DNA of 64,000 bases from Desulfonatronospira thiodismutans ASO3-1 (GTDB lineage: Bacteria; Desulfobacterota; Desulfovibrionia; Desulfovibrionales; Desulfonatronovibrionaceae): assembly GCF_000174435.1 (NCBI RefSeq), contig NZ_ACJN02000004.1, positions 248,001 through 312,000 on the forward strand, in the 5' to 3' direction. The notes below the pieces were generated by a model, which was given only the letters and a program-made list of their open reading frames with translations, was not told the origin of the DNA and did no database searches. How positions within the stretch are numbered: position 1 is the first letter of the stretch; each line of letters begins with the position of its first letter. The position numbers and the translations under genes were made by a program. Below, in pieces: positions 1-64,000 of the stretch.

Positions 1-682
1 CTTCCGGTATCAGAATCTTTTCCTCGGGCAGGGTGTGTGTGCGTACCACCTGCATGTTGCGCATTTCCTGGGCGAAATTGAGTTCCTGAAGCATGAGCTT
101 CCTGATACGCTGTACCAGTTGAGGAAGGTTGTATACCTTGAAGGACTCCATACGCCCGTCCAGGCGGATGGCTATCCTTTCCAGTATGTCCATATCGCTT
201 TTGATGGTTTCAGCGATATCCGGACGCTGAATTTTCAGGGCTACTTCCTGGTTGCTGCCCTTGAGCCACGCCTTGTGCACCTGGGCCAGTGAAGCTGCTG
301 CAATGGGGGTCTCCTCGATTTCGGAAAATATATCTTCCAGGGGCTGAGCAAAATTATCCTGCAGGACTTTTCTAATCTCGGAAAACTCTTCAGCCGGCAC
401 GTCATCCTGCAGTTTGCGCAACTCCTCCAGAAGTTCCCTGGGTAGCAGGTCAGCACGCTGGGAAAGAATCTGGCCGCATTTTATAAAGGTCGGCCCCAGT
501 TCTTCCAGCACCATGCGCATACGCTCCCACCTGGTAAGATGCATGGTATGCACCCTGATCTTTTCCAGGTATTTGCGTCCAGGAACATCTAAGCGGTCCA
601 CCACGTCGTCAAACCCGTATTTGACCAGGGTGGTTACTATTTCCCGGAAGCGCCCCAGGTGGGCTATAGCTCGTATATCCAT
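1..682 (-). CDS. ubiB: UbiB/AarF (ABC1) family atypical protein kinase, N-terminal part; cut by the window edge
   Basis: About 227 codons are present, starting at the ATG at 680-682 and running off the left edge, so the C-terminal lobe is missing. Family landmarks are visible: the KxGQ motif (FIKCGQ) followed by a run of small/charged residues and LLP, the alanine-rich loop AAASLAQVH that replaces the glycine-rich loop of ordinary kinases, and VALKIQRP with the ATP-contacting lysine. UbiB-type proteins are membrane-associated ATPases or kinases needed for quinone biosynthesis or lipid handling. In an organism using menaquinone the exact role is open. It lies 145 bp downstream of the phasin-like gene on the same strand and may be the last gene of a trpB2-phasin-ubiB transcript. 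The family call is firm; the physiological role is inferred. Confidence 0.9.
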   Translation of the reverse strand, partial: MDIRAIAHLGRFREIVTTLVKYGFDDVVDRLDVPGRKYLEKIRVHTMHLTRWERMRMVLEELGPTFIKCGQILSQRADLLPRELLEELRKLQDDVPAEEFSEIRKVLQDNFAQPLEDIFSEIEETPIAAASLAQVHKAWLKGSNQEVALKIQRPDIAETIKSDMDILERIAIRLDGRMESFKVYNLPQLVQRIRKLMLQELNFAQEMRNMQVVRTHTLPEEKILIPE

Positions 683-827
683 TCAGTTTACCCCATATTA
701 AGGATGCACCTGCAAAAAGTGTAGACTGCCTTTTTGCAGGTGCGTCTTGAAGGGAACAGGATTTTATATGGTCCAGCCTCTGCCCGGCATTTCCCGTTAA
801 AAAACTGCCCAGGCAGCAAAAACAGGG

Positions 828-1160
828 CTATTCCTTCTTTTCCGCCTGCATTTTCAGGCTTTCCAGCGCGGACACCCTGTCTTCCAGGCTGGATACTCTG
901 GCCTCCAGGTCCTGAACTTCTTCGCGTCCAGCCAGTTCCAGCCTTTCACGTCCAGTCTTGACCGTGTTCAACAGCCACTCCTGGACTTCCGACTGCTGAT
1001 TTTCGCTCTTCTGAATAAATTCCCGGACCAGACTCTCTCCTTCCTCGGCGGAAATCTTTCCCTTTTCCACCATCTGGTTGACCTTCTTTTCCAGTTCTTC
1101 TGCTGTCACCACCACCAGCCCAAGACCGGTAAGAACCCCTTTTTTAAATACATCCAGCAT
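828..1160 (-). CDS. Phasin-like / polyhydroxyalkanoate regulator-type coiled-coil protein
   Basis: A 110-residue protein starting at MLDVFKKGVLTGLG. The start is set by an AGGAG box 8 nt upstream; a longer reading frame from 1196 would overlap the trpB2 stop and lacks a ribosome site. The N-terminal helix is amphipathic and is followed by a charged helical region. The C-terminus (EVQDLEARVSSLEDRVSALE) is a clear heptad coiled coil. This architecture matches the poly(hydroxyalkanoate) granule-associated/phasin-like families found next to UbiB in many bacteria. A role on granules or at membranes is inferred only; no PHA synthase is in the window. It sits 20 bp after trpB2 in the same direction. 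Confidence 0.75.
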   Translation of the reverse strand: MLDVFKKGVLTGLGLVVVTAEELEKKVNQMVEKGKISAEEGESLVREFIQKSENQQSEVQEWLLNTVKTGRERLELAGREEVQDLEARVSSLEDRVSALESLKMQAEKKE

Positions 1161-1180
1161 AATTTTTTCTCCTTTTTTTG

Positions 1181-2524
1181 CTAAATTTCCGGGCATTCCG
1201 ACAGAGACTTTTCGATCTCGTCGTCGGAAAAGGCCTGATCCTTGAGTTCACCCTTGAGATAAGCATCATAGGATCCCAGGTCCAGCAACCCATGGCCGGA
1301 ATAAAGAAAAACTACCACCTGGCCTGGATCAGCCTCTTTTGCCGCATCAATGGCGGCTTTGATGGCATGCGCCGTTTCCGGGGCGGGCAAAAACCCTTCA
1401 GTCTGCATAAACAGCCTGGCTGCGTCAAAAACTTCGTTTTGAAAATATGCCCTGGCCTCCAGAAGCCCCAGCTTGGCCGCGTGGGACACTATGGGCGCCT
1501 CACCGTGGTATCTTAAGCCCCCGGAGTGAATGGGCGGCGGGAAATACCCATGCCCCAGGGTATACATCTTGATAAGCGGAGTCTGCCTGGCCATGTCCCC
1601 GTAATCATAAGCAAATCTGCCCTTGGTCAGAGTGGGGCAGGCCTGCGGCTCCACGGCCATGAACCGGATCTTTTGACCCTCGAGCTTTTCCGGCATGTAC
1701 GGCAGGACCAGACCACCAAAGTTGCTGCCCCCTCCAACGCAGCCAATGAGTACATCCGGGGTTTCGCCTGCAATCTCAAGCTGTTTCTTGACTTCCAGCC
1801 CGGTTATGGTCTGATGATGGATAACATGGTTCAAAACACTGCCCAGGGCGTACTTGGTGTCATTATTCTGTGCCGCATCTTCCACGGCCTCGGAAATGGC
1901 CAGCCCCAGGCTGCCCCCGGAATTGGGATCCTGTTCCAATACTTTACGGCCCACACTTGTATGCCTGGAGGGCGAAGGGAAAACTTCACCCCCGTAGGCC
2001 CGGATAATTATCCCACGGTAGGGCTTCTGGTCATAGCTGCAGCGGACCATGTACACAGTGCATTTCATGTCCAGCATTTTGCAGGCAAATGAAAGGGCCG
2101 TGCCCCACTGGCCGGCACCTGTCTCTGTGGCCAGACGGCGCACCCCTTCCATCTTATTGTAGTATGCCTGGGCCACTGCGGTGTTGGGCTTGTGCGAGCC
2201 CGCCGGGGACACGGATTCATCCTTGTAGTAGATCCTGGCTTTGCTCCCTATGGCCTGCTCCAGCCGCCTGGCCCTTACCAGAGGTGAAGGCCTGTAAAGT
2301 CTGTATATCTCCTGAATAGGCTCAGGTATGTCAATCCAGCGCTCCCCGGACATCTCCTGCTCGATAAGAGACATGGGAAATATCGCCGAGAGCTTTTCCG
2401 GTGCTATGGGCTTTTTGGTCTCCGGATCCAGAGGCGGGGCCATGGGTTCTGGAAGATCCGGCATAACATTGTACCAGCTGGTGGGCATATCCTTTTCTTC
2501 AAGTAAAATCTTGGTCTGCTGCAT
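1181..2524 (-). CDS. trpB2: TrpB2-type tryptophan synthase beta chain-like PLP enzyme
   Basis: A 447-residue fold type II PLP enzyme. The PLP lysine is K112 in AGSHKPNT, and the phosphate-binding glycine loop is [11 protein letters not shown]. The length, the N-terminal extension ([20 protein letters not shown]) and the C-terminal [14 protein letters not shown] are typical of the TrpB2 group, not of TrpB1 (about 400 aa). TrpB2 enzymes condense indole with serine, or with O-phosphoserine in some archaeal members, and often act independently of TrpA. No other trp gene is nearby, so an indole-salvage role is likely. The ATG at 2522-2524 follows an AAGGAG site. It shares a divergent intergenic region of 279 bp with the acyltransferase gene. 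Confidence 0.93.
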
Positions 2525-2803
2525 GCTGCTTTCTCCTTGTAGGTGAACTGGAATTCGTGCTTAGTCCTGGACATCTACTATAGCCCGGGATCTTTTTCAA
2601 GCAGGGGCTTCCGGCTTGATCTCCTTGCATTTCGGCACAGGTTTGCATAAGCAGTTGGATGTAGCATGGACAATCCCCGGCCGGATATTTTGAAAACCGG
2701 AAAAAACCTTTTTTTGCTTGTAACTGTTCACCATGATAATTGGTTTTGAGCTTTCATCTCTGCACTTTTATTTTCGACTTGGAACTCACAGGACTCTGAA
2801 CAT

Positions 2804-3589
2804 ATGAAGTGGATAAGGTGTGTATTTCGCATTGCAGCTTCCCTGGCCCTGGCAGCCTGCTATGCCCTGGCCTCCTGCACCGTGGCCATACTGGTGCGCG
2901 ATTTCAATCAGAGGCTGCACTGGTATTCCAGGAACACAGGCTTTTTCAGCCCACTGCTCCTGAAAATCATGGGAGTCAGGGTGAACATTGTGGATCATAC
3001 CGGGGGCCAGGGCATCAGACCCGGTACCCTTTTGGTCTGCAACCATCTTTCCTACAAGGATATTTTTATCCTGTCCTCATTAAGGCCTATGTTGTTTATA
3101 TCTTCAGTGGAGCTTTCCAGGACCTTTTTTCTGGGGCGCATGGCCAGGTTCGGCGGCACAGTATTCGTGGAGAGACGCAGTCCAGCAGGGCTTCGCCGGG
3201 AAATAAGGCAGATCTCGGATCTTTTGAGGCAGGACTTTGTTCTGACCCTCTTTCCCGAAGCCGGGACCTCCGACGGAGAGGGGCTTTTTCCCTTCAAGCC
3301 GGCCCTTTTTCAGTCCGCCATACAGGCCGGCACCAGGGTTCAGCCGGTATGTATCCGCTACTGCGCCCTGGACGGAAGGCCGGTCAATTCCGCCCGGCGC
3401 AGGCGAGTGGTCTGGCACCGCACACTTTTTATCACCCACATATTAAAACTCTTCACCCACTCCCGGGTCCAGGCCGATGTGGAGATCTTCAGCCCCATAA
3501 ACGCAGCTGATAAATCCCGCAAAGATATCATGCAGCAGTCCTTCAGACTCATCCAGGACTGCTACCGGCAGGAACTGGAAAGATACTGA
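2804..3589 (+). CDS. 1-acyl-sn-glycerol-3-phosphate acyltransferase (PlsC family)
   Basis: A 261-residue membrane-associated acyltransferase that would transfer an acyl chain to lysophosphatidic acid or a related acceptor in phospholipid synthesis. The N-terminal hydrophobic segment (residues 5-31) anchors it in the inner membrane. The catalytic H(x)4D motif is N80-H81-LSYK-D86, and the substrate-binding block is FPEAGTSDGEG (about 150-160), a variant of FPEGTRS. The middle block GRMARFGGTVFVERR also fits. The ATG at 2804 has only a weak upstream AGGA. It is transcribed divergently from trpB2 and stands alone. The substrate could be a different lysolipid, as many paralogues have specialised acceptors. 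Confidence 0.9.
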   Translation: MKWIRCVFRIAASLALAACYALASCTVAILVRDFNQRLHWYSRNTGFFSPLLLKIMGVRVNIVDHTGGQGIRPGTLLVCNHLSYKDIFILSSLRPMLFISSVELSRTFFLGRMARFGGTVFVERRSPAGLRREIRQISDLLRQDFVLTLFPEAGTSDGEGLFPFKPALFQSAIQAGTRVQPVCIRYCALDGRPVNSARRRRVVWHRTLFITHILKLFTHSRVQADVEIFSPINAADKSRKDIMQQSFRLIQDCYRQELERY

Positions 3590-3624
3590 TTTCGTAACTA
3601 TTCAGCACCCTTGAACGAAAAGCC

Positions 3625-3822
3625 AGGGGCCGGGGGTTCGGCAAACTGGGCGTAAACTGTCTGAGCGACGTAGGAAGCGTTAATCAAAACCGTTAAACAC
3701 TCAACTTGATTCAAAGCATAACATAAATTGAAGCTTTTCTGGTTGAAAAACTTGAAGAGGTTTTGATTTACGCTTCCTTGGAGCGAGTTTTTACGTCCTG
3801 TTTGCCGAATTTCCGGACCACT
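3625..3822. repeat. Long imperfect inverted repeat (about 65-bp arms) filling the plsC-U32 gap
   Basis: The segment 3625-3690 is an imperfect reverse complement of 3760-3822. The best-matched blocks are TTCGGCAAAC against its partner TTTGCCGAA, GGAAGCGT against ACGCTTCC, and AATCAAAAC against GTTTTGATT. The arms are separated by about 70 bp of AT-rich DNA. A 77-residue reading frame over it on the minus strand has no ribosome site and is not called. It could be a decayed MITE-like element or a long transcriptional hairpin between the convergent genes on either side. Confidence 0.6.
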
Positions 3823-3869
3823 GGGAGTCATATCATTAAGGTGAACAGTTACCTGATTTCAACCGAAAA

Positions 3870-5102
3870 TCAGGCCCGGCGCAGGAGCAGGTGCTCTGTG
3901 ACAAGCTCATTGCCGGTGGTCAAAACCACCTGCTGACCTGAATGCGCGGTTTGCAGCTCTTCCTGGTTTATTCCCTCCAGGAGGTAATCTCCCTGCCGCA
4001 GTCCTGGCCTTTCAAGCCCCGGCAGCACCAGCTCCAGGTCCATGTCCCGGGACCACCTGGACTTGACCTGTACTAACCACCTCTGCCCTCCCAGCTTCTT
4101 TTCCACGCTGGCCAGGATCTTTTTACGCCCTGATTCCAGGGCAGGTTTGCTGAAGATTTTGTTTGCAGGCAGGAAGAACCCGGACCCCAGGGGCCTGCTG
4201 CTTACGCTGGCCAGCTCTTCAAGGTACAGCCCGGGCCTGAAATCACCACGGGCAAGATCGTCCAGGGCTGTCCTGTATACGTCTGTAGTCACCCCCAGGT
4301 AGGACACACTCTTCATACGCCCCTCGATCTTTATAGAAGAAATCCCCTGACGCCGAAGCCATCCCAGAAACCTGACCAGGCAAAGATCCTGGGAACTGAA
4401 AATCCTGGAATAGCCTTCCTCCTCCCAGACCTGCCAGGTGATCTCCCCGGGTCTTGTCCTTTCCTCCAGGGCCAGGGCCCTGGCCCTGTAGTCAAAACGG
4501 CAGGGATGGGTGCAAAGACCCTGATTGGCGGATCTTTTATTCAGATGAGCACTGAGCAGACAATGTCCGGACAGGGCCATGCACATGGCCCCGTGCACAA
4601 ACATTTCCAGCTGCGGCAGGCCGGTCTGGCGGGACATCTCCCGGATATCCGTCAGGGAAAGCTCCCTGGCCAGGTTGACCCTGTCCACTCCATGCTCTTT
4701 CCAGAATCGCGCCGAGGGGGCATTGTATGTTCCGGCCTGGGTGCTCAGGTGCAAAGGGATATGAGGGGCATGCTCCCGGGCCATGGAAATAACCCCGGGG
4801 TCGGCTGCAATTATCCCGTCCGGCTTTATTTCGGCCAGAAGTTCGAGGTATTTGCGGACTTTTTGCAGGTGTTTCTGAGGCAGGATGGCGTTGAGGCAGA
4901 AATATACCCTGGCCTTTGATCTGCGGGCCAGGTCCAGGGCCTGGGGCAGGCTTTCAAAGTCAAATCCAGCGGCTTTGCTGCGCAGGTTCAGATGTGTTCC
5001 GCCCAGGTAGACCGCGTCAGCACCGTAGAAAAGAACTGTCTGCAGACGCTTCAGGTCACCGGCCGGACATAAAAGTTCCGGGAGGATTGCGGGATCTTTC
5101 AC
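3870..5102 (-). CDS. Peptidase U32 family protein, probable tRNA or quinone hydroxylation enzyme (TrhP/UbiU-like)
   Basis: A 410-residue U32 protein. The N-terminal block ELLCPAGDLKRLQTVLFYGADAV and the signature around residues 166-201 define the family. Four cysteines at about 174, 181, 197 and 201 (GAMCM, GHCLL, GLCTHPC) match the spacing of the iron-sulfur ligands known in U32 members. U32 proteins are no longer regarded as true proteases: TrhP catalyses prephenate-dependent 5-hydroxylation of uridine-34 in tRNA, and UbiU/V act in oxygen-independent quinone hydroxylation. Which reaction applies here cannot be told from sequence alone. The C-terminal region (about 310-410) is a variable beta domain. 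The PHP gene lies just upstream on the same strand (30-bp gap). Confidence 0.9.
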   Translation of the reverse strand: MKDPAILPELLCPAGDLKRLQTVLFYGADAVYLGGTHLNLRSKAAGFDFESLPQALDLARRSKARVYFCLNAILPQKHLQKVRKYLELLAEIKPDGIIAADPGVISMAREHAPHIPLHLSTQAGTYNAPSARFWKEHGVDRVNLARELSLTDIREMSRQTGLPQLEMFVHGAMCMALSGHCLLSAHLNKRSANQGLCTHPCRFDYRARALALEERTRPGEITWQVWEEEGYSRIFSSQDLCLVRFLGWLRRQGISSIKIEGRMKSVSYLGVTTDVYRTALDDLARGDFRPGLYLEELASVSSRPLGSGFFLPANKIFSKPALESGRKKILASVEKKLGGQRWLVQVKSRWSRDMDLELVLPGLERPGLRQGDYLLEGINQEELQTAHSGQQVVLTTGNELVTEHLLLRRA

Positions 5103-5132
5103 CGGGGACTCCTGTGGCCTTATGACCGGGTC

Positions 5133-5990
5133 CTAAACCCAGAGCCCGTTCTCAAGTCTTTTCTCCTTCAGGGCCTTTAGAAGAGCATAGGAAAGATTGA
5201 GATTGCCCCGGCCGGAACCAAGTCCTATTTCCGGTTTGACTGAACCGTGAAAATCCGAGCCTCCTGTGGGCAGCAGGTCAAGCTCACGGCACAGAGAGGC
5301 ATAAATCTCTGTCTGTTCAATGGTATGTTCGGAATAAAACACCTCCACTCCGTCCAGACCCAGATCCTTGAGGCGTACAAGCTCCCGGCGCAAGGCATCA
5401 GTATCCAGCTGCAAGGAGAAAGGATGGGCCAGGATCACCAGGGCGTTTTCATCCTTTAAAACCGATATGGCCTTTTCCGGGTCGAATTTCTCTTTGGGCA
5501 CGTAGGCTTTACCTGTAGACCCCAGGTAGCGGTCAAAACACTCCTGAACCGAGGTCACCACGCCTTTATCCATGAGAACACGCGAAATATGCGGCCTGCC
5601 TACCGAGGCATCTCCGGCCAGGGTCTGCACCTCGGCATAGCTTATATCTATCCCCAGCTTCTGCAGTTTTTCAATGATGACCTCGTTTCGCATGTTCCTT
5701 TTGTCCCGCAGTTCCTGCATGGCCTTGTTCAGGGCCGGGGCATCGGACCTGAGCCACAGCCCCAGGATATGCATGAGCCCTGGATATTCAACGCTCAGTT
5801 CACAACCGGGGACCACCTCCAGGCCCAGGTCATTCCCGGCCTGCAGTGCCTGCATAAGTCCTTTGGTGGTATCATGGTCAGTAAGGGCCAGGGCTTTAAG
5901 GCCTATGTTCCTGGCGTGGCTCACAAGCTCATACGGGGTCATGGTCCCGTCAGAAGCCGTGGAGTGTGTGTGCAGGTCAATTTCGGACAT
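5133..5990 (-). CDS. PHP-domain phosphoesterase (RNase AM / YciV type)
   Basis: A PHP superfamily metal-dependent phosphoesterase of 285 residues from the ATG at 5990; a TTG at 6002 would add four residues. The four PHP metal-binding motifs are visible: DLHTHSTASDG near the N-terminus, LTDHDT, ILAHPFSL, and GSDFHG near the C-terminus. Related enzymes hydrolyse 5'-phosphorylated oligonucleotides or 3',5'-nucleotide bisphosphates (pAp) with Mn. Neither start has a strong ribosome site, so the N-terminus is uncertain by four residues. It is transcribed between infA and the U32 gene in the same direction. Confidence 0.88.
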   Translation of the reverse strand: MSEIDLHTHSTASDGTMTPYELVSHARNIGLKALALTDHDTTKGLMQALQAGNDLGLEVVPGCELSVEYPGLMHILGLWLRSDAPALNKAMQELRDKRNMRNEVIIEKLQKLGIDISYAEVQTLAGDASVGRPHISRVLMDKGVVTSVQECFDRYLGSTGKAYVPKEKFDPEKAISVLKDENALVILAHPFSLQLDTDALRRELVRLKDLGLDGVEVFYSEHTIEQTEIYASLCRELDLLPTGGSDFHGSVKPEIGLGSGRGNLNLSYALLKALKEKRLENGLWV

Positions 5991-6047
5991 GTTTACTGGC
6001 AATTAAGCTATAGAGAAAGCAGGGGCTGCGGCAGGCACATATGCGGG

Positions 6048-6266
6048 TTATTTGAAACGGTAGGTGATGCGGCCGCGGGTAAGATCGTACGGGGACAGTT
6101 CTACCTTGACCCTGTCTCCGGGCAGAATACGGATGTAAAATTTGCGCATCTTTCCGGAAATATGTCCCAGGACCTCATGCCCGTTGTCCAGCTTTATCCT
6201 GAACATGGCATTGGGCAGGGCCTCTTCCACTACGCCCTCGACTTCTATGGATTCCTCTTTGGCCAT
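6048..6266 (-). CDS. infA: Translation initiation factor IF-1
   Basis: A 72-residue S1/OB-fold protein that binds the ribosomal A site of the 30S subunit during initiation. The whole length matches bacterial IF-1: [20 protein letters not shown] at the start, then [20 protein letters not shown], the [13 protein letters not shown] block and the closing [10 protein letters not shown] strong GGAG ribosome site (GAAAGGAGAAAGT) precedes the ATG at 6264-6266. It is the first gene of the leftward run infA-PHP-U32 and lies beside a large repeat array. Confidence 0.98.
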
Positions 6267-6440
6267 ACTTTCTCCTTTCGTGCATTAATCTTTCCTAATT
6301 ACGGCCATCTACAGCACATGTCAAGATTTTTCGTCAGCAACACTTCCGCCCTGTCCCGCGCCTCACATCCCCCTAAATCATGACAGGCAATCATATTACA
6401 GATAACTACCATTTCAGCTCAGTCATTTAAGTACGTTGAT

Positions 6441-7302
6441 GTCACACAAGGTTGTCAGTTTATGAGTGCAGCACGGACCACTCCCCTCCTTGGTTAAGGA
6501 GGGGCCGGGGGTGGTTCGTTCTGATTAACCACTTCCTTATCCAGATTCCCGCAGGTTCGGCTATGTCGCTGTCACGAAAACTTGTCATTTTATGCCTGCG
6601 GCACGGACCACTCCCCTCCTTGGTTAAGGAGGGGCCGGGGGTGGTTCGTTCTGATTAACCACTTCCTTATCCAGATTCCCGCAGGTTCGGCTATGTCGCT
6701 GTCACGAAAACTTGTCATTTTATGCCTGCGGCACGGACCACTCCCCTCCTTGGTTAAGGAGGGGCCGGGGGTGGTTCGTTCTGATTAACCACTTCCTTAT
6801 CCAGATTCCCGCAGGTTCGGCTATGTCGCTGTCACGAAAACCTGTCATTTTATGCCTGCGGCACGGACCACTCCCCTCCTTGGTTAAGGAGGGGCCGGGG
6901 GTGGTTCGTTCTGATTAACCACTTCCTTATCCAGATTCCCGCAGGTTCGGCTATGTCGCTGTCACGAAAACCTGTCATTTTATGCCTGCGGCACGGACCA
7001 CTCCCCTCCTTGGTTAAGGAGGGGCCGGGGGTGGTTCGTTCTGATTAACCACTTCCTTATCCAGATTCCCGCAGGTTCGGCTATGTCGCTGTCACGAAAA
7101 CCTGTCATTTTATGCCTGCGGCACGGACCACTCCCCTCCTTGGTTAAGGAGGGGCCGGGGGTGGTTCGTTCTGATTAACCACTTCCTTATCCAGATTCCC
7201 GCAGGTTCGGCTATGTCGCTGTCACGAAAACCTGTCATTTTATGCCTGCGGCACGGACCACTCCCCTCCTTGGTTAAGGAGGGGCCGGGGGTGGTTCGTT
7301 AC
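6441..7302. repeat. 130-bp tandem repeat array, locus 1 (about 6.6 copies)
   Basis: Seven near-identical 130-bp units. The hairpin core recurs at about 6480, 6610, 6740, 6870, 7000, 7130 and 7260. Each core is a perfect 9-bp stem (CCCCTCCTT / AAGGAGGGG) with a GGTT loop, followed by CCGGGGGTGGTTCGTT. The rest of the unit includes AACCACTTCCTTATCCAG, TTCCCGCAGGTTCGGC and TATGTCGCTGTCACGAAAA. Units 2-7 differ by only a few bases, while the 5' half of unit 1 has diverged, which marks the array edge. Open frames of 68 codons inside the units are by-products: 130 is not a multiple of 3, so the frame changes in each unit. The same unit forms a second array at 23273-24033. Confidence 0.97.
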
Positions 7303-7509
7303 AAATGATCATTTCCCTTCAGTCTCTCGCAGGCTCTTTTCAGGGCCCGCCAGGTTGAGAAGCTTATAACACAAATCACATTTTCTGATAAATTTGCCTT
7401 GCCTTGCCAATCATTTCGCAATAATATAACTTTAACCTGAACAGTGTACCAGTTAAATTCAGGCAGACCATGCAGCAGACAACCTCTAACCTCAAAGACC
7501 AGAAAAACC

Positions 7510-8829
7510 ATGAACATAAGCCGGATTCAAAACAAAACCCCGCGCCTGAGCCGCAGGCACTTTCTCTATCTGGCCGGCATAGGATCTTTGTCCCTGGCAA
7601 CCGGCTGCGCCACTCATCCGGTTACCGGACAGCGCCAGTTCATGCTCATGAGCGAAAGCCAGGAGATAGAACTGGACAAAGAGAATTCTCCGCACCAGAT
7701 TTCAGCCGACTACGGGGTGGTTCAGGACAAAAATCTTCAGGACTACGTTTCCGGGGTGGGCCGGGACATGGCATCCAGAAGCCACAGGCCGGACATGCCC
7801 TACTCCTTCAACACGCTGAACGCCACCTACATCAATGCCTACGCTTTTCCCGGAGGTACCATCGGGGTCAGCAGGGGGATCCTGCTGGAACTCCAGGACG
7901 AGGCGGAACTGGCTTCTCTCATCGGTCATGAACTTGGGCATGTCAATGCCAGACATACCGCCCAGCGAATGACCAGGGGCATGCTGGCCCAGGTGGTCTT
8001 TACCGGGGCCGCAGCGGCAGCAGGCCCACAATGGGAAAACGTAGTGGCCGGACTGGGCGGCATCGGAACAGGGGCACTTCTGGCCAGCTACAGCCGCAAC
8101 CAGGAAAGAGAGGCCGACGAGCTGGGCCTGGAATACATGGCCCGGGCGGACTACAATCCGGAAGGATTTGTAGGACTTATGGAAATGCTCAAGGACATGT
8201 CCGGAGAAGACAGAGGCTCTCTGGAAATGCTTTTTTCCACTCATCCCATGAGCAGCGAGCGTTATCAGACCGCGGTCAACCGTGTGCGCACGGACTACCA
8301 AAAAAACAGCAAACCCCTGTATCGTGAGCGCTACATGGACAATACGGCCCGGCTTAGACAGATTAAACAAGCCGTTCAGGACATGCAGGAAGGCGACGAC
8401 CTCATGCGGGCCAAAAAACCCGGGGAAGCCGGGGAAAAGTATTCATCCGCTCTGCAGGCGGCTCCGGAAGACTACGTGGCCAACCTGAAAATGTCCAAGT
8501 ACCTTTTGTCCAGGGACAACAATTCCCAGGCCCGCAAATATGCCTCGGAAGCCAGGGAGATCTACCCTGAAGAACCCCAGGCCATGCATATCCTGGGTAT
8601 GGCCTGGCTCAGGCAGGAGAAATTCGAGCAGTCCCTGGCCGAGTTCAGTAGATATCAGGAGCGTCTGCCTGGTAATCCCAACACCCTGTTTTTTCAGGGT
8701 TACAGCTATGAAGGCATGGGCCGCAGGAATCAGGCGGCGGAAAAATACTATGCCTTTCTGCAGCAGGTAAATCAGGGGGATAAAGCCCAGCACGCCTACA
8801 ACAGGCTCAAGGAATGGGGCTACATTTAG
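7510..8829 (+). CDS. M48 family metalloprotease with C-terminal TPRs (BepA-like lipoprotein)
   Basis: A secreted zinc metallopeptidase, probably acting in outer-membrane protein quality control like BepA/YfgC. From the ATG at 7510 it has 439 residues. The N-terminus carries a twin-arginine-like SRRHFLYLAG segment and a lipobox ending ...LATGC. The zinc site is H140-E-L-G-H144 (SLIGHELGHVNARH), with the third ligand Glu at about 201 in READELG. The glycine-rich hydrophobic stretch in between (AAAAAGP) is usual for the family. The last 160 residues form TPR-like helices. An upstream in-frame start at 7444 would place the signal peptide too far in. The DUF3568 lipoprotein follows 23 bp downstream, suggesting one transcript. 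Confidence 0.93.
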   Translation: MNISRIQNKTPRLSRRHFLYLAGIGSLSLATGCATHPVTGQRQFMLMSESQEIELDKENSPHQISADYGVVQDKNLQDYVSGVGRDMASRSHRPDMPYSFNTLNATYINAYAFPGGTIGVSRGILLELQDEAELASLIGHELGHVNARHTAQRMTRGMLAQVVFTGAAAAAGPQWENVVAGLGGIGTGALLASYSRNQEREADELGLEYMARADYNPEGFVGLMEMLKDMSGEDRGSLEMLFSTHPMSSERYQTAVNRVRTDYQKNSKPLYRERYMDNTARLRQIKQAVQDMQEGDDLMRAKKPGEAGEKYSSALQAAPEDYVANLKMSKYLLSRDNNSQARKYASEAREIYPEEPQAMHILGMAWLRQEKFEQSLAEFSRYQERLPGNPNTLFFQGYSYEGMGRRNQAAEKYYAFLQQVNQGDKAQHAYNRLKEWGYI

Positions 8830-8852
8830 TCAACCTTAAACCGGAGAGAGCC

Positions 8853-9242
8853 ATGCCCGCCATTAAACAAAAAATCCACTTTCTGCTTATCCTTTTTCTC
8901 TGTCTGAACCTTTCCGGGTGCCTCTTCGCCCTGGGAGGAGCCGCCGGCGGGGGAGCAGCCATCTACTACAAAGGCTGGCTACGGGAAAAAGTGGCCAGAG
9001 ACATGTACACCGTGCATGAAGCCACTCTCAAGGCCATGGAAGTCAAAAACATAAGCCTGGAGGAAGAAACTGAATACACCGACAGATTCAGAATTCAGGG
9101 CAAATACATGGACGGAACCAATGTCTGGATCACTGTCAAGCACCTGACCGCAAACAGCTCCCAGATAAATATCCGGGTGGGCGTCCTGGGAGACGAATCC
9201 CGCTCCCGCGCCCTGTGGGATGAAGCCCGGCGGCACATGTAG
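8853..9242 (+). CDS. DUF3568 family lipoprotein
   Basis: 129 residues from the ATG at 8853, which has a GGAGAG ribosome site 6 nt upstream. A signal peptide ends in the lipobox LSGC, followed by a glycine-rich stretch (LGGAAGGGAAIYYKGWL) and an alpha/beta domain with the pattern characteristic of DUF3568 (helix VHEATLKAMEVKNISL, then strands). The family is a periplasmic lipoprotein of unknown function in Proteobacteria. It sits between the M48 protease and the PilZ gene in one orientation and is probably part of the same envelope-related transcript. Confidence 0.82.
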   Translation: MPAIKQKIHFLLILFLCLNLSGCLFALGGAAGGGAAIYYKGWLREKVARDMYTVHEATLKAMEVKNISLEEETEYTDRFRIQGKYMDGTNVWITVKHLTANSSQINIRVGVLGDESRSRALWDEARRHM

Positions 9243-9277
9243 TTTTTGCGGATACTGTATTTGAAGACGTGATACCC

Positions 9278-10084
9278 ATGAGCACTATTGAACAGCGCAC
9301 CGAGGAACGACTGCCCCTGGAGATGGCCATTCTGCCTTTTCTGGGTTCCAGGGAAGAGGACTATCAGCCTTTTCAGTATATTATCCAGGATTTCAGTCAG
9401 AACGGCGTACGCATCGCCATCCCTTCCTGGCTTCAGAGCCGGGAAAAACTGTACCGGGGAGACAGGGTAAACCTGCATCTGCCGTACAAGTTCCAGGGAC
9501 AGAGCAGAAACCAGGGCAGCGTGGCCTGGGAGACCTGGGAAGACCAGGCCGCAGCCCAGGTCTGTGGTGTGGCCCTGGACAAAAGCTTTCCCGAAACATA
9601 TCCGGTGTTCATCTCTCTGGAGACCAGGGAACTGGTCATCGGGCTGGAAAATTTTGAGGATGAAGCCAGTCTCTTGCTTCTGGTCTTAAAAGACATCGCC
9701 ATGCTCAAAAGAGGCATGCTCATTTACCTGGAACACCTGGCCACTTACTTCACCAGGGTCTCCGAATTCTCCAGGGAGGAATACGCCCTTTTTCGACGCA
9801 TGATCATAAACGACATCAAAACCGGCATGCAGAAAAACCACGACTACCTGAGCAGCCTTTACTCAAAGGCCCTGTCCCTGCACAGCCGGAACCAGGACAT
9901 CATGGAAATTCTGGACATTGACGAGTTGCGCCAGAGCGTACAGTCGGAAATCTATGTGGACCTTTTCAGTTCGGTACTTAGCATCGAAACCATAAACATG
10001 TACCTCATGGCCCTGAAAACCCTGGAGAAAAAAAGCTACAACAACTACAACACCTTAGTCATGCTCTACCTGAACAGCCTCTAA
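9278..10084 (+). CDS. PilZ-domain protein, probable c-di-GMP receptor
   Basis: 268 residues from the ATG at 9278. The two c-di-GMP-binding motifs of PilZ are intact in the first 50 residues: RxxxR as R-T-E-E-R and DxSxxG as D-F-S-Q-N-G. The PilZ barrel ends near residue 115 (CGVALDKSF). Residues 125-268 are all-helical and unrecognised, with a long helix around the motif ALFRRMIINDIKTGM. Its stop overlaps the stop of the convergent GH26 gene, the last gene of the exopolysaccharide operon. That proximity makes control of polysaccharide export a reasonable inference, especially since the GT2 synthase there lacks its own PilZ domain. Confidence 0.85.
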   Translation: MSTIEQRTEERLPLEMAILPFLGSREEDYQPFQYIIQDFSQNGVRIAIPSWLQSREKLYRGDRVNLHLPYKFQGQSRNQGSVAWETWEDQAAAQVCGVALDKSFPETYPVFISLETRELVIGLENFEDEASLLLLVLKDIAMLKRGMLIYLEHLATYFTRVSEFSREEYALFRRMIINDIKTGMQKNHDYLSSLYSKALSLHSRNQDIMEILDIDELRQSVQSEIYVDLFSSVLSIETINMYLMALKTLEKKSYNNYNTLVMLYLNSL

Positions 10085-11139
10085 GGCTGCCTGCGCTGAA
10101 AGTCAGGCAGGGGCGAAAACAGCTTCCTGCGCACTTCCCCCGGGTACCTGCATTCTTCACCGGCTGCAAGCCTCCAGTCTTCCTCCTTGTCCACCTGGAA
10201 CCATATTATCCCGTCCAGGCCCCACCTGGAGGCGGTCTCAAAGGCATTTTGCACCCATACATCCCTGTCTCCACCCTCTGCCGGAGAGGCTGTCTCAAAT
10301 ACAAACAGAGGCTTTTCCGGGCTTATGGACGTAAGTTCAGAATATATGTGCTCAAATATCTCCTCAAAGCTTCGCCAGCTGCTCTGCCAGCCATGCTCTT
10401 CCATGGTCCGGGTATAGGCCCAGTTGTAGCCGTCCATACCCAGGACATCCACATAGTCATCCCCTGGATAATAATTCCTGGCCTTGTTCCAGTGGGCCCC
10501 CTGCTCAGGAGAAGGCACTGAACCGGCATTTGGACAGAAGGCGAAAAGAGCGTTTCCAGCATCTTCATCTCTGAACCGCTTCACTACGTATTGAAACATC
10601 TCCTGGTAGCGTTCCGGACTTTCAGGGCCGTATTCTTCCCTGCTTCCTCCCCAGTGATAGCGATCCAGATTCATCTCATGGGCAAAGCGGATGATCACCG
10701 GATATTCCAGATCCTTTATGCGGGAGGCAAAGCCCTGGATATAGTCGTCGTATCTTCCCTGCAGGATATCACCGGCCGCAATCATGTGCTCCTGTCCATG
10801 ACTGTCGTAATACATGGGTTCCCAGGTGACCACTGCCATGGCCCCGAAGCTGTGCACCGCCTCCAGTGTCTTGCCGGGGAAATTCATCTCTTCAGGGTCC
10901 TGCGGCCATTGCAGAAAGAAATTGACCATGCTCACCGGCAGACCGGTCTTGTTTTCCTTGTCTTGAAACACTTGCGGCTGTTCAGGCAGGCCCTCTACAG
11001 CCAGGCCGAAATAAAGCTGCCTCTTATGCTCTTTTTCAGACTGTTGCCCGTTGTTTACTTCCCTGCAGCCATAAAACCCGGCAGACAGGAACATGGCGAA
11101 CACCACTACCGCTAAAAGCTTTTTACTTGTTCTCAACAC
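10081..11139 (-). CDS. Glycoside hydrolase family 26-like lipoprotein (beta-mannanase type)
   Basis: A 352-residue exported protein with a signal peptide and lipobox ending at C25 (FYGC). The TIM-barrel landmarks of GH26 are visible: the acid/base glutamate E155 in RFAHEMN and the nucleophile E282 in LFVFETASP. GVDVLGMDGYNW-type text at about 231-240 and the aromatic WFQVDKE near the C-terminus also fit. GH26 enzymes cleave beta-mannans or related beta-glycans. The start overlaps the 3' end of the GT2 synthase gene by 17 bp, so the hydrolase most likely trims or edits the polymer made by this operon, as endoglucanase does in cellulose operons. The substrate is inferred. Confidence 0.85.
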   Translation of the reverse strand: MLRTSKKLLAVVVFAMFLSAGFYGCREVNNGQQSEKEHKRQLYFGLAVEGLPEQPQVFQDKENKTGLPVSMVNFFLQWPQDPEEMNFPGKTLEAVHSFGAMAVVTWEPMYYDSHGQEHMIAAGDILQGRYDDYIQGFASRIKDLEYPVIIRFAHEMNLDRYHWGGSREEYGPESPERYQEMFQYVVKRFRDEDAGNALFAFCPNAGSVPSPEQGAHWNKARNYYPGDDYVDVLGMDGYNWAYTRTMEEHGWQSSWRSFEEIFEHIYSELTSISPEKPLFVFETASPAEGGDRDVWVQNAFETASRWGLDGIIWFQVDKEEDWRLAAGEECRYPGEVRRKLFSPLPDFQRRQP

Positions 11140-12790
11140 TTTCCTCCAGGCCTTCCTCCAAAGGATGATTAAAGTACACCGCCGCTGAAAGAATAAGAAA
11201 ATGATACAGGCACCAGAAGCTGGTTACAGACAGGGCCATAATCAGTTCACGTTCGTAATATATTCTCATCCCCGCCCAGATAATGGCCACGAAACACAAA
11301 GCTGCAAGTCCCACCTGGGGCCACAGGGCATGCATGGGCAATGACAGGCTCTGCCCCTTGGGCGTAGTCTTAAATGTGCCCCGGTAACCCAGGACAGCCA
11401 GCAAAGAGGCCTTCATGTACACCGGAAAGCAGATGGCCTGCAGCAGAACTCCGCTGACGATCTCTGAAGCCTTGTAGTGCCTCTGGCGCAGGGACCATAT
11501 AAACATAGTAAATGTCATGAGAATATAGGGCACGTAAAACATGAAGTACAGTTCCGGACGGGCAAAATAGGTAGGAATATTGAACAGGATAAACAGGATA
11601 GGTGAAATAACCAGGACAAACAGGACCCAGCCTACGAAATAGTGTGTCCCGGAAAGCATGTACTCCCACCACTTGTATATGGGAAGCTCGCTGGGATTTT
11701 TCCAGAGCCTGGACAGGATGGTTCTGAAAAGGCCTACCGTGCCCAAAGCCCAGCGGAACTGCTGCTTGAAATACCCTCCCAGGTCCTCCGGGCCGTCTCC
11801 AAAGGCGCTGACCTTGTTCAGATATGCCGATTTCCAGCCCCGCAGGTGAAACTTAAGGGAGGTGGCAAAGTCCTCAGTGACCGAGGATTCATCAAAGCCG
11901 CCCACGTCCCTTAAGGCCTCGCGTCTGAAAATGACATTGGTCCCGCAGCAGAACATGGCGTCCTGCTGGCTTTTGCCCTCGCAGATGTATTCGTAAAAAA
12001 CAGCCTGCTGCAGGCCGGCCCCCCTGGACACCCGGTTGTGCTCAAAATTGCTGTAGTACTGCGGTGTCTGAATAAAGGCCACTGCTGGATTGGCCTCCAT
12101 CCTGGAAACTAAGGCCTCAACGAAATCAGGCAGGGGTTTTTGATCCGCATCAAAGACGATTATGTATTTCTCATCTCCAGGTTTTATGGTCTCCCCCTGG
12201 ACATAGGAAACAAATTCGAAGCCCTCAGGCGGATTTTTGTCCAGAAAATCATTGAAGTCGTTGATCATACCCGCCTTGGCTCCCCTCCACCTGCGCCGGA
12301 AAAGATTTACCCCGATCCTGCGGCACAGATCGTCGATCTCAAGCCTGTATTTTTCCGCCTCCCCCGGCTTCCAGTCCGGCAGGTCATAGCGGGTGTCGTC
12401 CAGAAAGTAGATCTTTTTATTGGGGTAAGTTAGATTGTAAAAGCTGATCAATGTATCCTCCACCACATGCAGAGGCTCGCGGTAAGAGGAAACAATTATG
12501 GCCACTGGTGGATAATCTATCAGGCTGGCCTGAACAAGGTGGTTTTCCGACCCTGTTTTTCCCTCTGAATTGATCACTCTGAACAGGTTCAGGAAATATC
12601 CGAAACCGTGGGTCAGGATAAAGGCCTGGGCCAGAAGAAGAAGCAGCCCGAAAAACTTTTCATACCAGGCATAATCGGCAATTATAAAGGTAAAGGTCCT
12701 GGCCATGAGGTATAAAATGATAAACATCAGGGTCAGGACTATCCCGCCCAGAAGCAGGTTGTTTTTAAAGGCTGTCTTGTTCTGGCTCAT
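11123..12790 (-). CDS. Processive family 2 glycosyltransferase (cellulose/PNAG synthase-like)
   Basis: A 555-residue inner-membrane synthase. Two TM segments lie at the N-terminus (about 12-35 and 43-65) and about five at the C-terminus (about 365-530). The GT2 catalytic motifs occur in order: LDDTR, the DxD-like FDADQKPLPDF, TEDFATSLK, and the processivity motif QFRWALG (Q-x-x-R-W). There is no C-terminal PilZ domain, unlike BcsA. It would use a nucleotide sugar to build and translocate a beta-linked polymer. The gene follows the TPR porin by 33 bp and overlaps the GH26 gene. Sugar identity is unknown; cellulose-, mannan- and PNAG-like products are all possible. Confidence 0.92.
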   Translation of the reverse strand: MSQNKTAFKNNLLLGGIVLTLMFIILYLMARTFTFIIADYAWYEKFFGLLLLLAQAFILTHGFGYFLNLFRVINSEGKTGSENHLVQASLIDYPPVAIIVSSYREPLHVVEDTLISFYNLTYPNKKIYFLDDTRYDLPDWKPGEAEKYRLEIDDLCRRIGVNLFRRRWRGAKAGMINDFNDFLDKNPPEGFEFVSYVQGETIKPGDEKYIIVFDADQKPLPDFVEALVSRMEANPAVAFIQTPQYYSNFEHNRVSRGAGLQQAVFYEYICEGKSQQDAMFCCGTNVIFRREALRDVGGFDESSVTEDFATSLKFHLRGWKSAYLNKVSAFGDGPEDLGGYFKQQFRWALGTVGLFRTILSRLWKNPSELPIYKWWEYMLSGTHYFVGWVLFVLVISPILFILFNIPTYFARPELYFMFYVPYILMTFTMFIWSLRQRHYKASEIVSGVLLQAICFPVYMKASLLAVLGYRGTFKTTPKGQSLSLPMHALWPQVGLAALCFVAIIWAGMRIYYERELIMALSVTSFWCLYHFLILSAAVYFNHPLEEGLEESVENK

Positions 12791-12823
12791 GATGATCCCG
12801 GTATTTCGGCGCTAAGCCGGGGT

Positions 12824-15800
12824 TTAAAACCTGTAGAAAAGGCCCAGGTCCAGCGAGGCCGCATCCCACTCCCTGGAATTGTGCCACATGGCCTGGGTGT
12901 TGATGCCCAGCCCGTTTTCAAACTCACGGCTCCATGTTCCCCGGACCTCAACGGAATGATTTTTGTCCTTTTCCGTGCCCAGGCTAAGCTCAAGCTGGTA
13001 AAAATGATCCCTGGCCCCGCAGAAGAAGTCTCTGGCCAGGTCATGGGTAAACTCAAAAGTAACAGAACTGCCCCAGTGATCTTCCGGAGTCCAGTAGGGG
13101 TGTTTGAAATCCGCCTGAATATTGCAACCCTGCCCATTGGAGCAACCCTGGTATGTCCTGGAGGTGTCCCTGTACTCCCCGGACAGAATGGTCCTGAAGC
13201 GCCTGGGGTGGTCGGTAAAGGAGTAGCCTGCACTTACCCCGTACACGACCCCGTGGTTGTCGTCGCTGTAGTCCAGGTATCCGGCACTGAGGCCCAGTTC
13301 CAGCCTTCGCAGGGGATAAATATCCAGACCGGCCTCCCAGTTCTCGGTGTATACCCCCTGGGCCAGGGCTATGGCATTGGCCACAGTCTCCCTTTTTTCG
13401 TAGCCCAGGGTCAGCCGGGCATAATCGTCCAGGTTGAACATCATGTCCAGATGCCCCAGAAAAAGATCATCCAGGTCGATGCTTTCCCTTTCCATCTTAG
13501 AGCCCCGGGTCTGAAGATCATTCGCGTAAGACTTATAGGTCAACCCTCCGGCCAGGGTAAAATGAGGTCCGGTTACCATCTCCCCGGTCAGGCTGACTCC
13601 CGAGGCCTGGACTGTTCCGGCGTGTTTTTGGGGCGACTCGAAATACCTGTGCCCGGTTACTCTAAAGCTGTGCCTTGATCTTAAAGGTACATCCAGGCCC
13701 ATATCCAGCCTGTGCCTGTCCATGCGGGCCAGCTCCCCCCTGCCCCTTTCGCTCCAGAAACTGTAATTGCCCGAAAAACCTGGCCTGGAACGCTTTTTTC
13801 GCCTCTCAAGAGCCCTGGAGGCCTGTCCGTGCAGGGGATCTATTGCCAGCAGTTCCTGGTAAGCTTTTTCTTCCTCGTCCCCCAGGCCAAGGACGCAGCA
13901 GGCCTGGGCCAGGTCAAACCGGGCCTCCTGGTTGCCCGGTTCATGCTCCACCAGTTTCTGCAGATGCCGCCTGGCCGGGGCAAAGCGCTCATTCCACAAA
14001 AGCTTCTTGGACTGGCGCTCCAGTTCCGCCTGTTTCTGAATCACGTACCTGTAGCCCAGGCTGCGTCTTAGCTCATCCATCTCCCGGCGGCTCTCCCGGC
14101 CGAGATCCCGGCCGTGCCGTCCGAACCAGTCGAAAAAGCCTTCAAAACCGGCATAGACAGAGCCTGCGCTTACTTCCCGCTCTAAGCCGGCTATTGCCTG
14201 CTCCAGGATTTGTCTCTGTGATGTGTCCAGATCCTGCAGTCTCTGTAAAAGCATCTCATCCACAGCAGGAGTGCTTATAAGCTGGTAATACCTGTCCCCT
14301 GTGTCAGCTTTTTTGCCCCAGTAAGCAGTGCGCGCCGCCTCCCGGATCACGACATGATTGTCCTGGTTTTTTGTGTAAAGCTGATCATAGGCCTCAAGGC
14401 TTTCTGCATATTGTCTGGACCAGGCCAGCACCCTGGCCCGGGTCAGCAGCAGTTTGTAGCTTTCCGGAAATTCCTCCAGCATCATGTCCAGGATCTCCAG
14501 GCTGGCAGAGTATCTGCCCTTGGACCCGTAAACTTCGGCCAGTCCTGCTCCGGCTTCAAAAAATCCAGGATCGTGAGCAAGTGCGCTGTCATAGACTTCC
14601 GCAGCCAGCTCAAACTCCCCCTGCCCGGCCAGTGCCTGGGCCAGGTGCGTTAGCACTGCCGGATCGGTTTCCTCCTTTAGCACCTTCTCCACATGCTCCT
14701 GCAGCGGTTTCCCCCTGGTCTGAGACAGCAGAATAAAGGGCTCTGGGTTGTTTTCATCCAGGGCTGCCGCCTTCTCAAGGAAATAAACCGCCTTGTCCGG
14801 ATTGCCCCTTTTCATCTCCACCCGGGCCAGTCCGGGCAGGGCCTGAACCTTGAGATTCTCATGCCCGGAGGCTTTTTCAAAGAGCTTCTGGGCATCTTCC
14901 AGGCGGCCCTTTTGCAGGTAGGCCCTGGCCCCGGGCAGAAGAATATCTTCTCTACCTGCGTACCAGTCCTGAAAATCATCAGCCGCTTGCGCAGCCGCTG
15001 CAAAATCCTTCTGCAGCAGAGCGACATTCACTGCCTCGCTCCAGGCCTCAAAATAGACTGCCGGACTTTTCTCCGGTCCCTGGTGGACTATCCTCTGCAG
15101 ATGCTTGCGGGCCTGTTCAAACCTTTGCTGGGCAACCAGGTTTCTGGCCAGCCTGAGGTTCAGCTCCGGATCATGCTTTTTATCCGCCAGCTCCTCCCGG
15201 ATTATCTCTTCCCCGGAATAATAATCCCCCCACAGCAGCAAACGCTCAGAATAGACAAGCCTGATCCGCCTCTTTTCTTCCCCTTTCAGCCTGTCCAGGG
15301 TCTTGGTGTATATTTCCCGGCACATCCTGTACCTGCCTAAGGAAGCCAGGACATCGGCAACCTGGATGAATCTGTCCGCATCAAATTCTTGAGAACGTAC
15401 AAACTCTTCAGTTAGTGACACGGCTTTGCTGCGGTTGCCCAGGGCTGCTTCCAGCCGGATACGGTAAAGGGCCATAAGGGAACCGTCGGGATGAGTGGAC
15501 TCAATTCTTTCCAGAACCTGCCCTGCCTTAGACAGGTGCTCTTCTTTACCGCTTTGCAGCAAGAGCTCCAGGAGCATTTCTCCGGCCTCTTCATGGGATA
15601 TCCTTGCATCCCCGGGAACCACTTTAGAAGATCCCAGTGACTCGGCCGGCTTGGCCCCGACAAGGCCCAGCAGCAAAATGACAAAGACGGCAAGCGCCAG
15701 CCATCTGTCAAATATACATTGTCCTGTGGCTTGAAAGACCTGTTTTTCTCCTGTTCCCCTTCCTTGCCGCCCGTCTTTCAGGCGAAAGGGAAGGATCAGG

Positions 15801-15874
15801 GGAGGGTTCCAGGCGGCACCCGGCAAGCGCTCAGGCATCAGCTGGATCTTCATCCCCTGGCTACCGGGATTCAA
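12824..15874 (-). CDS. TPR-repeat outer-membrane polysaccharide export porin (PgaA/BcsC-like)
   Basis: About 1016 residues. A signal-anchor-like hydrophobic stretch lies around 48-70, tandem TPR helices span roughly 90-690, and a C-terminal beta-barrel of alternating hydrophobic residues and aromatic girdles covers about 720-1016. The chain ends in LDLGLFYRF, with the terminal aromatic typical of barrels. This is the layout of PgaA, BcsC and AlgK/E exporters. The start is uncertain: a TTG at 15874 has GGAGAAG in front, while the ATG at 15853 has AGGGG immediately adjacent. In both cases the signal segment is unusually far from the N-terminus, so the true start may be internal. It overlaps the preceding TPR gene. 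Confidence 0.85.
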   Translation of the reverse strand: MNPGSQGMKIQLMPERLPGAAWNPPLILPFRLKDGRQGRGTGEKQVFQATGQCIFDRWLALAVFVILLLGLVGAKPAESLGSSKVVPGDARISHEEAGEMLLELLLQSGKEEHLSKAGQVLERIESTHPDGSLMALYRIRLEAALGNRSKAVSLTEEFVRSQEFDADRFIQVADVLASLGRYRMCREIYTKTLDRLKGEEKRRIRLVYSERLLLWGDYYSGEEIIREELADKKHDPELNLRLARNLVAQQRFEQARKHLQRIVHQGPEKSPAVYFEAWSEAVNVALLQKDFAAAAQAADDFQDWYAGREDILLPGARAYLQKGRLEDAQKLFEKASGHENLKVQALPGLARVEMKRGNPDKAVYFLEKAAALDENNPEPFILLSQTRGKPLQEHVEKVLKEETDPAVLTHLAQALAGQGEFELAAEVYDSALAHDPGFFEAGAGLAEVYGSKGRYSASLEILDMMLEEFPESYKLLLTRARVLAWSRQYAESLEAYDQLYTKNQDNHVVIREAARTAYWGKKADTGDRYYQLISTPAVDEMLLQRLQDLDTSQRQILEQAIAGLEREVSAGSVYAGFEGFFDWFGRHGRDLGRESRREMDELRRSLGYRYVIQKQAELERQSKKLLWNERFAPARRHLQKLVEHEPGNQEARFDLAQACCVLGLGDEEEKAYQELLAIDPLHGQASRALERRKKRSRPGFSGNYSFWSERGRGELARMDRHRLDMGLDVPLRSRHSFRVTGHRYFESPQKHAGTVQASGVSLTGEMVTGPHFTLAGGLTYKSYANDLQTRGSKMERESIDLDDLFLGHLDMMFNLDDYARLTLGYEKRETVANAIALAQGVYTENWEAGLDIYPLRRLELGLSAGYLDYSDDNHGVVYGVSAGYSFTDHPRRFRTILSGEYRDTSRTYQGCSNGQGCNIQADFKHPYWTPEDHWGSSVTFEFTHDLARDFFCGARDHFYQLELSLGTEKDKNHSVEVRGTWSREFENGLGINTQAMWHNSREWDAASLDLGLFYRF

Positions 15875-16502
15875 GGGTCTTCTCCATCTGCTCTATTGCC
15901 TCATCATACCGCTCCGCCCACATGAGTACCTGGGCGTAATGCCGCCTGACCTGGTTGTCCCCGGGCCTGGATTCCAGAACCCGCTCATACTCCTGGATGG
16001 AAGCCTCGTAATCACCCTTCCAGCTGAGCACCCGGGCCAGCTTGAACCGCGCCTCGTCCTGCCCGGGGTTGTCCTGCAGGTAATCCCGGTAAATGTCTGC
16101 CGCCCGGTCATACTGTTCCAGCATGGCATAAATCTCACCCAGCTCCAGGCGGGCTTCCCCGGTTATCTTGTCTTCTGGAACAGAGGCAAACATTTCCCGG
16201 GCTTTGTCAATCTCATCCGTCCAGTAGTAGACTCTGGCCAGTTCCAGCCTGGCCTGGACAAGATCAGGCTTTTCATCCAGCACCCTGTGGTACTGGTCTA
16301 TGGCTTCATCGTAGCGCTGCACGTAGCTAAGCAGCCTGGCCAGCTCCAGCCTGGCCTGCCAGTCCTCTATCTCATCCTTGAACTCAGGTGACACCCTCTC
16401 CTGCTGCATGAGAAAATCGCCCGGGGAATCCTCTGCCTGCACAGAACCTGCAAAAAAGAACACAGCTGCACTGAAAATAAATAAAATAAATATCTTCATC
16501 AT
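15861..16502 (-). CDS. Secreted TPR protein of the exopolysaccharide operon
   Basis: 213 residues with a Sec signal peptide (IFILFIFSAAVFFFAGSVQA) cleaved before EDSPGDF. Five TPR units follow, recognisable from repeated ...LARLLSYVQRYDEAIDQY, LARVYYWTDEIDKAREMF and LARVLSWKGDYEASIQEY blocks. It is probably a periplasmic scaffold linking the inner-membrane synthase to the TPR porin, like AlgK or the BcsC TPR region. It overlaps the upstream TPR-TM gene by 4 bp (ATG/stop overlap) and the downstream porin start by 14 bp, so translational coupling is likely. Confidence 0.85.
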   Translation of the reverse strand: MMKIFILFIFSAAVFFFAGSVQAEDSPGDFLMQQERVSPEFKDEIEDWQARLELARLLSYVQRYDEAIDQYHRVLDEKPDLVQARLELARVYYWTDEIDKAREMFASVPEDKITGEARLELGEIYAMLEQYDRAADIYRDYLQDNPGQDEARFKLARVLSWKGDYEASIQEYERVLESRPGDNQVRRHYAQVLMWAERYDEAIEQMEKTLESR

Positions 16503-17008
16503 TCTTCTCCCAGAATCCGGTAATAAATATTGATGGCTTCCTCAAACCGTCCCTGGCTGGTGAGTATCTGCGCCCTCAAAAAAAGGGCGTATTCCCAGTC
16601 TGACCTGAGTTCCAGGGCCTGGTCCACTAATTCCAGGGCCTGCCCGGAATCGTTTATGGACCAGTAGGCCCGGGCCAGCTTGAGTAAAACCCTGGCATCA
16701 TCAGGATATCTCTGACGCAAGACTTCAAAAGCATCCCTGGCCTGGTCCGGTCTGCCTGTTGCAAGGCTGGAATCACCCAGGCGGTCTAAGAGCATGTAGC
16801 TGATCTTACCCTTTTCCAGAGCCCGGCTGTAATAAGCGGCGGCCTGTTCATAATCTCCCTGTGCAAAGGACTGCTGACCCTTACGCCACAACACCTCTTC
16901 CTGGTTGAAGTGCATATAGGCCCAGGGTGTTACAAGCATCAAAAAAAGCAGCATAAGGGCAAAGCCTGTATACTGCTTGGTTTTTGCGGAAAACAAGTCA
17001 AGGTTCAT
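16499..17008 (-). CDS. Membrane-anchored TPR protein of the exopolysaccharide operon
   Basis: 169 residues. One N-terminal transmembrane helix (about 16-36, FALMLLFLMLVTPWAYM) is followed by three to four TPRs (for example YEQAAAYYSRALEKGKI, and RPDQARDAFEVLRQRYPDD). It most likely sits in the inner membrane facing the periplasm and acts as a docking platform for the export complex. It lies between the STAS gene (30-bp gap) and the secreted TPR gene (4-bp overlap). No enzymatic motif is present. Confidence 0.8.
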   Translation of the reverse strand: MNLDLFSAKTKQYTGFALMLLFLMLVTPWAYMHFNQEEVLWRKGQQSFAQGDYEQAAAYYSRALEKGKISYMLLDRLGDSSLATGRPDQARDAFEVLRQRYPDDARVLLKLARAYWSINDSGQALELVDQALELRSDWEYALFLRAQILTSQGRFEEAINIYYRILGEE

Positions 17009-17038
17009 GCCTTACCCTGAAATAGCCGGCCCTAAACT

Positions 17039-17392
17039 TTATGAATTTTCATCTTTTCTCAATGCCTCTACCGCGCTTTGCTCATCCGGATGAATCTCAA
17101 AGACCCCCCTGTCCAGCCTGGTTATGGAAAACAGTTTGCCAACGTTGGGTCTTACACCGAAAAACACCAGCCTGCCTCGGTTCTTCATGGTCTTCACAGT
17201 GGAAAGCAGAGCCGAAAGACCGGAGCTGTCCATAAATTCAACTTCAGATAAATCCAGGGCTACTTTCTCTTTGCCCTGCAGAATATAATCTACCATCCAG
17301 CCCTTGAAGCTCGAGGAGTTTTCTGCATCAATTCGTTCTACCATTGGCCTTATAACCAAAATATCATTAATATTTCTGGACTCAAAAAACAT
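17039..17392 (-). CDS. STAS-domain anti-sigma-factor antagonist-like protein
   Basis: A 117-residue single STAS domain of the SpoIIAA/RsbV type. The phosphorylatable serine region reads VEFMDSSGLSALLS, as in classical partner-switching antagonists. It lies just downstream of a receiver-PP2C phosphatase gene, the enzyme class that dephosphorylates such serines. The matching RsbW-type kinase is not in the window, so either it is encoded elsewhere or the STAS protein acts directly on the synthase or export complex. Its place as second gene of the exopolysaccharide operon suggests post-translational control of the polymer. Confidence 0.92.
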   Translation of the reverse strand: MFFESRNINDILVIRPMVERIDAENSSSFKGWMVDYILQGKEKVALDLSEVEFMDSSGLSALLSTVKTMKNRGRLVFFGVRPNVGKLFSITRLDRGVFEIHPDEQSAVEALRKDENS

Positions 17393-17429
17393 TCAGGCCA
17401 TCCTGTTGCTGCTGTCATTCAGTTTAATC

Positions 17430-18575
17430 TTATTTACCCTTACTCTGAACATATATCCCGGTCAAGTCATCCTCGAAGCCTACCACGCCTTTTGAGGCGG
17501 CTGAGACCCTGCCTGCAAGATCCTGCACCTGGAAATCATCCCTGGACAAAAGCCCGAAGCAGAGTTCCCTGAAGGCCTCGTACCCGAAAATATCCTTTCC
17601 GTTCACCCGGCACTCGTAAAACCCATCGGTATACATGAAAAGCTCCCAGTCCCGGCCGCATTCAAGAAATCGACTCTTGTACTTTTCCTGGTGAAAACCA
17701 AGCAGGGCCGCAGTGGGCTCAATCTCATGCAGACTTTGACCATCGCGCAGAAATGCCGGACAGTGCCCGGCGTTTATATATTCCAGCCTGTTCTTCAGGG
17801 GATCAATATCCACGGCCATGAGGGTTACAAAGTCGCCCATATCTCCCACTGTCTGCATGAGCTGACTGTTGAGGGCCTCAAGAAGGTGCGGCAGGGGGAG
17901 GACAGCCTCATCAAAATGAAAAACTGTGCGGACCATGGACATAAGAAAAGCCGCCCTGGCCCCGTGCCCGGAAACATCGGCTATGACGCACCGAAGGCCG
18001 TCATGGCCCAAGGGCAGATAGTCAAAATAATCACCACCGGCCAGACCAGAGGGCTGATAAAATCCGCGTGCGTAAAGACCTTGAGAGTGGTATTCCGTGG
18101 AGGGCAGAATGCTTGTCTGCAGGTCGCTCATGGCCTGCAGTTCTTTGGACAGTCTGCTGTGGGCCTCTTGAGCCGAGCGCTTGGCCTGCAAAAGCTCCAG
18201 GTGATTTTTGACCCTGGCCTTGATTATGGGAAAATGAAAAGGCTTGGTAATGTAGTCCACAGCCCCCAGGGAAAGGCCGTAAGCTTCATCTTCAACATCG
18301 GATCTGCCGGTTACGAATATCACCGGGATACCTGCCGTGCCCGGATCGGCCTTGATCCTTCTGCACACTTCATACCCGTCAATACCCGGCATCATGATAT
18401 CCAGAAGTATCAGGTCCGGAGGATCGTCTCCAAAGATTATCTGCAGGGCTTTGTCTCCGTGCAGGGCTGTCTGGACCCTGTAGTCATCCTTTAGAATGGA
18501 GCTAAGGATACGGATGTTCAGCGGAGAATCATCCACCACAAGTATTTTGTATTTTTTTTGCATCATGTACTGCAT
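17430..18575 (-). CDS. Response regulator with PP2C (SpoIIE-type) phosphatase output
   Basis: 381 residues. The N-terminal receiver domain (about 8-125) has VVDDSP, the phosphoacceptor aspartate in LILLDIMMPG, FVTGRS and the YITKPFH lysine. A short coiled coil (residues 130-150) leads into a SpoIIE/PP2C domain with the metal-binding motifs LAGGDYFDY, VIADVSGHGARAA and YTDGFYECR. Such RsbU/P-like proteins dephosphorylate STAS antagonists when the receiver is activated. It is the promoter-proximal gene of the exopolysaccharide operon, with STAS next. Several in-frame ATGs (18575, 18566, 18563) are possible; none has a strong ribosome site. No cognate histidine kinase is adjacent. Confidence 0.94.
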   Translation of the reverse strand: MQYMMQKKYKILVVDDSPLNIRILSSILKDDYRVQTALHGDKALQIIFGDDPPDLILLDIMMPGIDGYEVCRRIKADPGTAGIPVIFVTGRSDVEDEAYGLSLGAVDYITKPFHFPIIKARVKNHLELLQAKRSAQEAHSRLSKELQAMSDLQTSILPSTEYHSQGLYARGFYQPSGLAGGDYFDYLPLGHDGLRCVIADVSGHGARAAFLMSMVRTVFHFDEAVLPLPHLLEALNSQLMQTVGDMGDFVTLMAVDIDPLKNRLEYINAGHCPAFLRDGQSLHEIEPTAALLGFHQEKYKSRFLECGRDWELFMYTDGFYECRVNGKDIFGYEAFRELCFGLLSRDDFQVQDLAGRVSAASKGVVGFEDDLTGIYVQSKGK

Positions 18576-19092
18576 GCCAGACCAGGTCTCATCCTTTCTA
18601 ATCTCGATTTAAACCTGATCGTGCAAAGGGTCAAGCAGATAAGACATGGCAAAGTTTATGATAACTGCCTGTCATCACTGAACTCATAAGTTCCTTCACT
18701 CCAGGCAATAAGGTGAGCAACCTTTGAGCATACATCAATGCAAGCTTGGTCGAATCGACCATATAAAAAAATTCATATTTTCTACCAATACGAATGCACA
18801 CTACTATATATTATAAGAACAAACTGTTATAGACTGATTATTAAAGTTCAACCATATTTTTAAAAAGATTATCGGACGGGCATTCCAGTCATTGTATTAT
18901 AATGACATAATAAAATATAATCAGAAAAACAATATTTTGTAGAGTACTGTCCCATGTTATACTTAAACTGTAAAACTGTTTATTATAAACAAAGATTAAA
19001 AATGAATAAACAACAGATATACTTTTTATTTTAATTTTACATTAGATGCTGACTCTTTTTTTAAAATCCAGACATTTTTTTAAAAAATTCTC
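18576..19092. other. AT-rich intergenic region upstream of the exopolysaccharide operon
   Basis: About 500 bp with much lower GC than the flanking genes and no credible reading frame. It must contain the promoter for the leftward operon, but I cannot single out a convincing site. It merges on the right into the possible sRNA promoter at 19093. Confidence 0.5.
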
Positions 19093-19121
19093 TTGACTGA
19101 TTTAAACTTATTCATTATACA
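19093..19121 (+). promoter_or_regulatory. Sigma-70-type promoter of a possible sRNA
   Basis: TTGACT (19093-19098) and TATACA (19116-19121) are separated by exactly 17 bp in AT-rich DNA. The predicted start is near 19128, with a terminator-like hairpin about 60 bp downstream and no reading frame between. Confidence 0.45.
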
Positions 19122-19127
19122 TAAACT

Positions 19128-19223
19128 CAACAAGGCACAAATTATAAAAATTAACAAGTGCAGGCTGTTTAAAATTTGGTTTAAGCCGGATTGTCCTTTA
19201 AGGATAGTTCGGCTTTTGTGTTT
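19128..19223 (+). ncRNA. Candidate small RNA with its own promoter and terminator
   Basis: About 95 nt bounded by the promoter above and a hairpin at 19183-19215. The stem pairs AAGCCGGATTGTCC with GGATAGTTCGGCTT (14 pairs including G-U pairs, 5-nt loop) and is followed by a T-rich TTGTGTTT. No start codon with a ribosome site lies inside. It does not resemble an RNA family I know. The hairpin could instead simply be an orphan terminator, hence the modest confidence. Confidence 0.4.
19183..19223 (+). terminator. Rho-independent terminator-like hairpin
   Basis: A 14-bp stem at 19183-19196 / 19202-19215 with G-U pairs, loop TTTAA, followed by TTGTGTTT. No plus-strand protein gene lies upstream, which is why an sRNA is proposed. 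Confidence 0.55.
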
Positions 19224-19646
19224 AAATTATAGCACAGGAAAAGGTGAGCAAAATGCATGTATTTAAATCTTTTTTCAACTCAATAATAAATTTCCGCTGT
19301 AAAATATCTTCATGGCTTTCATGCCTTGGAATGCAGTATCCTGATGAAAGCACAAGCAGAAGACATAAGTTTTGACTTTGGATAAACATGTCTATTTTCT
19401 TTCTGTATGGAAACAAATAAAAACAAAAAATTGAGTAGTGGCATCTGACATCCAGTACAACATGCATGTTAAATTACCATGACAGTCTTTACCGGCACCT
19501 TGCCTGCAATTTCCTGTTGCTATGCTTTACAATGCACAAAAAGATAACCATTTGTTTTTATTTGATTTTTAAGCAGAAGTCTACGCCTGCAAAATTTTGT
19601 CTTCCTGCAGGCGAGCAACATACAGGTGAAAAAGGAGGAATGACCT

Positions 19647-19820
19647 ATGCTGCTGACAACCGTGTGTAAGGAATGCAAAAAAGAGTATTCGTATGACCCC
19701 CGTTTTGACGCTCTTGCCTACACCCAGGGCAGATGCAGAGAATGCGCAGACAGGAAAGGCATACGCAGAGTTGATCTGACAAGAAAATTCTCCGAGCGCG
19801 GCCGGGGTCACAAGCTTTAG
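19647..19820 (+). CDS. 57-residue zinc-ribbon protein
   Basis: A small gene with a strong AAGGAGG ribosome site (about 19632-19638), 9 nt before the ATG at 19647. The peptide starts MLLTTVCKECKKEYSY and ends SERGRGHKL. Two CxxC pairs (CKEC near residue 7 and CREC near 30) separated by about 20 residues form a treble-clef or zinc-ribbon-like site. The basic tail suggests nucleic-acid binding. A shorter frame starting at 19640 ends after nine codons and is less well spaced. It stands alone between AT-rich DNA and a MITE-like repeat. Its function is unknown. Confidence 0.72.
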   Translation: MLLTTVCKECKKEYSYDPRFDALAYTQGRCRECADRKGIRRVDLTRKFSERGRGHKL

Positions 19821-19908
19821 ACTTTCCGGCAGCTTCCAGCCCGAAAAGATTGACACGCTGACAGGGCCTTGAATATTGCAGCTCAAAGCTGCAGGCAGTA
19901 CGGGAGAG

Positions 19909-20015
19909 CCATTCAGGGGGCGTAACCATTCAAGGGGTCCTCGGTGCTGATTACTGGCACAAGGCCCGGGGACTGTCCCGCCAGAGGCGTGAATCCGGCA
20001 CCCCCCCCTGAATGG
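19909..20015. repeat. MITE-like element with 12-bp terminal inverted repeats, copy 1
   Basis: CCATTCAGGGGG at 19909-19920 is the exact reverse complement of CCCCCTGAATGG at 20004-20015, enclosing about 83 bp. A nested partial copy (CCATTCAAGGGG) sits just inside the left end. The element at 47512-47600 has the same terminal sequence, and single ends recur near 27630, 43605 and 47742. Confidence 0.65.
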
Positions 20016-20025
20016 TTCCGATAAG

Positions 20026-20057
20026 GCGGCAGGGACAGGGAATCCTCTCCCTGCCGC
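20026..20057. terminator. Strong hairpin downstream of the iron alcohol dehydrogenase gene
   Basis: A perfect 10-bp stem, GCGGCAGGGA / TCCCTGCCGC, with a 12-nt loop, 28 bp beyond the stop of the minus-strand dehydrogenase. There is no T-run, so it may stabilise the mRNA 3' end and not terminate intrinsically. Confidence 0.45.
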
Positions 20058-20084
20058 AAATCAGTTTGGGATGGAGACCGGCTG

Positions 20085-21236
20085 TTACATGGCGTTTTTA
20101 AACAGCTGTATAATATCCTCAACCGTTCCAACACGGGGGTTGGTGCCTGCGTTGCCGTCCTGCATGGCCTGTCTGGCCATGGGCTCGATATCTGACTCCT
20201 TCACACCCAGTTCCGACAGTCCCTGAGGTATTCCCACGTCTCTGGAAAGACGCTGGATGGCGTCAATGGCCTTTTCAGCAGCCTCTATCTGTCCCAGTCC
20301 ACAGGTATTTTCGCCAAGGGCTGCAGCAATCTCCGCAAATTTCTCCGGATTGACCATGAGGTTGTACCTTTCCACATGGGGCAACAAAACAGCATTGGCG
20401 ATGCCGTGGGGCAGATCCAGCAGGCCGCCCAGCTGATGGGCCATGGCATGCACGTAGCCCAGCCCGGCATTGTTAAAGGCCATGCCCGCCTGCAATGAGG
20501 CATAGGCCATACCTTCCCTGGCCTGCATGTCCTGTCCGTTGGCTACGGCCCGGCGCAGATACTTGCCAATGAGCTTTATGGAGTGCAGGGCCAGGGCATC
20601 GGCGTTTTCGTTGGGATCCTTGGTCACATAACACTCTACAGCATGGGTCAGAGCGTCCATTCCTGTGGCTGCGGTCAGTGCCGGCGGCTTGCCCACCATC
20701 AGATCCGGATCGTTGATGGACACCTTGGGCAGGTTCCTCCAGCTGACAATAACGAATTTGACCTTCTTTGCCGTGTTGGTGATTACGCAGTGCCTGGTCA
20801 CCTCGCTGCCGGTGCCGGCAGTGGTATTCACAGACAGAACTGGAGGCAGTTCATTGTTCAGGGTTTCAATACCGGCATAGTTGTCGAACAGATCCCCTTC
20901 ATGGGTTGCGGCGATGCCGATTCCCTTGCCGCAGTCATGGGTGCTGCCTCCCCCGACGGTGACGATCATGTCGCAGGACTCGGAGTTGTACACCTTGAGC
21001 CCGTCTGCGATATTGGTATCCTTGGGGTTGGGCTCGAACCCGTCAAATACAGCAAACTTGATGCCGAAGCTCTCAAGAGAGGCCTTGACTGTATCCACCG
21101 GTCCCCCGGCAATCTTGACCAGGTCCGGATCACACACCATCAGGGCTTTGGTTCCGAACATTTTCGCCCTGGAACCGATTTCACTTACAGTACCCCTGCC
21201 GATAAAATTCACTGCGGGACACAAAAAGTCTGCCAT
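20085..21236 (-). CDS. Iron-containing (group III) NAD-dependent alcohol dehydrogenase
   Basis: A 383-residue Fe-ADH that would oxidise short alcohols or reduce aldehydes with NAD(P). The nucleotide-binding glycine motif is VGGGSTHDCGKG, with NTTAGTGSEVTRH after it. The metal ligands are in MDALTHAVECYV (Asp and His), HAMAHQLGG and LPHGIANAV. The start has a GGGGGAG site. Upstream on the same strand are a ferritin-like gene and an aldehyde dehydrogenase gene, so alcohol to aldehyde to acid or acyl-CoA is the likely pathway. A second, divergent Fe-ADH lies at 24044. Methanol/1,3-propanediol dehydrogenase-type substrates are possible. Confidence 0.94.
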   Translation of the reverse strand: MADFLCPAVNFIGRGTVSEIGSRAKMFGTKALMVCDPDLVKIAGGPVDTVKASLESFGIKFAVFDGFEPNPKDTNIADGLKVYNSESCDMIVTVGGGSTHDCGKGIGIAATHEGDLFDNYAGIETLNNELPPVLSVNTTAGTGSEVTRHCVITNTAKKVKFVIVSWRNLPKVSINDPDLMVGKPPALTAATGMDALTHAVECYVTKDPNENADALALHSIKLIGKYLRRAVANGQDMQAREGMAYASLQAGMAFNNAGLGYVHAMAHQLGGLLDLPHGIANAVLLPHVERYNLMVNPEKFAEIAAALGENTCGLGQIEAAEKAIDAIQRLSRDVGIPQGLSELGVKESDIEPMARQAMQDGNAGTNPRVGTVEDIIQLFKNAM

Positions 21237-21253
21237 TTTACTCCCCCTTGGTT

Positions 21254-21691
21254 TTAGTTTTCCAAAACAGGATTGAGCTTTTCAATCCGGGCCTTTCTTT
21301 TTTTGGCCAATTTCTGGAATGTACTGAACACATCTGAAACAGGCCTGATTTTTTCCGCGGCATCCGTGTAAAACTGCTGAGCCCGCTCTTCCATCCGCTG
21401 CAGAAGCTGCATTATTTCCGGCCTGCTGATACCTTCTGCATCGGGCTGAGACAGTTGATAACTCTTTTCTTCCAGACCCTGGACAGGTTCCAGGATCATC
21501 TCGGAGATATTTTCCTGTCTTGCCCTGGCCAGGTTTTTGGCATTTTTGAGGTTTTCTTTTGCCAGGGCCTGCAGCAGCTCGGAACAATCCTGCATGTCCG
21601 GATTGTTCATGGCCTGCTGTATAAATCCGCCGTCCTGCTTTTCCATTGCAATGGCATAGTCCAGGACACCTCCGAAGTTTTTCAGGGACAT
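21254..21691 (-). CDS. Helical protein with possible degenerate ferritin-like fold
   Basis: 145 residues, nearly all helical, with an AGGAG ribosome site. The order of four long helices (ALDYAIAMEKQDGGFI-like, LLQALAKENLKNAKNLARA, a middle helix, then MEERAQQFYTDAAEKI) resembles the rubrerythrin/ferritin-like bundle with its Glu-rich helices. The ExxH ligand pairs are not complete, so iron binding is doubtful. It lies between the alcohol and aldehyde dehydrogenase genes in one operon and may support those enzymes or respond to oxidative stress. I do not recognise a named family; the fold statement is a pattern reading only. Confidence 0.6.
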   Translation of the reverse strand: MSLKNFGGVLDYAIAMEKQDGGFIQQAMNNPDMQDCSELLQALAKENLKNAKNLARARQENISEMILEPVQGLEEKSYQLSQPDAEGISRPEIMQLLQRMEERAQQFYTDAAEKIRPVSDVFSTFQKLAKKRKARIEKLNPVLEN

Positions 21692-21776
21692 TTTTAAACT
21701 CCTGTTGAAATACGCATAACACCTTGACTCAGGGTTTGTACGCGTGTTTTGCCATGACCTGATTCTTGCGGCCTGC

Positions 21777-23228
21777 TTAGAACCAGCGGCTGATTACCAC
21801 CTTGGCATCAGTAAAGAACTGGAATACATCCTGGCCCTGGCCTTTGTGGGTCCCGAACATGGAATCGCCTGCGCCGCCGAAAGGAAAAAAGCTCATGGGG
21901 GCGGCTATACCGACATTGACGCCCACCATGCTGGGCTTGACTTTATACTTGAATTCCCTTGCAGCCCCACCGCTGGAGGTGTATATGCAGGCGGCATTGG
22001 CCAGACCTGTACTGTTGGCGTAATCAATGGTCTCCTGCAGGGACCCGGCCCGCAGAACCGACACCACCGGCCCGAAGATCTCCTCCCTGGCAATGGTCAT
22101 GTCCTTGCTCACGTTATCGAAAATGGTCGGGCCGACATAAAACCCTTCGGGGTTCTCCACTGCCGGGTTTCTGCCGTCCAGGACCAGCTCCGCCCCTTCT
22201 GATATTCCCTTTTCAATATACCCAAGCACCCTTTCCTTGTGGGCCGCTGATACCAGGGGGCCCATCTGGGTACCCGAATCAAGGCCGTCCCCCACCTTCA
22301 GGTTGCGGGCCTGCTCCACAAACTTTTCCAGGAATTCATCGGCTATGTCTCCCACAGGGGCCAGAACCGCACCAGAGAGGCACCTCTGTCCAGCACATCC
22401 GAAAAACGAGGTGATGATGGAGGGCATGGCCTTGTCTATATTGGTGTCAGGCATCACAGTGATTACATTCTTGGCCCCGCCCAGGGACTGCACTCTTTTG
22501 CCGGTTTCTCCGCAACGCTTGTAAATGTATCTGGCCGTGGGTGTGGAGCCCACAAAGGAAATCCCCTGGATGTCCGGGTGGTCCAGCATGGCGTTGACCA
22601 CTTCTTTAGATCCGTTCACCATGTTCACCACCCCTTCAGGCAGATCGATTTCCTCCATGAGCTCAAAAATCAGTCCCTGGGTCATGGGCACCTGCTCCGA
22701 AGGCTTGAGAACAAAGGTGTTGCCGGTGACCAGGGCGTAAGGCATGAACCACCATGGGACCATGGCTGGAAAATTAAATGGCGGGATGCACCCGAATACC
22801 CCCACGGGCTGGCGCTCGCTGCTGCAGTCAATGCCCCGGGCGATGTCTTCCAGGGTGGACCCCATGGCAAGGCTTGTCACACCGGTGCTGTGCTCTACAT
22901 TTTCAATCATGCGGCGGACCTCGCCCCGGGATTCATCCAGGGTCTTGCCCATTTCCCGGACCAGGGTCTTTGAAATGTCTTCAAAGTTTTCCTCAAACAC
23001 CTCTTTCAGGGCAAACATATACCTGGCCCTTTTGATGGGAGGCACGGTGCGCCATTCCTGAAACGCTTCCCTGGCGGCCTGCACAGCCCTGTCCACCTCG
23101 GAAGCAGTGCTGTATGGCACCTGGGCCAGCTTCTCTCCTGTGGCTGGGTTCCATACTGTTCCAGTTTCAGTGGTGCCGGACTGCTCCCATTCACCATTGA
23201 TGTAATTTTTCAAAAGCGGCAAACTCAT
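21777..23228 (-). CDS. mmsA: CoA-acylating methylmalonate-semialdehyde-type aldehyde dehydrogenase
   Basis: A 483-residue ALDH superfamily enzyme from the ATG at 23228, which has GGAGG 9 nt upstream; an in-frame TTG at 23243 overlaps that site and is rejected. Family marks are GCIPPFNFPAMVPWWFMPYA (N-terminal third), VNGSKEVVNAML, the glycine motif SFVGSTPTARYIY and the catalytic cysteine in FFGCAGQRCLS. The GQRCLS context and the missing general-base glutamate motif point to the CoA-dependent MmsA group and not to ordinary ALDH. It would convert an aldehyde or semialdehyde into an acyl-CoA. Upstream lies the 130-bp repeat array; downstream come the ferritin-like and Fe-ADH genes. Confidence 0.9.
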   Translation of the reverse strand: MSLPLLKNYINGEWEQSGTTETGTVWNPATGEKLAQVPYSTASEVDRAVQAAREAFQEWRTVPPIKRARYMFALKEVFEENFEDISKTLVREMGKTLDESRGEVRRMIENVEHSTGVTSLAMGSTLEDIARGIDCSSERQPVGVFGCIPPFNFPAMVPWWFMPYALVTGNTFVLKPSEQVPMTQGLIFELMEEIDLPEGVVNMVNGSKEVVNAMLDHPDIQGISFVGSTPTARYIYKRCGETGKRVQSLGGAKNVITVMPDTNIDKAMPSIITSFFGCAGQRCLSGAVLAPVGDIADEFLEKFVEQARNLKVGDGLDSGTQMGPLVSAAHKERVLGYIEKGISEGAELVLDGRNPAVENPEGFYVGPTIFDNVSKDMTIAREEIFGPVVSVLRAGSLQETIDYANSTGLANAACIYTSSGGAAREFKYKVKPSMVGVNVGIAAPMSFFPFGGAGDSMFGTHKGQGQDVFQFFTDAKVVISRWF

Positions 23229-23272
23229 AATCAAATCCTCCAATATTTTTTATCTGTTGTTTTAAACATGCT

Positions 23273-24033
23273 GTCACAAAGACTTGTCATTTTATGCCTG
23301 CGGCACGGACTGCTCCCCTCCTTGGTTAAGGAGGGGCCGGGGGTGGTTCGTTCTGATTAACCACTTCCTTATCCAGATTCCCGCAGGTTCGGCTATGTCG
23401 TTGTCACAAAAACTTGTCATTATATGCCTGCAGCACGGACTGCTCCCCTCCTTGGTTAAGGAGGGGCCGGGGGTGGTTCGTTCTAAATAACCACTTCCTT
23501 ATCCAGATTCCCGCAGGTTCGGCTATGTCGTTGTCACAAAAACTTGTCATTATATGCCTGCAGCACGGACTGCTCCCCTCCTTGGTTAAGGAGGGGCCGG
23601 GGGTGGTTCGTTCTAAATAACCACTTCCTTATCCAGTTTCCCGCAGGTTCGGCTATGTCGCTGTCACAAAAAATTGTCATTTTATGCCTGCAGCACGGAC
23701 CACTCCCCTCCTTGGTTAAGGAGGGGCCGGGGGTGGTTCGTTCTGATTAACCACTTCCTTATCCAGATTCCCGCAGGTTCGGCTATGTCGTTGTCACAAA
23801 AACTTGTCATTATATGCCTGCAGCACGGACTGCTCCCCTCCTTGGTTAAGGAGGGGCCGGGGGTGGTTCGTTCTAAATAACCACTTCCTTATCCAGTTTC
23901 CCGCAGGTTCGGCTATGTCGCTGTCACAAAAAATTGTCATTTTATGCCTGCAGCACGGACCACTCCCCTCCTTGGTTAAGGAGGGGCCGGGGGTGGTTCG
24001 TTCTAAATAACCACTTCCTTATCCAGATTCCCG
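23273..24033. repeat. 130-bp tandem repeat array, locus 2 (about 6 copies)
   Basis: Six units with hairpin cores at about 23312, 23442, 23572, 23702, 23832 and 23962. They use the same unit as the array at 6441-7302 but carry their own base changes (TGTCACAAAAA for TGTCACGAAAA, ACTGCTCCCC for ACCACTCCCC in some units). Units 3+4 and 5+6 form matching pairs of variants, suggesting a 260-bp dimer duplication. The array fills the gap between the two dehydrogenase operons. Confidence 0.97.
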
Positions 24034-24043
24034 CTACCTTCCG

Positions 24044-25204
24044 CTAAAGCACCTGATAATAGAGCTCCACAATCTCATCTCTGGTTGCCTTCCTGGGGTT
24101 GTTTCCCGGACTGCCGCTGGCCAGTGCGTCATCAGTCATCTTGTGCACCAGAGGATCAAGTTTCTCCCGGGTCACCCCGAGCTGACTCAGGGAGGGGATT
24201 TTCAGCTGTTCTATCAGCTCCTTGGTCCTGTCTGCACAAAGCCTGGCCGCCTGGTGCACAGGAAGGCCTGCTACAGGCTGGTCCATGGCCTCAGCGATCG
24301 CGGCGTAACGCTGGGGAGCACCCAGCAGTGAAAAATCTGTAATCACACCCAGCAGGGCGGCATTGGAAACGCCGTGAGCTATGTGGAAATTGGCCCCGAT
24401 GGGCCTGGACATGCCGTGCACCAGGGCTACTGAAGAATTGGTAAAGGCCATGCCGGCCTGCAGAGAGCCCAGTTGAGTCTGGCTCCTGGCCTCCAGATCG
24501 TCCGGATTGGCCCAGGCCCTGGGCAGATATGTATTGATGAGCCTCACTGCGGACAGGGCCAGCATATCGCTCATGGGCTGGGATTTGACAGAAACATAGG
24601 CTTCAATGGCGTGGGTCAGGGCGTCCAGGCCGGTGCTGGCGGTAATGTGCCTGGGGCATTTCAGGGTAAGCAGGGGATCTATGACCGCCACCCGGGGCAT
24701 CAGCCAGGGGCTGATGAGCAGCATTTTTACATCAGTGCGGGCATCTGTGATAATGGTTACCATGGTGGCTTCACTTCCGCTTCCAGCGGTAGTGGGGATG
24801 GCCATGACCGGCAGACCGGGGCCGGGAATCTTGTCTATCCCGGCATAATCCAATATCCGGCCCTCATTCACGGCCTCAATGGCAATGGCCTTGGCTGCAT
24901 CAATGGGGCTGCCGCCTCCGCAGGCCACGAGAAAATCGCACCCGTGCCGGCGCAAAAGCTCCAGGCCCTTTTCTACATGCTCCAGGGTGGGCTCGTCGTC
25001 CACCTCGTCAAAGACCACAACCTGCAATCCGGCTTCATTCAGAGAATCAAGGGCCGGGGCAATGACATTCATTTCTTTAAGGGTACTGTCCGTGACCAGC
25101 AAAACCCGGGTGGCTCCACTGCGCAGGGCCTCTGGTCCTGCCTTGGCGGAAAAACCGCTTCCACAATGAATCGTCGGGGGTGACCTGAAGGTACAGTTTT
25201 TCAT
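24044..25204 (-). CDS. Iron-containing alcohol dehydrogenase, second paralogue
   Basis: 386 residues, diverged from the enzyme at 20085 but with the same machinery: CGGGSPIDAAKA for the nucleotide, IPTTAGSGSEAT, LDALTHAIEAYV (Asp and His ligands), HGMSRPIGANFHIAHG (the remaining His ligands). The start MKNCTFRSPPTIHCGSG is typical of the family. The FadR-type regulator lies about 100 bp upstream on the same strand and may control this gene or the cluster. Together with MmsA and the other Fe-ADH it suggests use of alcohols as electron donors. Confidence 0.94.
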   Translation of the reverse strand: MKNCTFRSPPTIHCGSGFSAKAGPEALRSGATRVLLVTDSTLKEMNVIAPALDSLNEAGLQVVVFDEVDDEPTLEHVEKGLELLRRHGCDFLVACGGGSPIDAAKAIAIEAVNEGRILDYAGIDKIPGPGLPVMAIPTTAGSGSEATMVTIITDARTDVKMLLISPWLMPRVAVIDPLLTLKCPRHITASTGLDALTHAIEAYVSVKSQPMSDMLALSAVRLINTYLPRAWANPDDLEARSQTQLGSLQAGMAFTNSSVALVHGMSRPIGANFHIAHGVSNAALLGVITDFSLLGAPQRYAAIAEAMDQPVAGLPVHQAARLCADRTKELIEQLKIPSLSQLGVTREKLDPLVHKMTDDALASGSPGNNPRKATRDEIVELYYQVL

Positions 25205-25303
25205 AACTTATCTCCTGAGCTTGCAGAAAATGGTTGTGCAGCATCCCTCACTGCCCGGTGAAGTGCTGACAGGACTATATGGTTACTTTTTTAGAGTGCA
25301 CCA

Positions 25304-26017
25304 TCATGACCGGGACTCCATGATGCCCAGCATTTCTTTTTCCACATCGCATACATGGTCATACATGGCCTGAGCAGCCTTCTCCGCGTCCCTGGCCACC
25401 AAGGCGTCCAGAATGCGCTGATGAGCATCTACTACGTGCTGGGAAAAATCCGGGCCGGGCTTGACCTCCACCTTGACCTCTGCAAGGAGCTTGTTCACAA
25501 AATCCAGGATCATTACCAGGACCGGATTACCGGATACCCTGGCCAGATGTACGTGAAAATCTATTTCGTGCTCCCCGCCGATGATGTTCTCGCCCCGCTC
25601 CAGAGTCCGGGAACAGGCATCGTTTAAGGACTGCAGGTATTCCAGGTCCTTGTCGCTGAGCTTTTCCACCAGCTTGGAGGCCAGATAGGGCTCTATGAGC
25701 TTTCGCACCTCGGAAAGCTCTTTTATGGACACATTCTGGAAATGAAGAAAATGGCTGATTGCATCCCTGGTAAAATCCATGCCCACTTCCTTGACCACCG
25801 GCCCGCCTCCCGAGCCTTTTTTGATTTCCAGAAGTCCCATTGTTTCCAGGGAGGATAAAGCCTCCCTCAAGGTGAACCGGCTGACCCCGAACTCGGACAT
25901 GAGTTTTTGTTCCGACGGCAGCCGATCACCGGGCTTGAGTCGCCCCATAAGAATGTTGCTTCGAATCTGGTTGATTATAAAAACTGAACGTTTTTCGTTG
26001 GTTACATGCTGAAACAT
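25304..26017 (-). CDS. FadR-subfamily GntR transcriptional regulator
   Basis: 237 residues from the ATG at 26017; an upstream in-frame start at 26074 adds 19 residues unrelated to the family. The winged helix-turn-helix is at about 5-75 (LKPGDRLPSEQKLMSEFGVSR, then LREALSSLETMGLLEIKKG). The C-terminal all-helical FCD effector domain carries the metal/ligand-binding pattern (IDFHVHLARVSGNP and later DAHQRILDAL). FCD regulators respond to carboxylic acids such as lactate, pyruvate or gluconate. The adjacent dehydrogenase genes make an alcohol- or organic-acid-responsive switch plausible. I could not pick out an operator by eye. Confidence 0.92.
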   Translation of the reverse strand: MFQHVTNEKRSVFIINQIRSNILMGRLKPGDRLPSEQKLMSEFGVSRFTLREALSSLETMGLLEIKKGSGGGPVVKEVGMDFTRDAISHFLHFQNVSIKELSEVRKLIEPYLASKLVEKLSDKDLEYLQSLNDACSRTLERGENIIGGEHEIDFHVHLARVSGNPVLVMILDFVNKLLAEVKVEVKPGPDFSQHVVDAHQRILDALVARDAEKAAQAMYDHVCDVEKEMLGIMESRS

Positions 26018-26164
26018 AGTTAATTTAATAATTTTTTCCGGTTGATGTTTAAGGCGGCTATGACCGCAATCCATTTTTCCTCACGCAAAGACGCGATGAT
26101 CGCAAAGGAAGAACTCTATCTTTTCTCTGTGCCTGGCAATGTTCAACCGGGCCTGCTCCTCAGT

Positions 26165-27165
26165 AAAGGAAGGGAGCTAAATATCGAACCACCCCCAACC
26201 CCTCCTTAGCCAAGGAGGGGAGCAGATCGAGGCGTGGCAACACTCTGACGCATGCATCTGTATAAATACTCCGTCTGGATCGTGACTAAACTTCCACACC
26301 CCAAGTAAATCCAGGCCACGGTACAGCTCCCCTGCTTGGCCTGGGTAGTGCTGGGAAGGAAGGGAGCTAAATATCGAACCTCCCCCAACCCCTCCTTAGC
26401 CAAGGAGGGGAGCAGATCGAGGCGTGGCAACACTCTGACGCAGGCATCTGTATAAATACTCCGTCTGGATCGTGACTAAACTTCCACCCCCCAAATAAAT
26501 CCAGGCCACGGTGCAGCTCCCCCTCCCTTAGGAAGAAAGTATGGGTGTATGGGAGTATCCATGTGTGGGTGTAAAGATATCTTGACCCCCATACTCCCAT
26601 ACGCCCTTACTCCCATACTTCTTAAGGCCGGGGGTGGTTGTAACCGACCTTTCATTATTAGCTCCCCTCCTTAGCCAAGGAGGGGAGCAGATCGAGGCGT
26701 GGCAACACTCTGACGCATGCATCTGTATAAACACTCCGTCTGGATCGTGACTAAACTTCCACCCCACAAATAAATCCAGGCCACGGTACAGCTCCCCTCC
26801 TTAGCCAAGGAGGGGCCGGGGGTGGTTGTATGAGATCCCTACCTTATAAACATTCCAGAAACCCACCACACAAGTAAATCCAGGCCACAGTGCTGCTCCC
26901 CTCCTTAGCCAAGGAGGGGTCGGGGGTGGTTGTATGAAATCCCTACCTTATAAACATTCCAGAAACCCACCACACAAGTAAATCCAGGCCACGGTGCAGC
27001 TCCCCTCCCTTAGGAAGAAAGTATGGGTGTATGGGAGTATCCATGTGTGGGTATAAAGATATCTTGACTCCCATACTTTCATACTCCCTTACGCCCTTAC
27101 GCCCTTACTCCCTTACTCCCATACTCCCATACTTCTTAAGGCCAGGGGTGGTTGTATGAGATCCC
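26165..27165. repeat. Mosaic repeat region built from a second hairpin family
   Basis: At least five copies of a hairpin with the same 9-bp stem as the 130-bp arrays but an AGCC loop (CCCCTCCTT / AAGGAGGGG) are embedded in three kinds of longer repeat. First, a 190-bp direct repeat at about 26173 and 26363, with a third partial copy at 26664. Second, a 108-bp direct repeat at about 26790 and 26898. Third, a roughly 55-bp block at 26531 and 27012, each followed by simple-sequence runs of CCCATACT-type units. No gene is present. The layers look like successive insertions and duplications. Confidence 0.9.
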
Positions 27166-27420
27166 TTCCTTAAACAATCGATGTGGAAGCAAGGCTGCCT
27201 GTTTATAAAATGGATGTCAACAAATATTATAATATTTATATTTTAAAATATATAATCTTTACAAAGGCGCTTTCACTGGTATATTCATCCAGACTCGGAT
27301 ATACGTAATTTCAGCCCATCCGGCTCACTGGGATATCCAGCCCAGGCTGCGTAACTCTTCAGGGGGGAGATATGCCAATTTGCCTGTCTACCATGTGGGC
27401 AATGCCTTGCTGGGGATTTT
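27166..27420. other. AT-rich spacer without recognisable genes
   Basis: A run of TATA-rich DNA at about 27220-27260 sits between the repeat mosaic and a dispersed repeat copy. I see no supported gene or promoter. Confidence 0.5.
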
Positions 27421-27594
27421 TTATTCTTCAAAACCGTGTGTGCGGAGCACCTGCCTGCCCGCTAAAATTCCGCAGGACAGCAAAGCGCATTTTAGTCGGG
27501 TGTGAAGCCTGAAGGCTTCCCGTGCCAGAGAAGATTTTTTTGGCACGGGCAACTTCGTTGCACACGGGCGGCCCTGCCGCTCACGGCTGGGGAG
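27421..27594 (+). repeat. Dispersed GC-rich repeat (family E), copy 1
   Basis: Begins TTATTCTTCAAAACCGTGTG and contains GCTAAAATTCCGCAGG, AAGCGCATTTTAGTCGG, GTGAAGCCTGAAGGCTTCC and GGCACGGGCAACTTCGTTGC, and ends in GCCGCTCACGG. It carries a small internal palindrome, GAAGCCTGAAGGCTTC. Related copies occur at 35470 (reversed), 38404, 39864 and 40072. Confidence 0.85.
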
Positions 27595-27739
27595 TACGCC
27601 TCAGCCCTATTCCCGGTGGCGATTGCTGGCACCCCTTGAATGGTTACCAGGCTGCCCGTGCCAGAAAAAGGCAACGTACAGGTTATGGGTGAGATGACAA
27701 CTGGTAACCGACAATACTTTACTAAAAGGAACACCGTAC

Positions 27740-28987
27740 ATGATCAGAGCTGAAATATTATCCACCGGGGACGAAATCATGAGCGGCTCACTGGTGGATA
27801 CCAATGCTGCCTGGATTACCCGGCAGCTGCTGCAGTCAGGACTTGAGGTCGGCCGCATCTCCTGTGCGGGTGATGATCTCAGGGAACTGCAAAGTCTTAT
27901 CCAGGAGATTGCCCAGAGGGCGGATATTGCAGTTATCACCGGGGGACTTGGCCCTACCCCCGATGACATCACCGCCGAGGCCGCAGCAAGGGCCTGCGGC
28001 GTGGAGCTGGAGCAAAACAGGCAGGCCCTGCAAAGCATAGAAGACTATTTTGCCAGGCTGCAGCGGCCCATGCCTGAATCCAATCTCAAACAGGCCCTCA
28101 TTCCGGCTGGAAGTGTTTGTCTGCCCAACCCGGCCGGCACTGCCCCGGGATTTCGCCTCAATATACACAACTGCTGCCTTTTTGCCCTGCCCGGAGTACC
28201 TTCAGAAATGAAACAGATGTTTGATCTGTCTGTAACCCCCTGGATTAAAAAACACCTGGCTCAACAGCTGCAGCCCATGTCCATCCGGGTGATCTCCTGC
28301 TTCGGCATATCAGAATCTAAAACAGCACAGGCCCTGCAGGGATTTTCGTCCTCCTTTCCGGATATTCATCTGGGATTTCGCTTCAAGTTTCCTGCGATTC
28401 AGGCAAGGCTTTACTGCAGACAGCCTGCAGGCCGGACTTATGGTCAGCATATGGAAGATGCGGTCAACTGGGTCAAGCACAGACTTGGAGACAGGGTCTT
28501 TTCCAGCCGGGACAGCACACTCCAGGAGGAGACCATGCAGCTTCTGGCGGACCAGAATAAGACCCTGGCCATACTGGAAGGCTGCAGCGGAGGGATGCTG
28601 GCCCACCTTGCAACCGGCACTGAAGCCGGCAGCAAGGCCCTTTTACTGGCCAGGGTGGTCCATGAAGATTTTCAGGGATTTTCCCGCACACATGTCGATC
28701 CGCTGCACAGCGCCAGGGAACTGGCCAGTGAAATCATGACGGATGCAGAGTCCGACTTTGGGCTGGTAAATTTTGCAGCAAAAGAAGCAGACCAGACCAG
28801 GGTCTTTATGGGCCTGGCAGGCAGACATAGAACCCTGGCCAGGGAATTTACCCGCGGCTACCCGGACCGCCAGGCCAGTATCACCGCCCTTTCCTGGGCC
28901 TGCCTGAACCTCCTGCGCCTGGAGCTGTTGGAGGTAATACCCGGCAACCACTCCAGCAATTCAGCCTCAGGGGAGCCGGCCACCTGA
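27740..28987 (+). CDS. cinA: CinA family protein (molybdopterin-binding domain plus altered PncC-like domain)
   Basis: 415 residues. The N-terminal COG1058 domain begins AEILSTGDEIMSGSLVDTNA and contains VITGGLGPTPDDITAEA and LPGVPSEM. The C-terminal nicotinamide-nucleotide amidase-like domain (about 260-405) normally has the motif ESCTGG; here it reads EGCSGGMLAHLATG, so the usual serine is replaced. CinA proteins hydrolyse ADP-ribose or deamidate NMN in the pyridine nucleotide cycle. The first domain looks intact, while amidase activity is doubtful. The ATG at 27740 lacks a strong ribosome site but matches the family start. Confidence 0.92.
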   Translation: MIRAEILSTGDEIMSGSLVDTNAAWITRQLLQSGLEVGRISCAGDDLRELQSLIQEIAQRADIAVITGGLGPTPDDITAEAAARACGVELEQNRQALQSIEDYFARLQRPMPESNLKQALIPAGSVCLPNPAGTAPGFRLNIHNCCLFALPGVPSEMKQMFDLSVTPWIKKHLAQQLQPMSIRVISCFGISESKTAQALQGFSSSFPDIHLGFRFKFPAIQARLYCRQPAGRTYGQHMEDAVNWVKHRLGDRVFSSRDSTLQEETMQLLADQNKTLAILEGCSGGMLAHLATGTEAGSKALLLARVVHEDFQGFSRTHVDPLHSARELASEIMTDAESDFGLVNFAAKEADQTRVFMGLAGRHRTLAREFTRGYPDRQASITALSWACLNLLRLELLEVIPGNHSSNSASGEPAT

Positions 28988-29073
28988 GTCAATTGCACTG
29001 ACTTGATAAGTGACGCCTTTTCCTATAGTAGATTTAAGTCATCTTCCAACCTCTCCAGAGCAGTGAAAGCTTT

Positions 29074-29976
29074 ATGAATAAAGAAAAAAACAAGTTGTCG
29101 ACCAACAAAGAGCATATCATTGAATTTCTGCTGGAGGGCAAACCCGGCCCACCCAAAGCTCAGGCAGGCTGGGGACTGGACCATGAGGGCTCCCCCTTTA
29201 TCCTGCCTTCCATCGGTGGAATCACATTGAACGTGCAGGTGGGGGACAGCGCTTTCGGCTGGGCCGGAGACCACGTGGAACCAGGGGTGAGCTGTACCGG
29301 CAATACCCACAAGCCTGCAGAGCATCCCAATAACTCCTTGCAGTTGTTTTCCTGCATAGGCAACAGGGCCACGGTAATTTCCGGAGAAGCAAAGGGATCC
29401 CCTGGTTTTGTCATGGGCAAGCACGGCGGATCAGAACATCTGATACTGGACTTTTCCCGGGAAATTAAAGAAAAGCTTTCCTACGAGGATACCATCCGCA
29501 TCCATGCCAGAGGACAGGGCCTGCAACTTACCGACTACCCGGAAATTGCCCTGCAAAACCTCGACCCGGATCTGCTGGAGCTCATGGATATTGAAATAAA
29601 CGACAAAAGCGGGATCAAAGTGCCGGTTACCGCCATAGTCCCGGCTGTCTGTGTCGGATCGGGCACGGGAGCGGCACATACGGCAAAAGGCGACTGTGAC
29701 ATCATCACCAGCGACCGGGATTCAGTGGATAAGTATGCTCTGGACAGTCTGCGCTTCGGCGACTTTGTGGCCCTGATGGATCAGGACCACAGATTCGGAC
29801 GCACCTACCGTCAGGGATGGCTGGCCATTGGAGTCATATCCCACAGCGATTGCAGGCGGGCAGGTCATGGACCAGGAGTTACAACCGTTATGACTGCTGA
29901 AAGCTCACTGATTGAACCCGTGATATCCAGAAAGGCCAATGTCGGAGTTTTGCTGGACATTGGAACCCGGACCTGA
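29074..29976 (+). CDS. DUF4438 family protein
   Basis: A 300-residue cytoplasmic protein matching DUF4438 through features such as [28 protein letters not shown], the [12 protein letters not shown] block and [15 protein letters not shown]. The region [17 protein letters not shown] is also conserved in the family. The function is unknown; beta-barrel folds have been seen in this family, and the conserved His/Asp residues may bind a ligand. It follows cinA by 86 bp and may be co-transcribed. Confidence 0.82.
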
Positions 29977-30136
29977 GGCCGTCCCCTTCTCCCTGCTGCA
30001 GGCGCTTCAAACCGGTGTCAGACAAAAAAAGGGCTTTTAAACTATACTGACATCTGATAAAAAAATATTTTAAGCCGCAACAGTAAAAATTTGCGGCCAA
30101 CGCACTGATGGCAGAAAACACCTACAGGAGAAGGGC

Positions 30137-30547
30137 ATGAGCAACAATAAGAGCGTGGAAGAAATCCTCACCCCTGAAGTACTCCAGCAAATATTTCCAC
30201 CCAGCAGGGCTGATGATTTTTTTGAGGCCCTGTACGGTGATCCCGGGGAGGGCACTTTCGACATCCAGCTGATGCTGGCTGGCAACGCCGGGGATCGGCT
30301 GGATATGGAATTCAGGCTCAAGCAGAGATCTGGAAAGTGCATGGCATGCAACCTGACCTATGGGCTTCCCCAGGTTTTCAGCAGACATCCTGTAATCGAC
30401 CTCCCGGGCCTGATGAAAGAGATCAACGCCCTCTTGCCCCAGGGCATGCAGGCCACTGACTGGAAGCTGGGCAGCACCAGAGAAGTAAGTTCCGAACTGC
30501 ACATAATCCCCTGGAGCCTTTATTTAAGTGGTGAGAATAAAGGATAA
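30137..30547 (+). CDS. Hypothetical protein, 136 residues
   Basis: The start is supported by an AGGAG ribosome site (CAGGAGAAGGGC). The sequence is alpha/beta with a helical N-terminus (VEEILTPEVLQQIFPPSRADDFFEAL) and a beta-rich core containing a C-x-x-C pair (GKCMACNLTYG). I do not recognise the family. It is followed closely by a PrcB-like lipoprotein gene on the same strand. Confidence 0.75.
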   Translation: MSNNKSVEEILTPEVLQQIFPPSRADDFFEALYGDPGEGTFDIQLMLAGNAGDRLDMEFRLKQRSGKCMACNLTYGLPQVFSRHPVIDLPGLMKEINALLPQGMQATDWKLGSTREVSSELHIIPWSLYLSGENKG

Positions 30548-30569
30548 CTGTTGAGCGCTCAGAAATCAC

Positions 30570-31058
30570 ATGATGCAGACAATAAGCTCCCCCGGAGGTT
30601 TTCACAGCAGCATCTTGCTGGCCGTAAGCCTTTTTCTTCTTTCTGGCCTTATTTCCTGCAGCCAGGACGGCCAGGATGCACTTAGTGCTGAGATAGCACA
30701 CCAGTGGTCGGGACACTATGCAGAAATAAAAATCCCGGCTGCCATGGCCGGAGACAGGGAAAACTGGCAGGAAGTCTGGAGTCTGCTCCGGGAATCCAGG
30801 CCGGAATGGCCTGAAAAGACCGGGGCTTTCGCCGTCTTTTACGCAGGTCAGCGCCCCACGGGCGGATATCGGATGGAAGTGGAAATAACCCACCAGGACA
30901 GTGATGTCATCAGGTTGCAGTGCAGCCTTCATCCCCCGGATGGACCGGCTACCACCGCTTTGACCTTTCCCTGGAAAGTAGTCGCCCTCAGCGGGGTGGA
31001 AGGCAGGGAGGTGCAGGTCCGGCACTGCGGATCACCGCTTGCAGAGCCCCCGCTATGA
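30570..31058 (+). CDS. Lipoprotein with PrcB_C-like domain
   Basis: 162 residues with a signal peptide and lipobox ending LISC (C31). The C-terminal half has the PrcB_C pattern FAVFYAGQRPTGGYRMEVE and later PPDGPATTALTFPWKVVAL. PrcB-like domains occur in exported proteins linked to protease complexes, but many members have no known role. Two tandem ATGs (30570 and 30573) are possible starts. It lies 22 bp after the preceding hypothetical gene. Confidence 0.72.
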   Translation: MMQTISSPGGFHSSILLAVSLFLLSGLISCSQDGQDALSAEIAHQWSGHYAEIKIPAAMAGDRENWQEVWSLLRESRPEWPEKTGAFAVFYAGQRPTGGYRMEVEITHQDSDVIRLQCSLHPPDGPATTALTFPWKVVALSGVEGREVQVRHCGSPLAEPPL

Positions 31059-31251
31059 TAAGCCGCAACGCCTCTTTTTGCCTTTGATGTTATCAGTTGC
31101 ATGAAGAAGAAAGATGTTAGCCGCTGATCTCGCCCCAGTGAAATAATAAGAGATTTCACGGGGTAAACTGATCTACGCTGATTAAAATCATTTTGATACA
31201 ATATAGAATAAGCCGGGATTAGATTTTTTCAACCTCTTGCAGGGGAAAAAC

Positions 31252-33774
31252 ATGAAAAAAAGCCTGCACTCCACAGGGCACAGCGCCCATACCCAAGATG
31301 AGCCCTCCCAGGAAACCCTGCGCAAGTATCAGGCGATAGTTTCCACGGTCAAAGAACCCATGTCTTTTGTGGACCGCAATTACGTTTACCAGGCAGTAAA
31401 TCAGGCATACTTAGACACTTTTGCCGGAAGCAGGAAAGAAATTGTCGGCCACACCGTAGAAAGCCTTCTCGGCGCTCATGTGTTTGACAACATCGTCAAG
31501 CCCAGACTGGACCGCTGTCTTGAAGGAAAAGAGGAGCACTATGAGTCATGGTTCGATACTCCGGCTGGCATTCAGGAGTGCCTTTCAGTCTTTTTCCACC
31601 CCTGCCTGGACGAAAATGGACAAATCCAGGGCGTCATCGTCCATGCACGCAACATTACAGAGCAGAAACGTCTGGAAGAAGCCCTGCGCCGTTCTCAGCA
31701 GTATTACCGGGCTATATTCGAGACCACGGGCACGGCCCAGGTCATAATCGAAGAGGACACCACCATTTCCCTGGCCAACTCGAGGTTTGAAGGACTAAGC
31801 GGCTATTGCAGGCAGGATATTGAAGGCAGAAAATCCTGGACCGAATTCGTCCACCCCCAGGACCTGGAGCAGATGAGGCATTTTCATTTTTCCAGACGCA
31901 AGGATGACTATACCGCCCCGCGCCAGTACGAATTCCGCTTCATTGATGCACATGGACATGAGCATCACATCTATCTTTGCATAGATACCATTCCAGGCAC
32001 TACCCAGAGCATTGCGTCCCTTATGGATATTACAGAGCGTAAGCAGGCCGAAAATGCCCTGCAGGAAAGCCGTGCTCAGCTGCAGGCCATTACAGACTCG
32101 GCCCAGGACGCCATTGTCCTGATGGGGCCTGAAGGTGAAATTGCCTACTGGAACCCCATGGCTGAATCAATTTTCGGATATACCGCGGAAGAAATCGTGG
32201 GCAAGGACCTGCACAATATCCTGGCCCCGGCAAGATACCATGAGCAACACCTGAAAGCCTTCCAGCATTTTCAGCAGACCGGCAGGGGAGATGCCATAGG
32301 CAAAACAATTGAATTATCCGCCCTTGACCGGGATGGCAGAGAATTCCCCATTTCCCTTTCCCTGTCCGCTGTATCTTTGCAGAACAGGTGGCACGCGGTG
32401 GGTATCGTCCGCGACATTACAAGGCAGAAAGACGCCGAGGAGAAAATCGTAAAGGCCAGGGACGAAGCTGAAGCAGCCAACAGGGCCAAGTCTGAATTTC
32501 TGGCCAACATGAGCCACGAGATTCGCACTCCCATAAACGGCATCATGGGAATGATGCAGCTTCTGGAAGCCACCAGCCTGGACGTGGAGCAGGCGCAGTA
32601 TGTGCAGATGGGGCTCACGTCCGCCCGCAGGCTGACCAGGCTTCTCTCGGATATCCTTGATCTGTCCCGGATTGAGGCCGGTCAGATGGAGATCAGGCAG
32701 GAAGAATTTGATGTCAGAAAACTCTGCTTTTCAGTGACAGAGCTTTTCATGGTCACCTGTCGGGAAAAGAATATTGCCCTGGAATACAGCCTGGATCCGC
32801 AACTGCCTGAAATCCTTCTGGGAGACGAGACCAGGCTGCAGCAGATTCTGTTCAACCTGGTGGGCAATGCCCTTAAATTCACCGAGCAGGGCCGGGTACA
32901 GGTGAACTGGCATCTGATGAAACGTCGGGAAAGAGATATCCAGGTGCTTCTTACCGTATCCGATACTGGCATAGGCATGACTCCCCACAGGGCCGGGGAT
33001 CTTTTCAAGCCCTTTGTCCAGGCCGAGAACGCCTACACCCGCAAATACCAGGGAGCAGGCCTTGGCCTGTCCATAGTCAAAAGGCTTGTGGAACTCATGC
33101 ACGGAGAGGTAACCGTAGAGAGCATGCCGGATGCAGGCAGCACTTTCAATATTCTTTTGCCCCTTAAGGTGCCTGAGCAGCCTGAAAAGGAACAACAACT
33201 GGATGCTTCTGAATCAGCCCCGGATAATCAAGGGCTTCGAGTTCTCCTGGTTGAAGATGACCCATCCAACCAGCTGCCCATGAAGCGCCTGCTGCAGAAG
33301 TCCGGACACCAGGTAAGCCTGGCCGGGAACGGTCAAAAGGCCCTGGATATGCTTGCCCACCAGGATTTCGACTGTATTCTCATGGATATTCAGATGCCGG
33401 GCATGGACGGGATGGAGGCCACAAGGCGTATCCGCGCCGCAGGGGACAGGAGACAGGAATCAGAGATCAGAGATCAGAGGTCAGAAGTCAGGGAGCACAA
33501 ATCAGAGGTCAGTGGTCTGGGATCAAAGGAAGGAGAGCCCATCCCTGAATCCCTCAATTCCCAGATCCCTGAATCCCAGAATTCTTCAATCCCAGAATCC
33601 CTCAATTCCCCAATCCCTGAATCCCCGAATTCCCAGATCCCAATAATAGCTTTAACCGCTTACGCCATGGATGGTGACCGGGAGCGGTTTCTCGAGGCAG
33701 GCATGAATGACTGCCTGGCCAAGCCGGTACAGAAAGACGACCTGGAGCGGATGCTCAGGAAACATTGCTCATAA
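31252..33774 (+). CDS. Hybrid sensor histidine kinase with three PAS domains and a receiver
   Basis: 840 residues from the ATG at 31252 (AGGGG upstream; a TTG at 31237 is rejected). Three PAS domains lie at about 25-135, 145-260 and 270-385. HisKA carries the phosphorylatable H422 in [12 protein letters not shown]. HATPase_c covers about 530-645 (N box [13 protein letters not shown] boxes VSDTGIGM and [12 protein letters not shown]). The C-terminal receiver spans about 668-840 with acidic VEDDP and phosphoacceptor D712 in [12 protein letters not shown]. It has no transmembrane segment, so it is a cytoplasmic sensor. The receiver contains a 60-residue low-complexity insert between helix 3 and strand 4. 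No separate response regulator is adjacent. Confidence 0.95.
33457..33636 (+). repeat. In-frame repeat expansion inside the receiver domain
   Basis: 180 bp, exactly 60 codons. The first half is built from TCAGAGATCAGAGGTCAGAAG-like units; the second half is four imperfect 24-bp units encoding [24 protein letters not shown] and IPESPNSQ. The domain resumes with [11 protein letters not shown], so the last unit merges with the genuine IP of strand 4. Flanking receiver motifs are intact. Confidence 0.92.
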
Positions 33775-33975
33775 CGCCTCCTGAACTGTTTTCTGTGCCG
33801 GTGGCTTTCAGGAACAGGGCTGCAGGACCAACCCTTTACATGCTGCTGGTTTTCTTCCATCTTCCGGCCGGCATCGGCAACCCGGCAAGTCACTGACCCG
33901 GCGCAGCTGTTTCATCTGTCCATGCCGGACAAGGGTCAGCATAAACCAGTTTTTCACCAGCCACAGGAGTACACC

Positions 33976-34275
33976 ATGAAGAGTTCAGCTGTATTGATCA
34001 ACAAAGATGACAATGTGGCCACTGCCACAAAGGACCTGGACGTCGGGGAAAAGGTATTGGTCCAGGACGATGATTCAACATTTGAGATTCAAGTCAAAGA
34101 ACCGGTTACCTTCGGGCACAAGTTCGCCCTTTCCGACATAAGCCAGGGCGGACAAATCATCAAGTACGGGGAAGTAATCGGGGTGGCCACCAGAGACATA
34201 TCCAGGTTCGGACATGTCCACGTGCACAATGTAGACAGCATCCGCGGAACTTTTACAGACAGAAAGGAAGGTTAG
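33976..34275 (+). CDS. UxaA family hydrolase, small (SAF-domain) subunit
   Basis: 99 residues from the ATG at 33976, which has AGGAG 8 nt upstream. It matches the N-terminal SAF domain of altronate/galactarate dehydratases (VLINKDDNVATATKDLDVGE, FGHKFALSDISQGGQIIKYG and the family-typical HVHNVDSIRG end). In split UxaA enzymes it pairs with the catalytic large subunit encoded next, 2 bp downstream. The substrate is probably a sugar acid; altronate is only one option. Confidence 0.9.
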   Translation: MKSSAVLINKDDNVATATKDLDVGEKVLVQDDDSTFEIQVKEPVTFGHKFALSDISQGGQIIKYGEVIGVATRDISRFGHVHVHNVDSIRGTFTDRKEG

Positions 34276-34277
34276 CT

Positions 34278-35441
34278 ATGAATATCTGGGGATACATGCG
34301 TCCAGACGGTCAGGTGGGAATCAGAAACATGGTGGCGGTCATCCCTACAGTGGTCTGTGCCTCGGAAACCGCCAAACATATCGCCGAGAGGACCCGGAAC
34401 ACCATTTATCTTCCCAACCAGCACGGGTGCTGCCAGCTTGGCAATGACATGCAGCTTACCACCCAGACCCTTATAAATCTCGGCAAAAATCCAAATATCG
34501 CCGCTGTCCTGGTGGTGGGCCTGGGCTGCGAAGGCGTTCCCATTAAAAAGGTCGCTGATGAAATCGCTGCCGGTTCCCGAAAAAGGGTTGAGCACCTGAT
34601 CATCCAGGAGCAGGGCGGCACCCTCAAGACCGAAGAAAAGGGTCTGCGCCTGGTCAGGGACATGATCCAAGAGACCCAGTCCCAGCACCGGGAACAGACA
34701 GACCTGTCCAGAATAATCCTGGCCCTGGAATGCGGAGGCTCGGACGCCACTTCCGGGCTGGTGTCCAATCCCGTGACCGGATATGTATCGGACAAGCTCA
34801 TCAGCCTGGGAGGGACCACCATTTTTTCCGAAACCACCGAGATCATCGGTGCTGAGCACATTTTTTCCCGGCGCGCCAAATCAGATGAGGTAAAGAAAAA
34901 ACTCCTTGATACCGTGGCCGGCTGTGAGCAGAAAGCCCGGGACCTGGGCTTTGACATGCGCGGCGGCCAGCCCACCCCGGGAAATATTCAAGGCGGGCTG
35001 ACCACCATTGAGGAAAAGTCCCTGGGCTGCATATACAAGGGAGGCAAAAAGCAGCCTTTAAATGGAGTCCTGAATTACGCACAGATACCCCGGGAAAAAG
35101 GCCTGCATTTCATGGACACGCCTGGACAGGACATAGAGTCCATTACCGGCATGATAGCCGGCGGAGCCCAGGTGGTCATCTTCACCACCGGCAGGGGCAC
35201 CCCTACAGGCTCACCCATTGCCCCTGTCATCAAGATAACCGGCAATAAAACAACCTATGAAAACATGAAGGACAACATAGAATTTGATGCCAGCCCGGTG
35301 ATCGACGGCCGGGAATCCATCGCCCAGGCCGGTGAAAGGCTTTTTCAGGAACTTATAGAGGTCATAAACGGCAAACAGACCAAGGCCGAAGCCCTGGGAC
35401 ACAGGGAATTCGGAATGTACAAGCTGCACAGCACCTTCTAA
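34278..35441 (+). CDS. UxaA family hydrolase, large (catalytic) subunit
   Basis: 387 residues. Recognisable blocks are GYMRPDGQVGIRNMVAVIPT, NQHGCCQLGND, LECGGSDATSGLVSNPVTG and FTTGRGTPTGSPIAPVIKIT, all typical of the altronate dehydratase catalytic domain, with cysteine and serine residues that coordinate the metal centre. The gene starts 2 bp after the small subunit, so the pair is translated together. It would dehydrate a hexonate-type sugar acid. No other uronate or hexonate catabolic gene is in the window. Confidence 0.92.
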   Translation: MNIWGYMRPDGQVGIRNMVAVIPTVVCASETAKHIAERTRNTIYLPNQHGCCQLGNDMQLTTQTLINLGKNPNIAAVLVVGLGCEGVPIKKVADEIAAGSRKRVEHLIIQEQGGTLKTEEKGLRLVRDMIQETQSQHREQTDLSRIILALECGGSDATSGLVSNPVTGYVSDKLISLGGTTIFSETTEIIGAEHIFSRRAKSDEVKKKLLDTVAGCEQKARDLGFDMRGGQPTPGNIQGGLTTIEEKSLGCIYKGGKKQPLNGVLNYAQIPREKGLHFMDTPGQDIESITGMIAGGAQVVIFTTGRGTPTGSPIAPVIKITGNKTTYENMKDNIEFDASPVIDGRESIAQAGERLFQELIEVINGKQTKAEALGHREFGMYKLHSTF

Positions 35442-35469
35442 TTCCAGAATGCACAGGAGCAGACAAGAA

Positions 35470-35600
35470 GTTGCCCGTGCCAGAAAAAATTCCTGAGCAC
35501 GGGAAGCCTTCAGGCGTACACCCGGCTAAAATGCGCTTTGCTGACCTGCGAAATTCTATCGGGCAGGCGGGTGCTCCGCACATACGGTTGTGAAGAATAA
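35470..35600 (-). repeat. Dispersed GC-rich repeat (family E), copy 2, inverted
   Basis: Reverse complement of the unit at 27421: TTGCCCGTGCCAG at the left, GGGAAGCCTTCAGGCGT, CGGCTAAAATGCGCTTTGCT, then ACGGTTGTGAAGAATAA at the right. It separates the UxaA operon from the methylase gene. Confidence 0.8.
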
Positions 35601-35673
35601 AGATCCACAGCAAGGCATGCCCCGCCCATATCTTTAAACGCAGCCTTAAGGTATTCGTTAGAGTTTCTTCAGG

Positions 35674-37143
35674 CTATGTGTGCCCGGATAGCATGCCGAC
35701 CTCCGCAAGTTCTCTATCCAGCTTGTCCTGGACATCTTTCAGTTCTGTGTCGATGCTGATTATCCGCTCTTTTATCTGTTCCAGGTCCGGCCTGGAAGTT
35801 CGGGTGTCTTTTCTGTACCTGCCGGGATAGAGATTATATTTGTTTCCATGGATTTTTGTGGTTGTAACAAGCATTGACCCCTTATACCCATCCTGTCTTT
35901 TCTGGAGGATGTCCATCAGGTAATCGGGGTCGAGCTTAAAGCTGCTGTTGTCTACGAACAAAACATTTTCATCCTGCTTGTCCATTTTAAGCACCAGAAC
36001 GGCCATGTCGAACGTAAGACTGGGGATATAACTCCTGGGAATTGTTATGACCGCATCCACATAGTTCACGGAGACTATGTGTGCTCTTATCAGGTGAGAA
36101 CTTTCAATGCTCAGAAACCTGGCCGGCAGCAGGATGGCCCCTCTGCCTGCACTGGGCTTCATTGCATGCAGGGTATGCGCCATGTGGGCAAGCTCCAGGG
36201 TAAAGCGCCTGCCAACCAGAGTCTCCGGAAAACGGCCAAAGGGATCTTTTCTAAGCCTGGCTGCAATCCGTGAAGAAACAGAGCCCATTTGGGGCAGGCT
36301 GATTACACAGTCAAACTTTTTTAGATTTTTGTCTTCCTCGATAAAATCCGGTTCGAGTAGAAGATTCTTTGCAGGTACTTTTGAATGATCACACCCGAAC
36401 AGGGCCAGGTGAACCCTGGCTGACAGGGCATTGGTAATAATGCTGTCCTGGGCATACACATAGTTTGCCGGTTCATTTGCAACGCAGTTGAGCAGGGCTG
36501 TACCAACCCCGCATCCGGCAAAAAACACCCTGTCTTTATCCTGGATATTTAACACCCTGGACATGAACAGGCTTAAATCCACTGGTAATGAAGCAACCCT
36601 GGCCGGATCGCCATACTCGGCAATGATCTTTTGAAAGGCCCGGCAGTAATCACTCCTGGTATCCTGTCCAGAAGCATCGAAAAGATCCTCTATGCTGTAA
36701 CCTTTCAGATTAAAGGCCCGGCAGTAATCACTCCGGGCATCCTGTCCAGAAGCATCGAAAAGATCCTTTAGGCTGTAACCGTTCAGAAACTTGATTATTC
36801 TTTCCCAGACCTCTGCATCAGCTTCCTGGTAAGGTGCATGCTGTAAAACAAGATTGAAAAGTTCCCTGTCTGAATCTGAAGGTCCGGGTCCAGCAGCAAA
36901 ATCAGCCATGTATTTGTTGATGAGTTTTGCAGTGCTTTCTTTTTCCCGGGGTTCCCTCCTTTTTTCCTGCGGAAAGATGTTCTGATGGAGCCGGGTAAAG
37001 CCGGGATATTTCTTTTTCTCAGCCTGCAGTTTCCAGAGCAGCATGGTCTGGGTCTGAAGGAAGGTCAACGCTCCCAGTCGGCGACTCTCGTGCTCGGAGT
37101 ATATATTGGAAAGCAGTTTATATATTTCGTCATACCTGCTCAT
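35674..37143 (-). CDS. Type I HsdM-like adenine methylase with degenerate catalytic motif
   Basis: 489 residues. The fold follows HsdM: a helical N-terminal domain, the SAM-binding motif I as VFFAGCGVGTALL (about 206-217), and the C-terminal DAVITIPRSYIPSLTFDMAVLVLK block. The catalytic NPPY/F motif is missing: the equivalent position reads FDCVISLPQMGS (about 277-288), so methyl transfer to adenine is doubtful. Residues 122-145 are duplicated at 148-171. The gene overlaps the S-like gene by 4 bp. No HsdR restriction subunit is present in the window. It could be an inactive remnant or a repurposed DNA-recognition complex. Confidence 0.85.
   Translation of the reverse strand: MSRYDEIYKLLSNIYSEHESRRLGALTFLQTQTMLLWKLQAEKKKYPGFTRLHQNIFPQEKRREPREKESTAKLINKYMADFAAGPGPSDSDRELFNLVLQHAPYQEADAEVWERIIKFLNGYSLKDLFDASGQDARSDYCRAFNLKGYSIEDLFDASGQDTRSDYCRAFQKIIAEYGDPARVASLPVDLSLFMSRVLNIQDKDRVFFAGCGVGTALLNCVANEPANYVYAQDSIITNALSARVHLALFGCDHSKVPAKNLLLEPDFIEEDKNLKKFDCVISLPQMGSVSSRIAARLRKDPFGRFPETLVGRRFTLELAHMAHTLHAMKPSAGRGAILLPARFLSIESSHLIRAHIVSVNYVDAVITIPRSYIPSLTFDMAVLVLKMDKQDENVLFVDNSSFKLDPDYLMDILQKRQDGYKGSMLVTTTKIHGNKYNLYPGRYRKDTRTSRPDLEQIKERIISIDTELKDVQDKLDRELAEVGMLSGHT
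36648..36788 (-). repeat. Internal tandem duplication in the HsdM-like gene
   Basis: Two copies of about 75-78 bp in frame encode GYSLKDLFDASGQDARSDYC and GYSIEDLFDASGQDTRSDYC. They differ at only a few positions, so the duplication is recent and keeps the frame open. Confidence 0.9.
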
Positions 37144-37751
37144 TTCATACCTCCGCCAAGAATACCGTCTATCCCTACCTGTACCATCTCTTCCCTGTGC
37201 TTCAGTCTTTGACGCGTAAGACGTTCTTCCTTAAGCCACAAATACCAGATTCTGACAATCCTCTCCTGATCGTTTTGCTCTGGAAGAGGCACTTCTAAGT
37301 TTTCCAGGACAGATTTGGTTACAACCCTCTGGAAAGAACCCCCGGCCTCAGCCATGAAATATTTCTGGGCCCTGTCGGAATTCAGATACCAGTTCAGGTA
37401 ATGAGGAAGGGTTTTATCGTCCTTGATCCTTAAGACCATAAAGCTTGGGGCAGCAGCAGTATTTTCCGGGACAGGGCTTTCCAGTACAACTGAATGGCTC
37501 TGTCCGGAACGACCGAAAAAAAGGATATCTCCAGGTTTGAGAAAGTAGCTTTCAATCTTTCTTCCCTTAAAGCGGATCCTGATCAACTCATCATGATTGA
37601 CGCGCCTCCAGGCTGCTGTGTCCTTGGGGCGGATCACCCGCATGTTGCCCTGTGGATCTTCTTCCATCTTTTTCCTGGCCGGAAGACCTGCCGTGATCTT
37701 GGCTACTTCCTTAAGCTTTACCAATCTGGTCTGTTCTGTGTCGCTGGGCAT
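37140..37751 (-). CDS. Half-length type I specificity (HsdS-like) subunit with one target-recognition domain
   Basis: 203 residues, about half the usual HsdS length. It contains one TRD (VKLKEVAKITAGLPARKKM, then YFLKPGDILFFGRSGQSHSVVLE and ...SFMVLRIKD) and one conserved coiled region (LEVPLPEQNDQERIVRIWYLWLKEERLTRQR). Half-S proteins can work as dimers. Its end overlaps the methylase start by 4 bp (ATG/stop), so the two are translationally coupled and probably form a complex. Without a nuclease the pair might only bind or mark DNA. Confidence 0.85.
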   Translation of the reverse strand: MPSDTEQTRLVKLKEVAKITAGLPARKKMEEDPQGNMRVIRPKDTAAWRRVNHDELIRIRFKGRKIESYFLKPGDILFFGRSGQSHSVVLESPVPENTAAAPSFMVLRIKDDKTLPHYLNWYLNSDRAQKYFMAEAGGSFQRVVTKSVLENLEVPLPEQNDQERIVRIWYLWLKEERLTRQRLKHREEMVQVGIDGILGGGMK

Positions 37752-38017
37752 TAATTTTCCATGAAGTCTTGCTGTTCAGCAGTTCAGGGGTCCGTATCCG
37801 CCCCGGGTACTGCCCCGGGGGTAAGCCTGCAGAAAGGTCAGAAGCGTGACCATCGGCATTATCCCATTGCCGGGAACAGCAGAATTTTTTAAAAGTGCAG
37901 TACAATATATTATTCCTTAAAGCGAGAAAATCATTGTTTATCCAATATCATTTTTTTCGGCCATTGTCAAGTACTTTTTGCATATTATCAGAGTCTGCAC
38001 AAAAATTAAATTTCCTC

Positions 38018-38045
38018 TTGACTTTTTTGAAATTTATGGTATACT
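38018..38045 (+). promoter_or_regulatory. Promoter-like element 1 of the GCAGTA set
   Basis: TTGACT (38018-38023), 16-bp spacer, TATACT (38040-38045), followed by GCA, giving an inverted TACTGCA at 38042-38048. It is preceded by AAATTTCCTC, which is also found upstream of element 5. No gene follows closely. Confidence 0.5.
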
Positions 38046-38403
38046 GCACAGGACATTTTAAAGGCAGTATTAATCTTATAATCAATCTTACCCATCTGGA
38101 CAGTCAAAAGTTCTAGCGCAACACGCTGGAATTGTTATGTTTTTATAATACATAGCTGCCCAATTACATTTAACAGGTAACTGCATGAAATCACAAGTCT
38201 TTTTCTTCAACTATTAACAATTAACTGATAACTATTAACTCTCCAGTTACCCATAAGGAGGTGCACAAACAGAACCCGGCAAGAAAAACCATATGCCAAA
38301 AAAGTTGTTCATGGACCCCACCAAAAAACAAAAAGGAGGCAGAATGCATAACCTTCTCAGGGCGTGCCGCTCACTGCTGGAGGAATAAAGCCTCATGAAA
38401 TTA

Positions 38404-38628
38404 TTATTCTTTAAAACCGTGTGTGCGCAGCACCCGCCTGCCCGCTAAAATTCTGCAGGACAGCAAAGCGCATTTTAGTCGGGTGTGAAGCCTGAAGGCT
38501 TCCAGTGCCAGAGAAGATCTTTCCGGCTCGGGCAACTCTGTTGCACACCCCGGTGAAACCCGCTGCGCGGAGACAAAAGTCTGTTTCACGGGGCGAGCGG
38601 GCGGCTTTGCCGCTCACGGCCGGGGCAA
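38404..38628 (+). repeat. Dispersed GC-rich repeat (family E), copy 3
   Basis: Starts TTATTCTTTAAAACCGTGTG and runs through GCTAAAATTCTGCAGGACAG, GTGAAGCCTGAAGGCTTCC and GCCGCTCACGGCCGGGG. An insertion of about 60 bp (CGGTGAAACCCGCTGCGCGG and following) distinguishes it from copy 1. Confidence 0.85.
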
Positions 38629-38690
38629 ACAGCCCCCACAGACTCCCTGCGGCCCCTTTTTTAAAGCACCCCCCGCTTTTAAAAAAGGGC

Positions 38691-38719
38691 TTGACAAAAG
38701 CTGTAATCTGCAGTACACA
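38691..38719 (+). promoter_or_regulatory. Promoter-like element 2 of the GCAGTA set
   Basis: TTGACA (38691-38696), 17-bp spacer, TACACA (38714-38719), with GCAGTA at 38710-38715 overlapping the -10 region. Confidence 0.45.
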
Positions 38720-38828
38720 TTATTTTGCTAAACGATAAACCAGAGATCACCTCCTGAGATGAACATCAATTGCCACTTGTAAAGATATAATAACTTTAAA
38801 AAAACATCAATCAAAAACAAATTTCTAC

Positions 38829-38857
38829 TTGACAAAACGTGCAGTATTTAATATACT
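38829..38857 (+). promoter_or_regulatory. Promoter of the orphan clpP gene (element 3)
   Basis: TTGACA (38829-38834), exactly 17 bp, TATACT (38852-38857). GCAGTA is at 38841-38846 within the spacer, and AGTATTTAATATACT forms a near-palindrome over the -10. The predicted leader to clpP is about 87 nt. Confidence 0.7.
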
Positions 38858-38950
38858 ACTTCTTACACTTGGCAGGGGCATTTTTGAAAAGGGCTTGAAT
38901 ATCTTTAACGGGCAGGTGGTTCAGGCGTCTGCCGGCAAAAAGGAGGTCAG

Positions 38951-39592
38951 ATGAAATACACACCAATGGTAATCCACAGCGAAGGCAGAAACGAAAGATC
39001 ATACGATATCTTCTCCAGGCTTCTTAAGGACAGGATTATATTCATCGGGGTCCCGGTGGACGATCAGCTGGCCAACCTTGTCTGTGCTCAGCTGCTTTTT
39101 CTGGAATCGGAAAGCTCGGAAATGGAAATCAACCTGTACATCAATTCCCCGGGCGGTTCAGTCACTGCGGGGATGGCCATATATGACTCCATCCAGTACA
39201 TTTCTGCCCCTGTAGCAACCCTGTGCATGGGTCAGGCCTCCAGCATGGGAGCTCTGCTGCTGGCCGCCGGACAGAAAGGAATGCGCTATGCCCTGCCCCA
39301 CAGCCGGATACTTATCCATCAGCCCCTTGGAGGCTTTCAGGGACAGGCAGCTGACATCGACATTCATGCCCGGGAGATCATCAGGATCAAACAGGAAATA
39401 AACGCAATAATGGCCCATCACACTGGAAAAGACATGGCCACAGTGGAACACGACATGGACAGGGACTATTTCATGGGACCGGCAGAAGCAAAGGAATACG
39501 GAATCATCGATCATGTATTGACAACAAGGGCCGGGCTGGAAGGCCGACAGAGCCAGGACAAGGGGAGAAGTGCTAGAGCGGCAGCGGCATAA
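38951..39592 (+). CDS. clpP: Orphan ATP-dependent Clp protease proteolytic subunit
   Basis: 213 residues. The catalytic serine is in MGQASSMGA and the histidine in [15 protein letters not shown]; the oligomerisation text [20 protein letters not shown] is canonical. The start has a strong AAGGAGG site. The normal neighbours tig and clpX are absent, and the tail (after [11 protein letters not shown]) ends in an unusual RSARAAAA. It therefore looks like an additional, accessory ClpP, perhaps forming mixed rings or serving a stress or defence role. Chromosomal clpP elsewhere is assumed, not seen. Confidence 0.93.
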
Positions 39593-39660
39593 GTTAATAT
39601 TATATTATATTTGATAACGTTTAAAATGTCAAGCAAAACCTGATATTATACGATTAAAAC

Positions 39661-39687
39661 CTGGTTCAGGTTGACCGCCTGAACCAG
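39661..39687 (+). terminator. Perfect 10-bp hairpin after clpP
   Basis: CTGGTTCAGG pairs with CCTGAACCAG across a 7-nt loop. There is no T-run, so termination is uncertain. It sits 24 bp before the ribosome site of the 30-residue gene and could act on that gene instead. Confidence 0.4.
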
Positions 39688-39720
39688 ACTGTTGCCGCCT
39701 CATGAGGCAGGGAGGACAGC

Positions 39721-39813
39721 ATGTCAAGACTTTTTACAACGAGAAACACCGTCCTGGTGCTCTGCATTCTTTATGTAATTGTAATCCCCTTTTGCGGCAG
39801 CTGCTCCATCTGA
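39721..39813 (+). CDS. 30-residue single-pass membrane peptide
   Basis: A strong ribosome site (GGGAGG, 5 nt from the ATG) precedes a short frame: a basic start (MSRLFTTRNT), a hydrophobic helix (VLVLCILYVIVIPF) and a cysteine-rich end (CGSCSI). The size and layout are like small membrane proteins or type I toxin peptides. Nothing in the sequence proves expression. It lies between a strong hairpin and the GC-rich repeats. Confidence 0.45.
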   Translation: MSRLFTTRNTVLVLCILYVIVIPFCGSCSI

Positions 39814-39863
39814 ATCTGCAACAGGCTGGGGTAAAAATTCAGGAGGCAACGCCTCCTGAACCC

Positions 39864-40040
39864 TTTATTCTTAAAAACCGTGTGTGCGCAGCACCAGTGT
39901 GAAGCCTGCAGGCTTCCCGTGCCAAACAAGATCTTTCTGGCACCCCAGTTGAATGCCCTGCGGGCTAGCTCATGAGCTATTCAACGGGGCAGGCTGGCAA
40001 CTCCGTTGCACACAGGCGGCTCTGCCGCTCACGGCCGGAG
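39864..40040 (+). repeat. Dispersed GC-rich repeat (family E), copy 4
   Basis: TTATTCTTAAAAACCGTGTG onward, with GTGAAGCCTGCAGGCTTCC, an inserted ACTCCGTTGCACACAGG and GCCGCTCACGGCCGGAG. It lacks the AAGCGCATTTTAGTCGG section of copies 1 and 3. An AGGAGGC/GCCTCCT hairpin precedes it at 39841-39857. Confidence 0.8.
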
Positions 40041-40071
40041 AAGTAGCGCCTCTTGAACTCTTTATTCTTTA

Positions 40072-40177
40072 AAACCGTGCGTGCGGAGCACCCGTGTGAA
40101 GCCTTAAGGCTTCCAGTGCCAGAAAAGATTTTTTGGCACGGGCAACTCCGTTGCACACAGGCGGCTCTGCCGCTCAC
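40072..40177 (+). repeat. Dispersed GC-rich repeat (family E), copy 5
   Basis: A short version directly after copy 4: TTATTCTTTAAAACCGTGCG, GTGAAGCCTTAAGGCTTCC, GGCACGGGCAACTCCGTTGC and GCCGCTCAC. It ends 15 bp before the metallophosphoesterase start. Confidence 0.8.
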
Positions 40178-40191
40178 TAAAGGAACAGATT

Positions 40192-40878
40192 ATGTCCCAA
40201 GAAGCAAAAATCCTTATCTGCGGAGACCCGCACGGCTATTTCGACTATGCAGCCAGAAGCGCCGAAGAACATGGTGCCCGGGCGGTGATCTTTGCAGGGG
40301 ATCAGTGCCCGCCGAGGCCCCTGGAGGAGATTGTGGCCGAAAGCGGATTCACCTGCCCTGTATACTACATCCTGGGTAATCACGATTCAGACCGCGAAGA
40401 GTGGCTGGTAAACCACTTAGGCATGCAGGAGCAGAACCTGCACTGCAGGACAGTGGAAATAGCCGGCATCAAAGTCGCAGCACTTGGCGGGGTGTTCCGG
40501 GCCTCAGTATGGCACCCCCGGCAGGAAAAAGCCCCCAGGTTCTACTCCAGGCAGGCCTTCCTGGAACACGCAAGGCCCCAGACCAGGTTCAGGCACTGGC
40601 TGCCCCGCAAGCACTGGACCACCATATTTCCGGAGGATATGGACGCACTCAGACAGCAGGGCAACGCGGACATCCTATTGTGCCACGAGGCTCCAACCAC
40701 TCACCGCCACGGGTTCGAGGAAATCGATCAGCTGGCTGCAGACCTTGGGGTAAAGATGATCATTCACGGCCACCACCACCGTTATTACCGGTCCGGACTG
40801 GAAAACGGCATACAGGTGACTGGCCTGGGCATTTCAGCAGATGGAGTATTTGCATTTTCCAGAGAGATTCTCGGTTGA
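40192..40878 (+). CDS. Calcineurin-like metallophosphoesterase
   Basis: 228 residues with the five metallophosphoesterase motifs: GDPHG (about 11-15), FAGDQ, ILGNHDSD, LLCHEAP and IIHGHHHRYY. It would hydrolyse a phosphodiester or phosphomonoester with a bimetal centre; the substrate is unknown. The ATG has AAAGGA upstream. It is the only plainly metabolic gene between the orphan ClpP and the VirD4-like ATPase, and a strong promoter-like element lies directly after its stop. Confidence 0.9.
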   Translation: MSQEAKILICGDPHGYFDYAARSAEEHGARAVIFAGDQCPPRPLEEIVAESGFTCPVYYILGNHDSDREEWLVNHLGMQEQNLHCRTVEIAGIKVAALGGVFRASVWHPRQEKAPRFYSRQAFLEHARPQTRFRHWLPRKHWTTIFPEDMDALRQQGNADILLCHEAPTTHRHGFEEIDQLAADLGVKMIIHGHHHRYYRSGLENGIQVTGLGISADGVFAFSREILG

Positions 40879-40900
40879 TCCATTCAGACATAGATTTTTT

Positions 40901-40929
40901 TTGTCAAAACAAGATTTGCAGTATATAAT
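40901..40929 (+). promoter_or_regulatory. Promoter-like element 4 of the GCAGTA set
   Basis: TTGTCA (40901-40906), 17-bp spacer, TATAAT (40924-40929), with GCAGTA at 40918-40923 immediately upstream of the -10. It lies 125 bp upstream of element 5 and may be a second promoter for the VirD4-like gene. Confidence 0.6.
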
Positions 40930-41025
40930 AATATGTTTTTTGATCATTTCGCAAAAATAAAAAAGATAATAAAAATAAAGACGATATACTTTCTGATGTA
41001 CAGGCACTCAACCTCAAATTTCCTC

Positions 41026-41054
41026 TTGACAAAATCAGCAGTTTATTGTATATT
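41026..41054 (+). promoter_or_regulatory. Promoter of the VirD4-like operon (element 5)
   Basis: TTGACA (41026-41031), 17 bp, TATATT (41049-41054), with GCAGTT at 41038-41043. The predicted start is about 35 nt before the gene at 41096. Confidence 0.65.
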
Positions 41055-41095
41055 GCATATACGTTCAAACCTGAAACCATACAAAGGAGAATTTT

Positions 41096-42577
41096 ATGAG
41101 CCAGAAAAAACATGACTGCAGGATGGGTTTCGTAGCTCACAATAACGGCCAGGGCCAGAGCAAAAAGAAGGGCGCTGGAAACAAAGCGGTCGCAAATCAT
41201 GTCGTGAGTTTTGACTCCGGCGACTCGGTGTCCATGGATGAGGCTGTACACAACCAGATAGTTTTCGGAAATACCGGCTGCGGCAAGACATCTTCAGTGA
41301 TTCTGCCTTCTCTGTCGAATCTTATGGCAAAGAAGATGGGTGGCCTCGTATTCGACATAAAAAATAACTTTACCCACCATGTGCGCAAACTGGCCCACAT
41401 TCACGGACGTCTCAAGGATGTTGTCGAGATAGGCTCCTTTGATTCCGCCTCTCCCGTCAATATTCTTGCAGGCCTTGGAGACAAGGAGATGGAAGAGACC
41501 CTGGACAGCATGATTGTAACCCAGTTCTCTGAAAGCAGAAACGCAGAGTGGATACATAAAGGAGCACGCATTACCAAACAGTGCGCCAGAGTACTTCGAG
41601 ACCTGGACAGGGCGATGCCCGGAAAGGGCTTTGCCCCCAGCCTGGCCCTGCTGTCCATGATGCTCAATGATGAAGAACTGTCAGGGCATATCTGGGAGCT
41701 ATGGAAGGAAAAGGTACAAGATACTGGGAACAGAAATGCAAAACTCAGTCAGGAGGTGGAGTCAGACAGATTCAACATTCTTATTTCAAAATCCATAAAG
41801 AACGACAAGAAAGATAAGGATATGGAACAACAGATTGCATGGAGACTGGCCGTACCAAGAAAGTTCCTGGACGGCTTCAGCGAGGGCAGCCTGGCGGACA
41901 ATCTTTCCGCAGACAGGGGAGACCCCCTGGACCTGGAGGAGCTTATCTTCAAACAGAAAAAGATTGTGGTGCTCAGATTTTCACCCAGATACGGCAGCCC
42001 CGGCACCAGGCTGGCCAGGCTGGTAAAGGAGATGTTTTACAATACAGTTTACAGCCGCTTCGGCGAACAGGACAAAAAAGATACCCAGGAAAAGGTGTTC
42101 AACATAATGGATGAGTTTCAGGACATTATAAACCTTGATGAAAACTCCAGCATGGACGATTTCAGCTGGATCTCCAAGTCCAGGGAGTTCGGGGTGATCA
42201 ATATCGCCGCCACCCAGACCATGTCCAGCCTGTACAGGTCAAAGGTGGAGTACAGAGTAAGAGCCATGCTGGCCAACTTCTCAACCAAGATCATCATGCA
42301 GACCGATGACCCGGCCACCCAGGAATGGGTCTCCAGGTGCTTCGCGACAAACCCCCTTTTAAGTGATCTTGGCCCGGCCGAGACAGCAGTCTTGAGGTTC
42401 AAGCTCCCGGAGCGCAGGTACGAAATGTATGTTGACTGCCTGCAAAAGGCCCATGACAGCTGCAAGGAAATGCTGGACAAGGCCCCTGCACCCCCGGCGG
42501 CAAAGGCATCGAAGAAAAAAGGCTTTAATGCGGATAAGCTCTACTCCAGAGTTACAAAGCATGTAATGGCGTACTAA
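41096..42577 (+). CDS. Soluble VirD4/TraG-like DNA-translocase ATPase
   Basis: 493 residues. Walker A is GNTGCGKT (58-65) and Walker B NIMDEFQD has D339-E340; the motif AATQTMSSLYR that follows is typical of type IV coupling proteins. The N-terminal transmembrane helices of VirD4 are absent, so the protein is cytosolic or peripherally bound. The C-terminus is basic (KASKKKGF). A ribosome site (AAAGGAG) supports the start. Two small genes follow in the same direction. No relaxase, pilus or mating-pair gene is present, so this may be a remnant of an integrative element or an ATPase recruited to a defence or plasmid function. Confidence 0.88.
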   Translation: MSQKKHDCRMGFVAHNNGQGQSKKKGAGNKAVANHVVSFDSGDSVSMDEAVHNQIVFGNTGCGKTSSVILPSLSNLMAKKMGGLVFDIKNNFTHHVRKLAHIHGRLKDVVEIGSFDSASPVNILAGLGDKEMEETLDSMIVTQFSESRNAEWIHKGARITKQCARVLRDLDRAMPGKGFAPSLALLSMMLNDEELSGHIWELWKEKVQDTGNRNAKLSQEVESDRFNILISKSIKNDKKDKDMEQQIAWRLAVPRKFLDGFSEGSLADNLSADRGDPLDLEELIFKQKKIVVLRFSPRYGSPGTRLARLVKEMFYNTVYSRFGEQDKKDTQEKVFNIMDEFQDIINLDENSSMDDFSWISKSREFGVINIAATQTMSSLYRSKVEYRVRAMLANFSTKIIMQTDDPATQEWVSRCFATNPLLSDLGPAETAVLRFKLPERRYEMYVDCLQKAHDSCKEMLDKAPAPPAAKASKKKGFNADKLYSRVTKHVMAY

Positions 42578-42676
42578 CCATCAGACAGGGCACAGGCGCG
42601 GATGTCCACGGACCGGGGTTATCCGCGACTGTGCCCTGCCAGACCCGGACACTGAACAAGAAAGGAGAAAGACACA

Positions 42677-42895
42677 ATGCACAACAAAGTCAAAGAAGTA
42701 CTGACTGTAAGGTATGCACACAGCGATGGCTGCGTGGCGGCCAAAATCAAGGAGTACCCGGGCTGTATGACCGAAGTCGACGACCTTGCCGACCTGGAGT
42801 GGAACCTGTATGACGCCCTGTCGTCACATACCGGCAGAACCATCCCTGAAGGCAGCATAACCTGGATATGGCAGGAAGTATCAGAAGACGACTGA
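42677..42895 (+). CDS. Hypothetical acidic protein, 72 residues
   Basis: A good AAAGGAG site precedes the ATG. The sequence (MHNKVKEVLTVRYAHSDGCV... ending WIWQEVSEDD) is acidic, with no membrane or known motif. It lies between the VirD4-like gene and another small gene, and all three appear to be one operon. I do not recognise it. Confidence 0.7.
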   Translation: MHNKVKEVLTVRYAHSDGCVAAKIKEYPGCMTEVDDLADLEWNLYDALSSHTGRTIPEGSITWIWQEVSEDD

Positions 42896-42915
42896 AAAAC
42901 CGGAAAGGAGGCAAT

Positions 42916-43311
42916 ATGAGCATTAAACCGGATTTAGGCATGAGAATGGTCAATGACGGAATTTCCAGAAACACGGTTCAGCATTTTTATGACTTTCGCC
43001 TGGACCACTTAAGCGTCCTTGGCAGGGGCAGGTATACAACCATAGCGGATACGCCCTACAAAGGCGAGATGCATGCCATGTCCCTTGATTTCAACCAGGA
43101 GCACCTGGAACAGATCCTGGACAGGGCACCTGCTGAAATTGCAAAGCAGGTGAAAGCCGAGCTGTCCAAAGACCCTCTTACTGCCAGAACCATTGAATTC
43201 AAGGGCGGGGTAACCATATCAGTACGCGCCGGCCTGGGCGAAATCCAGCAGTCGCTTTATGAGAACTTCGTCCCCCTCGTGGTGCAGGAAGTTCTGCAGC
43301 CTGACATGTAA
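42916..43311 (+). CDS. Hypothetical protein, 131 residues
   Basis: Starts at 42916 after an AAAGGAGG site. It is an alpha/beta protein with text such as QHFYDFRLDHLSVLGRGRYT and KGGVTISVRAGLGEIQQSL. It is the third gene of the VirD4-like operon, with 20 bp separating it from the second. No family is recognised. Confidence 0.72.
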   Translation: MSIKPDLGMRMVNDGISRNTVQHFYDFRLDHLSVLGRGRYTTIADTPYKGEMHAMSLDFNQEHLEQILDRAPAEIAKQVKAELSKDPLTARTIEFKGGVTISVRAGLGEIQQSLYENFVPLVVQEVLQPDM

Positions 43312-43419
43312 ATAAAAGCCAGCCCGGCCAAAACACATTTATTGCAGTCAACTAAAAGAAAGATCAACTGTTTCAGCATGTTGCTGATACACAAGTCTGT
43401 CATCTCATGAGTACGGCAC

Positions 43420-43725
43420 GGTCTACTCCCCTCCTCCTTAGGTCAAGGAGAGGCGGGAAGTAGAATGAACAGTCAAAGACACCAGAGAATTCTACTCCCC
43501 TCCTTGGTTAAGGAGGGGTCGGGGGTGGTTCGTTCAAAATGATCACTACCTTAAATCTCAGGCGGTAACGGACACTTCGCCACGTGCGCCAGTGAAGCAT
43601 CCCCTGAATGGTTAAGCACGGCCTGCTCCCCTCCTTGGTTAAGGAGGGGCCGGGGGTGGTTCGTTCAAAATGATCACCACCTTATAGCTCAAGCAGTAAC
43701 AGACACTTCACCACGTGCGCCAGGT
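43420..43725. repeat. Hairpin repeats with CAAAATGATCA tails (family B), two copies
   Basis: Two copies of the CCCCTCCTT-GGTT-AAGGAGGGG hairpin (about 43496 and 43627) are each followed by GGGGGTGGTTCGTTCAAAAT, GATCAC and a conserved tail ending near CACGTGCGCCAG. A third, degraded hairpin lies at 43428. A tail of the same family is at about 47452-47510. Confidence 0.85.
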
Positions 43726-43975
43726 ATCTGCCTGTAAAATGAAATGCACGCAGTGCCATACGAATCAGGAGTTCATCTGTATACGTGCCAAGATGCACCC
43801 GTGCCCAAAAAATTACATATACTTAAAATTTTGTTTTGACATCAGGATTCATCATTGTTAAGAACCCCGGAGCAAACACAACTATTATTTATTGAAATCT
43901 TGGGAAGCAAGGTTGCCTCTTCAGGGCAGCCTGATTCCGGTCAAGCCTCCCCACCCTTAACAGGATTGAGCCAGC

Positions 43976-44113
43976 ATGAAAAAATGCCCTTCCTGCAGAA
44001 ATCAGCTTGAAAACCGGCCTGCCGGTTCGGTTGACGATATTTCTGCACATCTCTTATCAAAGATAAAATGCAAACACAAAGGAAAGCAAAGGGCTACTCC
44101 GAAAACCACATGA
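43976..44113 (+). CDS. Possible 45-residue CxxC protein
   Basis: MKKCPSCRNQLENRPAG with an additional Cys-x-His pair (IKCKHKGKQ) is zinc-ribbon-like and basic. The ribosome site is weak. It may be real, but expression is not supported by context. Confidence 0.35.
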   Translation: MKKCPSCRNQLENRPAGSVDDISAHLLSKIKCKHKGKQRATPKTT

Positions 44114-44251
44114 TCATCAACCGATGATTAGACCTTTCACTTTTGTGACAGGTGGAACCAGATCAACCAATCCCCTTGCCACATGAAAAAGGATAAACTG
44201 TTACAGCATTTTCTTGTTTTAATCTACAACCTGTTTCAAGGAGGAAGATCG

Positions 44252-44575
44252 ATGCCAAAGGTTATTTTAAGCATGATAACACTATTTTTTGTGTTTATGT
44301 TGGCAGGCTGTTCAAGTGGACCTTCAGATAGCGAAGTAAAAAGTCTTTTAGAGGAAAAATATGAAGAGTATAATCAACAAGCTTCAATGATGCCTGATGC
44401 TCAAATAGAAGTCGATAGTATTGAAGTACACGAATGCAGTCAGTCAGAAAATCAGACAGGATATATCTGTACAGTAACAGTTGAAGGTTCTACTGGAGTT
44501 ACCGGAACTGGCAGCGAAACCTCAGATGTAAGATTTATAGAATCTGACAGCGGTGATTGGCGCATTGTTAATTAG
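44252..44575 (+). CDS. Small lipoprotein, unknown function
   Basis: 107 residues from the ATG at 44252 (AAGGAGGA site), with a lipobox LAGC followed by SSGPSDSEV. The mature part has a helix (KSLLEEKYEEYNQQ) and a beta domain with two cysteines (HECSQSENQTGYICTV) that could form a disulfide. The gene is AT-rich compared with most of the window, suggesting transfer. A longer reading frame from 44183 is rejected because the ribosome site fits the internal start. Confidence 0.8.
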   Translation: MPKVILSMITLFFVFMLAGCSSGPSDSEVKSLLEEKYEEYNQQASMMPDAQIEVDSIEVHECSQSENQTGYICTVTVEGSTGVTGTGSETSDVRFIESDSGDWRIVN

Positions 44576-44593
44576 CTTACTAATAAAATTTTT

Positions 44594-44764
44594 ATGGTTC
44601 AAGGGGCAGACGCCGCATATGGTTCAGGTCCGTTGGTCCTGTTTGGCATTTTGCAGATGATTTTAGGGCCGGTACTGATCCGGGTGACGTGCGAGATGGT
44701 CGCTGTTTTGTTCTCCATTAACAGTTCACTGGAGAAGAAAGATGGTGAGAAGTCTGCCGATTAG
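44594..44764 (+). pseudogene. Fragment of a DUF4282-type membrane protein
   Basis: A 56-codon frame resembling the C-terminal helix of DUF4282 proteins (LQMILGPVLIRVTCEMVAVLF and SINSSLEKK). There is no ribosome site, the N-terminal helices are absent, and the frame starts abruptly after the lipoprotein gene. It is probably a truncated relic. The family call is by eye. Confidence 0.45.
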
Positions 44765-44773
44765 CAAAAAAGG

Positions 44774-44793
44774 GGCAGGCTGGCGAGTCTGCC
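44774..44793. terminator. Hairpin flanked by A/T runs
   Basis: GGCAGGCT / AGTCTGCC, an 8-bp stem with a GGCG loop. A-runs flank both sides, so on the minus strand it would be followed by a T-run. It may end a transcript reading from either side. Confidence 0.4.
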
Positions 44794-45085
44794 TTAAAAA
44801 AGGAGGCGATAGGCGCTCTCAATAAGAATACAAACCAACCATGAAATAATAAATATCAGTATCTCTTCTGTTTCTTCAAGAGTGTTTGGCTGTTTTTGAA
44901 ATTTTTTCAATCTGGGAAAATTATAATGCGAAAAACGTCTTTCTGTTGTCTTGCCGGCCTGTTTACAGCCATCACCCAGCCCTCTTTTCTTGTCCTCCCC
45001 GGACACAAGCCAACCTGCCCTGTCCATTGACGACTGCGTGAGTATGTAAGTTTATCTATATAAATTACTTGTCAGGGAGCTCATT

Positions 45086-45817
45086 ATGAAACCAGCACAT
45101 TTTCTCGTCTATCTACTGTTTGCCTTTTTATTGGCCGGTTGCGCTGCTGGATATAAGGCGCCGGGGCCGGGGCAGCTCCTTCCTGATTATGATCCGAAAC
45201 TTTTTGGATACGAAATCCATGAACAATGGATGATGGAAGATGGCAGAGAGGTTATCCTTGCCGAAAATACATTTCTTTTCGCCTCAGATGAGTACGTTCT
45301 GAGAATAGGTCGAGCACGTGACAGAGGCCTGCTCGAATTGAAATTAAATGAAATCCACCGGGCAAAAATGTACAAACTGGACGACTTTTATGTTTATGAG
45401 GGGATCGGCAGGCATAGTGAAGATTGTCGATGGGTTGTAGAGATAGTACGCATCCGCGAAAATAGAGCACATCGAAATATTGTTGAGATAGGAGAAGACA
45501 GGAGGAAGCTTATCACCCGTAACGATGACGGTGACAGGCTTATCCTGGCTGTTATGGCCAGAGATCTGGACGACAGTGAATTCTGGGGGATTGAGCAACG
45601 CCGAGTGCGGAACCTTGCCCCCAATAGAATGGACTGGGAACACCTTGAATACTTCCAGGTGCAAGCTGCCAGGGCCTTCCAGGAGGCTGACAAAGGTAAG
45701 CATGAGCAGCAAGCACGCCAGGCTGTTGAAATGCAAAGAGTGGAAGGTATGGCTCCGGAGGGGACGGTGGAAGAGCCTGAAGATGATGGCAGAGTGATAA
45801 TAGACCTGGGGGATTAA
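45086..45817 (+). CDS. Lipoprotein, unknown function, paired with a membrane protein
   Basis: 243 residues with a lipobox LAGC near residue 18. The mature chain is mixed alpha/beta and highly charged, with an acidic C-terminal tail (EEPEDDGRVIIDLGD). I do not recognise the family. The next gene starts 5 bp after the stop, so both products likely act together at the envelope. Confidence 0.8.
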   Translation: MKPAHFLVYLLFAFLLAGCAAGYKAPGPGQLLPDYDPKLFGYEIHEQWMMEDGREVILAENTFLFASDEYVLRIGRARDRGLLELKLNEIHRAKMYKLDDFYVYEGIGRHSEDCRWVVEIVRIRENRAHRNIVEIGEDRRKLITRNDDGDRLILAVMARDLDDSEFWGIEQRRVRNLAPNRMDWEHLEYFQVQAARAFQEADKGKHEQQARQAVEMQRVEGMAPEGTVEEPEDDGRVIIDLGD

Positions 45818-45822
45818 GTATA

Positions 45823-47370
45823 GTGTCCAGAACAGACAAAGCTCCAGCCATGCCTACGAGGGATCTTCTTGTTATACTGGGTCTAACCTCAGTTTACCTG
45901 GTCGTTGAACTGGCTTTCAACGCCAGTCTGCTGGATGTCATGGGCACCAGTGTGTCTTCGACAGAGCTGGATCGTATCGAACATGTCGGGAGAATTCTGT
46001 GCGGCATTGCGGTTTTTTTATTTGTTTACGGCACTCTGCTTCTACCGACCATGAATAAAAAGCGGATCGGTGGTTTTGTCGGGAAGGTTATTGTCTTTGC
46101 TTCTTTTGGTCCCCTGATAATATGGGGGGCTTACGTCGGCCAGGAACGCCTGGTGGAGAGTATCGTTAAAAATTCCGACCCAGAATGGCGAAAGCAGGCG
46201 GTTCATCTAAGAGTAGTACAATCATCGCTGCTGGAAGACCGGGCTGAACTTAGCGGTATTGAGCTGTCCAGAGAGGACCTGGGGACACCAGAGGGCAAAT
46301 CTTTCATAGCCCTCCTTCCCTTTTATGGTTCAGGTCTGTCCAGAACGGACATTTTAAGCAGCGAGAATATAGACGCCCTGTTGAGACAGAGGGTTCGCGA
46401 AGAGATGGGCACAAGAAATGAGTTTCTGGATGAGGTGCGACCCAAGATAGGGGATCTGGAAAACGCTTATAACGAGTACGCTGACGCATCCGAAAGATAT
46501 TATGAGAGCCTGGCCCCGGGTATGGCCGATAAAAGAGCCCAGGAGAAATGGGAGGAATATGTGAGGAGGCTGGAGAGTGAGACGGGCAGGAAGCCGAACA
46601 ATGTTCCTAGACGGGCAGAGAGCCACGTGAGAGAAAAGGTACAGGGAATGGGAGTTCCTGTATCCAACTCCTGGAAACCCTACGATAGAAACGGGTTTAT
46701 TTCCGCATTCAAGAGAAATTATGACTCAGTGGTAAAAAACCGGTTCGATAGCGAAGTTAGGAGAAGGGTGGGCGGCAGCGTTAACCCAGGGCTTTCCTGG
46801 GATGAGTTCATCCGTGAGCCGGCTGTAGTAAGTTATATGAGGTCCAGAAGCGACATAATCAAGCAGTATGGTTTTCCGGACAAGCTGACTAACGAGGGTT
46901 TTCTGCAGCAATATTACGAGCCTGTTAAACGAAAAAAGATGGAGGAGTATGGCAGCTTGCTCAGAGCCGAAGCAGAGTTTTTTGCAGACGGAAAAAAGTA
47001 TGCTCAAGAGGGCAGAAAGGCCTTGTATGCCGTGGTCGTCCCACCGCTTGCCCTTTTCTTTTCAGTGACTGGAGCCCTGCTCCACGTCGTTAAAACTGCA
47101 AATTTTGCTTTCCGGCTGGTACGCATCCACACCTTGATCCGCTGGGCTGTCTGGATATGTGTCCTGGGTGGGACTCTTGCCTTCGTCAATACACAGTCTC
47201 TACCGAACAAAGTTACAGAGTCAGAGCTTTTCGAAACATTGGACAAAAGCTTAGCCTCAAAATATGGTCGGACAACTGCGTCGGCCATGAAATGGACCGT
47301 TGAGTTTCAACCTTATTTCTACCCCCGGAATAAAGCGATAGAATCCAGGCTTAACCTGATCAGGCACTAA
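45823..47370 (+). CDS. Multi-pass membrane protein with large soluble domain, unknown function
   Basis: 515 residues. The likely start is the GTG at 45823, with an alternative ATG at 45850. Three transmembrane helices lie at about 14-34, 57-76 and 88-104, a soluble helical domain of roughly 290 residues (110-400) contains no motif I know, and two more helices occur at about 400-420 and 437-455. The central domain is rich in charged residues (for example REKVQGMGVPVSNSWKPYDR). It is coupled to the lipoprotein gene just upstream. The function is unknown; the arrangement suggests an envelope complex. Confidence 0.78.
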   Translation: MSRTDKAPAMPTRDLLVILGLTSVYLVVELAFNASLLDVMGTSVSSTELDRIEHVGRILCGIAVFLFVYGTLLLPTMNKKRIGGFVGKVIVFASFGPLIIWGAYVGQERLVESIVKNSDPEWRKQAVHLRVVQSSLLEDRAELSGIELSREDLGTPEGKSFIALLPFYGSGLSRTDILSSENIDALLRQRVREEMGTRNEFLDEVRPKIGDLENAYNEYADASERYYESLAPGMADKRAQEKWEEYVRRLESETGRKPNNVPRRAESHVREKVQGMGVPVSNSWKPYDRNGFISAFKRNYDSVVKNRFDSEVRRRVGGSVNPGLSWDEFIREPAVVSYMRSRSDIIKQYGFPDKLTNEGFLQQYYEPVKRKKMEEYGSLLRAEAEFFADGKKYAQEGRKALYAVVVPPLALFFSVTGALLHVVKTANFAFRLVRIHTLIRWAVWICVLGGTLAFVNTQSLPNKVTESELFETLDKSLASKYGRTTASAMKWTVEFQPYFYPRNKAIESRLNLIRH

Positions 47371-47451
47371 TTCTGTCCAGCAGCCTGATATGTAAATAAA
47401 ACCCAGCTCGGACCCTGCTTAACCAGGCAGAGGCCGGGAGTGCTTCAATTG

Positions 47452-47510
47452 AAATGATCACTGCCTTAAGGCTCAAGCATTAACGGGCACTTTACCATGT
47501 GTGCCAGACA
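47452..47510 (+). repeat. Family B repeat tail, copy 3
   Basis: GAAATGATCACTGCCTTAAG followed by GGCTCAAGCATTAACGGGC and ACTTTACCATGTGTGCCAG, closely matching the tails at about 43535 and 43665. The preceding hairpin is largely decayed. Confidence 0.75.
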
Positions 47511-47511
47511 T

Positions 47512-47600
47512 GTAAGCATTCAGGGGACGTCGTAACCGGCTTGAGAACAGTTCCAAGGCATAGTCCCAGGAACCACCACTGAGCCCCCCTGAATGCTTAC
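47512..47600. repeat. MITE-like element with perfect 15-bp terminal inverted repeats, copy 2
   Basis: GTAAGCATTCAGGGG (47512-47526) and CCCCTGAATGCTTAC (47586-47600) are exact reverse complements enclosing 59 bp. It is related to the element at 19909-20015. An isolated ACCATTCA end is at 47742. Confidence 0.75.
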
Positions 47601-47825
47601 GGAAAAGATACTGGTTTTGATAAGGGATAAAAGGCATATAACGTTAGCCCGGCAGGCCGTTTATCAAACTGTTTTTTCAGGACGGGCACTTGTTCATGCG
47701 TTGGCTCAATCCTGTTAGGGGGTTGGGGGCGGGGAGCAGGAACCATTCAAAGGGTCCCGCAAACGGCCTGTTGACAGTCCCCAGGTATGCAGTTGCGTCT
47801 TTACAGTCAACTTTAAGGAGGACTT

Positions 47826-50549
47826 ATGAAAATTTTTTTGAGTTATGGTCATGATAAAAACACACCTTTGGTTGAAAAAATCAAAGCTGACCTTGAAAAT
47901 CGAGGGCATGATGTCTGGATAGACACCTCAGAGATAAAATTTGGCGATGACTGGAGATGCAGTATTACTGATGGAATTTTGGAAAGTGACTGGATGCTGT
48001 CTTTTCTGTCTCAACACTCCACTCGTGATCCTGGAGTTTGCCTTGATGAGCTTGGTATAGCTCTCGGATCAAAAGGTGGGATAGTCAAGACAGTCCTGGT
48101 AGAGAAGGAAAAGGATGTAAAGCCTCCTGTTAGCGTTAGTCATGTCCAATGGCTGGATATGAGCAATTGGGAAGAAATCAAGGATCGTGATCCAAAGGAT
48201 TTTGAACAATGGTATAAAGGCAAACTGGATGAGATAGTCAGAGTAGTTGAGAGTGAGTCCAATCAACGATTTGCAGGAGAAATTGAAGAACTTCAGCAAA
48301 AATTAAAGCCGGTTTTATCAGATGCTCGGATATGGGGACTGTTGAAGGATGGTTTTGTTGGCCGAGAGTGGCTGTTTAAAATGCTTGAGGATTGGCGTAT
48401 AAATAATCAGGGCCAGCAGATCTTCTGGATTACCGGTGAGCCTGGAATTGGAAAAAGCGCCTTGTCAGCCTGGATGTCACACTACGGCAAGGTACATGTT
48501 GTAGCTGCTCAATTTGTTGAACATAATAAGCCCAATAAAAAAGATCCTGCTAAGGTGGTTCAGAGTATTGCATATCAATTAGCTACCAGACTGGATGACT
48601 ACCGAAAATTTTTGGTTCAGCTTCCTGTTCTTGATGAACTGGATAGTCAAAACGCCTTTGAACTTTTTGAAAACCTTTTAGTTAATCCTTTGCATTATGC
48701 CATATCAGGAAATCGGGAACCCTGCATCATCCTTATAGATGCTCTTGATGAAGCTGTTTCTCAAGGTCAAAACAATCTGGTTGAGTTCTTATCAGAGCAG
48801 GCCCAAAGACTGCCGGACTGGATACGGTTGGTGGTCACCAGCAGACCTGAACCGTCAATAATACGCAGGTTTTCCCATATTGAACAAGTAAAGATCGAAG
48901 CAGATGACAATCATAATATTAATGACCTTAGAAAATTTCTCAGGGTTTGGGCTGAAAATAACAAAAAAAATATACAGATGAAAGAACAAGAGGACAAAAT
49001 CATTGCTGCTTCAGAAGGCAATTTTCTTTATTTGCGGGAATTTTGTCGCGGTGTTGACCACGAATGGATCGATTTTGCAAGTTCAGATTCATATCCTCAG
49101 GGAATGACTGGTCTTTATACTCAATACTTTACACGCCAGTTTCCTAAAATTGAAGAGTTTGAAAAAAAGTATTTGCCAGTAATTGAACTAGTTCTGGCAT
49201 CTTCTCAGCCTTTGCCAGAATACTACGCCAGTGAGATACTTGGTTTGAAAGGTCGAGATAAAATGGAGGTATTGGAGCCTTTAGGCAGCCTATTTCCAAG
49301 GCATAATGACTCGATCGCCCCATTTCATAAATCCTTGAAGGAATGGATATGCGATGACAAACGTGCTGGATACTATTATGTGCCGATTGAAGATGGGCAA
49401 TACAAGCTTTGCAAATACCTTTGGAAAGAGGTATTGAGGTATGAAGGTGAGTCAATTATTCCTGAAGATTATGTTATAAGAGAACTGCCAGTACAGATTA
49501 AGAATCTAAGTAAAAACAAAAATTCGCTTCCAAATATTATCGATGAAAGTTTTAAATATGAAGAAAAAAGAAGATTAATAGTCCATATAGGAAACAAGCT
49601 TGTAGAAAGTGGCAGATGGCTTGAAGCTGAACAATGGAATGATATCAATTTAGATTTGCATAAATTGATGCTTGGCCACGACCATCCAGGTACAATTTAT
49701 GCGAGGCGTAAGCTGGCGGCTATTTTCAGGAAACTGGGTAGGTATGAAAAAGCCAGAGAAACGCTGGAAAAGGTACTTGAGGATAGTACCAGGATATTAG
49801 GACACGACCATCCAGATACTCTCACTGCCATGGCCCTCCTGGCGAGTACCTTGGGAGACCTAGGAAAGCATGAAAAAGCCAAAGAAATGCAGGAAAAGGT
49901 GCTTGAAAATAGAACCAGGATATTAGACCACGACCATCGAGATACTATCACTGCCATGGGCAACCTGGCGGGCACCTTGGTAGACTTAGGAGAGTTGGAA
50001 AAAGCTAGAGAAATATATGAAAAAGTGCTTGAGGATAGTACCAGGATATTAAGCCATGAACATCCATACACTATCACTGCCAGGAACGACCTGGCAGGCA
50101 CTTTGGGAAAATTAGGAGAGCATATAAAAGCCAGAGAAATGCAGGAAAAGGTGATTGAGGATTATACCAGGATATTAGGCCATGAACATCCATTTACAAT
50201 CACTGCCAGGAACAACCTGGCGACTTCTTTGAGAGAACTAGGAGAGTATGAAAAAGCCAGAGAAATGCAGGAAAGGGTGGTTGAATGTTTTACCAAAAAG
50301 TTAGGCCATGAACATCCAGATACTATCACTGCCAGGAACAACCTAGCAAATACTTTGGGAGGACTGGGCAAGTATGAAGAAGCCAGAGAAATACAGGAAA
50401 AGGTGATTGAAGGGTTTACCAAAATATTAGGCCATGAACATCCAGATACTATTTCTGCTATGAACAACTTGGCGGGCACCTTGAGCAATCTAGGAGAGCA
50501 TGAAAAAGCTAGAGAAATACAAGAAAATTTGTTTTATAATAAAAGTTGA
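47826..50549 (+). CDS. TIR-STAND NTPase-TPR protein, probable anti-phage sensor-effector
   Basis: 907 residues. The TIR domain (1-135) has the start MKIFLSYGHDKNTPLVEKI, the DVWIDTSEIKFGDDW box and a glutamate (E75 in VCLDELG) at the place of the NADase catalytic residue. A NACHT/STAND NTPase follows with Walker A GEPGIGKS (204-211) and Walker B IILIDALDEA (301-310). The C-terminus has seven 42-residue kinesin-light-chain-type TPRs (about 610-900), each with a GHEHPDTITARNNLA-like core. In such proteins the repeats sense a phage product, the NTPase oligomerises, and TIR depletes NAD. A strong AAGGAGG site supports the start. The defence role is inferred from architecture. Confidence 0.9.
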   Translation: MKIFLSYGHDKNTPLVEKIKADLENRGHDVWIDTSEIKFGDDWRCSITDGILESDWMLSFLSQHSTRDPGVCLDELGIALGSKGGIVKTVLVEKEKDVKPPVSVSHVQWLDMSNWEEIKDRDPKDFEQWYKGKLDEIVRVVESESNQRFAGEIEELQQKLKPVLSDARIWGLLKDGFVGREWLFKMLEDWRINNQGQQIFWITGEPGIGKSALSAWMSHYGKVHVVAAQFVEHNKPNKKDPAKVVQSIAYQLATRLDDYRKFLVQLPVLDELDSQNAFELFENLLVNPLHYAISGNREPCIILIDALDEAVSQGQNNLVEFLSEQAQRLPDWIRLVVTSRPEPSIIRRFSHIEQVKIEADDNHNINDLRKFLRVWAENNKKNIQMKEQEDKIIAASEGNFLYLREFCRGVDHEWIDFASSDSYPQGMTGLYTQYFTRQFPKIEEFEKKYLPVIELVLASSQPLPEYYASEILGLKGRDKMEVLEPLGSLFPRHNDSIAPFHKSLKEWICDDKRAGYYYVPIEDGQYKLCKYLWKEVLRYEGESIIPEDYVIRELPVQIKNLSKNKNSLPNIIDESFKYEEKRRLIVHIGNKLVESGRWLEAEQWNDINLDLHKLMLGHDHPGTIYARRKLAAIFRKLGRYEKARETLEKVLEDSTRILGHDHPDTLTAMALLASTLGDLGKHEKAKEMQEKVLENRTRILDHDHRDTITAMGNLAGTLVDLGELEKAREIYEKVLEDSTRILSHEHPYTITARNDLAGTLGKLGEHIKAREMQEKVIEDYTRILGHEHPFTITARNNLATSLRELGEYEKAREMQERVVECFTKKLGHEHPDTITARNNLANTLGGLGKYEEAREIQEKVIEGFTKILGHEHPDTISAMNNLAGTLSNLGEHEKAREIQENLFYNKS

Positions 50550-50706
50550 GATGGCTCAAATTTGTTTTGCACAATGCTATGATTAAAATACGTACATTCT
50601 AAAACTCTTTTTTTGCATATAAACATTACAGATTATAAAATATGCATACCATAAAGATAAATTATTTAAAAAATGAAGTCATTGGTTGTTAATTTATTTA
50701 TTGAAC

Positions 50707-50832
50707 TTTTGCGGTCAAGAAGAAACGCAGTATTCTAATCGTCTCAAGAAATTTTGCTCTGAATTTAAAGTACCAACATTTCTAAAAAGATGTGGGATAC
50801 GTAAAGCCAAAGGGTATTTGGCTACAAAATAG
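50707..50832 (+). pseudogene. Possible IS transposase remnant
   Basis: A short frame with FLKRCGIRKAKGYLATK resembles the N-terminal region of some DDE (IS4-like) transposases, preceded by CGQEETQYSNRLKKF. The following DNA is broken into stops. There is no start codon and no terminal repeats are evident. Low-confidence reading by pattern. Confidence 0.3.
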
Positions 50833-51106
50833 AAGGTGGGGTCTCACAAAGATTGAAGGCGTAGATGGTCGTTATTGCTGCTTATATCCGAAAAGTGGGC
50901 AGAAAAAGGTGGAAGTACTGTCAAAGATCACAATCATGGTAATTGGCAACTCAGAAAGTTGAGTTATTAAACAATTTTAAACCGGCATAATTAAGACATA
51001 TTCAGTCTTGCGCTCGCATTGGAATTAAAACTCAAGTCAGAACTTTCACCATCAAAAGGGATGTCGCCTTTTTTCCAAGAGGAAATGTCAGATCAAGTCG
51101 AAACTA
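50833..51106. other. Spacer between TIR-STAND gene and SLOG gene
   Basis: Part may continue the transposase relic (a frame with ...KVEVLSKITIM). Otherwise I see no gene or regulatory element. Confidence 0.4.
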
Positions 51107-51778
51107 TCACTCTTGAATCATCAGCCATTCCTCAAGAGAATTTTCCCATCCCTCCTGTGAGGCTTCAAGGGGCATCTCCTTAGAATTATGGCCTGGCATT
51201 AAAAAGCGACTTCCTCTTTCTTGAACAAGAGGAAACCATAGTACTGGCTTGCTTGCTGTAAGGGTCATTTCAACAACATGGGCCGTTCCACCTGGACCTC
51301 GAGCTGGTTCACCGTCCCATAGTGCAATCATCAAATCGCACATATCGACAATCTTTCGGCCAACAGCTTGATATCCTTGGATTCCACTTCTTGGGTAATC
51401 AAGCTCAATTACACTGGATGCCTCAGACAGCAACTTTGCATATTCATCCAGGGACGTCTGATCCTGGAAATCCTTTTTATATTCATTGCGATTAAAGGGT
51501 AGGACACAGCATAGATTTAGTTTGTTTTTCAGTGCCTCTCTGGCAAAAATACGATCTGCCCCCTCTGCTAAGGCTGATACCATGCATATCTGGGGATTAT
51601 CCTGGGTATGAACAGCATTGAAACAGCTAGTTGAGAGCTTCTTGAGTACGATATCCAGAATCTGGCTTATAAATATTGAGAATTTACTCTCGATATTTGG
51701 ATTAAGCCTGTGGGCTCTATGTCCTGTTACTCCGATGGAAATAAGAGGTGATCCGGGTAGTTTGTATTTGCTGATCAC
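51107..51778 (-). CDS. SLOG-superfamily nucleotide-binding protein
   Basis: 223 residues from a GTG at 51778. The Rossmann-like core shows ISIGVTGHR at the N-terminus, the SALAEGADRIFAREAL helix, CCVLPFNRNEYKKDF, the long middle helix ending in VIELD, and MCDLMIALWDGEPARGPGGTAHVVEM with the glycine-rich ligand loop. SLOG domains bind or make nucleotide-derived signals and occur in many conflict systems. It lies 24 bp after the TM-RCK-RyR gene in the same direction, with no ribosome site, so coupling to that gene is likely. It may generate or sense the ligand that gates its partner. Confidence 0.83.
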   Translation of the reverse strand: MISKYKLPGSPLISIGVTGHRAHRLNPNIESKFSIFISQILDIVLKKLSTSCFNAVHTQDNPQICMVSALAEGADRIFAREALKNKLNLCCVLPFNRNEYKKDFQDQTSLDEYAKLLSEASSVIELDYPRSGIQGYQAVGRKIVDMCDLMIALWDGEPARGPGGTAHVVEMTLTASKPVLWFPLVQERGSRFLMPGHNSKEMPLEASQEGWENSLEEWLMIQE

Positions 51779-51802
51779 GATATTTTAGTTTGTGCTCAAG
51801 AG

Positions 51803-53671
51803 TTATTGCTGGCGGACTAATTTGAATTGGTTCGTTTCTATATACATTTTGACTATATGTGGCAGAGCTTTAATTATCGCAACATCTTTATCGTGTTCTG
51901 CCTCATCCAGTTTTTCATATTTTACGATAGTATTATTGATCTGCATAGGTTTATCTTTTTTTTCGTCGAACAACCAGTCATCAATCAGTCTTTCCATGCA
52001 GAATCTTTTATGTTCATTTTTTTTGAGATTTTCCATATTCTCATCAATCGCTTTTTCAAGCTCAATGATTTTCACTTCACTACTTGGTAATGTACTGGCG
52101 TTTGAACAAGGCTCCAGAGAGAATCCAATCTCCCGAAGCTTGACAAAAATATGATCACCTGAATGTCGGCTGGAGTATTGCTGAAAGTCAGTAAGCTTGA
52201 TCCATTCTTCATTCTTCAACTCTTTATATTTTTTAGAAAGTTCGATTTCAGAAATCTCTGAGTCTTTCTTATTGTTAATAACACCGTAAGCAGCATGTAT
52301 CATCATTCCGATGTTGTCTGATATCTCTCCAGGGTATTTCTCTTGTCTTCCAAGCATATCTTTCATAATTTGATAAAAATGGATTTTAGTATATGTTTCC
52401 CAGCTATGATATTTTATTAAAATTGTGTTATTATTCAGTTCAGGTAAACAGCAAACAACGTCAGCGTTTTGCCTAAGAACCTGTAAACATTGACTAATTC
52501 TATAGCTTGCATCTACACAACTGTAGTCATTGTCTCCAGTTACATATATTCGTGAAAAAGGGATATCTTCTCTCTCGCTCAATGCCCTTCTAATAATTCC
52601 TGGTGACGTTGAATTAGTATCATAATGGTAGAAAAGTATGTCTGCAATTGGAGAACGTCCTCCGTAAGCTGCATCAGCCTGGTCAAAGTTGAGTACTGGA
52701 TGTCTTGCAATAAACTTTTGGAACTGTGATTCATCATTGTCAAATAAGCTAATTAATAAAGGAGCATCCTCAAAAAAAACACAATGCCGCACGAGCTGAA
52801 GAACTGTTTCTTTTGCGAAATCTCCAAGTCCAACGATTCCTATGTGGACTTTTTTGTGGACTTTTTTCTTATATTTCTGGGAACTGATTGTGATTGGCGG
52901 GTACTCAATCAGCAATTTTCGAGCTGCTAATGATTTTGCGCTAAACCAGATTATACCGCCGTCTTTTTCTCGATACTCTTGAAAATTAGGAATATGGCCA
53001 GCTATCCTTCGTAATGATTTGTCCTCAATATCAACAATTAATCTTGGTCGTTCTCTTTGTTTTTCTGGTATGAGACTTATAACCTTGGACGTTATGTCTA
53101 AATCAAGGTTATCGTCCCCTGTAAATATATAAATAGTATCGACCTTATTCAGCTTTAGCCGCTTAAGAGTATTGATATCCCTTGCATCACCATGCAACAA
53201 TATAGAATTGGGCCTTTCTCTGATTGATATAGCATATTTTTTATCAATGTTGATGTCCATGGCTATTATTGGTGTATCTTCATCCAAGCTTTGTATTATT
53301 CCAAAAGCCATCCTACCAGCACCTAAAAAAACATTTTTTCTTGGACTGATAGAATGTCTAAAGTAACATATCTGCTGACCTGCAATTTTAAACAAGACTG
53401 CTATAATAGAAAAGGCTGCAAACAAAGGCAAAGCAAATCTTGAAATTTGCAGTGGTATATTCATATCAAGCCTAGCTTCATGAAGGTCAGCGTTCATAAC
53501 GATCATCTGTAGTGCCTTATAAGCTGCATCAAGAAAAACTATATCATTTCTCATAAGACCTAATAAAGCTAAAATATAAAACAAAATAAATAATATTAAG
53601 GCAAAACATGCATGACGTAAGTCAACAAATTGCCCGATTTTCTTGTTAAGATTAATCTTTTTATCTTCCAT
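51803..53671 (-). CDS. Membrane protein with TrkA/RCK-like domains and a C-terminal RyR domain
   Basis: 622 residues. Two transmembrane helices (about 18-40 and 73-96) are followed by two Rossmann RCK/TrkA-N-like domains: the first has NVFLGAGRMAFGIIQ and IAMDINIDKK (110-240); the second has IGIVGLGDFAKETVLQL (about 272-430). The C-terminal region at about 560-610 matches the bacterial RyR domain pattern (EHKRFCMERLIDDWLF, then KYEKLDEAEHDKD). No potassium-filter motif (TVGYG) is present between the helices. RyR and SLOG domains have been predicted to sense nucleotide ligands in conflict systems. The likely role is a ligand-gated membrane effector; this is inferred. Confidence 0.83.
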   Translation of the reverse strand: MEDKKINLNKKIGQFVDLRHACFALILFILFYILALLGLMRNDIVFLDAAYKALQMIVMNADLHEARLDMNIPLQISRFALPLFAAFSIIAVLFKIAGQQICYFRHSISPRKNVFLGAGRMAFGIIQSLDEDTPIIAMDINIDKKYAISIRERPNSILLHGDARDINTLKRLKLNKVDTIYIFTGDDNLDLDITSKVISLIPEKQRERPRLIVDIEDKSLRRIAGHIPNFQEYREKDGGIIWFSAKSLAARKLLIEYPPITISSQKYKKKVHKKVHIGIVGLGDFAKETVLQLVRHCVFFEDAPLLISLFDNDESQFQKFIARHPVLNFDQADAAYGGRSPIADILFYHYDTNSTSPGIIRRALSEREDIPFSRIYVTGDNDYSCVDASYRISQCLQVLRQNADVVCCLPELNNNTILIKYHSWETYTKIHFYQIMKDMLGRQEKYPGEISDNIGMMIHAAYGVINNKKDSEISEIELSKKYKELKNEEWIKLTDFQQYSSRHSGDHIFVKLREIGFSLEPCSNASTLPSSEVKIIELEKAIDENMENLKKNEHKRFCMERLIDDWLFDEKKDKPMQINNTIVKYEKLDEAEHDKDVAIIKALPHIVKMYIETNQFKLVRQQ

Positions 53672-53744
53672 ACCTTTGAAAGCTCCAATAATAATTTACA
53701 TATTTTGTAACAACGGATAAATCTATATATAATTGCAGTTCTTT

Positions 53745-53993
53745 ATGAACGCTATGGGCATTAATCGTGTACCTTCTGCTGAAGCCTGCAGGCAGAACTT
53801 TCAAGAGCTGGCTTTGAACAAGGACCTGCAGACTATCCTGACCGCGCTTTCCATCAAGCTCTGGAAAAAGTCCGGAGCAAAAAATGAATACATCGAGAAA
53901 GACCAAATGCAGTGGGCGGGAGAGTGGGTTCACAAGCAAAAACCTTGGATGGTTTGTCAAACCGCATTCGGCAAGGGACAGCTTTTTCTTTAA
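53745..53993 (+). pseudogene. Remnant of an IS1380-type transposase
   Basis: The frame contains RVPSAEACRQNFQELAL and ILTALSIKLWKKSGAKN, which resemble the N-terminal region of IS1380 transposases (PSSETLRQRLDE-like, LLKKSGA-like). The chain then continues into unrelated sequence and stops. There is no ribosome site and no terminal repeats. It appears to be a degraded insertion. Confidence 0.45.
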
Positions 53994-54130
53994 AAATAAA
54001 GGTATTAAGTCACTCGAGAGCCTACTACTAATGAATTATTTTTATGTCAAACTAATTTTTTACATATTCATATAAATACAAATATCAGGTTAAACGGTTC
54101 TTCGGGCTATCAAAAAACTGGAGGGCAATC

Positions 54131-54459
54131 ATGGCACAAAAAAGTGATAAATATAAATAAGGGTTACATGGTCTGAAGAGGATAATGAATATGTTGGACT
54201 ATGTGCTGAATTTCCGAGCTCGAACTGGTTAGCGGATACGCCTGAGAAAGCTTTAAAGGGTATCAGGAAGACGGTGGCAGAGGTTATGTCTGATATGGGT
54301 GAAAACAGCGGAAAGATTCCTGAATCGATAGCGTGCAGGCGGTATAGTGGAAAGTTTATGGTGAGGATTCCGCCTTATGTCCACAGAAAGTCAGCTGTTC
54401 AGGCTGCCGAAGCCGGTATCAGCCCGAATCGTATTGCCAGCTCAAAGCTGAGTCAATAG
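54131..54459 (+). pseudogene. hicB: Frameshifted hicB antitoxin gene
   Basis: A GGAGGG ribosome site precedes ATG GCA CAA..., giving MAQKSDKYK then a stop. One missing A in the run near 54155 puts the rest out of frame. In the next frame the chain continues as VTWSEEDNEYVGLCAEFPSS, with ADTPEKALKGIRK, the HicB-type PESIACRRYSGKFMVRIPPY and a ribbon-helix-helix-like end (RKSAVQAAEAGISPNRIASS). The match to HicB antitoxins is clear. No hicA toxin gene is adjacent. It is presumably inactive. Confidence 0.75.
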
Positions 54460-54563
54460 AACCGGCACCACCGGGCTTTGACTTGCTCCGGATTGACTGA
54501 GAAGTTTAAGTTGGATACAGATATTTAGACTTACTCCTGAAGCCCTGTCATAAAAAACAATAA

Positions 54564-54580
54564 CCACGCGCTTCGCGTGG
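54564..54580 (-). repeat. REP hairpin 1 (inverted)
   Basis: CCACGCGCTTCGCGTGG followed by CAGGC; relative to hairpins 2 and 3 the GCCTG tail is on the opposite side. It is 5' of the RAYT gene. Confidence 0.7.
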
Positions 54581-54655
54581 CAGGCCTTAGACAGGATTAA
54601 CAGGATGGTTAGGATAATCAGCCACCGGCCTGATGCCGCTGACTGAATTTACCAT

Positions 54656-54709
54656 CCAGCACTCACTTTCTTCCGACATTCATGAGTGCCGCAAAAAAGT
54701 GAGTGCTGG
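54656..54709. repeat. 14-bp perfect inverted repeat
   Basis: CCAGCACTCACTTT at 54656-54669 and AAAGTGAGTGCTGG at 54696-54709, with a 26-nt loop. It lies between REP hairpins 1 and 2. Confidence 0.8.
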
Positions 54710-54785
54710 AGTGATTACCTTTTGGCCTGGCTTCCGGCCAGGGCAAAAATGTTTTTCTCTTAATCAATCTCTTAATCTATGCCTG

Positions 54786-54804
54786 CCACGCGTCTTTGGC
54801 GTGG
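54786..54804 (+). repeat. REP hairpin 2
   Basis: GCCTG followed by CCACGCG and GGCGTGG around a TCTTT loop, an imperfect palindrome. It is similar to REP hairpins 1 and 3. Confidence 0.7.
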
Positions 54805-54818
54805 TTAATCCATGCCTG

Positions 54819-54835
54819 CCACGCGCTGCGCGTGG
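54819..54835 (+). repeat. REP hairpin 3
   Basis: GCCTG followed by CCACGCGCTGCGCGTGG, a near-perfect palindrome. Together with hairpins 1 and 2 it forms a REP cluster upstream of the transposase gene at 55279. Confidence 0.72.
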
Positions 54836-55278
54836 TCAAAAAACTCTTTTATTTCTTGGATTGCGGGCATGGCCCGCTTTAGAGACTCTATTCTTGAATC
54901 TGTTCAGGCAAAAGTCCTTGACCTTGCAAAAGCAAAAATGAATGGAACAGACAGGCCATGATGGATAAGAACCTGGAGACCCAGTTGTTTCCATTCTGGA
55001 AATAACTGCCGCTGACGGCAAGCGATACTGCCTGGTTGCAGACAGGCTCTCCCCACCTCTCCGGCAATCGCCTCACCGAATACCTTTGCAGGCCTGCAAG
55101 GCTGTTTTGCCTTGACAGGCACCCCCTGGTGTAATACTTTGTCTTACAAATTAACAGAATTTTGTTAACAGGAGGGCCAGCCATTAAATCAAAGGGACAG
55201 GTTCATATTTACAAACGACATCATCTCTGCTAAAAATATCTCCTACTCAGCAAGCATAAGACTTTCAGGAGGTTTACC

Positions 55279-56205
55279 ATGCCGAGAATAGCCAGGTTTA
55301 TTCGAGACAAACAGCCCACTATCTACCACATAGTTTCCAGAACAGCTTTGCAGGGCCTGCCCATCAAGGACAAAGACAATGACTTCCTGCTGGGACTGAT
55401 CAAAAAGCTCAGTGCATTTTACTTTGTGGATGTGCTTGGGTTCGCACTTTTAGGAAATCATTTTCATCTGGTAATCCGCATATATCCTGAGTCTGATCCG
55501 ACTGATGATGAGATCAGGGAAAGGCTGCAGAAATATTATGGTGATGGGCTTAAGGTTACGGGATTGCTTATTTCAGACTACCGCAAACGACTGACCGATC
55601 TGGGCGCTTATGTAAAGGATATCAAGCAGGGGTTTACCAGGTATTTCAACAAGAAGTATGGCCGCAGGGGTTTCTTCTGGGGGGATAGATTCAAGTCCAT
55701 GATTGTTCAGGACGGGCTGAGCTTGGTTAACCTTCTGGCTTATGTGGACCTTAATCCTATTCGTGCTGGCATTGTGAAAAAGCCGGAGGACTACCGCTGG
55801 TGTTCTCTTGGCTACCATACTCAGACCGGGAATAAAGACGGCCTGCTGTCCATTGATTTTGGAATGAAGGAATGGAATGAGTTTGATCCATCAGAGATAG
55901 TCCGCAAATACAGGCAATTCGTATACGAAACAGGTGCTGTGGATGCCGGGAAAGGCAAGGTCATGGACAAAAAGATCGTGGAGAAGGCCAGGAAGAAGGG
56001 CTATAAAGTCAGCCGAGCAGAACGGTTTCGCTACCGTTGCAGATATTTTACTGATTCAGGCATTATCGGCGGCAAAGACTTTGTCCAGGAGGTCTTTGAC
56101 CAGGTCAAGCACCTGCTTAAGTCAAAAGATGAGCGGAAATTTACTCCGGTTAAAGGGGTAGATGGGGTTTTTTCTATGAAGCGGCTTATGGAGGTTGTAG
56201 AGTAA
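55279..56205 (+). CDS. REP-associated tyrosine transposase (RAYT, Y1/IS200-like)
   Basis: 308 residues. The HUH motif is GNHFHLVI (H61 and H63), and the candidate catalytic tyrosine lies in helix text around residues 111-122 (YVKDIKQGFTRYFNKKYG), followed by the RAYT signature GRRGFFWGDRFKS. LLAYVDLNPIRAGIVKKPEDYRW is also diagnostic. The C-terminal extension (about 200-308) is DNA-binding-like. RAYTs act on REP hairpins; such hairpins lie 440-715 bp upstream here. The ATG has AGGAGG upstream. The gene ends 28 bp from the convergent large helicase gene. Confidence 0.93.
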   Translation: MPRIARFIRDKQPTIYHIVSRTALQGLPIKDKDNDFLLGLIKKLSAFYFVDVLGFALLGNHFHLVIRIYPESDPTDDEIRERLQKYYGDGLKVTGLLISDYRKRLTDLGAYVKDIKQGFTRYFNKKYGRRGFFWGDRFKSMIVQDGLSLVNLLAYVDLNPIRAGIVKKPEDYRWCSLGYHTQTGNKDGLLSIDFGMKEWNEFDPSEIVRKYRQFVYETGAVDAGKGKVMDKKIVEKARKKGYKVSRAERFRYRCRYFTDSGIIGGKDFVQEVFDQVKHLLKSKDERKFTPVKGVDGVFSMKRLMEVVE

Positions 56206-56233
56206 AGCCTTTTGCCTGCCTCCTTGAGAGATG

Positions 56234-59200
56234 CTATTCTCGATCATTCAGCAAAAGCGTATTGAGCAGATTAAGCTCAGTACTGGCCATGAAGTACCGA
56301 TCATCAAATATTATATCCAGCCTTGCCGGATCAGGGCTGCCAAGGGATATGGCAAATGGAAATGTTTCATATTCCGCAATTATGGGGATATAATGCCCGG
56401 CATGAGGCATGGTCCTGGAAAGGGCCTCTTTCCATTCTTCGGGATATTTTAAATTTACAGCTCTTTCCGAACCATCAATAACGGTCCTGCAGAACTGGGG
56501 ATAGTTCAGGGGGAGGCTTAGCCAGACATGGCGTGAATAGATATTCTTCTGACTTGAATAGGTCAGTCGTATGCTTTCGTTCTGCCTGGCAATCAGCCTG
56601 TAAATATCCCAGGCATGTCGTCTGAGATCTGTATTAATCCGATTATTACTGCCGATGTGTTTAAGCTGGCCAGCAAAGCTTTTTTCTTTTCTGGTATAAT
56701 CTGCTGAAAAAGTTTCAAACCTCTGGCTTTCCATGAATTTGCCGTCATCTTTTGACCAACTTTCAAGCCAGAAAGGCCCGATACAATAAATATTATCAGG
56801 CAGAACCGGGATACTGTCAGAGCTGCCTGGTATAAGCTTTCCCGTACTTGATTTTGCCTGCCTGATGAACTCTTTGATCTCCTGCATATCTGAAAAGCTT
56901 TTCTGCTCATTTAGAGGATTGTTCAGCTGAAAGTCATACCCTCCAAACAATTCAACAGCGTTTTTTACTGCTGCTGCCACCACCTTTTTTTCCTCTGTAA
57001 GGGTTTTTTCACGCAGCTTGAACGTGGTTCCTTCAGTAATGAAATCATGGACGGTCTTACTCATGCTGGTTGAAAGCTCAGAAAGACCGATCAACCCCAC
57101 AGGAACTATTGCAAAGCGTTTGCGTGACATACCGGCATCACCGGTAATTCTGGTATGGATTGTACCCCGGAGCATTATAATCAGGGTCAGGAGATCGCTG
57201 CTTCGGCGAAGCCAGAGCCTGATGTCAGTCTTCATATCTTCTATGGGCAGAAAATCGTCAATAAGCATGACCAGCTCTCTTGGAACTTCATCGCAATTAA
57301 TAACTTTTCCGGTTTCAGAATCAGTGCGGTGCCCTCTTCCCCTGTAGATCAGCTGCGCCAATTCCATCAGGCTGGACTCGATATTAAAACGCGGTATGGC
57401 GGCAATAATTCTCGTAGCCAGAGGAAAGGAAACTCCACGGGCTCCTGATGAGGTCATCAGAAAGACCCTTACTTTATCCCGGTTTTCCGGCTTTATTATT
57501 TGTTCTCTTTTGCTGGGCTCAACACTGGAGTCAATAATAGCCACTTCCCAAGGCTTGAACTCCAGCTGGTCTGAAATTTCAGCCGAGCGTTCCTCAAGAA
57601 GGCTGTCTCTGATTCTGGTGAGGAAGTCTTTGTGCTGAGCAAAAAAAATGGTCTGTCCTGCCCCTTTTCTCACAGATGCCATGATTTCATTTTTTGCACT
57701 GTTCAGCAGCAAATCTTCCGCCTGATCCCGTATTCTTTCCCGAATTGACATGGGGGTTCCATCCGGTCTTTCTCCAGGCTGGATATAGTGCAGCTTGCAG
57801 AGATACCTGACGGAAAGCTCGGTTGCAGGATAACTGTTGGTCATTATGTGCAGAACCTGCCTTGTTCTTCCCCCGATTTTAAAGGATGAAACTGCAGGTT
57901 TGAATGGATAAGATCCCGTGGATGGAGAGATGAGTACCTTTTCCGGAGCTCTGCTTTCGTTGGCCAGGTGACTTTCCATGATAAGCTCATTGCCCAGGCT
58001 GGCATCCGCAATAATAAGGTGTACTGTGAAAGGTGATCCTTCGGTGTCTCCGGCAAAAGGATCAATAAAATGCCTTTCCAGCCACTTTGTTATGGTATGA
58101 ACAAAAAGAGATCCAGATCCATCCCCGGCCACCTCATCCAGCATGACCAGAATATTTGGAAATCTTTCGGCCATTTTGAAGCGTTCAGCTTTTCCAGGAA
58201 CACTTTTTGGGTTGTCGTTGACAAAGATTTTGGAAAGGCTGTCTATGGTTGAGCCTTTGACAGTCTGTTTGTAGCTTTGCAGGGCTGCGGTCATTACAAT
58301 TCTGTTTATTCCGGGGTTTTCCCGGGCCAGCGATCCAGCGCTGGTAGCAATTGTCCTTAATACTCCTGGAACCGGTTTTTCCTGGACCATGTCGGTTCGC
58401 TCATCCAGGCTGGTTTTTCTGTTGCGGGAAGCCCCTGAGTAAGATTCAATATAGTCTTCCATTTCCGGTCCGGCCATCCATATAGTTGAGCTGCCCGGAA
58501 TAGTAAAATCATCTACACCTCTTACTATGGCAACACTGTTGATACGTGATTCTCCACCATCAACCTGGTAATAATGGGCGTATGCAGAAGCAGCATTGCT
58601 TATCAGTTTGGCATTTGTTGAAATGGTCAGAATGTCCTGCCCAGCGCTGCTGAACTTGGCATTGACATCCTTGTTGATGACCACTCTTGGGCTAAGGTAC
58701 AGAAAAAGGTAGCCCTGCCGATCTGAGTCTGTAAGAAAGTTTTTGACTGCTGTGGTTTTTCCAATGCCTGGGTTTCCCTCTAAGGCCAGCACATTAACCT
58801 GGCCTTTTTTACCAGCCTTAAGCCCGGATACTACAGCTGCAGCATGCAGGTCTCTAAGCGTACTTTTACCTTTTGTGCTTAAACCGGAAAATTCTGTGCC
58901 AATTATCTCCCTGGCATTTTTTCCCGTCCTCTCGATAAAATAAGAATCTGTCTTTTCATCGCTGCCAATAAGATCTTCAACCTCTTGTGAATGAACAATT
59001 GTGCTGGGCAGATAAAACCTGTCCAGCTTTTCCTGAAAATCATAGCAGATACTCTGGCCGGGGATGGGGAGCTCGTTTAAGTTTTTGCACTGCTTTTTGA
59101 AATCCGCCGGCAGTGAAGCAAGAAGCTGATTAAAGGCCATTTTGATTTCTTTATTCAATGCTTGGTCAGACTGCTGCTGCGTGGAAAACTTATCTATTGA

Positions 59201-60169
59201 TGTCTTTCGGTAGGTCTTGCCCAGCTGCTTCATCAGCATAGTTCGGGAATCATGAGTTTCACCAAGGTATTCTGCGGACAAAGATTCAATGCCTGCTGAT
59301 GTTACAGCCATAACTTTGGTGTTGACTGGTCCTTTAAAGATATTCTGACTTTTCAACAATGTGAGGGTGGTGTCAACATAAGATGCTCCCTGGCACAACT
59401 TGTAAAAAGGTTTGTCCTTGCTGGTAAATGCTGCCAGGTGGCTTGAAAGTGTGGGTGAAAGGTCAAACTTACCTTGGCTGAGCTCGGCAGTTACCCTGGA
59501 AAAAACTCCTCTTTTGTCCATCATGCCAACATAGCGGCTAAGCTCTTCAAGATGATCGTTTTCTCTAGAATAATCATAGGTTGCCTGGGGACAGAAGTAA
59601 GAAAATTCAAGTACAAGAAGATTGTGGGTTATGCTGCCTTTTTTGTTTACTGTGACCATAAGCGTAAAGTCTGACCTGGCAGGACCTCCTTTCCATGCGA
59701 GAATTCCGGGATTATCAGTCAGGTCGAGATTGAAGCATTTCAGAAAATTTACTCCAACCTGCTGAAAAGAATCGTTATGTTCAGTAAGGCTATCTCTGTT
59801 TTTTCCAGGAAGGGCCAGGGGACACCAGATGGCGTCAAGGGTCAACTTGTCTTTTTTACGCACTTTCAGGCTGGATTTGAGCGTATTCAGCCATTGTCTT
59901 ATGCATGACCATCCCAAACCATAGCCATTGATAAACATATGGGCCAATGCCTGTTCAGTATGTTCCTGCAAGGTCTGATCTATAATGCCGAGCTCCTGGA
60001 GCAGAGAGTTTTTAATGCTGGAGATCCTGCAGTTCTGCCAGTCTGACAGTTCCTGATGAGACAGGGAAAGAAGCTCTTCTTTGATTAAAAATGCCAGCAC
60101 TCCTCTTTTGACGGCTATCTCAAACGCCTGACCCCATAATGAAGAAGTATCTGTGATTGACTGGTTCAT
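56234..60169 (-). CDS. Very large SF2-like helicase/ATPase, second gene of an unrecognised two-gene system
   Basis: 1311 residues. The helicase core lies at about 455-960: Walker A EGNPGIGKTT (464-473), Walker B ILVMLDEVAG (673-682), a motif III-like IIADAS (719-724), the IFFAQHKDFL region (841-850), motif V SSGARGVSFP (907-916) and the arginine-finger motif VI QLIYRGRGHR (939-948). The N-terminal 450 residues include SDFTLMVTV...LLVLEFSY (about 166-191), reminiscent of nuclease-fold strands but without a clear PD-(D/E)xK. The C-terminal 360 residues are unrecognised. It starts 12 bp after the stop of the 1070-aa gene, so they form an operon. Its size and partner suggest a defence machine; this is inferred. 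Confidence 0.85.
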   Translation of the reverse strand: MNQSITDTSSLWGQAFEIAVKRGVLAFLIKEELLSLSHQELSDWQNCRISSIKNSLLQELGIIDQTLQEHTEQALAHMFINGYGLGWSCIRQWLNTLKSSLKVRKKDKLTLDAIWCPLALPGKNRDSLTEHNDSFQQVGVNFLKCFNLDLTDNPGILAWKGGPARSDFTLMVTVNKKGSITHNLLVLEFSYFCPQATYDYSRENDHLEELSRYVGMMDKRGVFSRVTAELSQGKFDLSPTLSSHLAAFTSKDKPFYKLCQGASYVDTTLTLLKSQNIFKGPVNTKVMAVTSAGIESLSAEYLGETHDSRTMLMKQLGKTYRKTSIDKFSTQQQSDQALNKEIKMAFNQLLASLPADFKKQCKNLNELPIPGQSICYDFQEKLDRFYLPSTIVHSQEVEDLIGSDEKTDSYFIERTGKNAREIIGTEFSGLSTKGKSTLRDLHAAAVVSGLKAGKKGQVNVLALEGNPGIGKTTAVKNFLTDSDRQGYLFLYLSPRVVINKDVNAKFSSAGQDILTISTNAKLISNAASAYAHYYQVDGGESRINSVAIVRGVDDFTIPGSSTIWMAGPEMEDYIESYSGASRNRKTSLDERTDMVQEKPVPGVLRTIATSAGSLARENPGINRIVMTAALQSYKQTVKGSTIDSLSKIFVNDNPKSVPGKAERFKMAERFPNILVMLDEVAGDGSGSLFVHTITKWLERHFIDPFAGDTEGSPFTVHLIIADASLGNELIMESHLANESRAPEKVLISPSTGSYPFKPAVSSFKIGGRTRQVLHIMTNSYPATELSVRYLCKLHYIQPGERPDGTPMSIRERIRDQAEDLLLNSAKNEIMASVRKGAGQTIFFAQHKDFLTRIRDSLLEERSAEISDQLEFKPWEVAIIDSSVEPSKREQIIKPENRDKVRVFLMTSSGARGVSFPLATRIIAAIPRFNIESSLMELAQLIYRGRGHRTDSETGKVINCDEVPRELVMLIDDFLPIEDMKTDIRLWLRRSSDLLTLIIMLRGTIHTRITGDAGMSRKRFAIVPVGLIGLSELSTSMSKTVHDFITEGTTFKLREKTLTEEKKVVAAAVKNAVELFGGYDFQLNNPLNEQKSFSDMQEIKEFIRQAKSSTGKLIPGSSDSIPVLPDNIYCIGPFWLESWSKDDGKFMESQRFETFSADYTRKEKSFAGQLKHIGSNNRINTDLRRHAWDIYRLIARQNESIRLTYSSQKNIYSRHVWLSLPLNYPQFCRTVIDGSERAVNLKYPEEWKEALSRTMPHAGHYIPIIAEYETFPFAISLGSPDPARLDIIFDDRYFMASTELNLLNTLLLNDRE

Positions 60170-60181
60170 TTCAATGATCCG

Positions 60182-63100
60182 TTAGGCGGTGCTTCTCAAA
60201 ACAGATGTCACTCTGGACAATACCGCGGGAAAAGATATGATTACGTTAGGTTTGCCAGGTCCTTTGATGGCATGCATCTCGCCCAGCCCACCTATGCTTT
60301 GGGGGTTTATCCAGTCATACGGGTAAAGCTTGGGCTGGATACTTTTGTTGGACACAGGCTTTTCAGCGTGCAGATAGTGCAGGCCCCTCAAGGCTGTGAT
60401 GATAGCTGGCCGCATTATTGATGACCTATCTGAGTCAATAATGGTAGCCCTTGCTTTTTCAGCCCATTCAACACTGGAAACACGCGAGTCAAACTCCAAG
60501 TAATAAGTACAGAATCCTGACTGAGGGCGTTCTTGTTCTGTTGCCACCACAAACAAAGTGGCAAAGGTATAAAAAGGTATTATTTCCCTGCCTGAGCTGA
60601 TTTTATTCCTTGCCTGAAAACTGCTGTGATCACTTGCCCTCTGGACTTCAAAGGCTTCAGGATGTTTGCTTTGTCCTGAAATACGTATTGCCGGAAAAAA
60701 ATCTCTACGAAAAAGATATAAGGTCAGTTCAGGAAATCTTTGGGCAGCTCTTTCAATAAAATCAGGCTTGGAATGAGGAGCATGGCGTTCAGCGGTTCTG
60801 CCGATTCGCCAGGTTCCATGGTGATGCCAAAGCAAAATAATATTTTTGCAGCCAACTCTCTCTAATCTGGATATTTCCTCAAAAACATATTTTGGATTAT
60901 CAAACTCACTTTCTCCCAGTATATTTAAACGCGAAGGTCCTTCTTCCAGTATCATGGCTTGAAAGGGATCTGTCTGAAGAAAGGCTGTATAACTCTTGGA
61001 ACTCATCAAAAACAATGAGTTACTTGTATCGCCGAATTGGTTGCATGGTCTGGTTGCATAGTTGAGTATTCCTATAGGCTCGAAATTGCTTACCTGTGCA
61101 TTGCCTGCATCTGTTTTCATGACCAGGGGAAATCCGGACAAAATGGCAGAACTTGCTCCTGTATTGCTGTATTTACTTATTTTATCCAGCACCAGGCCCT
61201 GCATGAAAACGCTTGATTCGTGGCCAAGTGTAAGTTCAAGGGCCTTAAAAACAGCATAGATGGCTTCGCTGCCTGAGGGAGGTTTATCAGTGCCGCCTTT
61301 ACCCTCTTTTTGCAGCCTGAGCATAAAAATTTTGGGCATTTCTTTGTGCTGGCCAGCAGAATTGATTGCAAGCTTTTCCCGAACCACCCACAGGGTAATC
61401 TGCATGAGTACGGCAAATAAAGTGACCAGAGCAGATCTCAACTGCATCTGTGCTTCTGATGGGTTTTCGCTCTTCAAAGAAAAAACTTCATCATCGACCT
61501 GGATAATGATCCCTCCAGTGTCACACCACTTAGGTACCCCTGCATCCATAACTGGAGTACCTGATAAGCCTCCGTCTGTAGGAGTGTGAGGGATTATTGA
61601 AACAGGCAGTATTGGCCCTTCAGGCTTTCTTTGAGCGGAAATGGAATAAGTCTTGGGATCATCCTGAACAAGAAGCAATTCGTTAAGTCTAGTTTTAATT
61701 TTAATGGAAAACAGCAATCCAGCAACAGTCGATGGCTTGGTGGTAATTTCAATATTTTTCAGCCAGGTTATCTTTTCATTTTCATTGTAGTCGGCAGGCT
61801 TGACAAAAAAATCTGTTGCCTCGCCTTCTGATGTGGCAAGTCTCTCCCAATCCACTACATCTTCCTGAACACAAATGTATAGATCTTCAATCTGACGTTC
61901 GGCCGATTTCAGTACCTGTCCGGACTTTTGCTGCAGTATTTTGATCAGGGCATTTGTGATTGATGAGTATGTACCTTCTTCTTCTAAGTCATTAAGTCTT
62001 TTAATTAACCTTTCAACTGGATCTATTTTAACATCACTTTGATTTAGAAATGATTTACATTTGAGAATAACATCATCAATTTTTAGAAAGTTCTGGGGAG
62101 ATGGAAAAACCAGAGATAGGTATAATAACTCCATTATATTGTGTTTATGGTTTGCATTGTAAGTATTTTTAGAAAAATAAAGTTCATCTTTGATGCTGTC
62201 TATACGGGCAAGTATGGCTTTTTTCCCGGCCTCCGGGTTGATCCCGTTAACACGAAATCTATACCCTACCTCCCTTAGGAGATGGTTGCCATCTGATGAT
62301 CTCGATTCAAAAAAATGAGATGAGGGGTGCGGCCATATGGGGAGGCATTTATAAAACAAGGCATTTCTTAACTTGTCAGATAGGTTGACTGTCCTGTCAA
62401 AAAGATTGATGCGGACAGAATTGCCAAGCTCAAACAATAATGTATCTTCTGTGTTCAAATATTTATTTTTTAATTCAAGGGCGTTATCAATATATCTGAC
62501 CAGCAGGGCTGAGTCTCTATCTTTATTGCCCTTAGCGTGATCCCTGATTTCTTTCATTATTGCAAAGCTGACTTCCAGCCTGACCCTGGCTAGAACCTCA
62601 TCTTCAAGAAAATTGTAAAACTTTTCTGTTTGACTCCCGGACCGCGCAGCTTCCTGATCAATATTGTTAATGATATCCTCGATTTCATCTTCCTCTGTCT
62701 CCATAATCTCAAGCTTTCTTCTAGCAGCAGTTTTGAAGTCATCCAACCATCCTGAAGCCTGCTTTTCTTCAATGCCGGTAATGACCCGAGCCACTTTTTT
62801 TGCATGACCGCTTTGCTTATGCTTTACTGGATCTGCAAAGGAAAGCTTGTTGAAAATCATGTTCATTTTTTCTGCGTCAAGCTTGTGTGATTTTAGGCTG
62901 CTGTTTATCTGAGCTACATAATCCTGAGCATTTTTAAAATATAAATCCTGCACATTGAGATTATTATCTTTCAGGCAGGATTCAATGAGCTTTTCTATTT
63001 TTCCCTTCAAGCCAAGTACAGATTTTGTTAAATCCTGCGCTTTGTCTGAATATATCTCCCCTCCAACAATGGTATCAATGGATTTCAGAGATAAATCAAC

Positions 63101-63394
63101 ATCTCTTATTAATCCTGAATTTTCAGAAGGTGTAAACTCCTGCGCAAAGTTTTTCCCTTTATCAATGCCTGACAGAATATTAACAGTGTTCATTATTAGG
63201 CTTGACGGCTGCTGCTTGCCTGAGTTGTTTTTTCTGGTCTTGCAGGAGAAGAAATTTTCAGCCTTGCTGTCAGATGTCAAATTGCCAAAATAGTCAAGTA
63301 CCTTCGAAAGATAGTCAATTACACTGACCAGATCAATGGAAGGATTCTTTTTTCGGATAGATACGCTCGCCCCGGTCTTTGTAAAATTATCCAT
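60182..63394 (-). CDS. 1070-residue protein of unknown fold, first gene of the two-gene system
   Basis: The start at 63394 has an AAGGATG ribosome site. The N-terminal 480 residues are largely helical and charged (for example KSVLGLKGKIEKLIESCL). The centre has strand-rich text including GGIIIQVDDEVFSLKSE, then a hydrophobic helix (ALVTLFAVLMQITLWVV). The C-terminal third has IILLWHHHGTWRIGRTAERH, LYLFRRDFFPAIRIS and DSDRSSIMRPAIITALRGL, a mixed alpha/beta domain with conserved-looking His/Arg residues. I do not recognise a family; the end is loosely PIWI-like in layout, but no catalytic tetrad can be assigned. It is co-transcribed with the helicase. Confidence 0.8.
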   Translation of the reverse strand: MDNFTKTGASVSIRKKNPSIDLVSVIDYLSKVLDYFGNLTSDSKAENFFSCKTRKNNSGKQQPSSLIMNTVNILSGIDKGKNFAQEFTPSENSGLIRDVDLSLKSIDTIVGGEIYSDKAQDLTKSVLGLKGKIEKLIESCLKDNNLNVQDLYFKNAQDYVAQINSSLKSHKLDAEKMNMIFNKLSFADPVKHKQSGHAKKVARVITGIEEKQASGWLDDFKTAARRKLEIMETEEDEIEDIINNIDQEAARSGSQTEKFYNFLEDEVLARVRLEVSFAIMKEIRDHAKGNKDRDSALLVRYIDNALELKNKYLNTEDTLLFELGNSVRINLFDRTVNLSDKLRNALFYKCLPIWPHPSSHFFESRSSDGNHLLREVGYRFRVNGINPEAGKKAILARIDSIKDELYFSKNTYNANHKHNIMELLYLSLVFPSPQNFLKIDDVILKCKSFLNQSDVKIDPVERLIKRLNDLEEEGTYSSITNALIKILQQKSGQVLKSAERQIEDLYICVQEDVVDWERLATSEGEATDFFVKPADYNENEKITWLKNIEITTKPSTVAGLLFSIKIKTRLNELLLVQDDPKTYSISAQRKPEGPILPVSIIPHTPTDGGLSGTPVMDAGVPKWCDTGGIIIQVDDEVFSLKSENPSEAQMQLRSALVTLFAVLMQITLWVVREKLAINSAGQHKEMPKIFMLRLQKEGKGGTDKPPSGSEAIYAVFKALELTLGHESSVFMQGLVLDKISKYSNTGASSAILSGFPLVMKTDAGNAQVSNFEPIGILNYATRPCNQFGDTSNSLFLMSSKSYTAFLQTDPFQAMILEEGPSRLNILGESEFDNPKYVFEEISRLERVGCKNIILLWHHHGTWRIGRTAERHAPHSKPDFIERAAQRFPELTLYLFRRDFFPAIRISGQSKHPEAFEVQRASDHSSFQARNKISSGREIIPFYTFATLFVVATEQERPQSGFCTYYLEFDSRVSSVEWAEKARATIIDSDRSSIMRPAIITALRGLHYLHAEKPVSNKSIQPKLYPYDWINPQSIGGLGEMHAIKGPGKPNVIISFPAVLSRVTSVLRSTA

Positions 63395-63621
63395 TTTTTC
63401 ATCCTTTTAAAATAAAGGTATTGGTTTTTTGCACTATGGAGACAAAGATCATGAATGAATTTTAAAGAAAAGGTTGGGTTGACAATGAAAGGTGATGATG
63501 TCTTTTTTGTTTCTGCAAATGGTAAGCATATATTTTTTTGAGCAGAAAAATCTATACAAGTCAAGTTCAGAATATTGAAAATCCTGGTCAAAATTCAAAA
63601 GGACATATACTTATTTAATCA

Positions 63622-63748
63622 CAGACTGGGAACAAAGATCCCAGTTAACCCCGCTTTGTGGGTCATTTAGTGAATTTCCGGGTATATGCGGCTTGTTATC
63701 CATAGATTTTTGCATAAAGGAATGGAATGAATTCAATCCATCAGTTCA
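63622..63748 (+). pseudogene. Fragment of a RAYT transposase gene
   Basis: 63622-63640 (CAGACTGGGAACAAAGATC) and 63688-63748 (containing ATAAAGGAATGGAATGAATT) match about 55824-55886 of the intact transposase gene at roughly 75% identity by eye, with about 47 bp inserted between the two parts. It is a relic of a second RAYT copy. Confidence 0.65.
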
Positions 63749-64000
63749 TACCGACAGGTTGATTGACTATTTGTCAAGCTGAAGCCTAAACTGGGTAAAA
63801 ATCCTACTACCCTGACGGCCAGCCTCCCTAAACATCAAGAAGAAGCAAATCGTTTGGGTTGGGTGCAGATGTCATCGCTTCTCAGCTTAAACAGCCCAGA
63901 CACATTATTTGGCAGGCTCAGCACCCAGCCATGTGCGGCGAAGCCGCCTGCTCGTCACATCCCTGGCGGACTGCAACAGATCTTTTGTCTGATATGAGTG
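63749..64000. other. End of window, no supported gene
   Basis: A short frame (LKPKLGKNPTTLTASLPKHQ and onward) runs from about 63776 to 63999 without a start codon or ribosome site. It may be a decayed gene. Nothing further can be called. Confidence 0.4.

What the first reader, a model, noticed from the sequence alone, without database searches (positions are those of the whole stretch)
56234..63394. Two-gene operon of giant proteins (SF2-like helicase plus 1070-aa partner) not matching any defence system I know
A 1070-residue protein and a 1311-residue ATPase are separated by 12 bp with good ribosome sites. The helicase has intact motifs I, II, V and VI with an unusual DEVA Walker B and an N-terminal region that could be nuclease-like. 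The partner has no recognisable domain. They lie in an island with TIR-STAND, SLOG/RyR, RAYT and IS relics, the usual setting of anti-phage systems. A defence function is inferred from context only.
Basis: partly seen in the sequence, partly recalled or inferred. Interest (0 to 1): 0.85.

Follow-up and report, generated by a model that had tools for sequence, protein, structure and literature searches.

The report
Divergent Argonaute paired with helicase-nuclease
This two-gene unit pairs a hidden, probably non-cutting Argonaute (the protein that lets cells find invaders with a guide strand) with a DNA-unwinding helicase that carries a likely DNA-cutting domain, an undescribed relative in kind of bacterial anti-plasmid systems, found across cyanobacteria and proteobacteria.

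Summary
In detail: two intact minus-strand genes, 1070 aa (60182-63394) and 1311 aa (56234-60169), 12 bp apart. They are a real unit: the partner lies directly upstream in 70 of 74 testable relatives, mostly cyanobacteria and proteobacteria, and the two protein trees match (distance-matrix r = 0.98). No Pfam, NCBIfam or PADLOC model explains either protein beyond a generic Helicase_C hit. The new result is that the "domain-less" partner is an Argonaute. Its AlphaFold model (pLDDT 82, pTM 0.85) finds Argonaute/PIWI structures in every one of the best 50 PDB matches (64 matches with E <= 0.001). It keeps a guide-pocket-like MID motif (Y713-x3-K717...Q732-G733) but has lost the Asp positions of the PIWI active site. 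The helicase has full SF2 motifs and an N-terminal domain resembling Cas4/RecB-type PD-(D/E)xK nucleases (D167, E188, Q260, Y264 invariant; the usual Lys is Ser). Best reading: a guide-directed, nuclease-dead Argonaute that recruits a helicase-nuclease onto invading DNA. This works like DdmDE or ApsAB but has the opposite domain order and no detected sequence relationship. Defence is supported by island context and conserved pairing; it is not shown experimentally. Guide and target are unknown.

The parts
60182..63394 (-). Partner gene, 1070 aa: divergent long-Argonaute-fold protein, first gene of the operon
   Evidence: ORF; AF2 model pLDDT 82.3, pTM 0.85; Foldseek best 50 all Argonaute/PIWI, 64 matches with E<=0.001; VIA-align Z 8.8-10.8 over 310-450 residues
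61100..61477 (-). MID-like domain, about residues 640-765 (boundaries approximate)
   Evidence: Model topology and the aligned ranges of Argonaute matches
61196..61258 (-). Guide 5'-end pocket-like motif Y713-x3-K717 ... E720 ... Q732-G733
   Evidence: Y713 50/52, E720 52/52, Q732 and G733 52/52; position 717 is Q in 44/52, K in 3 including the window protein. Same shape as Y[X]3K[X]nQG of ApsB (PMC11096173)
60185..61099 (-). PIWI (RNase H-fold) domain, about residues 766-1070, catalytic Asp positions replaced
   Evidence: Topology b-b-b-a-b-a-b then a two-strand extension and helices; Tyr/Phe 779 where the first Asp is expected, mostly His/Asn/Gln/Ser at 857 (one sequence Asp) and no Asp at 858 where the second is expected (register inferred)
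63402..63406 (-). Ribosome-binding site AAGGA of the partner gene
   Evidence: Sequence
60170..60181 (-). 12-bp gap between the two genes
   Evidence: Sequence CGGATCATTGAA
56234..60169 (-). Helicase gene, 1311 aa: N-terminal nuclease-like domain, SF2 helicase core, uncharacterised C-terminal region
   Evidence: ORF; PF00271 E=4.1e-7 over cut-off; Helicase_C in 32/37 homologues
59204..59848 (-). Cas4/RecB-like PD-(D/E)xK fold, about residues 108-322
   Evidence: AF2 pLDDT 86.4; VIA matches to ACE1, Dna2, MGME1, SSO0001 (Cas4), RecE at Z 4.0-6.2; BFVD matches enriched in UL24, PD-(D/E)XK and Cas4 proteins
59378..59671 (-). Putative nuclease active site D167 ... E188-x-S190 ... K253, K257, Q260-xxx-Y264
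   Evidence: D167, E188, K253, K257, Q260, Y264 50/50; S190 49/50
58754..58780 (-). Walker A (motif I), GNPGIGKT region
58121..58138 (-). Walker B (motif II), DEVAGD 678-683
   Evidence: D678, E679, G682, D683 50/50
57332..57355 (-). Motif VI, QLIYRGRG 939-946
   Evidence: Q939, R943, R945 50/50

Best explanation
A two-protein, guide-directed DNA interference system. The 1070-aa protein is a long, nuclease-dead Argonaute: it binds a short guide through its MID domain and finds complementary invading DNA (plasmid, or phage DNA). It then recruits or licenses the 1311-aa protein, an SF2 helicase fused at its N-terminus to a Cas4/RecB-like PD-(D/E)xK nuclease, which unwinds or translocates along the target and degrades or nicks it. 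Shown here by sequence or structure comparison: the pairing and co-inheritance, the Argonaute fold, loss of the PIWI Asp positions, the MID-like motif, the intact SF2 motor and an invariant nuclease-like residue set. Inferred: guide use, physical interaction, DNA as target, nuclease activity, and plasmids as the main target.
For: Pairing: partner directly upstream in 70/74 testable loci; helicase and partner distance matrices r=0.98 (maximum of 2000 permutations 0.24), 29 of 33-34 well-supported splits shared. Argonaute fold. MID motif kept, catalytic Asp positions lost. SF2 helicase. Nuclease-like N-terminus. Defence setting. Patchy distribution: present in 1 of 297 same-phylum genomes, and on plasmids of Cupriavidus, Acinetobacter, Acetobacter and Nostocales. 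Literature: nuclease-dead pAgos are commonly paired with separate nucleases including Cas4-type ones (PMC6299218); the dead pAgo DdmE recruits the helicase-nuclease DdmD (PMC12409362).
Against: Sequence profiles do not detect Argonaute: profile search of the PDB and profile-profile comparison with pAgo and pPIWI-RE failed, although the latter also failed between pAgo and pPIWI-RE, so it had no power. The nuclease fold matches are modest (Z 4-6.2, Foldseek E>0.6) and unrelated chains (CamS sex-pheromone precursors) score equally. The usual catalytic Lys is Ser190, so the nuclease might be inactive. Lys717 of the MID motif is Gln in most relatives. Two relatives have a full-length helicase and no partner (L058, L073). 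No function was measured.
Confidence: 0.66

Rival explanations
1. It is a divergent branch of the described ApsAB/DdmDE family itself, not a separate class.
For: Same parts list (Argonaute-like protein plus SF2 helicase-nuclease); the partner shares the shape of the ApsB motif Y[X]3K[X]nQG.
Against: DdmD and ApsA carry the PD-(D/E)XK domain C-terminally, here it is N-terminal. The ApsA motifs as published (DELH, QAVGRVER) differ from DEVAGD and QLIYRGRG. ApsB is reported to lack the PIWI RNase H fold, which this protein has. Profiles of both proteins found no such chain in the PDB.
Confidence: 0.14
2. It is a variant of the pPIWI-RE restriction system (REase plus DinG helicase plus PIWI-RE).
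For: Divergent PIWI next to a helicase and a nuclease domain; one N-terminal homologue weakly matches pPIWI_RE_Y (E=0.08).
Against: RNaseH_pPIWI_RE (PF13032) finds true pPIWI-RE genes elsewhere in the same genomes but does not match this partner. Two genes in the order Argonaute-helicase, not the REase-DinG-PIWI triad (PMC3702460).
Confidence: 0.05
3. The Argonaute senses invading DNA, but the N-terminal PD-(D/E)xK-like domain is catalytically dead (Lys to Ser); the helicase alone displaces or unwinds the target and host nucleases finish the job.
For: Ser190 in 49/50 homologues at the Lys position.
Against: D167, E188, Q260, Y264 and two lysines (K253, K257) are invariant in 50/50, which is hard to explain without catalysis; PD-(D/E)xK enzymes with a displaced lysine are known (general knowledge).
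Confidence: 0.15
4. The pair is not defence but a DNA-maintenance module (replication, decatenation or repair), or a plasmid-competition module.
For: It lies on large and conjugative plasmids; a PIWI-RE protein and cyanobacterial pAgos have been linked to replication or division phenotypes (abstracts of PMC10991935, and PMC10269773).
Against: Rare and patchy; neighbours include R-M, Druantia-, Lamassu-, Zorya- and Gabija-like genes.
Confidence: 0.12

Closest known systems
DdmDE (Vibrio cholerae DNA defence module DE)
   Same: A long, catalytically inactive Argonaute paired in one operon with an SF2 helicase-nuclease.
   Different: DdmD has N-terminal helicase and C-terminal nuclease; here the nuclease-like domain is N-terminal. 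No sequence match found. Gene order here is Argonaute first.
ApsAB (E. coli ST38 antiplasmid system, PMC11096173)
   Same: Argonaute-like protein with MID motif Y[X]3K[X]nQG plus helicase-nuclease; two genes; anti-plasmid.
   Different: ApsA nuclease is C-terminal (D1420...DVK) with DELH and QAVGRVER motifs; ApsB reportedly lacks the PIWI RNase H fold. Here the PIWI fold is present and the helicase motifs differ.
pPIWI-RE triads (Burroughs et al. 2013, PMC3702460)
   Same: Divergent PIWI with a helicase and a restriction-like nuclease.
   Different: Three genes, DinG helicase, different Pfam families; not matched here.
ACE1, Argonaute-associated Cas4 family protein (PDB 9iac, 9iab)
   Same: The nuclease-like N-terminus resembles it in fold (Z 6.1-6.2) and both occur with Argonautes.
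   Different: Stand-alone nuclease, not fused to a helicase; the similarity is at the level of a fold class.
Long-B prokaryotic Argonautes
   Same: N-lobe to PIWI layout, MID motif, loss of DEDX catalysis, associated nuclease.
   Different: Not recognised by PF02171; about 180-residue N-terminal extension; D-x-T-H-P replaced by Y-x-T-R-P.

Membership tests
Argonaute/PIWI superfamily | MID-PIWI module with RNase H-fold PIWI | tested here: met
   AF2 model topology; every one of the best 50 PDB matches is Argonaute/PIWI, best E 5.4e-7, probability 1.00; VIA Z up to 10.8
Argonaute/PIWI superfamily | Match to PF02171 (Piwi) | tested here: not met
   No match at E<=1 in the window protein; none among the 25 most frequent families of 42 homologues
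Argonaute/PIWI superfamily | MID guide-binding motif Y/R-K-Q-K | tested here: inconclusive
   Y713 and Q732 conserved; K717 present here but Q in 44/52; the fourth Lys not identified
Catalytically active Argonautes | DEDX catalytic tetrad | tested here: not met
   Expected Asp positions are Y/F779 and H857/H858, register inferred from topology
DdmDE | SF2 helicase followed by C-terminal PD-(D/E)XK nuclease (DdmD) | tested here: inconclusive
   The nuclease-like fold is N-terminal; no conserved D...(D/E)xK seen after residue 950 in the consensus, but the C-terminal region was not folded
DdmDE | Sequence similarity to DdmD and DdmE | tested here: inconclusive
   No such chain found by profile search of the PDB and no PADLOC match; DdmDE sequences could not be fetched for a direct comparison
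DdmDE | Inactive, guide-loaded pAgo that recruits the helicase | not testable with these tools
   Needs biochemistry; loss of the catalytic Asp positions is consistent
ApsAB | ApsB MID motif Y[X]3K[X]nQG[X]nK | tested here: inconclusive
   First three elements present in the window protein, Lys mostly Gln in relatives, last Lys not found
ApsAB | Helicase-nuclease with C-terminal D...DVK | tested here: inconclusive
   Not seen in the C-terminal consensus; region not folded
pPIWI-RE system | RNaseH_pPIWI_RE (PF13032) protein | tested here: not met
   Partner does not match, while the same model finds 13 true members in genomes holding this pair
pPIWI-RE system | Triad REase - DinG helicase - PIWI-RE | tested here: not met
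   Two-gene order Argonaute-helicase in 70/74 loci
SF2 helicase | Motifs I, II, V, VI and Helicase_C fold | tested here: met
PD-(D/E)xK, Cas4/RecB type | Fold and D ... (D/E)xK ... QxxxY | tested here: inconclusive
   D167, E188, Q260-xxx-Y264 invariant, but the Lys is Ser190; fold matches coherent yet modest
Known defence systems (PADLOC-DB 2.0.0) | Match to any model | tested here: not met
   Best hit GajA E=0.012 over 68 residues; partner none

The most novel reading that the evidence does not exclude
A third, independently assembled class of guide-directed helicase-nuclease immunity: a previously unrecognised family of nuclease-dead long Argonautes with its own SF2 helicase family carrying an N-terminal, lysine-less Cas4-like nuclease. 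It is spread widely in cyanobacteria and proteobacteria, absent from current annotation libraries, and arose separately from DdmDE and ApsAB.
Probability: 0.5. Interest if true: 0.82.

Novelty: new variant of a known kind. Interest (0 to 1): 0.72.

Why it matters
If true, a widespread immune system has been missed because its Argonaute is too divergent for any sequence model. It would show that pairing a dead Argonaute with a helicase-nuclease evolved more than once with different domain orders, supply a new guide-directed DNA destroyer to study, and explain two very large 'hypothetical' genes in many cyanobacteria and in environmental and plasmid-bearing proteobacteria.

Tried and rejected
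(1) Pfam, NCBIfam, PADLOC and profile-vs-PDB searches: no identity for the partner, only helicase hits for the other. (2) Profile-profile comparison of the partner with pAgo and pPIWI-RE alignments: no signal, but pAgo vs pPIWI-RE gave none either, so it is uninformative. (3) Third gene: ORFs of about 300-340 aa directly downstream in Chromatium, Acinetobacter and Acetobacter looked like a conserved third component; they are unrelated to each other (in Chromatium probably a sugar-nucleotide reductase, in Acetobacter probably the tail of a broken helicase frame), so the core is two genes. (4) AcrB-like genes of about 1030 aa upstream in L073 and L079 are not partners. (5) Phage or viral carriage: none in IMG/VR or INPHARED. 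(6) No RNA family match at 40000-64000 and no tRNA in the window. (7) DdmD, DdmE, ApsA and ApsB sequences could not be obtained for direct comparison; DdmE does not appear among the 50 structure matches shown, which excludes nothing. (8) The host could not be named.

Full report
Observation. Two intact genes lie on the minus strand, 63394-60182 (1070 aa) then 60169-56234 (1311 aa), with a 12-bp gap. The first has a clear ribosome site AAGGA; the second only a weak one. Relatives usually have the helicase start abutting or overlapping the partner's stop: 27-36 nt from the partner stop to the codon of conserved Trp12 in 43 of 61 loci measured, suggesting translational coupling. The pair ends tail-to-tail with a RAYT-like Y1 transposase gene at 55279-56205.

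It is a unit. A helicase alignment found 244 encoded relatives in the genome collection, 77 distinct loci kept. Excluding loci where the helicase sits at a contig edge, the partner is directly upstream in 70 of 74. The four exceptions are two truncated helicase fragments (L085, L094) and two full-length helicases without partner (L058, L073). Across 40 loci the two proteins' distance matrices correlate at r=0.98 and 29 of 33-34 well-supported splits are shared, so they travel together. The pair also occurs on plasmids of Cupriavidus, Acinetobacter, Acetobacter and, in a divergent form, on Nostocales plasmids, six of the plasmids with a helicase match being typed conjugative. Only the window's own genome among 297 sampled from its phylum has the partner, a patchy distribution that fits horizontal transfer. 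No phage or viral contig carries it.

The partner is an Argonaute. Sequence libraries say nothing. A model built on 52 homologues has pLDDT 82.3 and pTM 0.85. All of the best 50 PDB matches are Argonaute or PIWI proteins, 64 matches having E<=0.001, the best with probability 1.00. The second aligner gives Z 8.8-10.8 over 310-450 residues, aligning model residues from about 180 to 1064 with whole long Argonautes. Residues 774-1069 follow the PIWI order of strands and helices and residues about 640-765 the MID domain.

Its active site looks dead and its guide pocket looks kept. Where Argonautes have the first catalytic Asp before T-H-P (general knowledge), this family has Tyr (50/52) or Phe before T-R-P. 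Where the second Asp is expected there is mostly His, Asn, Gln or Ser (one sequence has Asp at 857). The register is inferred from topology, not from a residue-level structural alignment. In the MID domain Y713 (50/52), E720, Q732 and G733 (52/52) stand out; the window protein has K717 at the +4 position, most relatives Gln. This is the shape of the motif Y[X]3K[X]nQG[X]nK reported for ApsB, where the Lys is essential (PMC11096173).

The large protein is a helicase with a nuclease-like front end. The SF2 C-terminal domain is over Pfam's cut-off (E=4.1e-7) and found in 32 of 37 homologues. The N-terminal 455 residues modelled at pLDDT 86.4. Foldseek alone gives nothing significant. The second aligner's list is dominated by Cas4/RecB-type exonucleases: the Argonaute-associated Cas4 proteins ACE1 at Z 6.2 and 6.1, Dna2 5.7, MGME1 5.2, the Cas4 SSO0001 4.2, RecE 4.0; but CamS pheromone precursors at 6.6 and 6.2 are equal in score. 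In the viral library the best matches are again rich in proteins named UL24, PD-(D/E)XK and Cas4, with E 0.02 and worse. Independently of any model, D167, E188, K253, K257 and Q260-xxx-Y264 are invariant in 50 of 50 homologues, which reads as the D, D/E and QxxxY elements of RecB/Cas4 nucleases, with Ser190 in place of the usual Lys. I treat nuclease activity as likely, not shown.

Context. In the window the neighbours are a TIR-NTPase-TPR protein, a TrkA_N/RyR protein and a RAYT-like gene. Beyond the window, at 323-338 kb of the contig, lie two type IV restriction-like genes and a PDC-S01 candidate defence gene. Neighbours in relatives include type I and III restriction-modification genes, Druantia-like DruE, a Gabija-like UvrD helicase, Lamassu and Zorya components and WYL regulators, mixed with ordinary genes. 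No enrichment statistic with a control was computed.

Mechanism. The most economical reading is a guide-loaded, non-cutting Argonaute that marks invading DNA and loads a helicase-nuclease onto it. This is the published logic of DdmDE, where inactive DdmE binds DNA guides, recruits DdmD and DdmD translocates and cuts (PMC12409362), and the proposed logic of ApsAB. A survey of pAgos notes that dead pAgos are commonly paired with separate nucleases, including Cas4-type ones (PMC6299218).

Comparison. It works like DdmDE and ApsAB but I do not file it as a member. DdmD and ApsA have the nuclease at the C-terminus, here it is N-terminal. ApsB reportedly lacks the PIWI fold that this protein has. 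Profile searches over the PDB found no related chain. A direct comparison with DdmDE or ApsAB sequences was not possible, so membership stays formally open. pPIWI-RE systems are excluded by gene content and by PF13032, which finds real pPIWI-RE genes in the same genomes but not this partner.

Verdict. A real, conserved, previously unannotated two-gene system; the key finding is the hidden Argonaute. New variant of a known kind, with a fair chance of being a separately evolved class.

Noticed in passing
window 47826-50549 (+): 907-aa TIR - NPHP3_N/NACHT-like NTPase - TPR protein, a likely TIR-STAND defence gene; only weak PADLOC matches, including Avs1b.
   Followed up: partly
window 51803-53671 (-): 622-aa protein with TrkA_N (Rossmann) and RyR domains, a combination typical of predicted nucleotide-sensing conflict systems; a 223-aa gene without PADLOC match follows at 51107-51778.
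   Followed up: partly
window 45086-47370 (+): Two adjacent genes (243 and 515 aa, 5 bp apart) with no convincing Pfam or PADLOC match.
   Followed up: no
L011:968-7683 (genome contig C4, about 324-331 kb, outside the window): Two large type IV methyl-directed restriction-like helicase genes flank a 221-aa gene matching MADS mad2; further on is a PDC-S01 candidate defence gene.
   Followed up: partly
L013:13998-20017; L080 and L081 about 13980-16010: In Acinetobacter the pair is followed by an HNH-endonuclease-domain gene and a WYL-domain gene (ORFs of matching size in L080 and L081), a possible lineage-specific extension; a WYL regulator also lies upstream of ddmDE.
   Followed up: partly
L058, L073: Full-length helicase homologues without any partner gene within the fetched flank: degraded loci or helicases that act alone.
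   Followed up: partly
L020, L022, L035, L069, L075, L093: Copies with split or interrupted reading frames in one of the two genes, suggesting frequent decay (or assembly errors).
   Followed up: no
L095-L118: Several genomes that carry this pair also carry one or more true pPIWI-RE genes (8 of 42 genomes) or ordinary pAgos (9 of 42), so several Argonaute-type systems coexist.
   Followed up: no
L021:1331-6676, L077:1242-6671: A 1781-1809-aa gene lies about 110-120 bp upstream on the same strand; the L021 gene matches Druantia DruE, the L077 one was not scanned and is similar in size and position only.
   Followed up: partly
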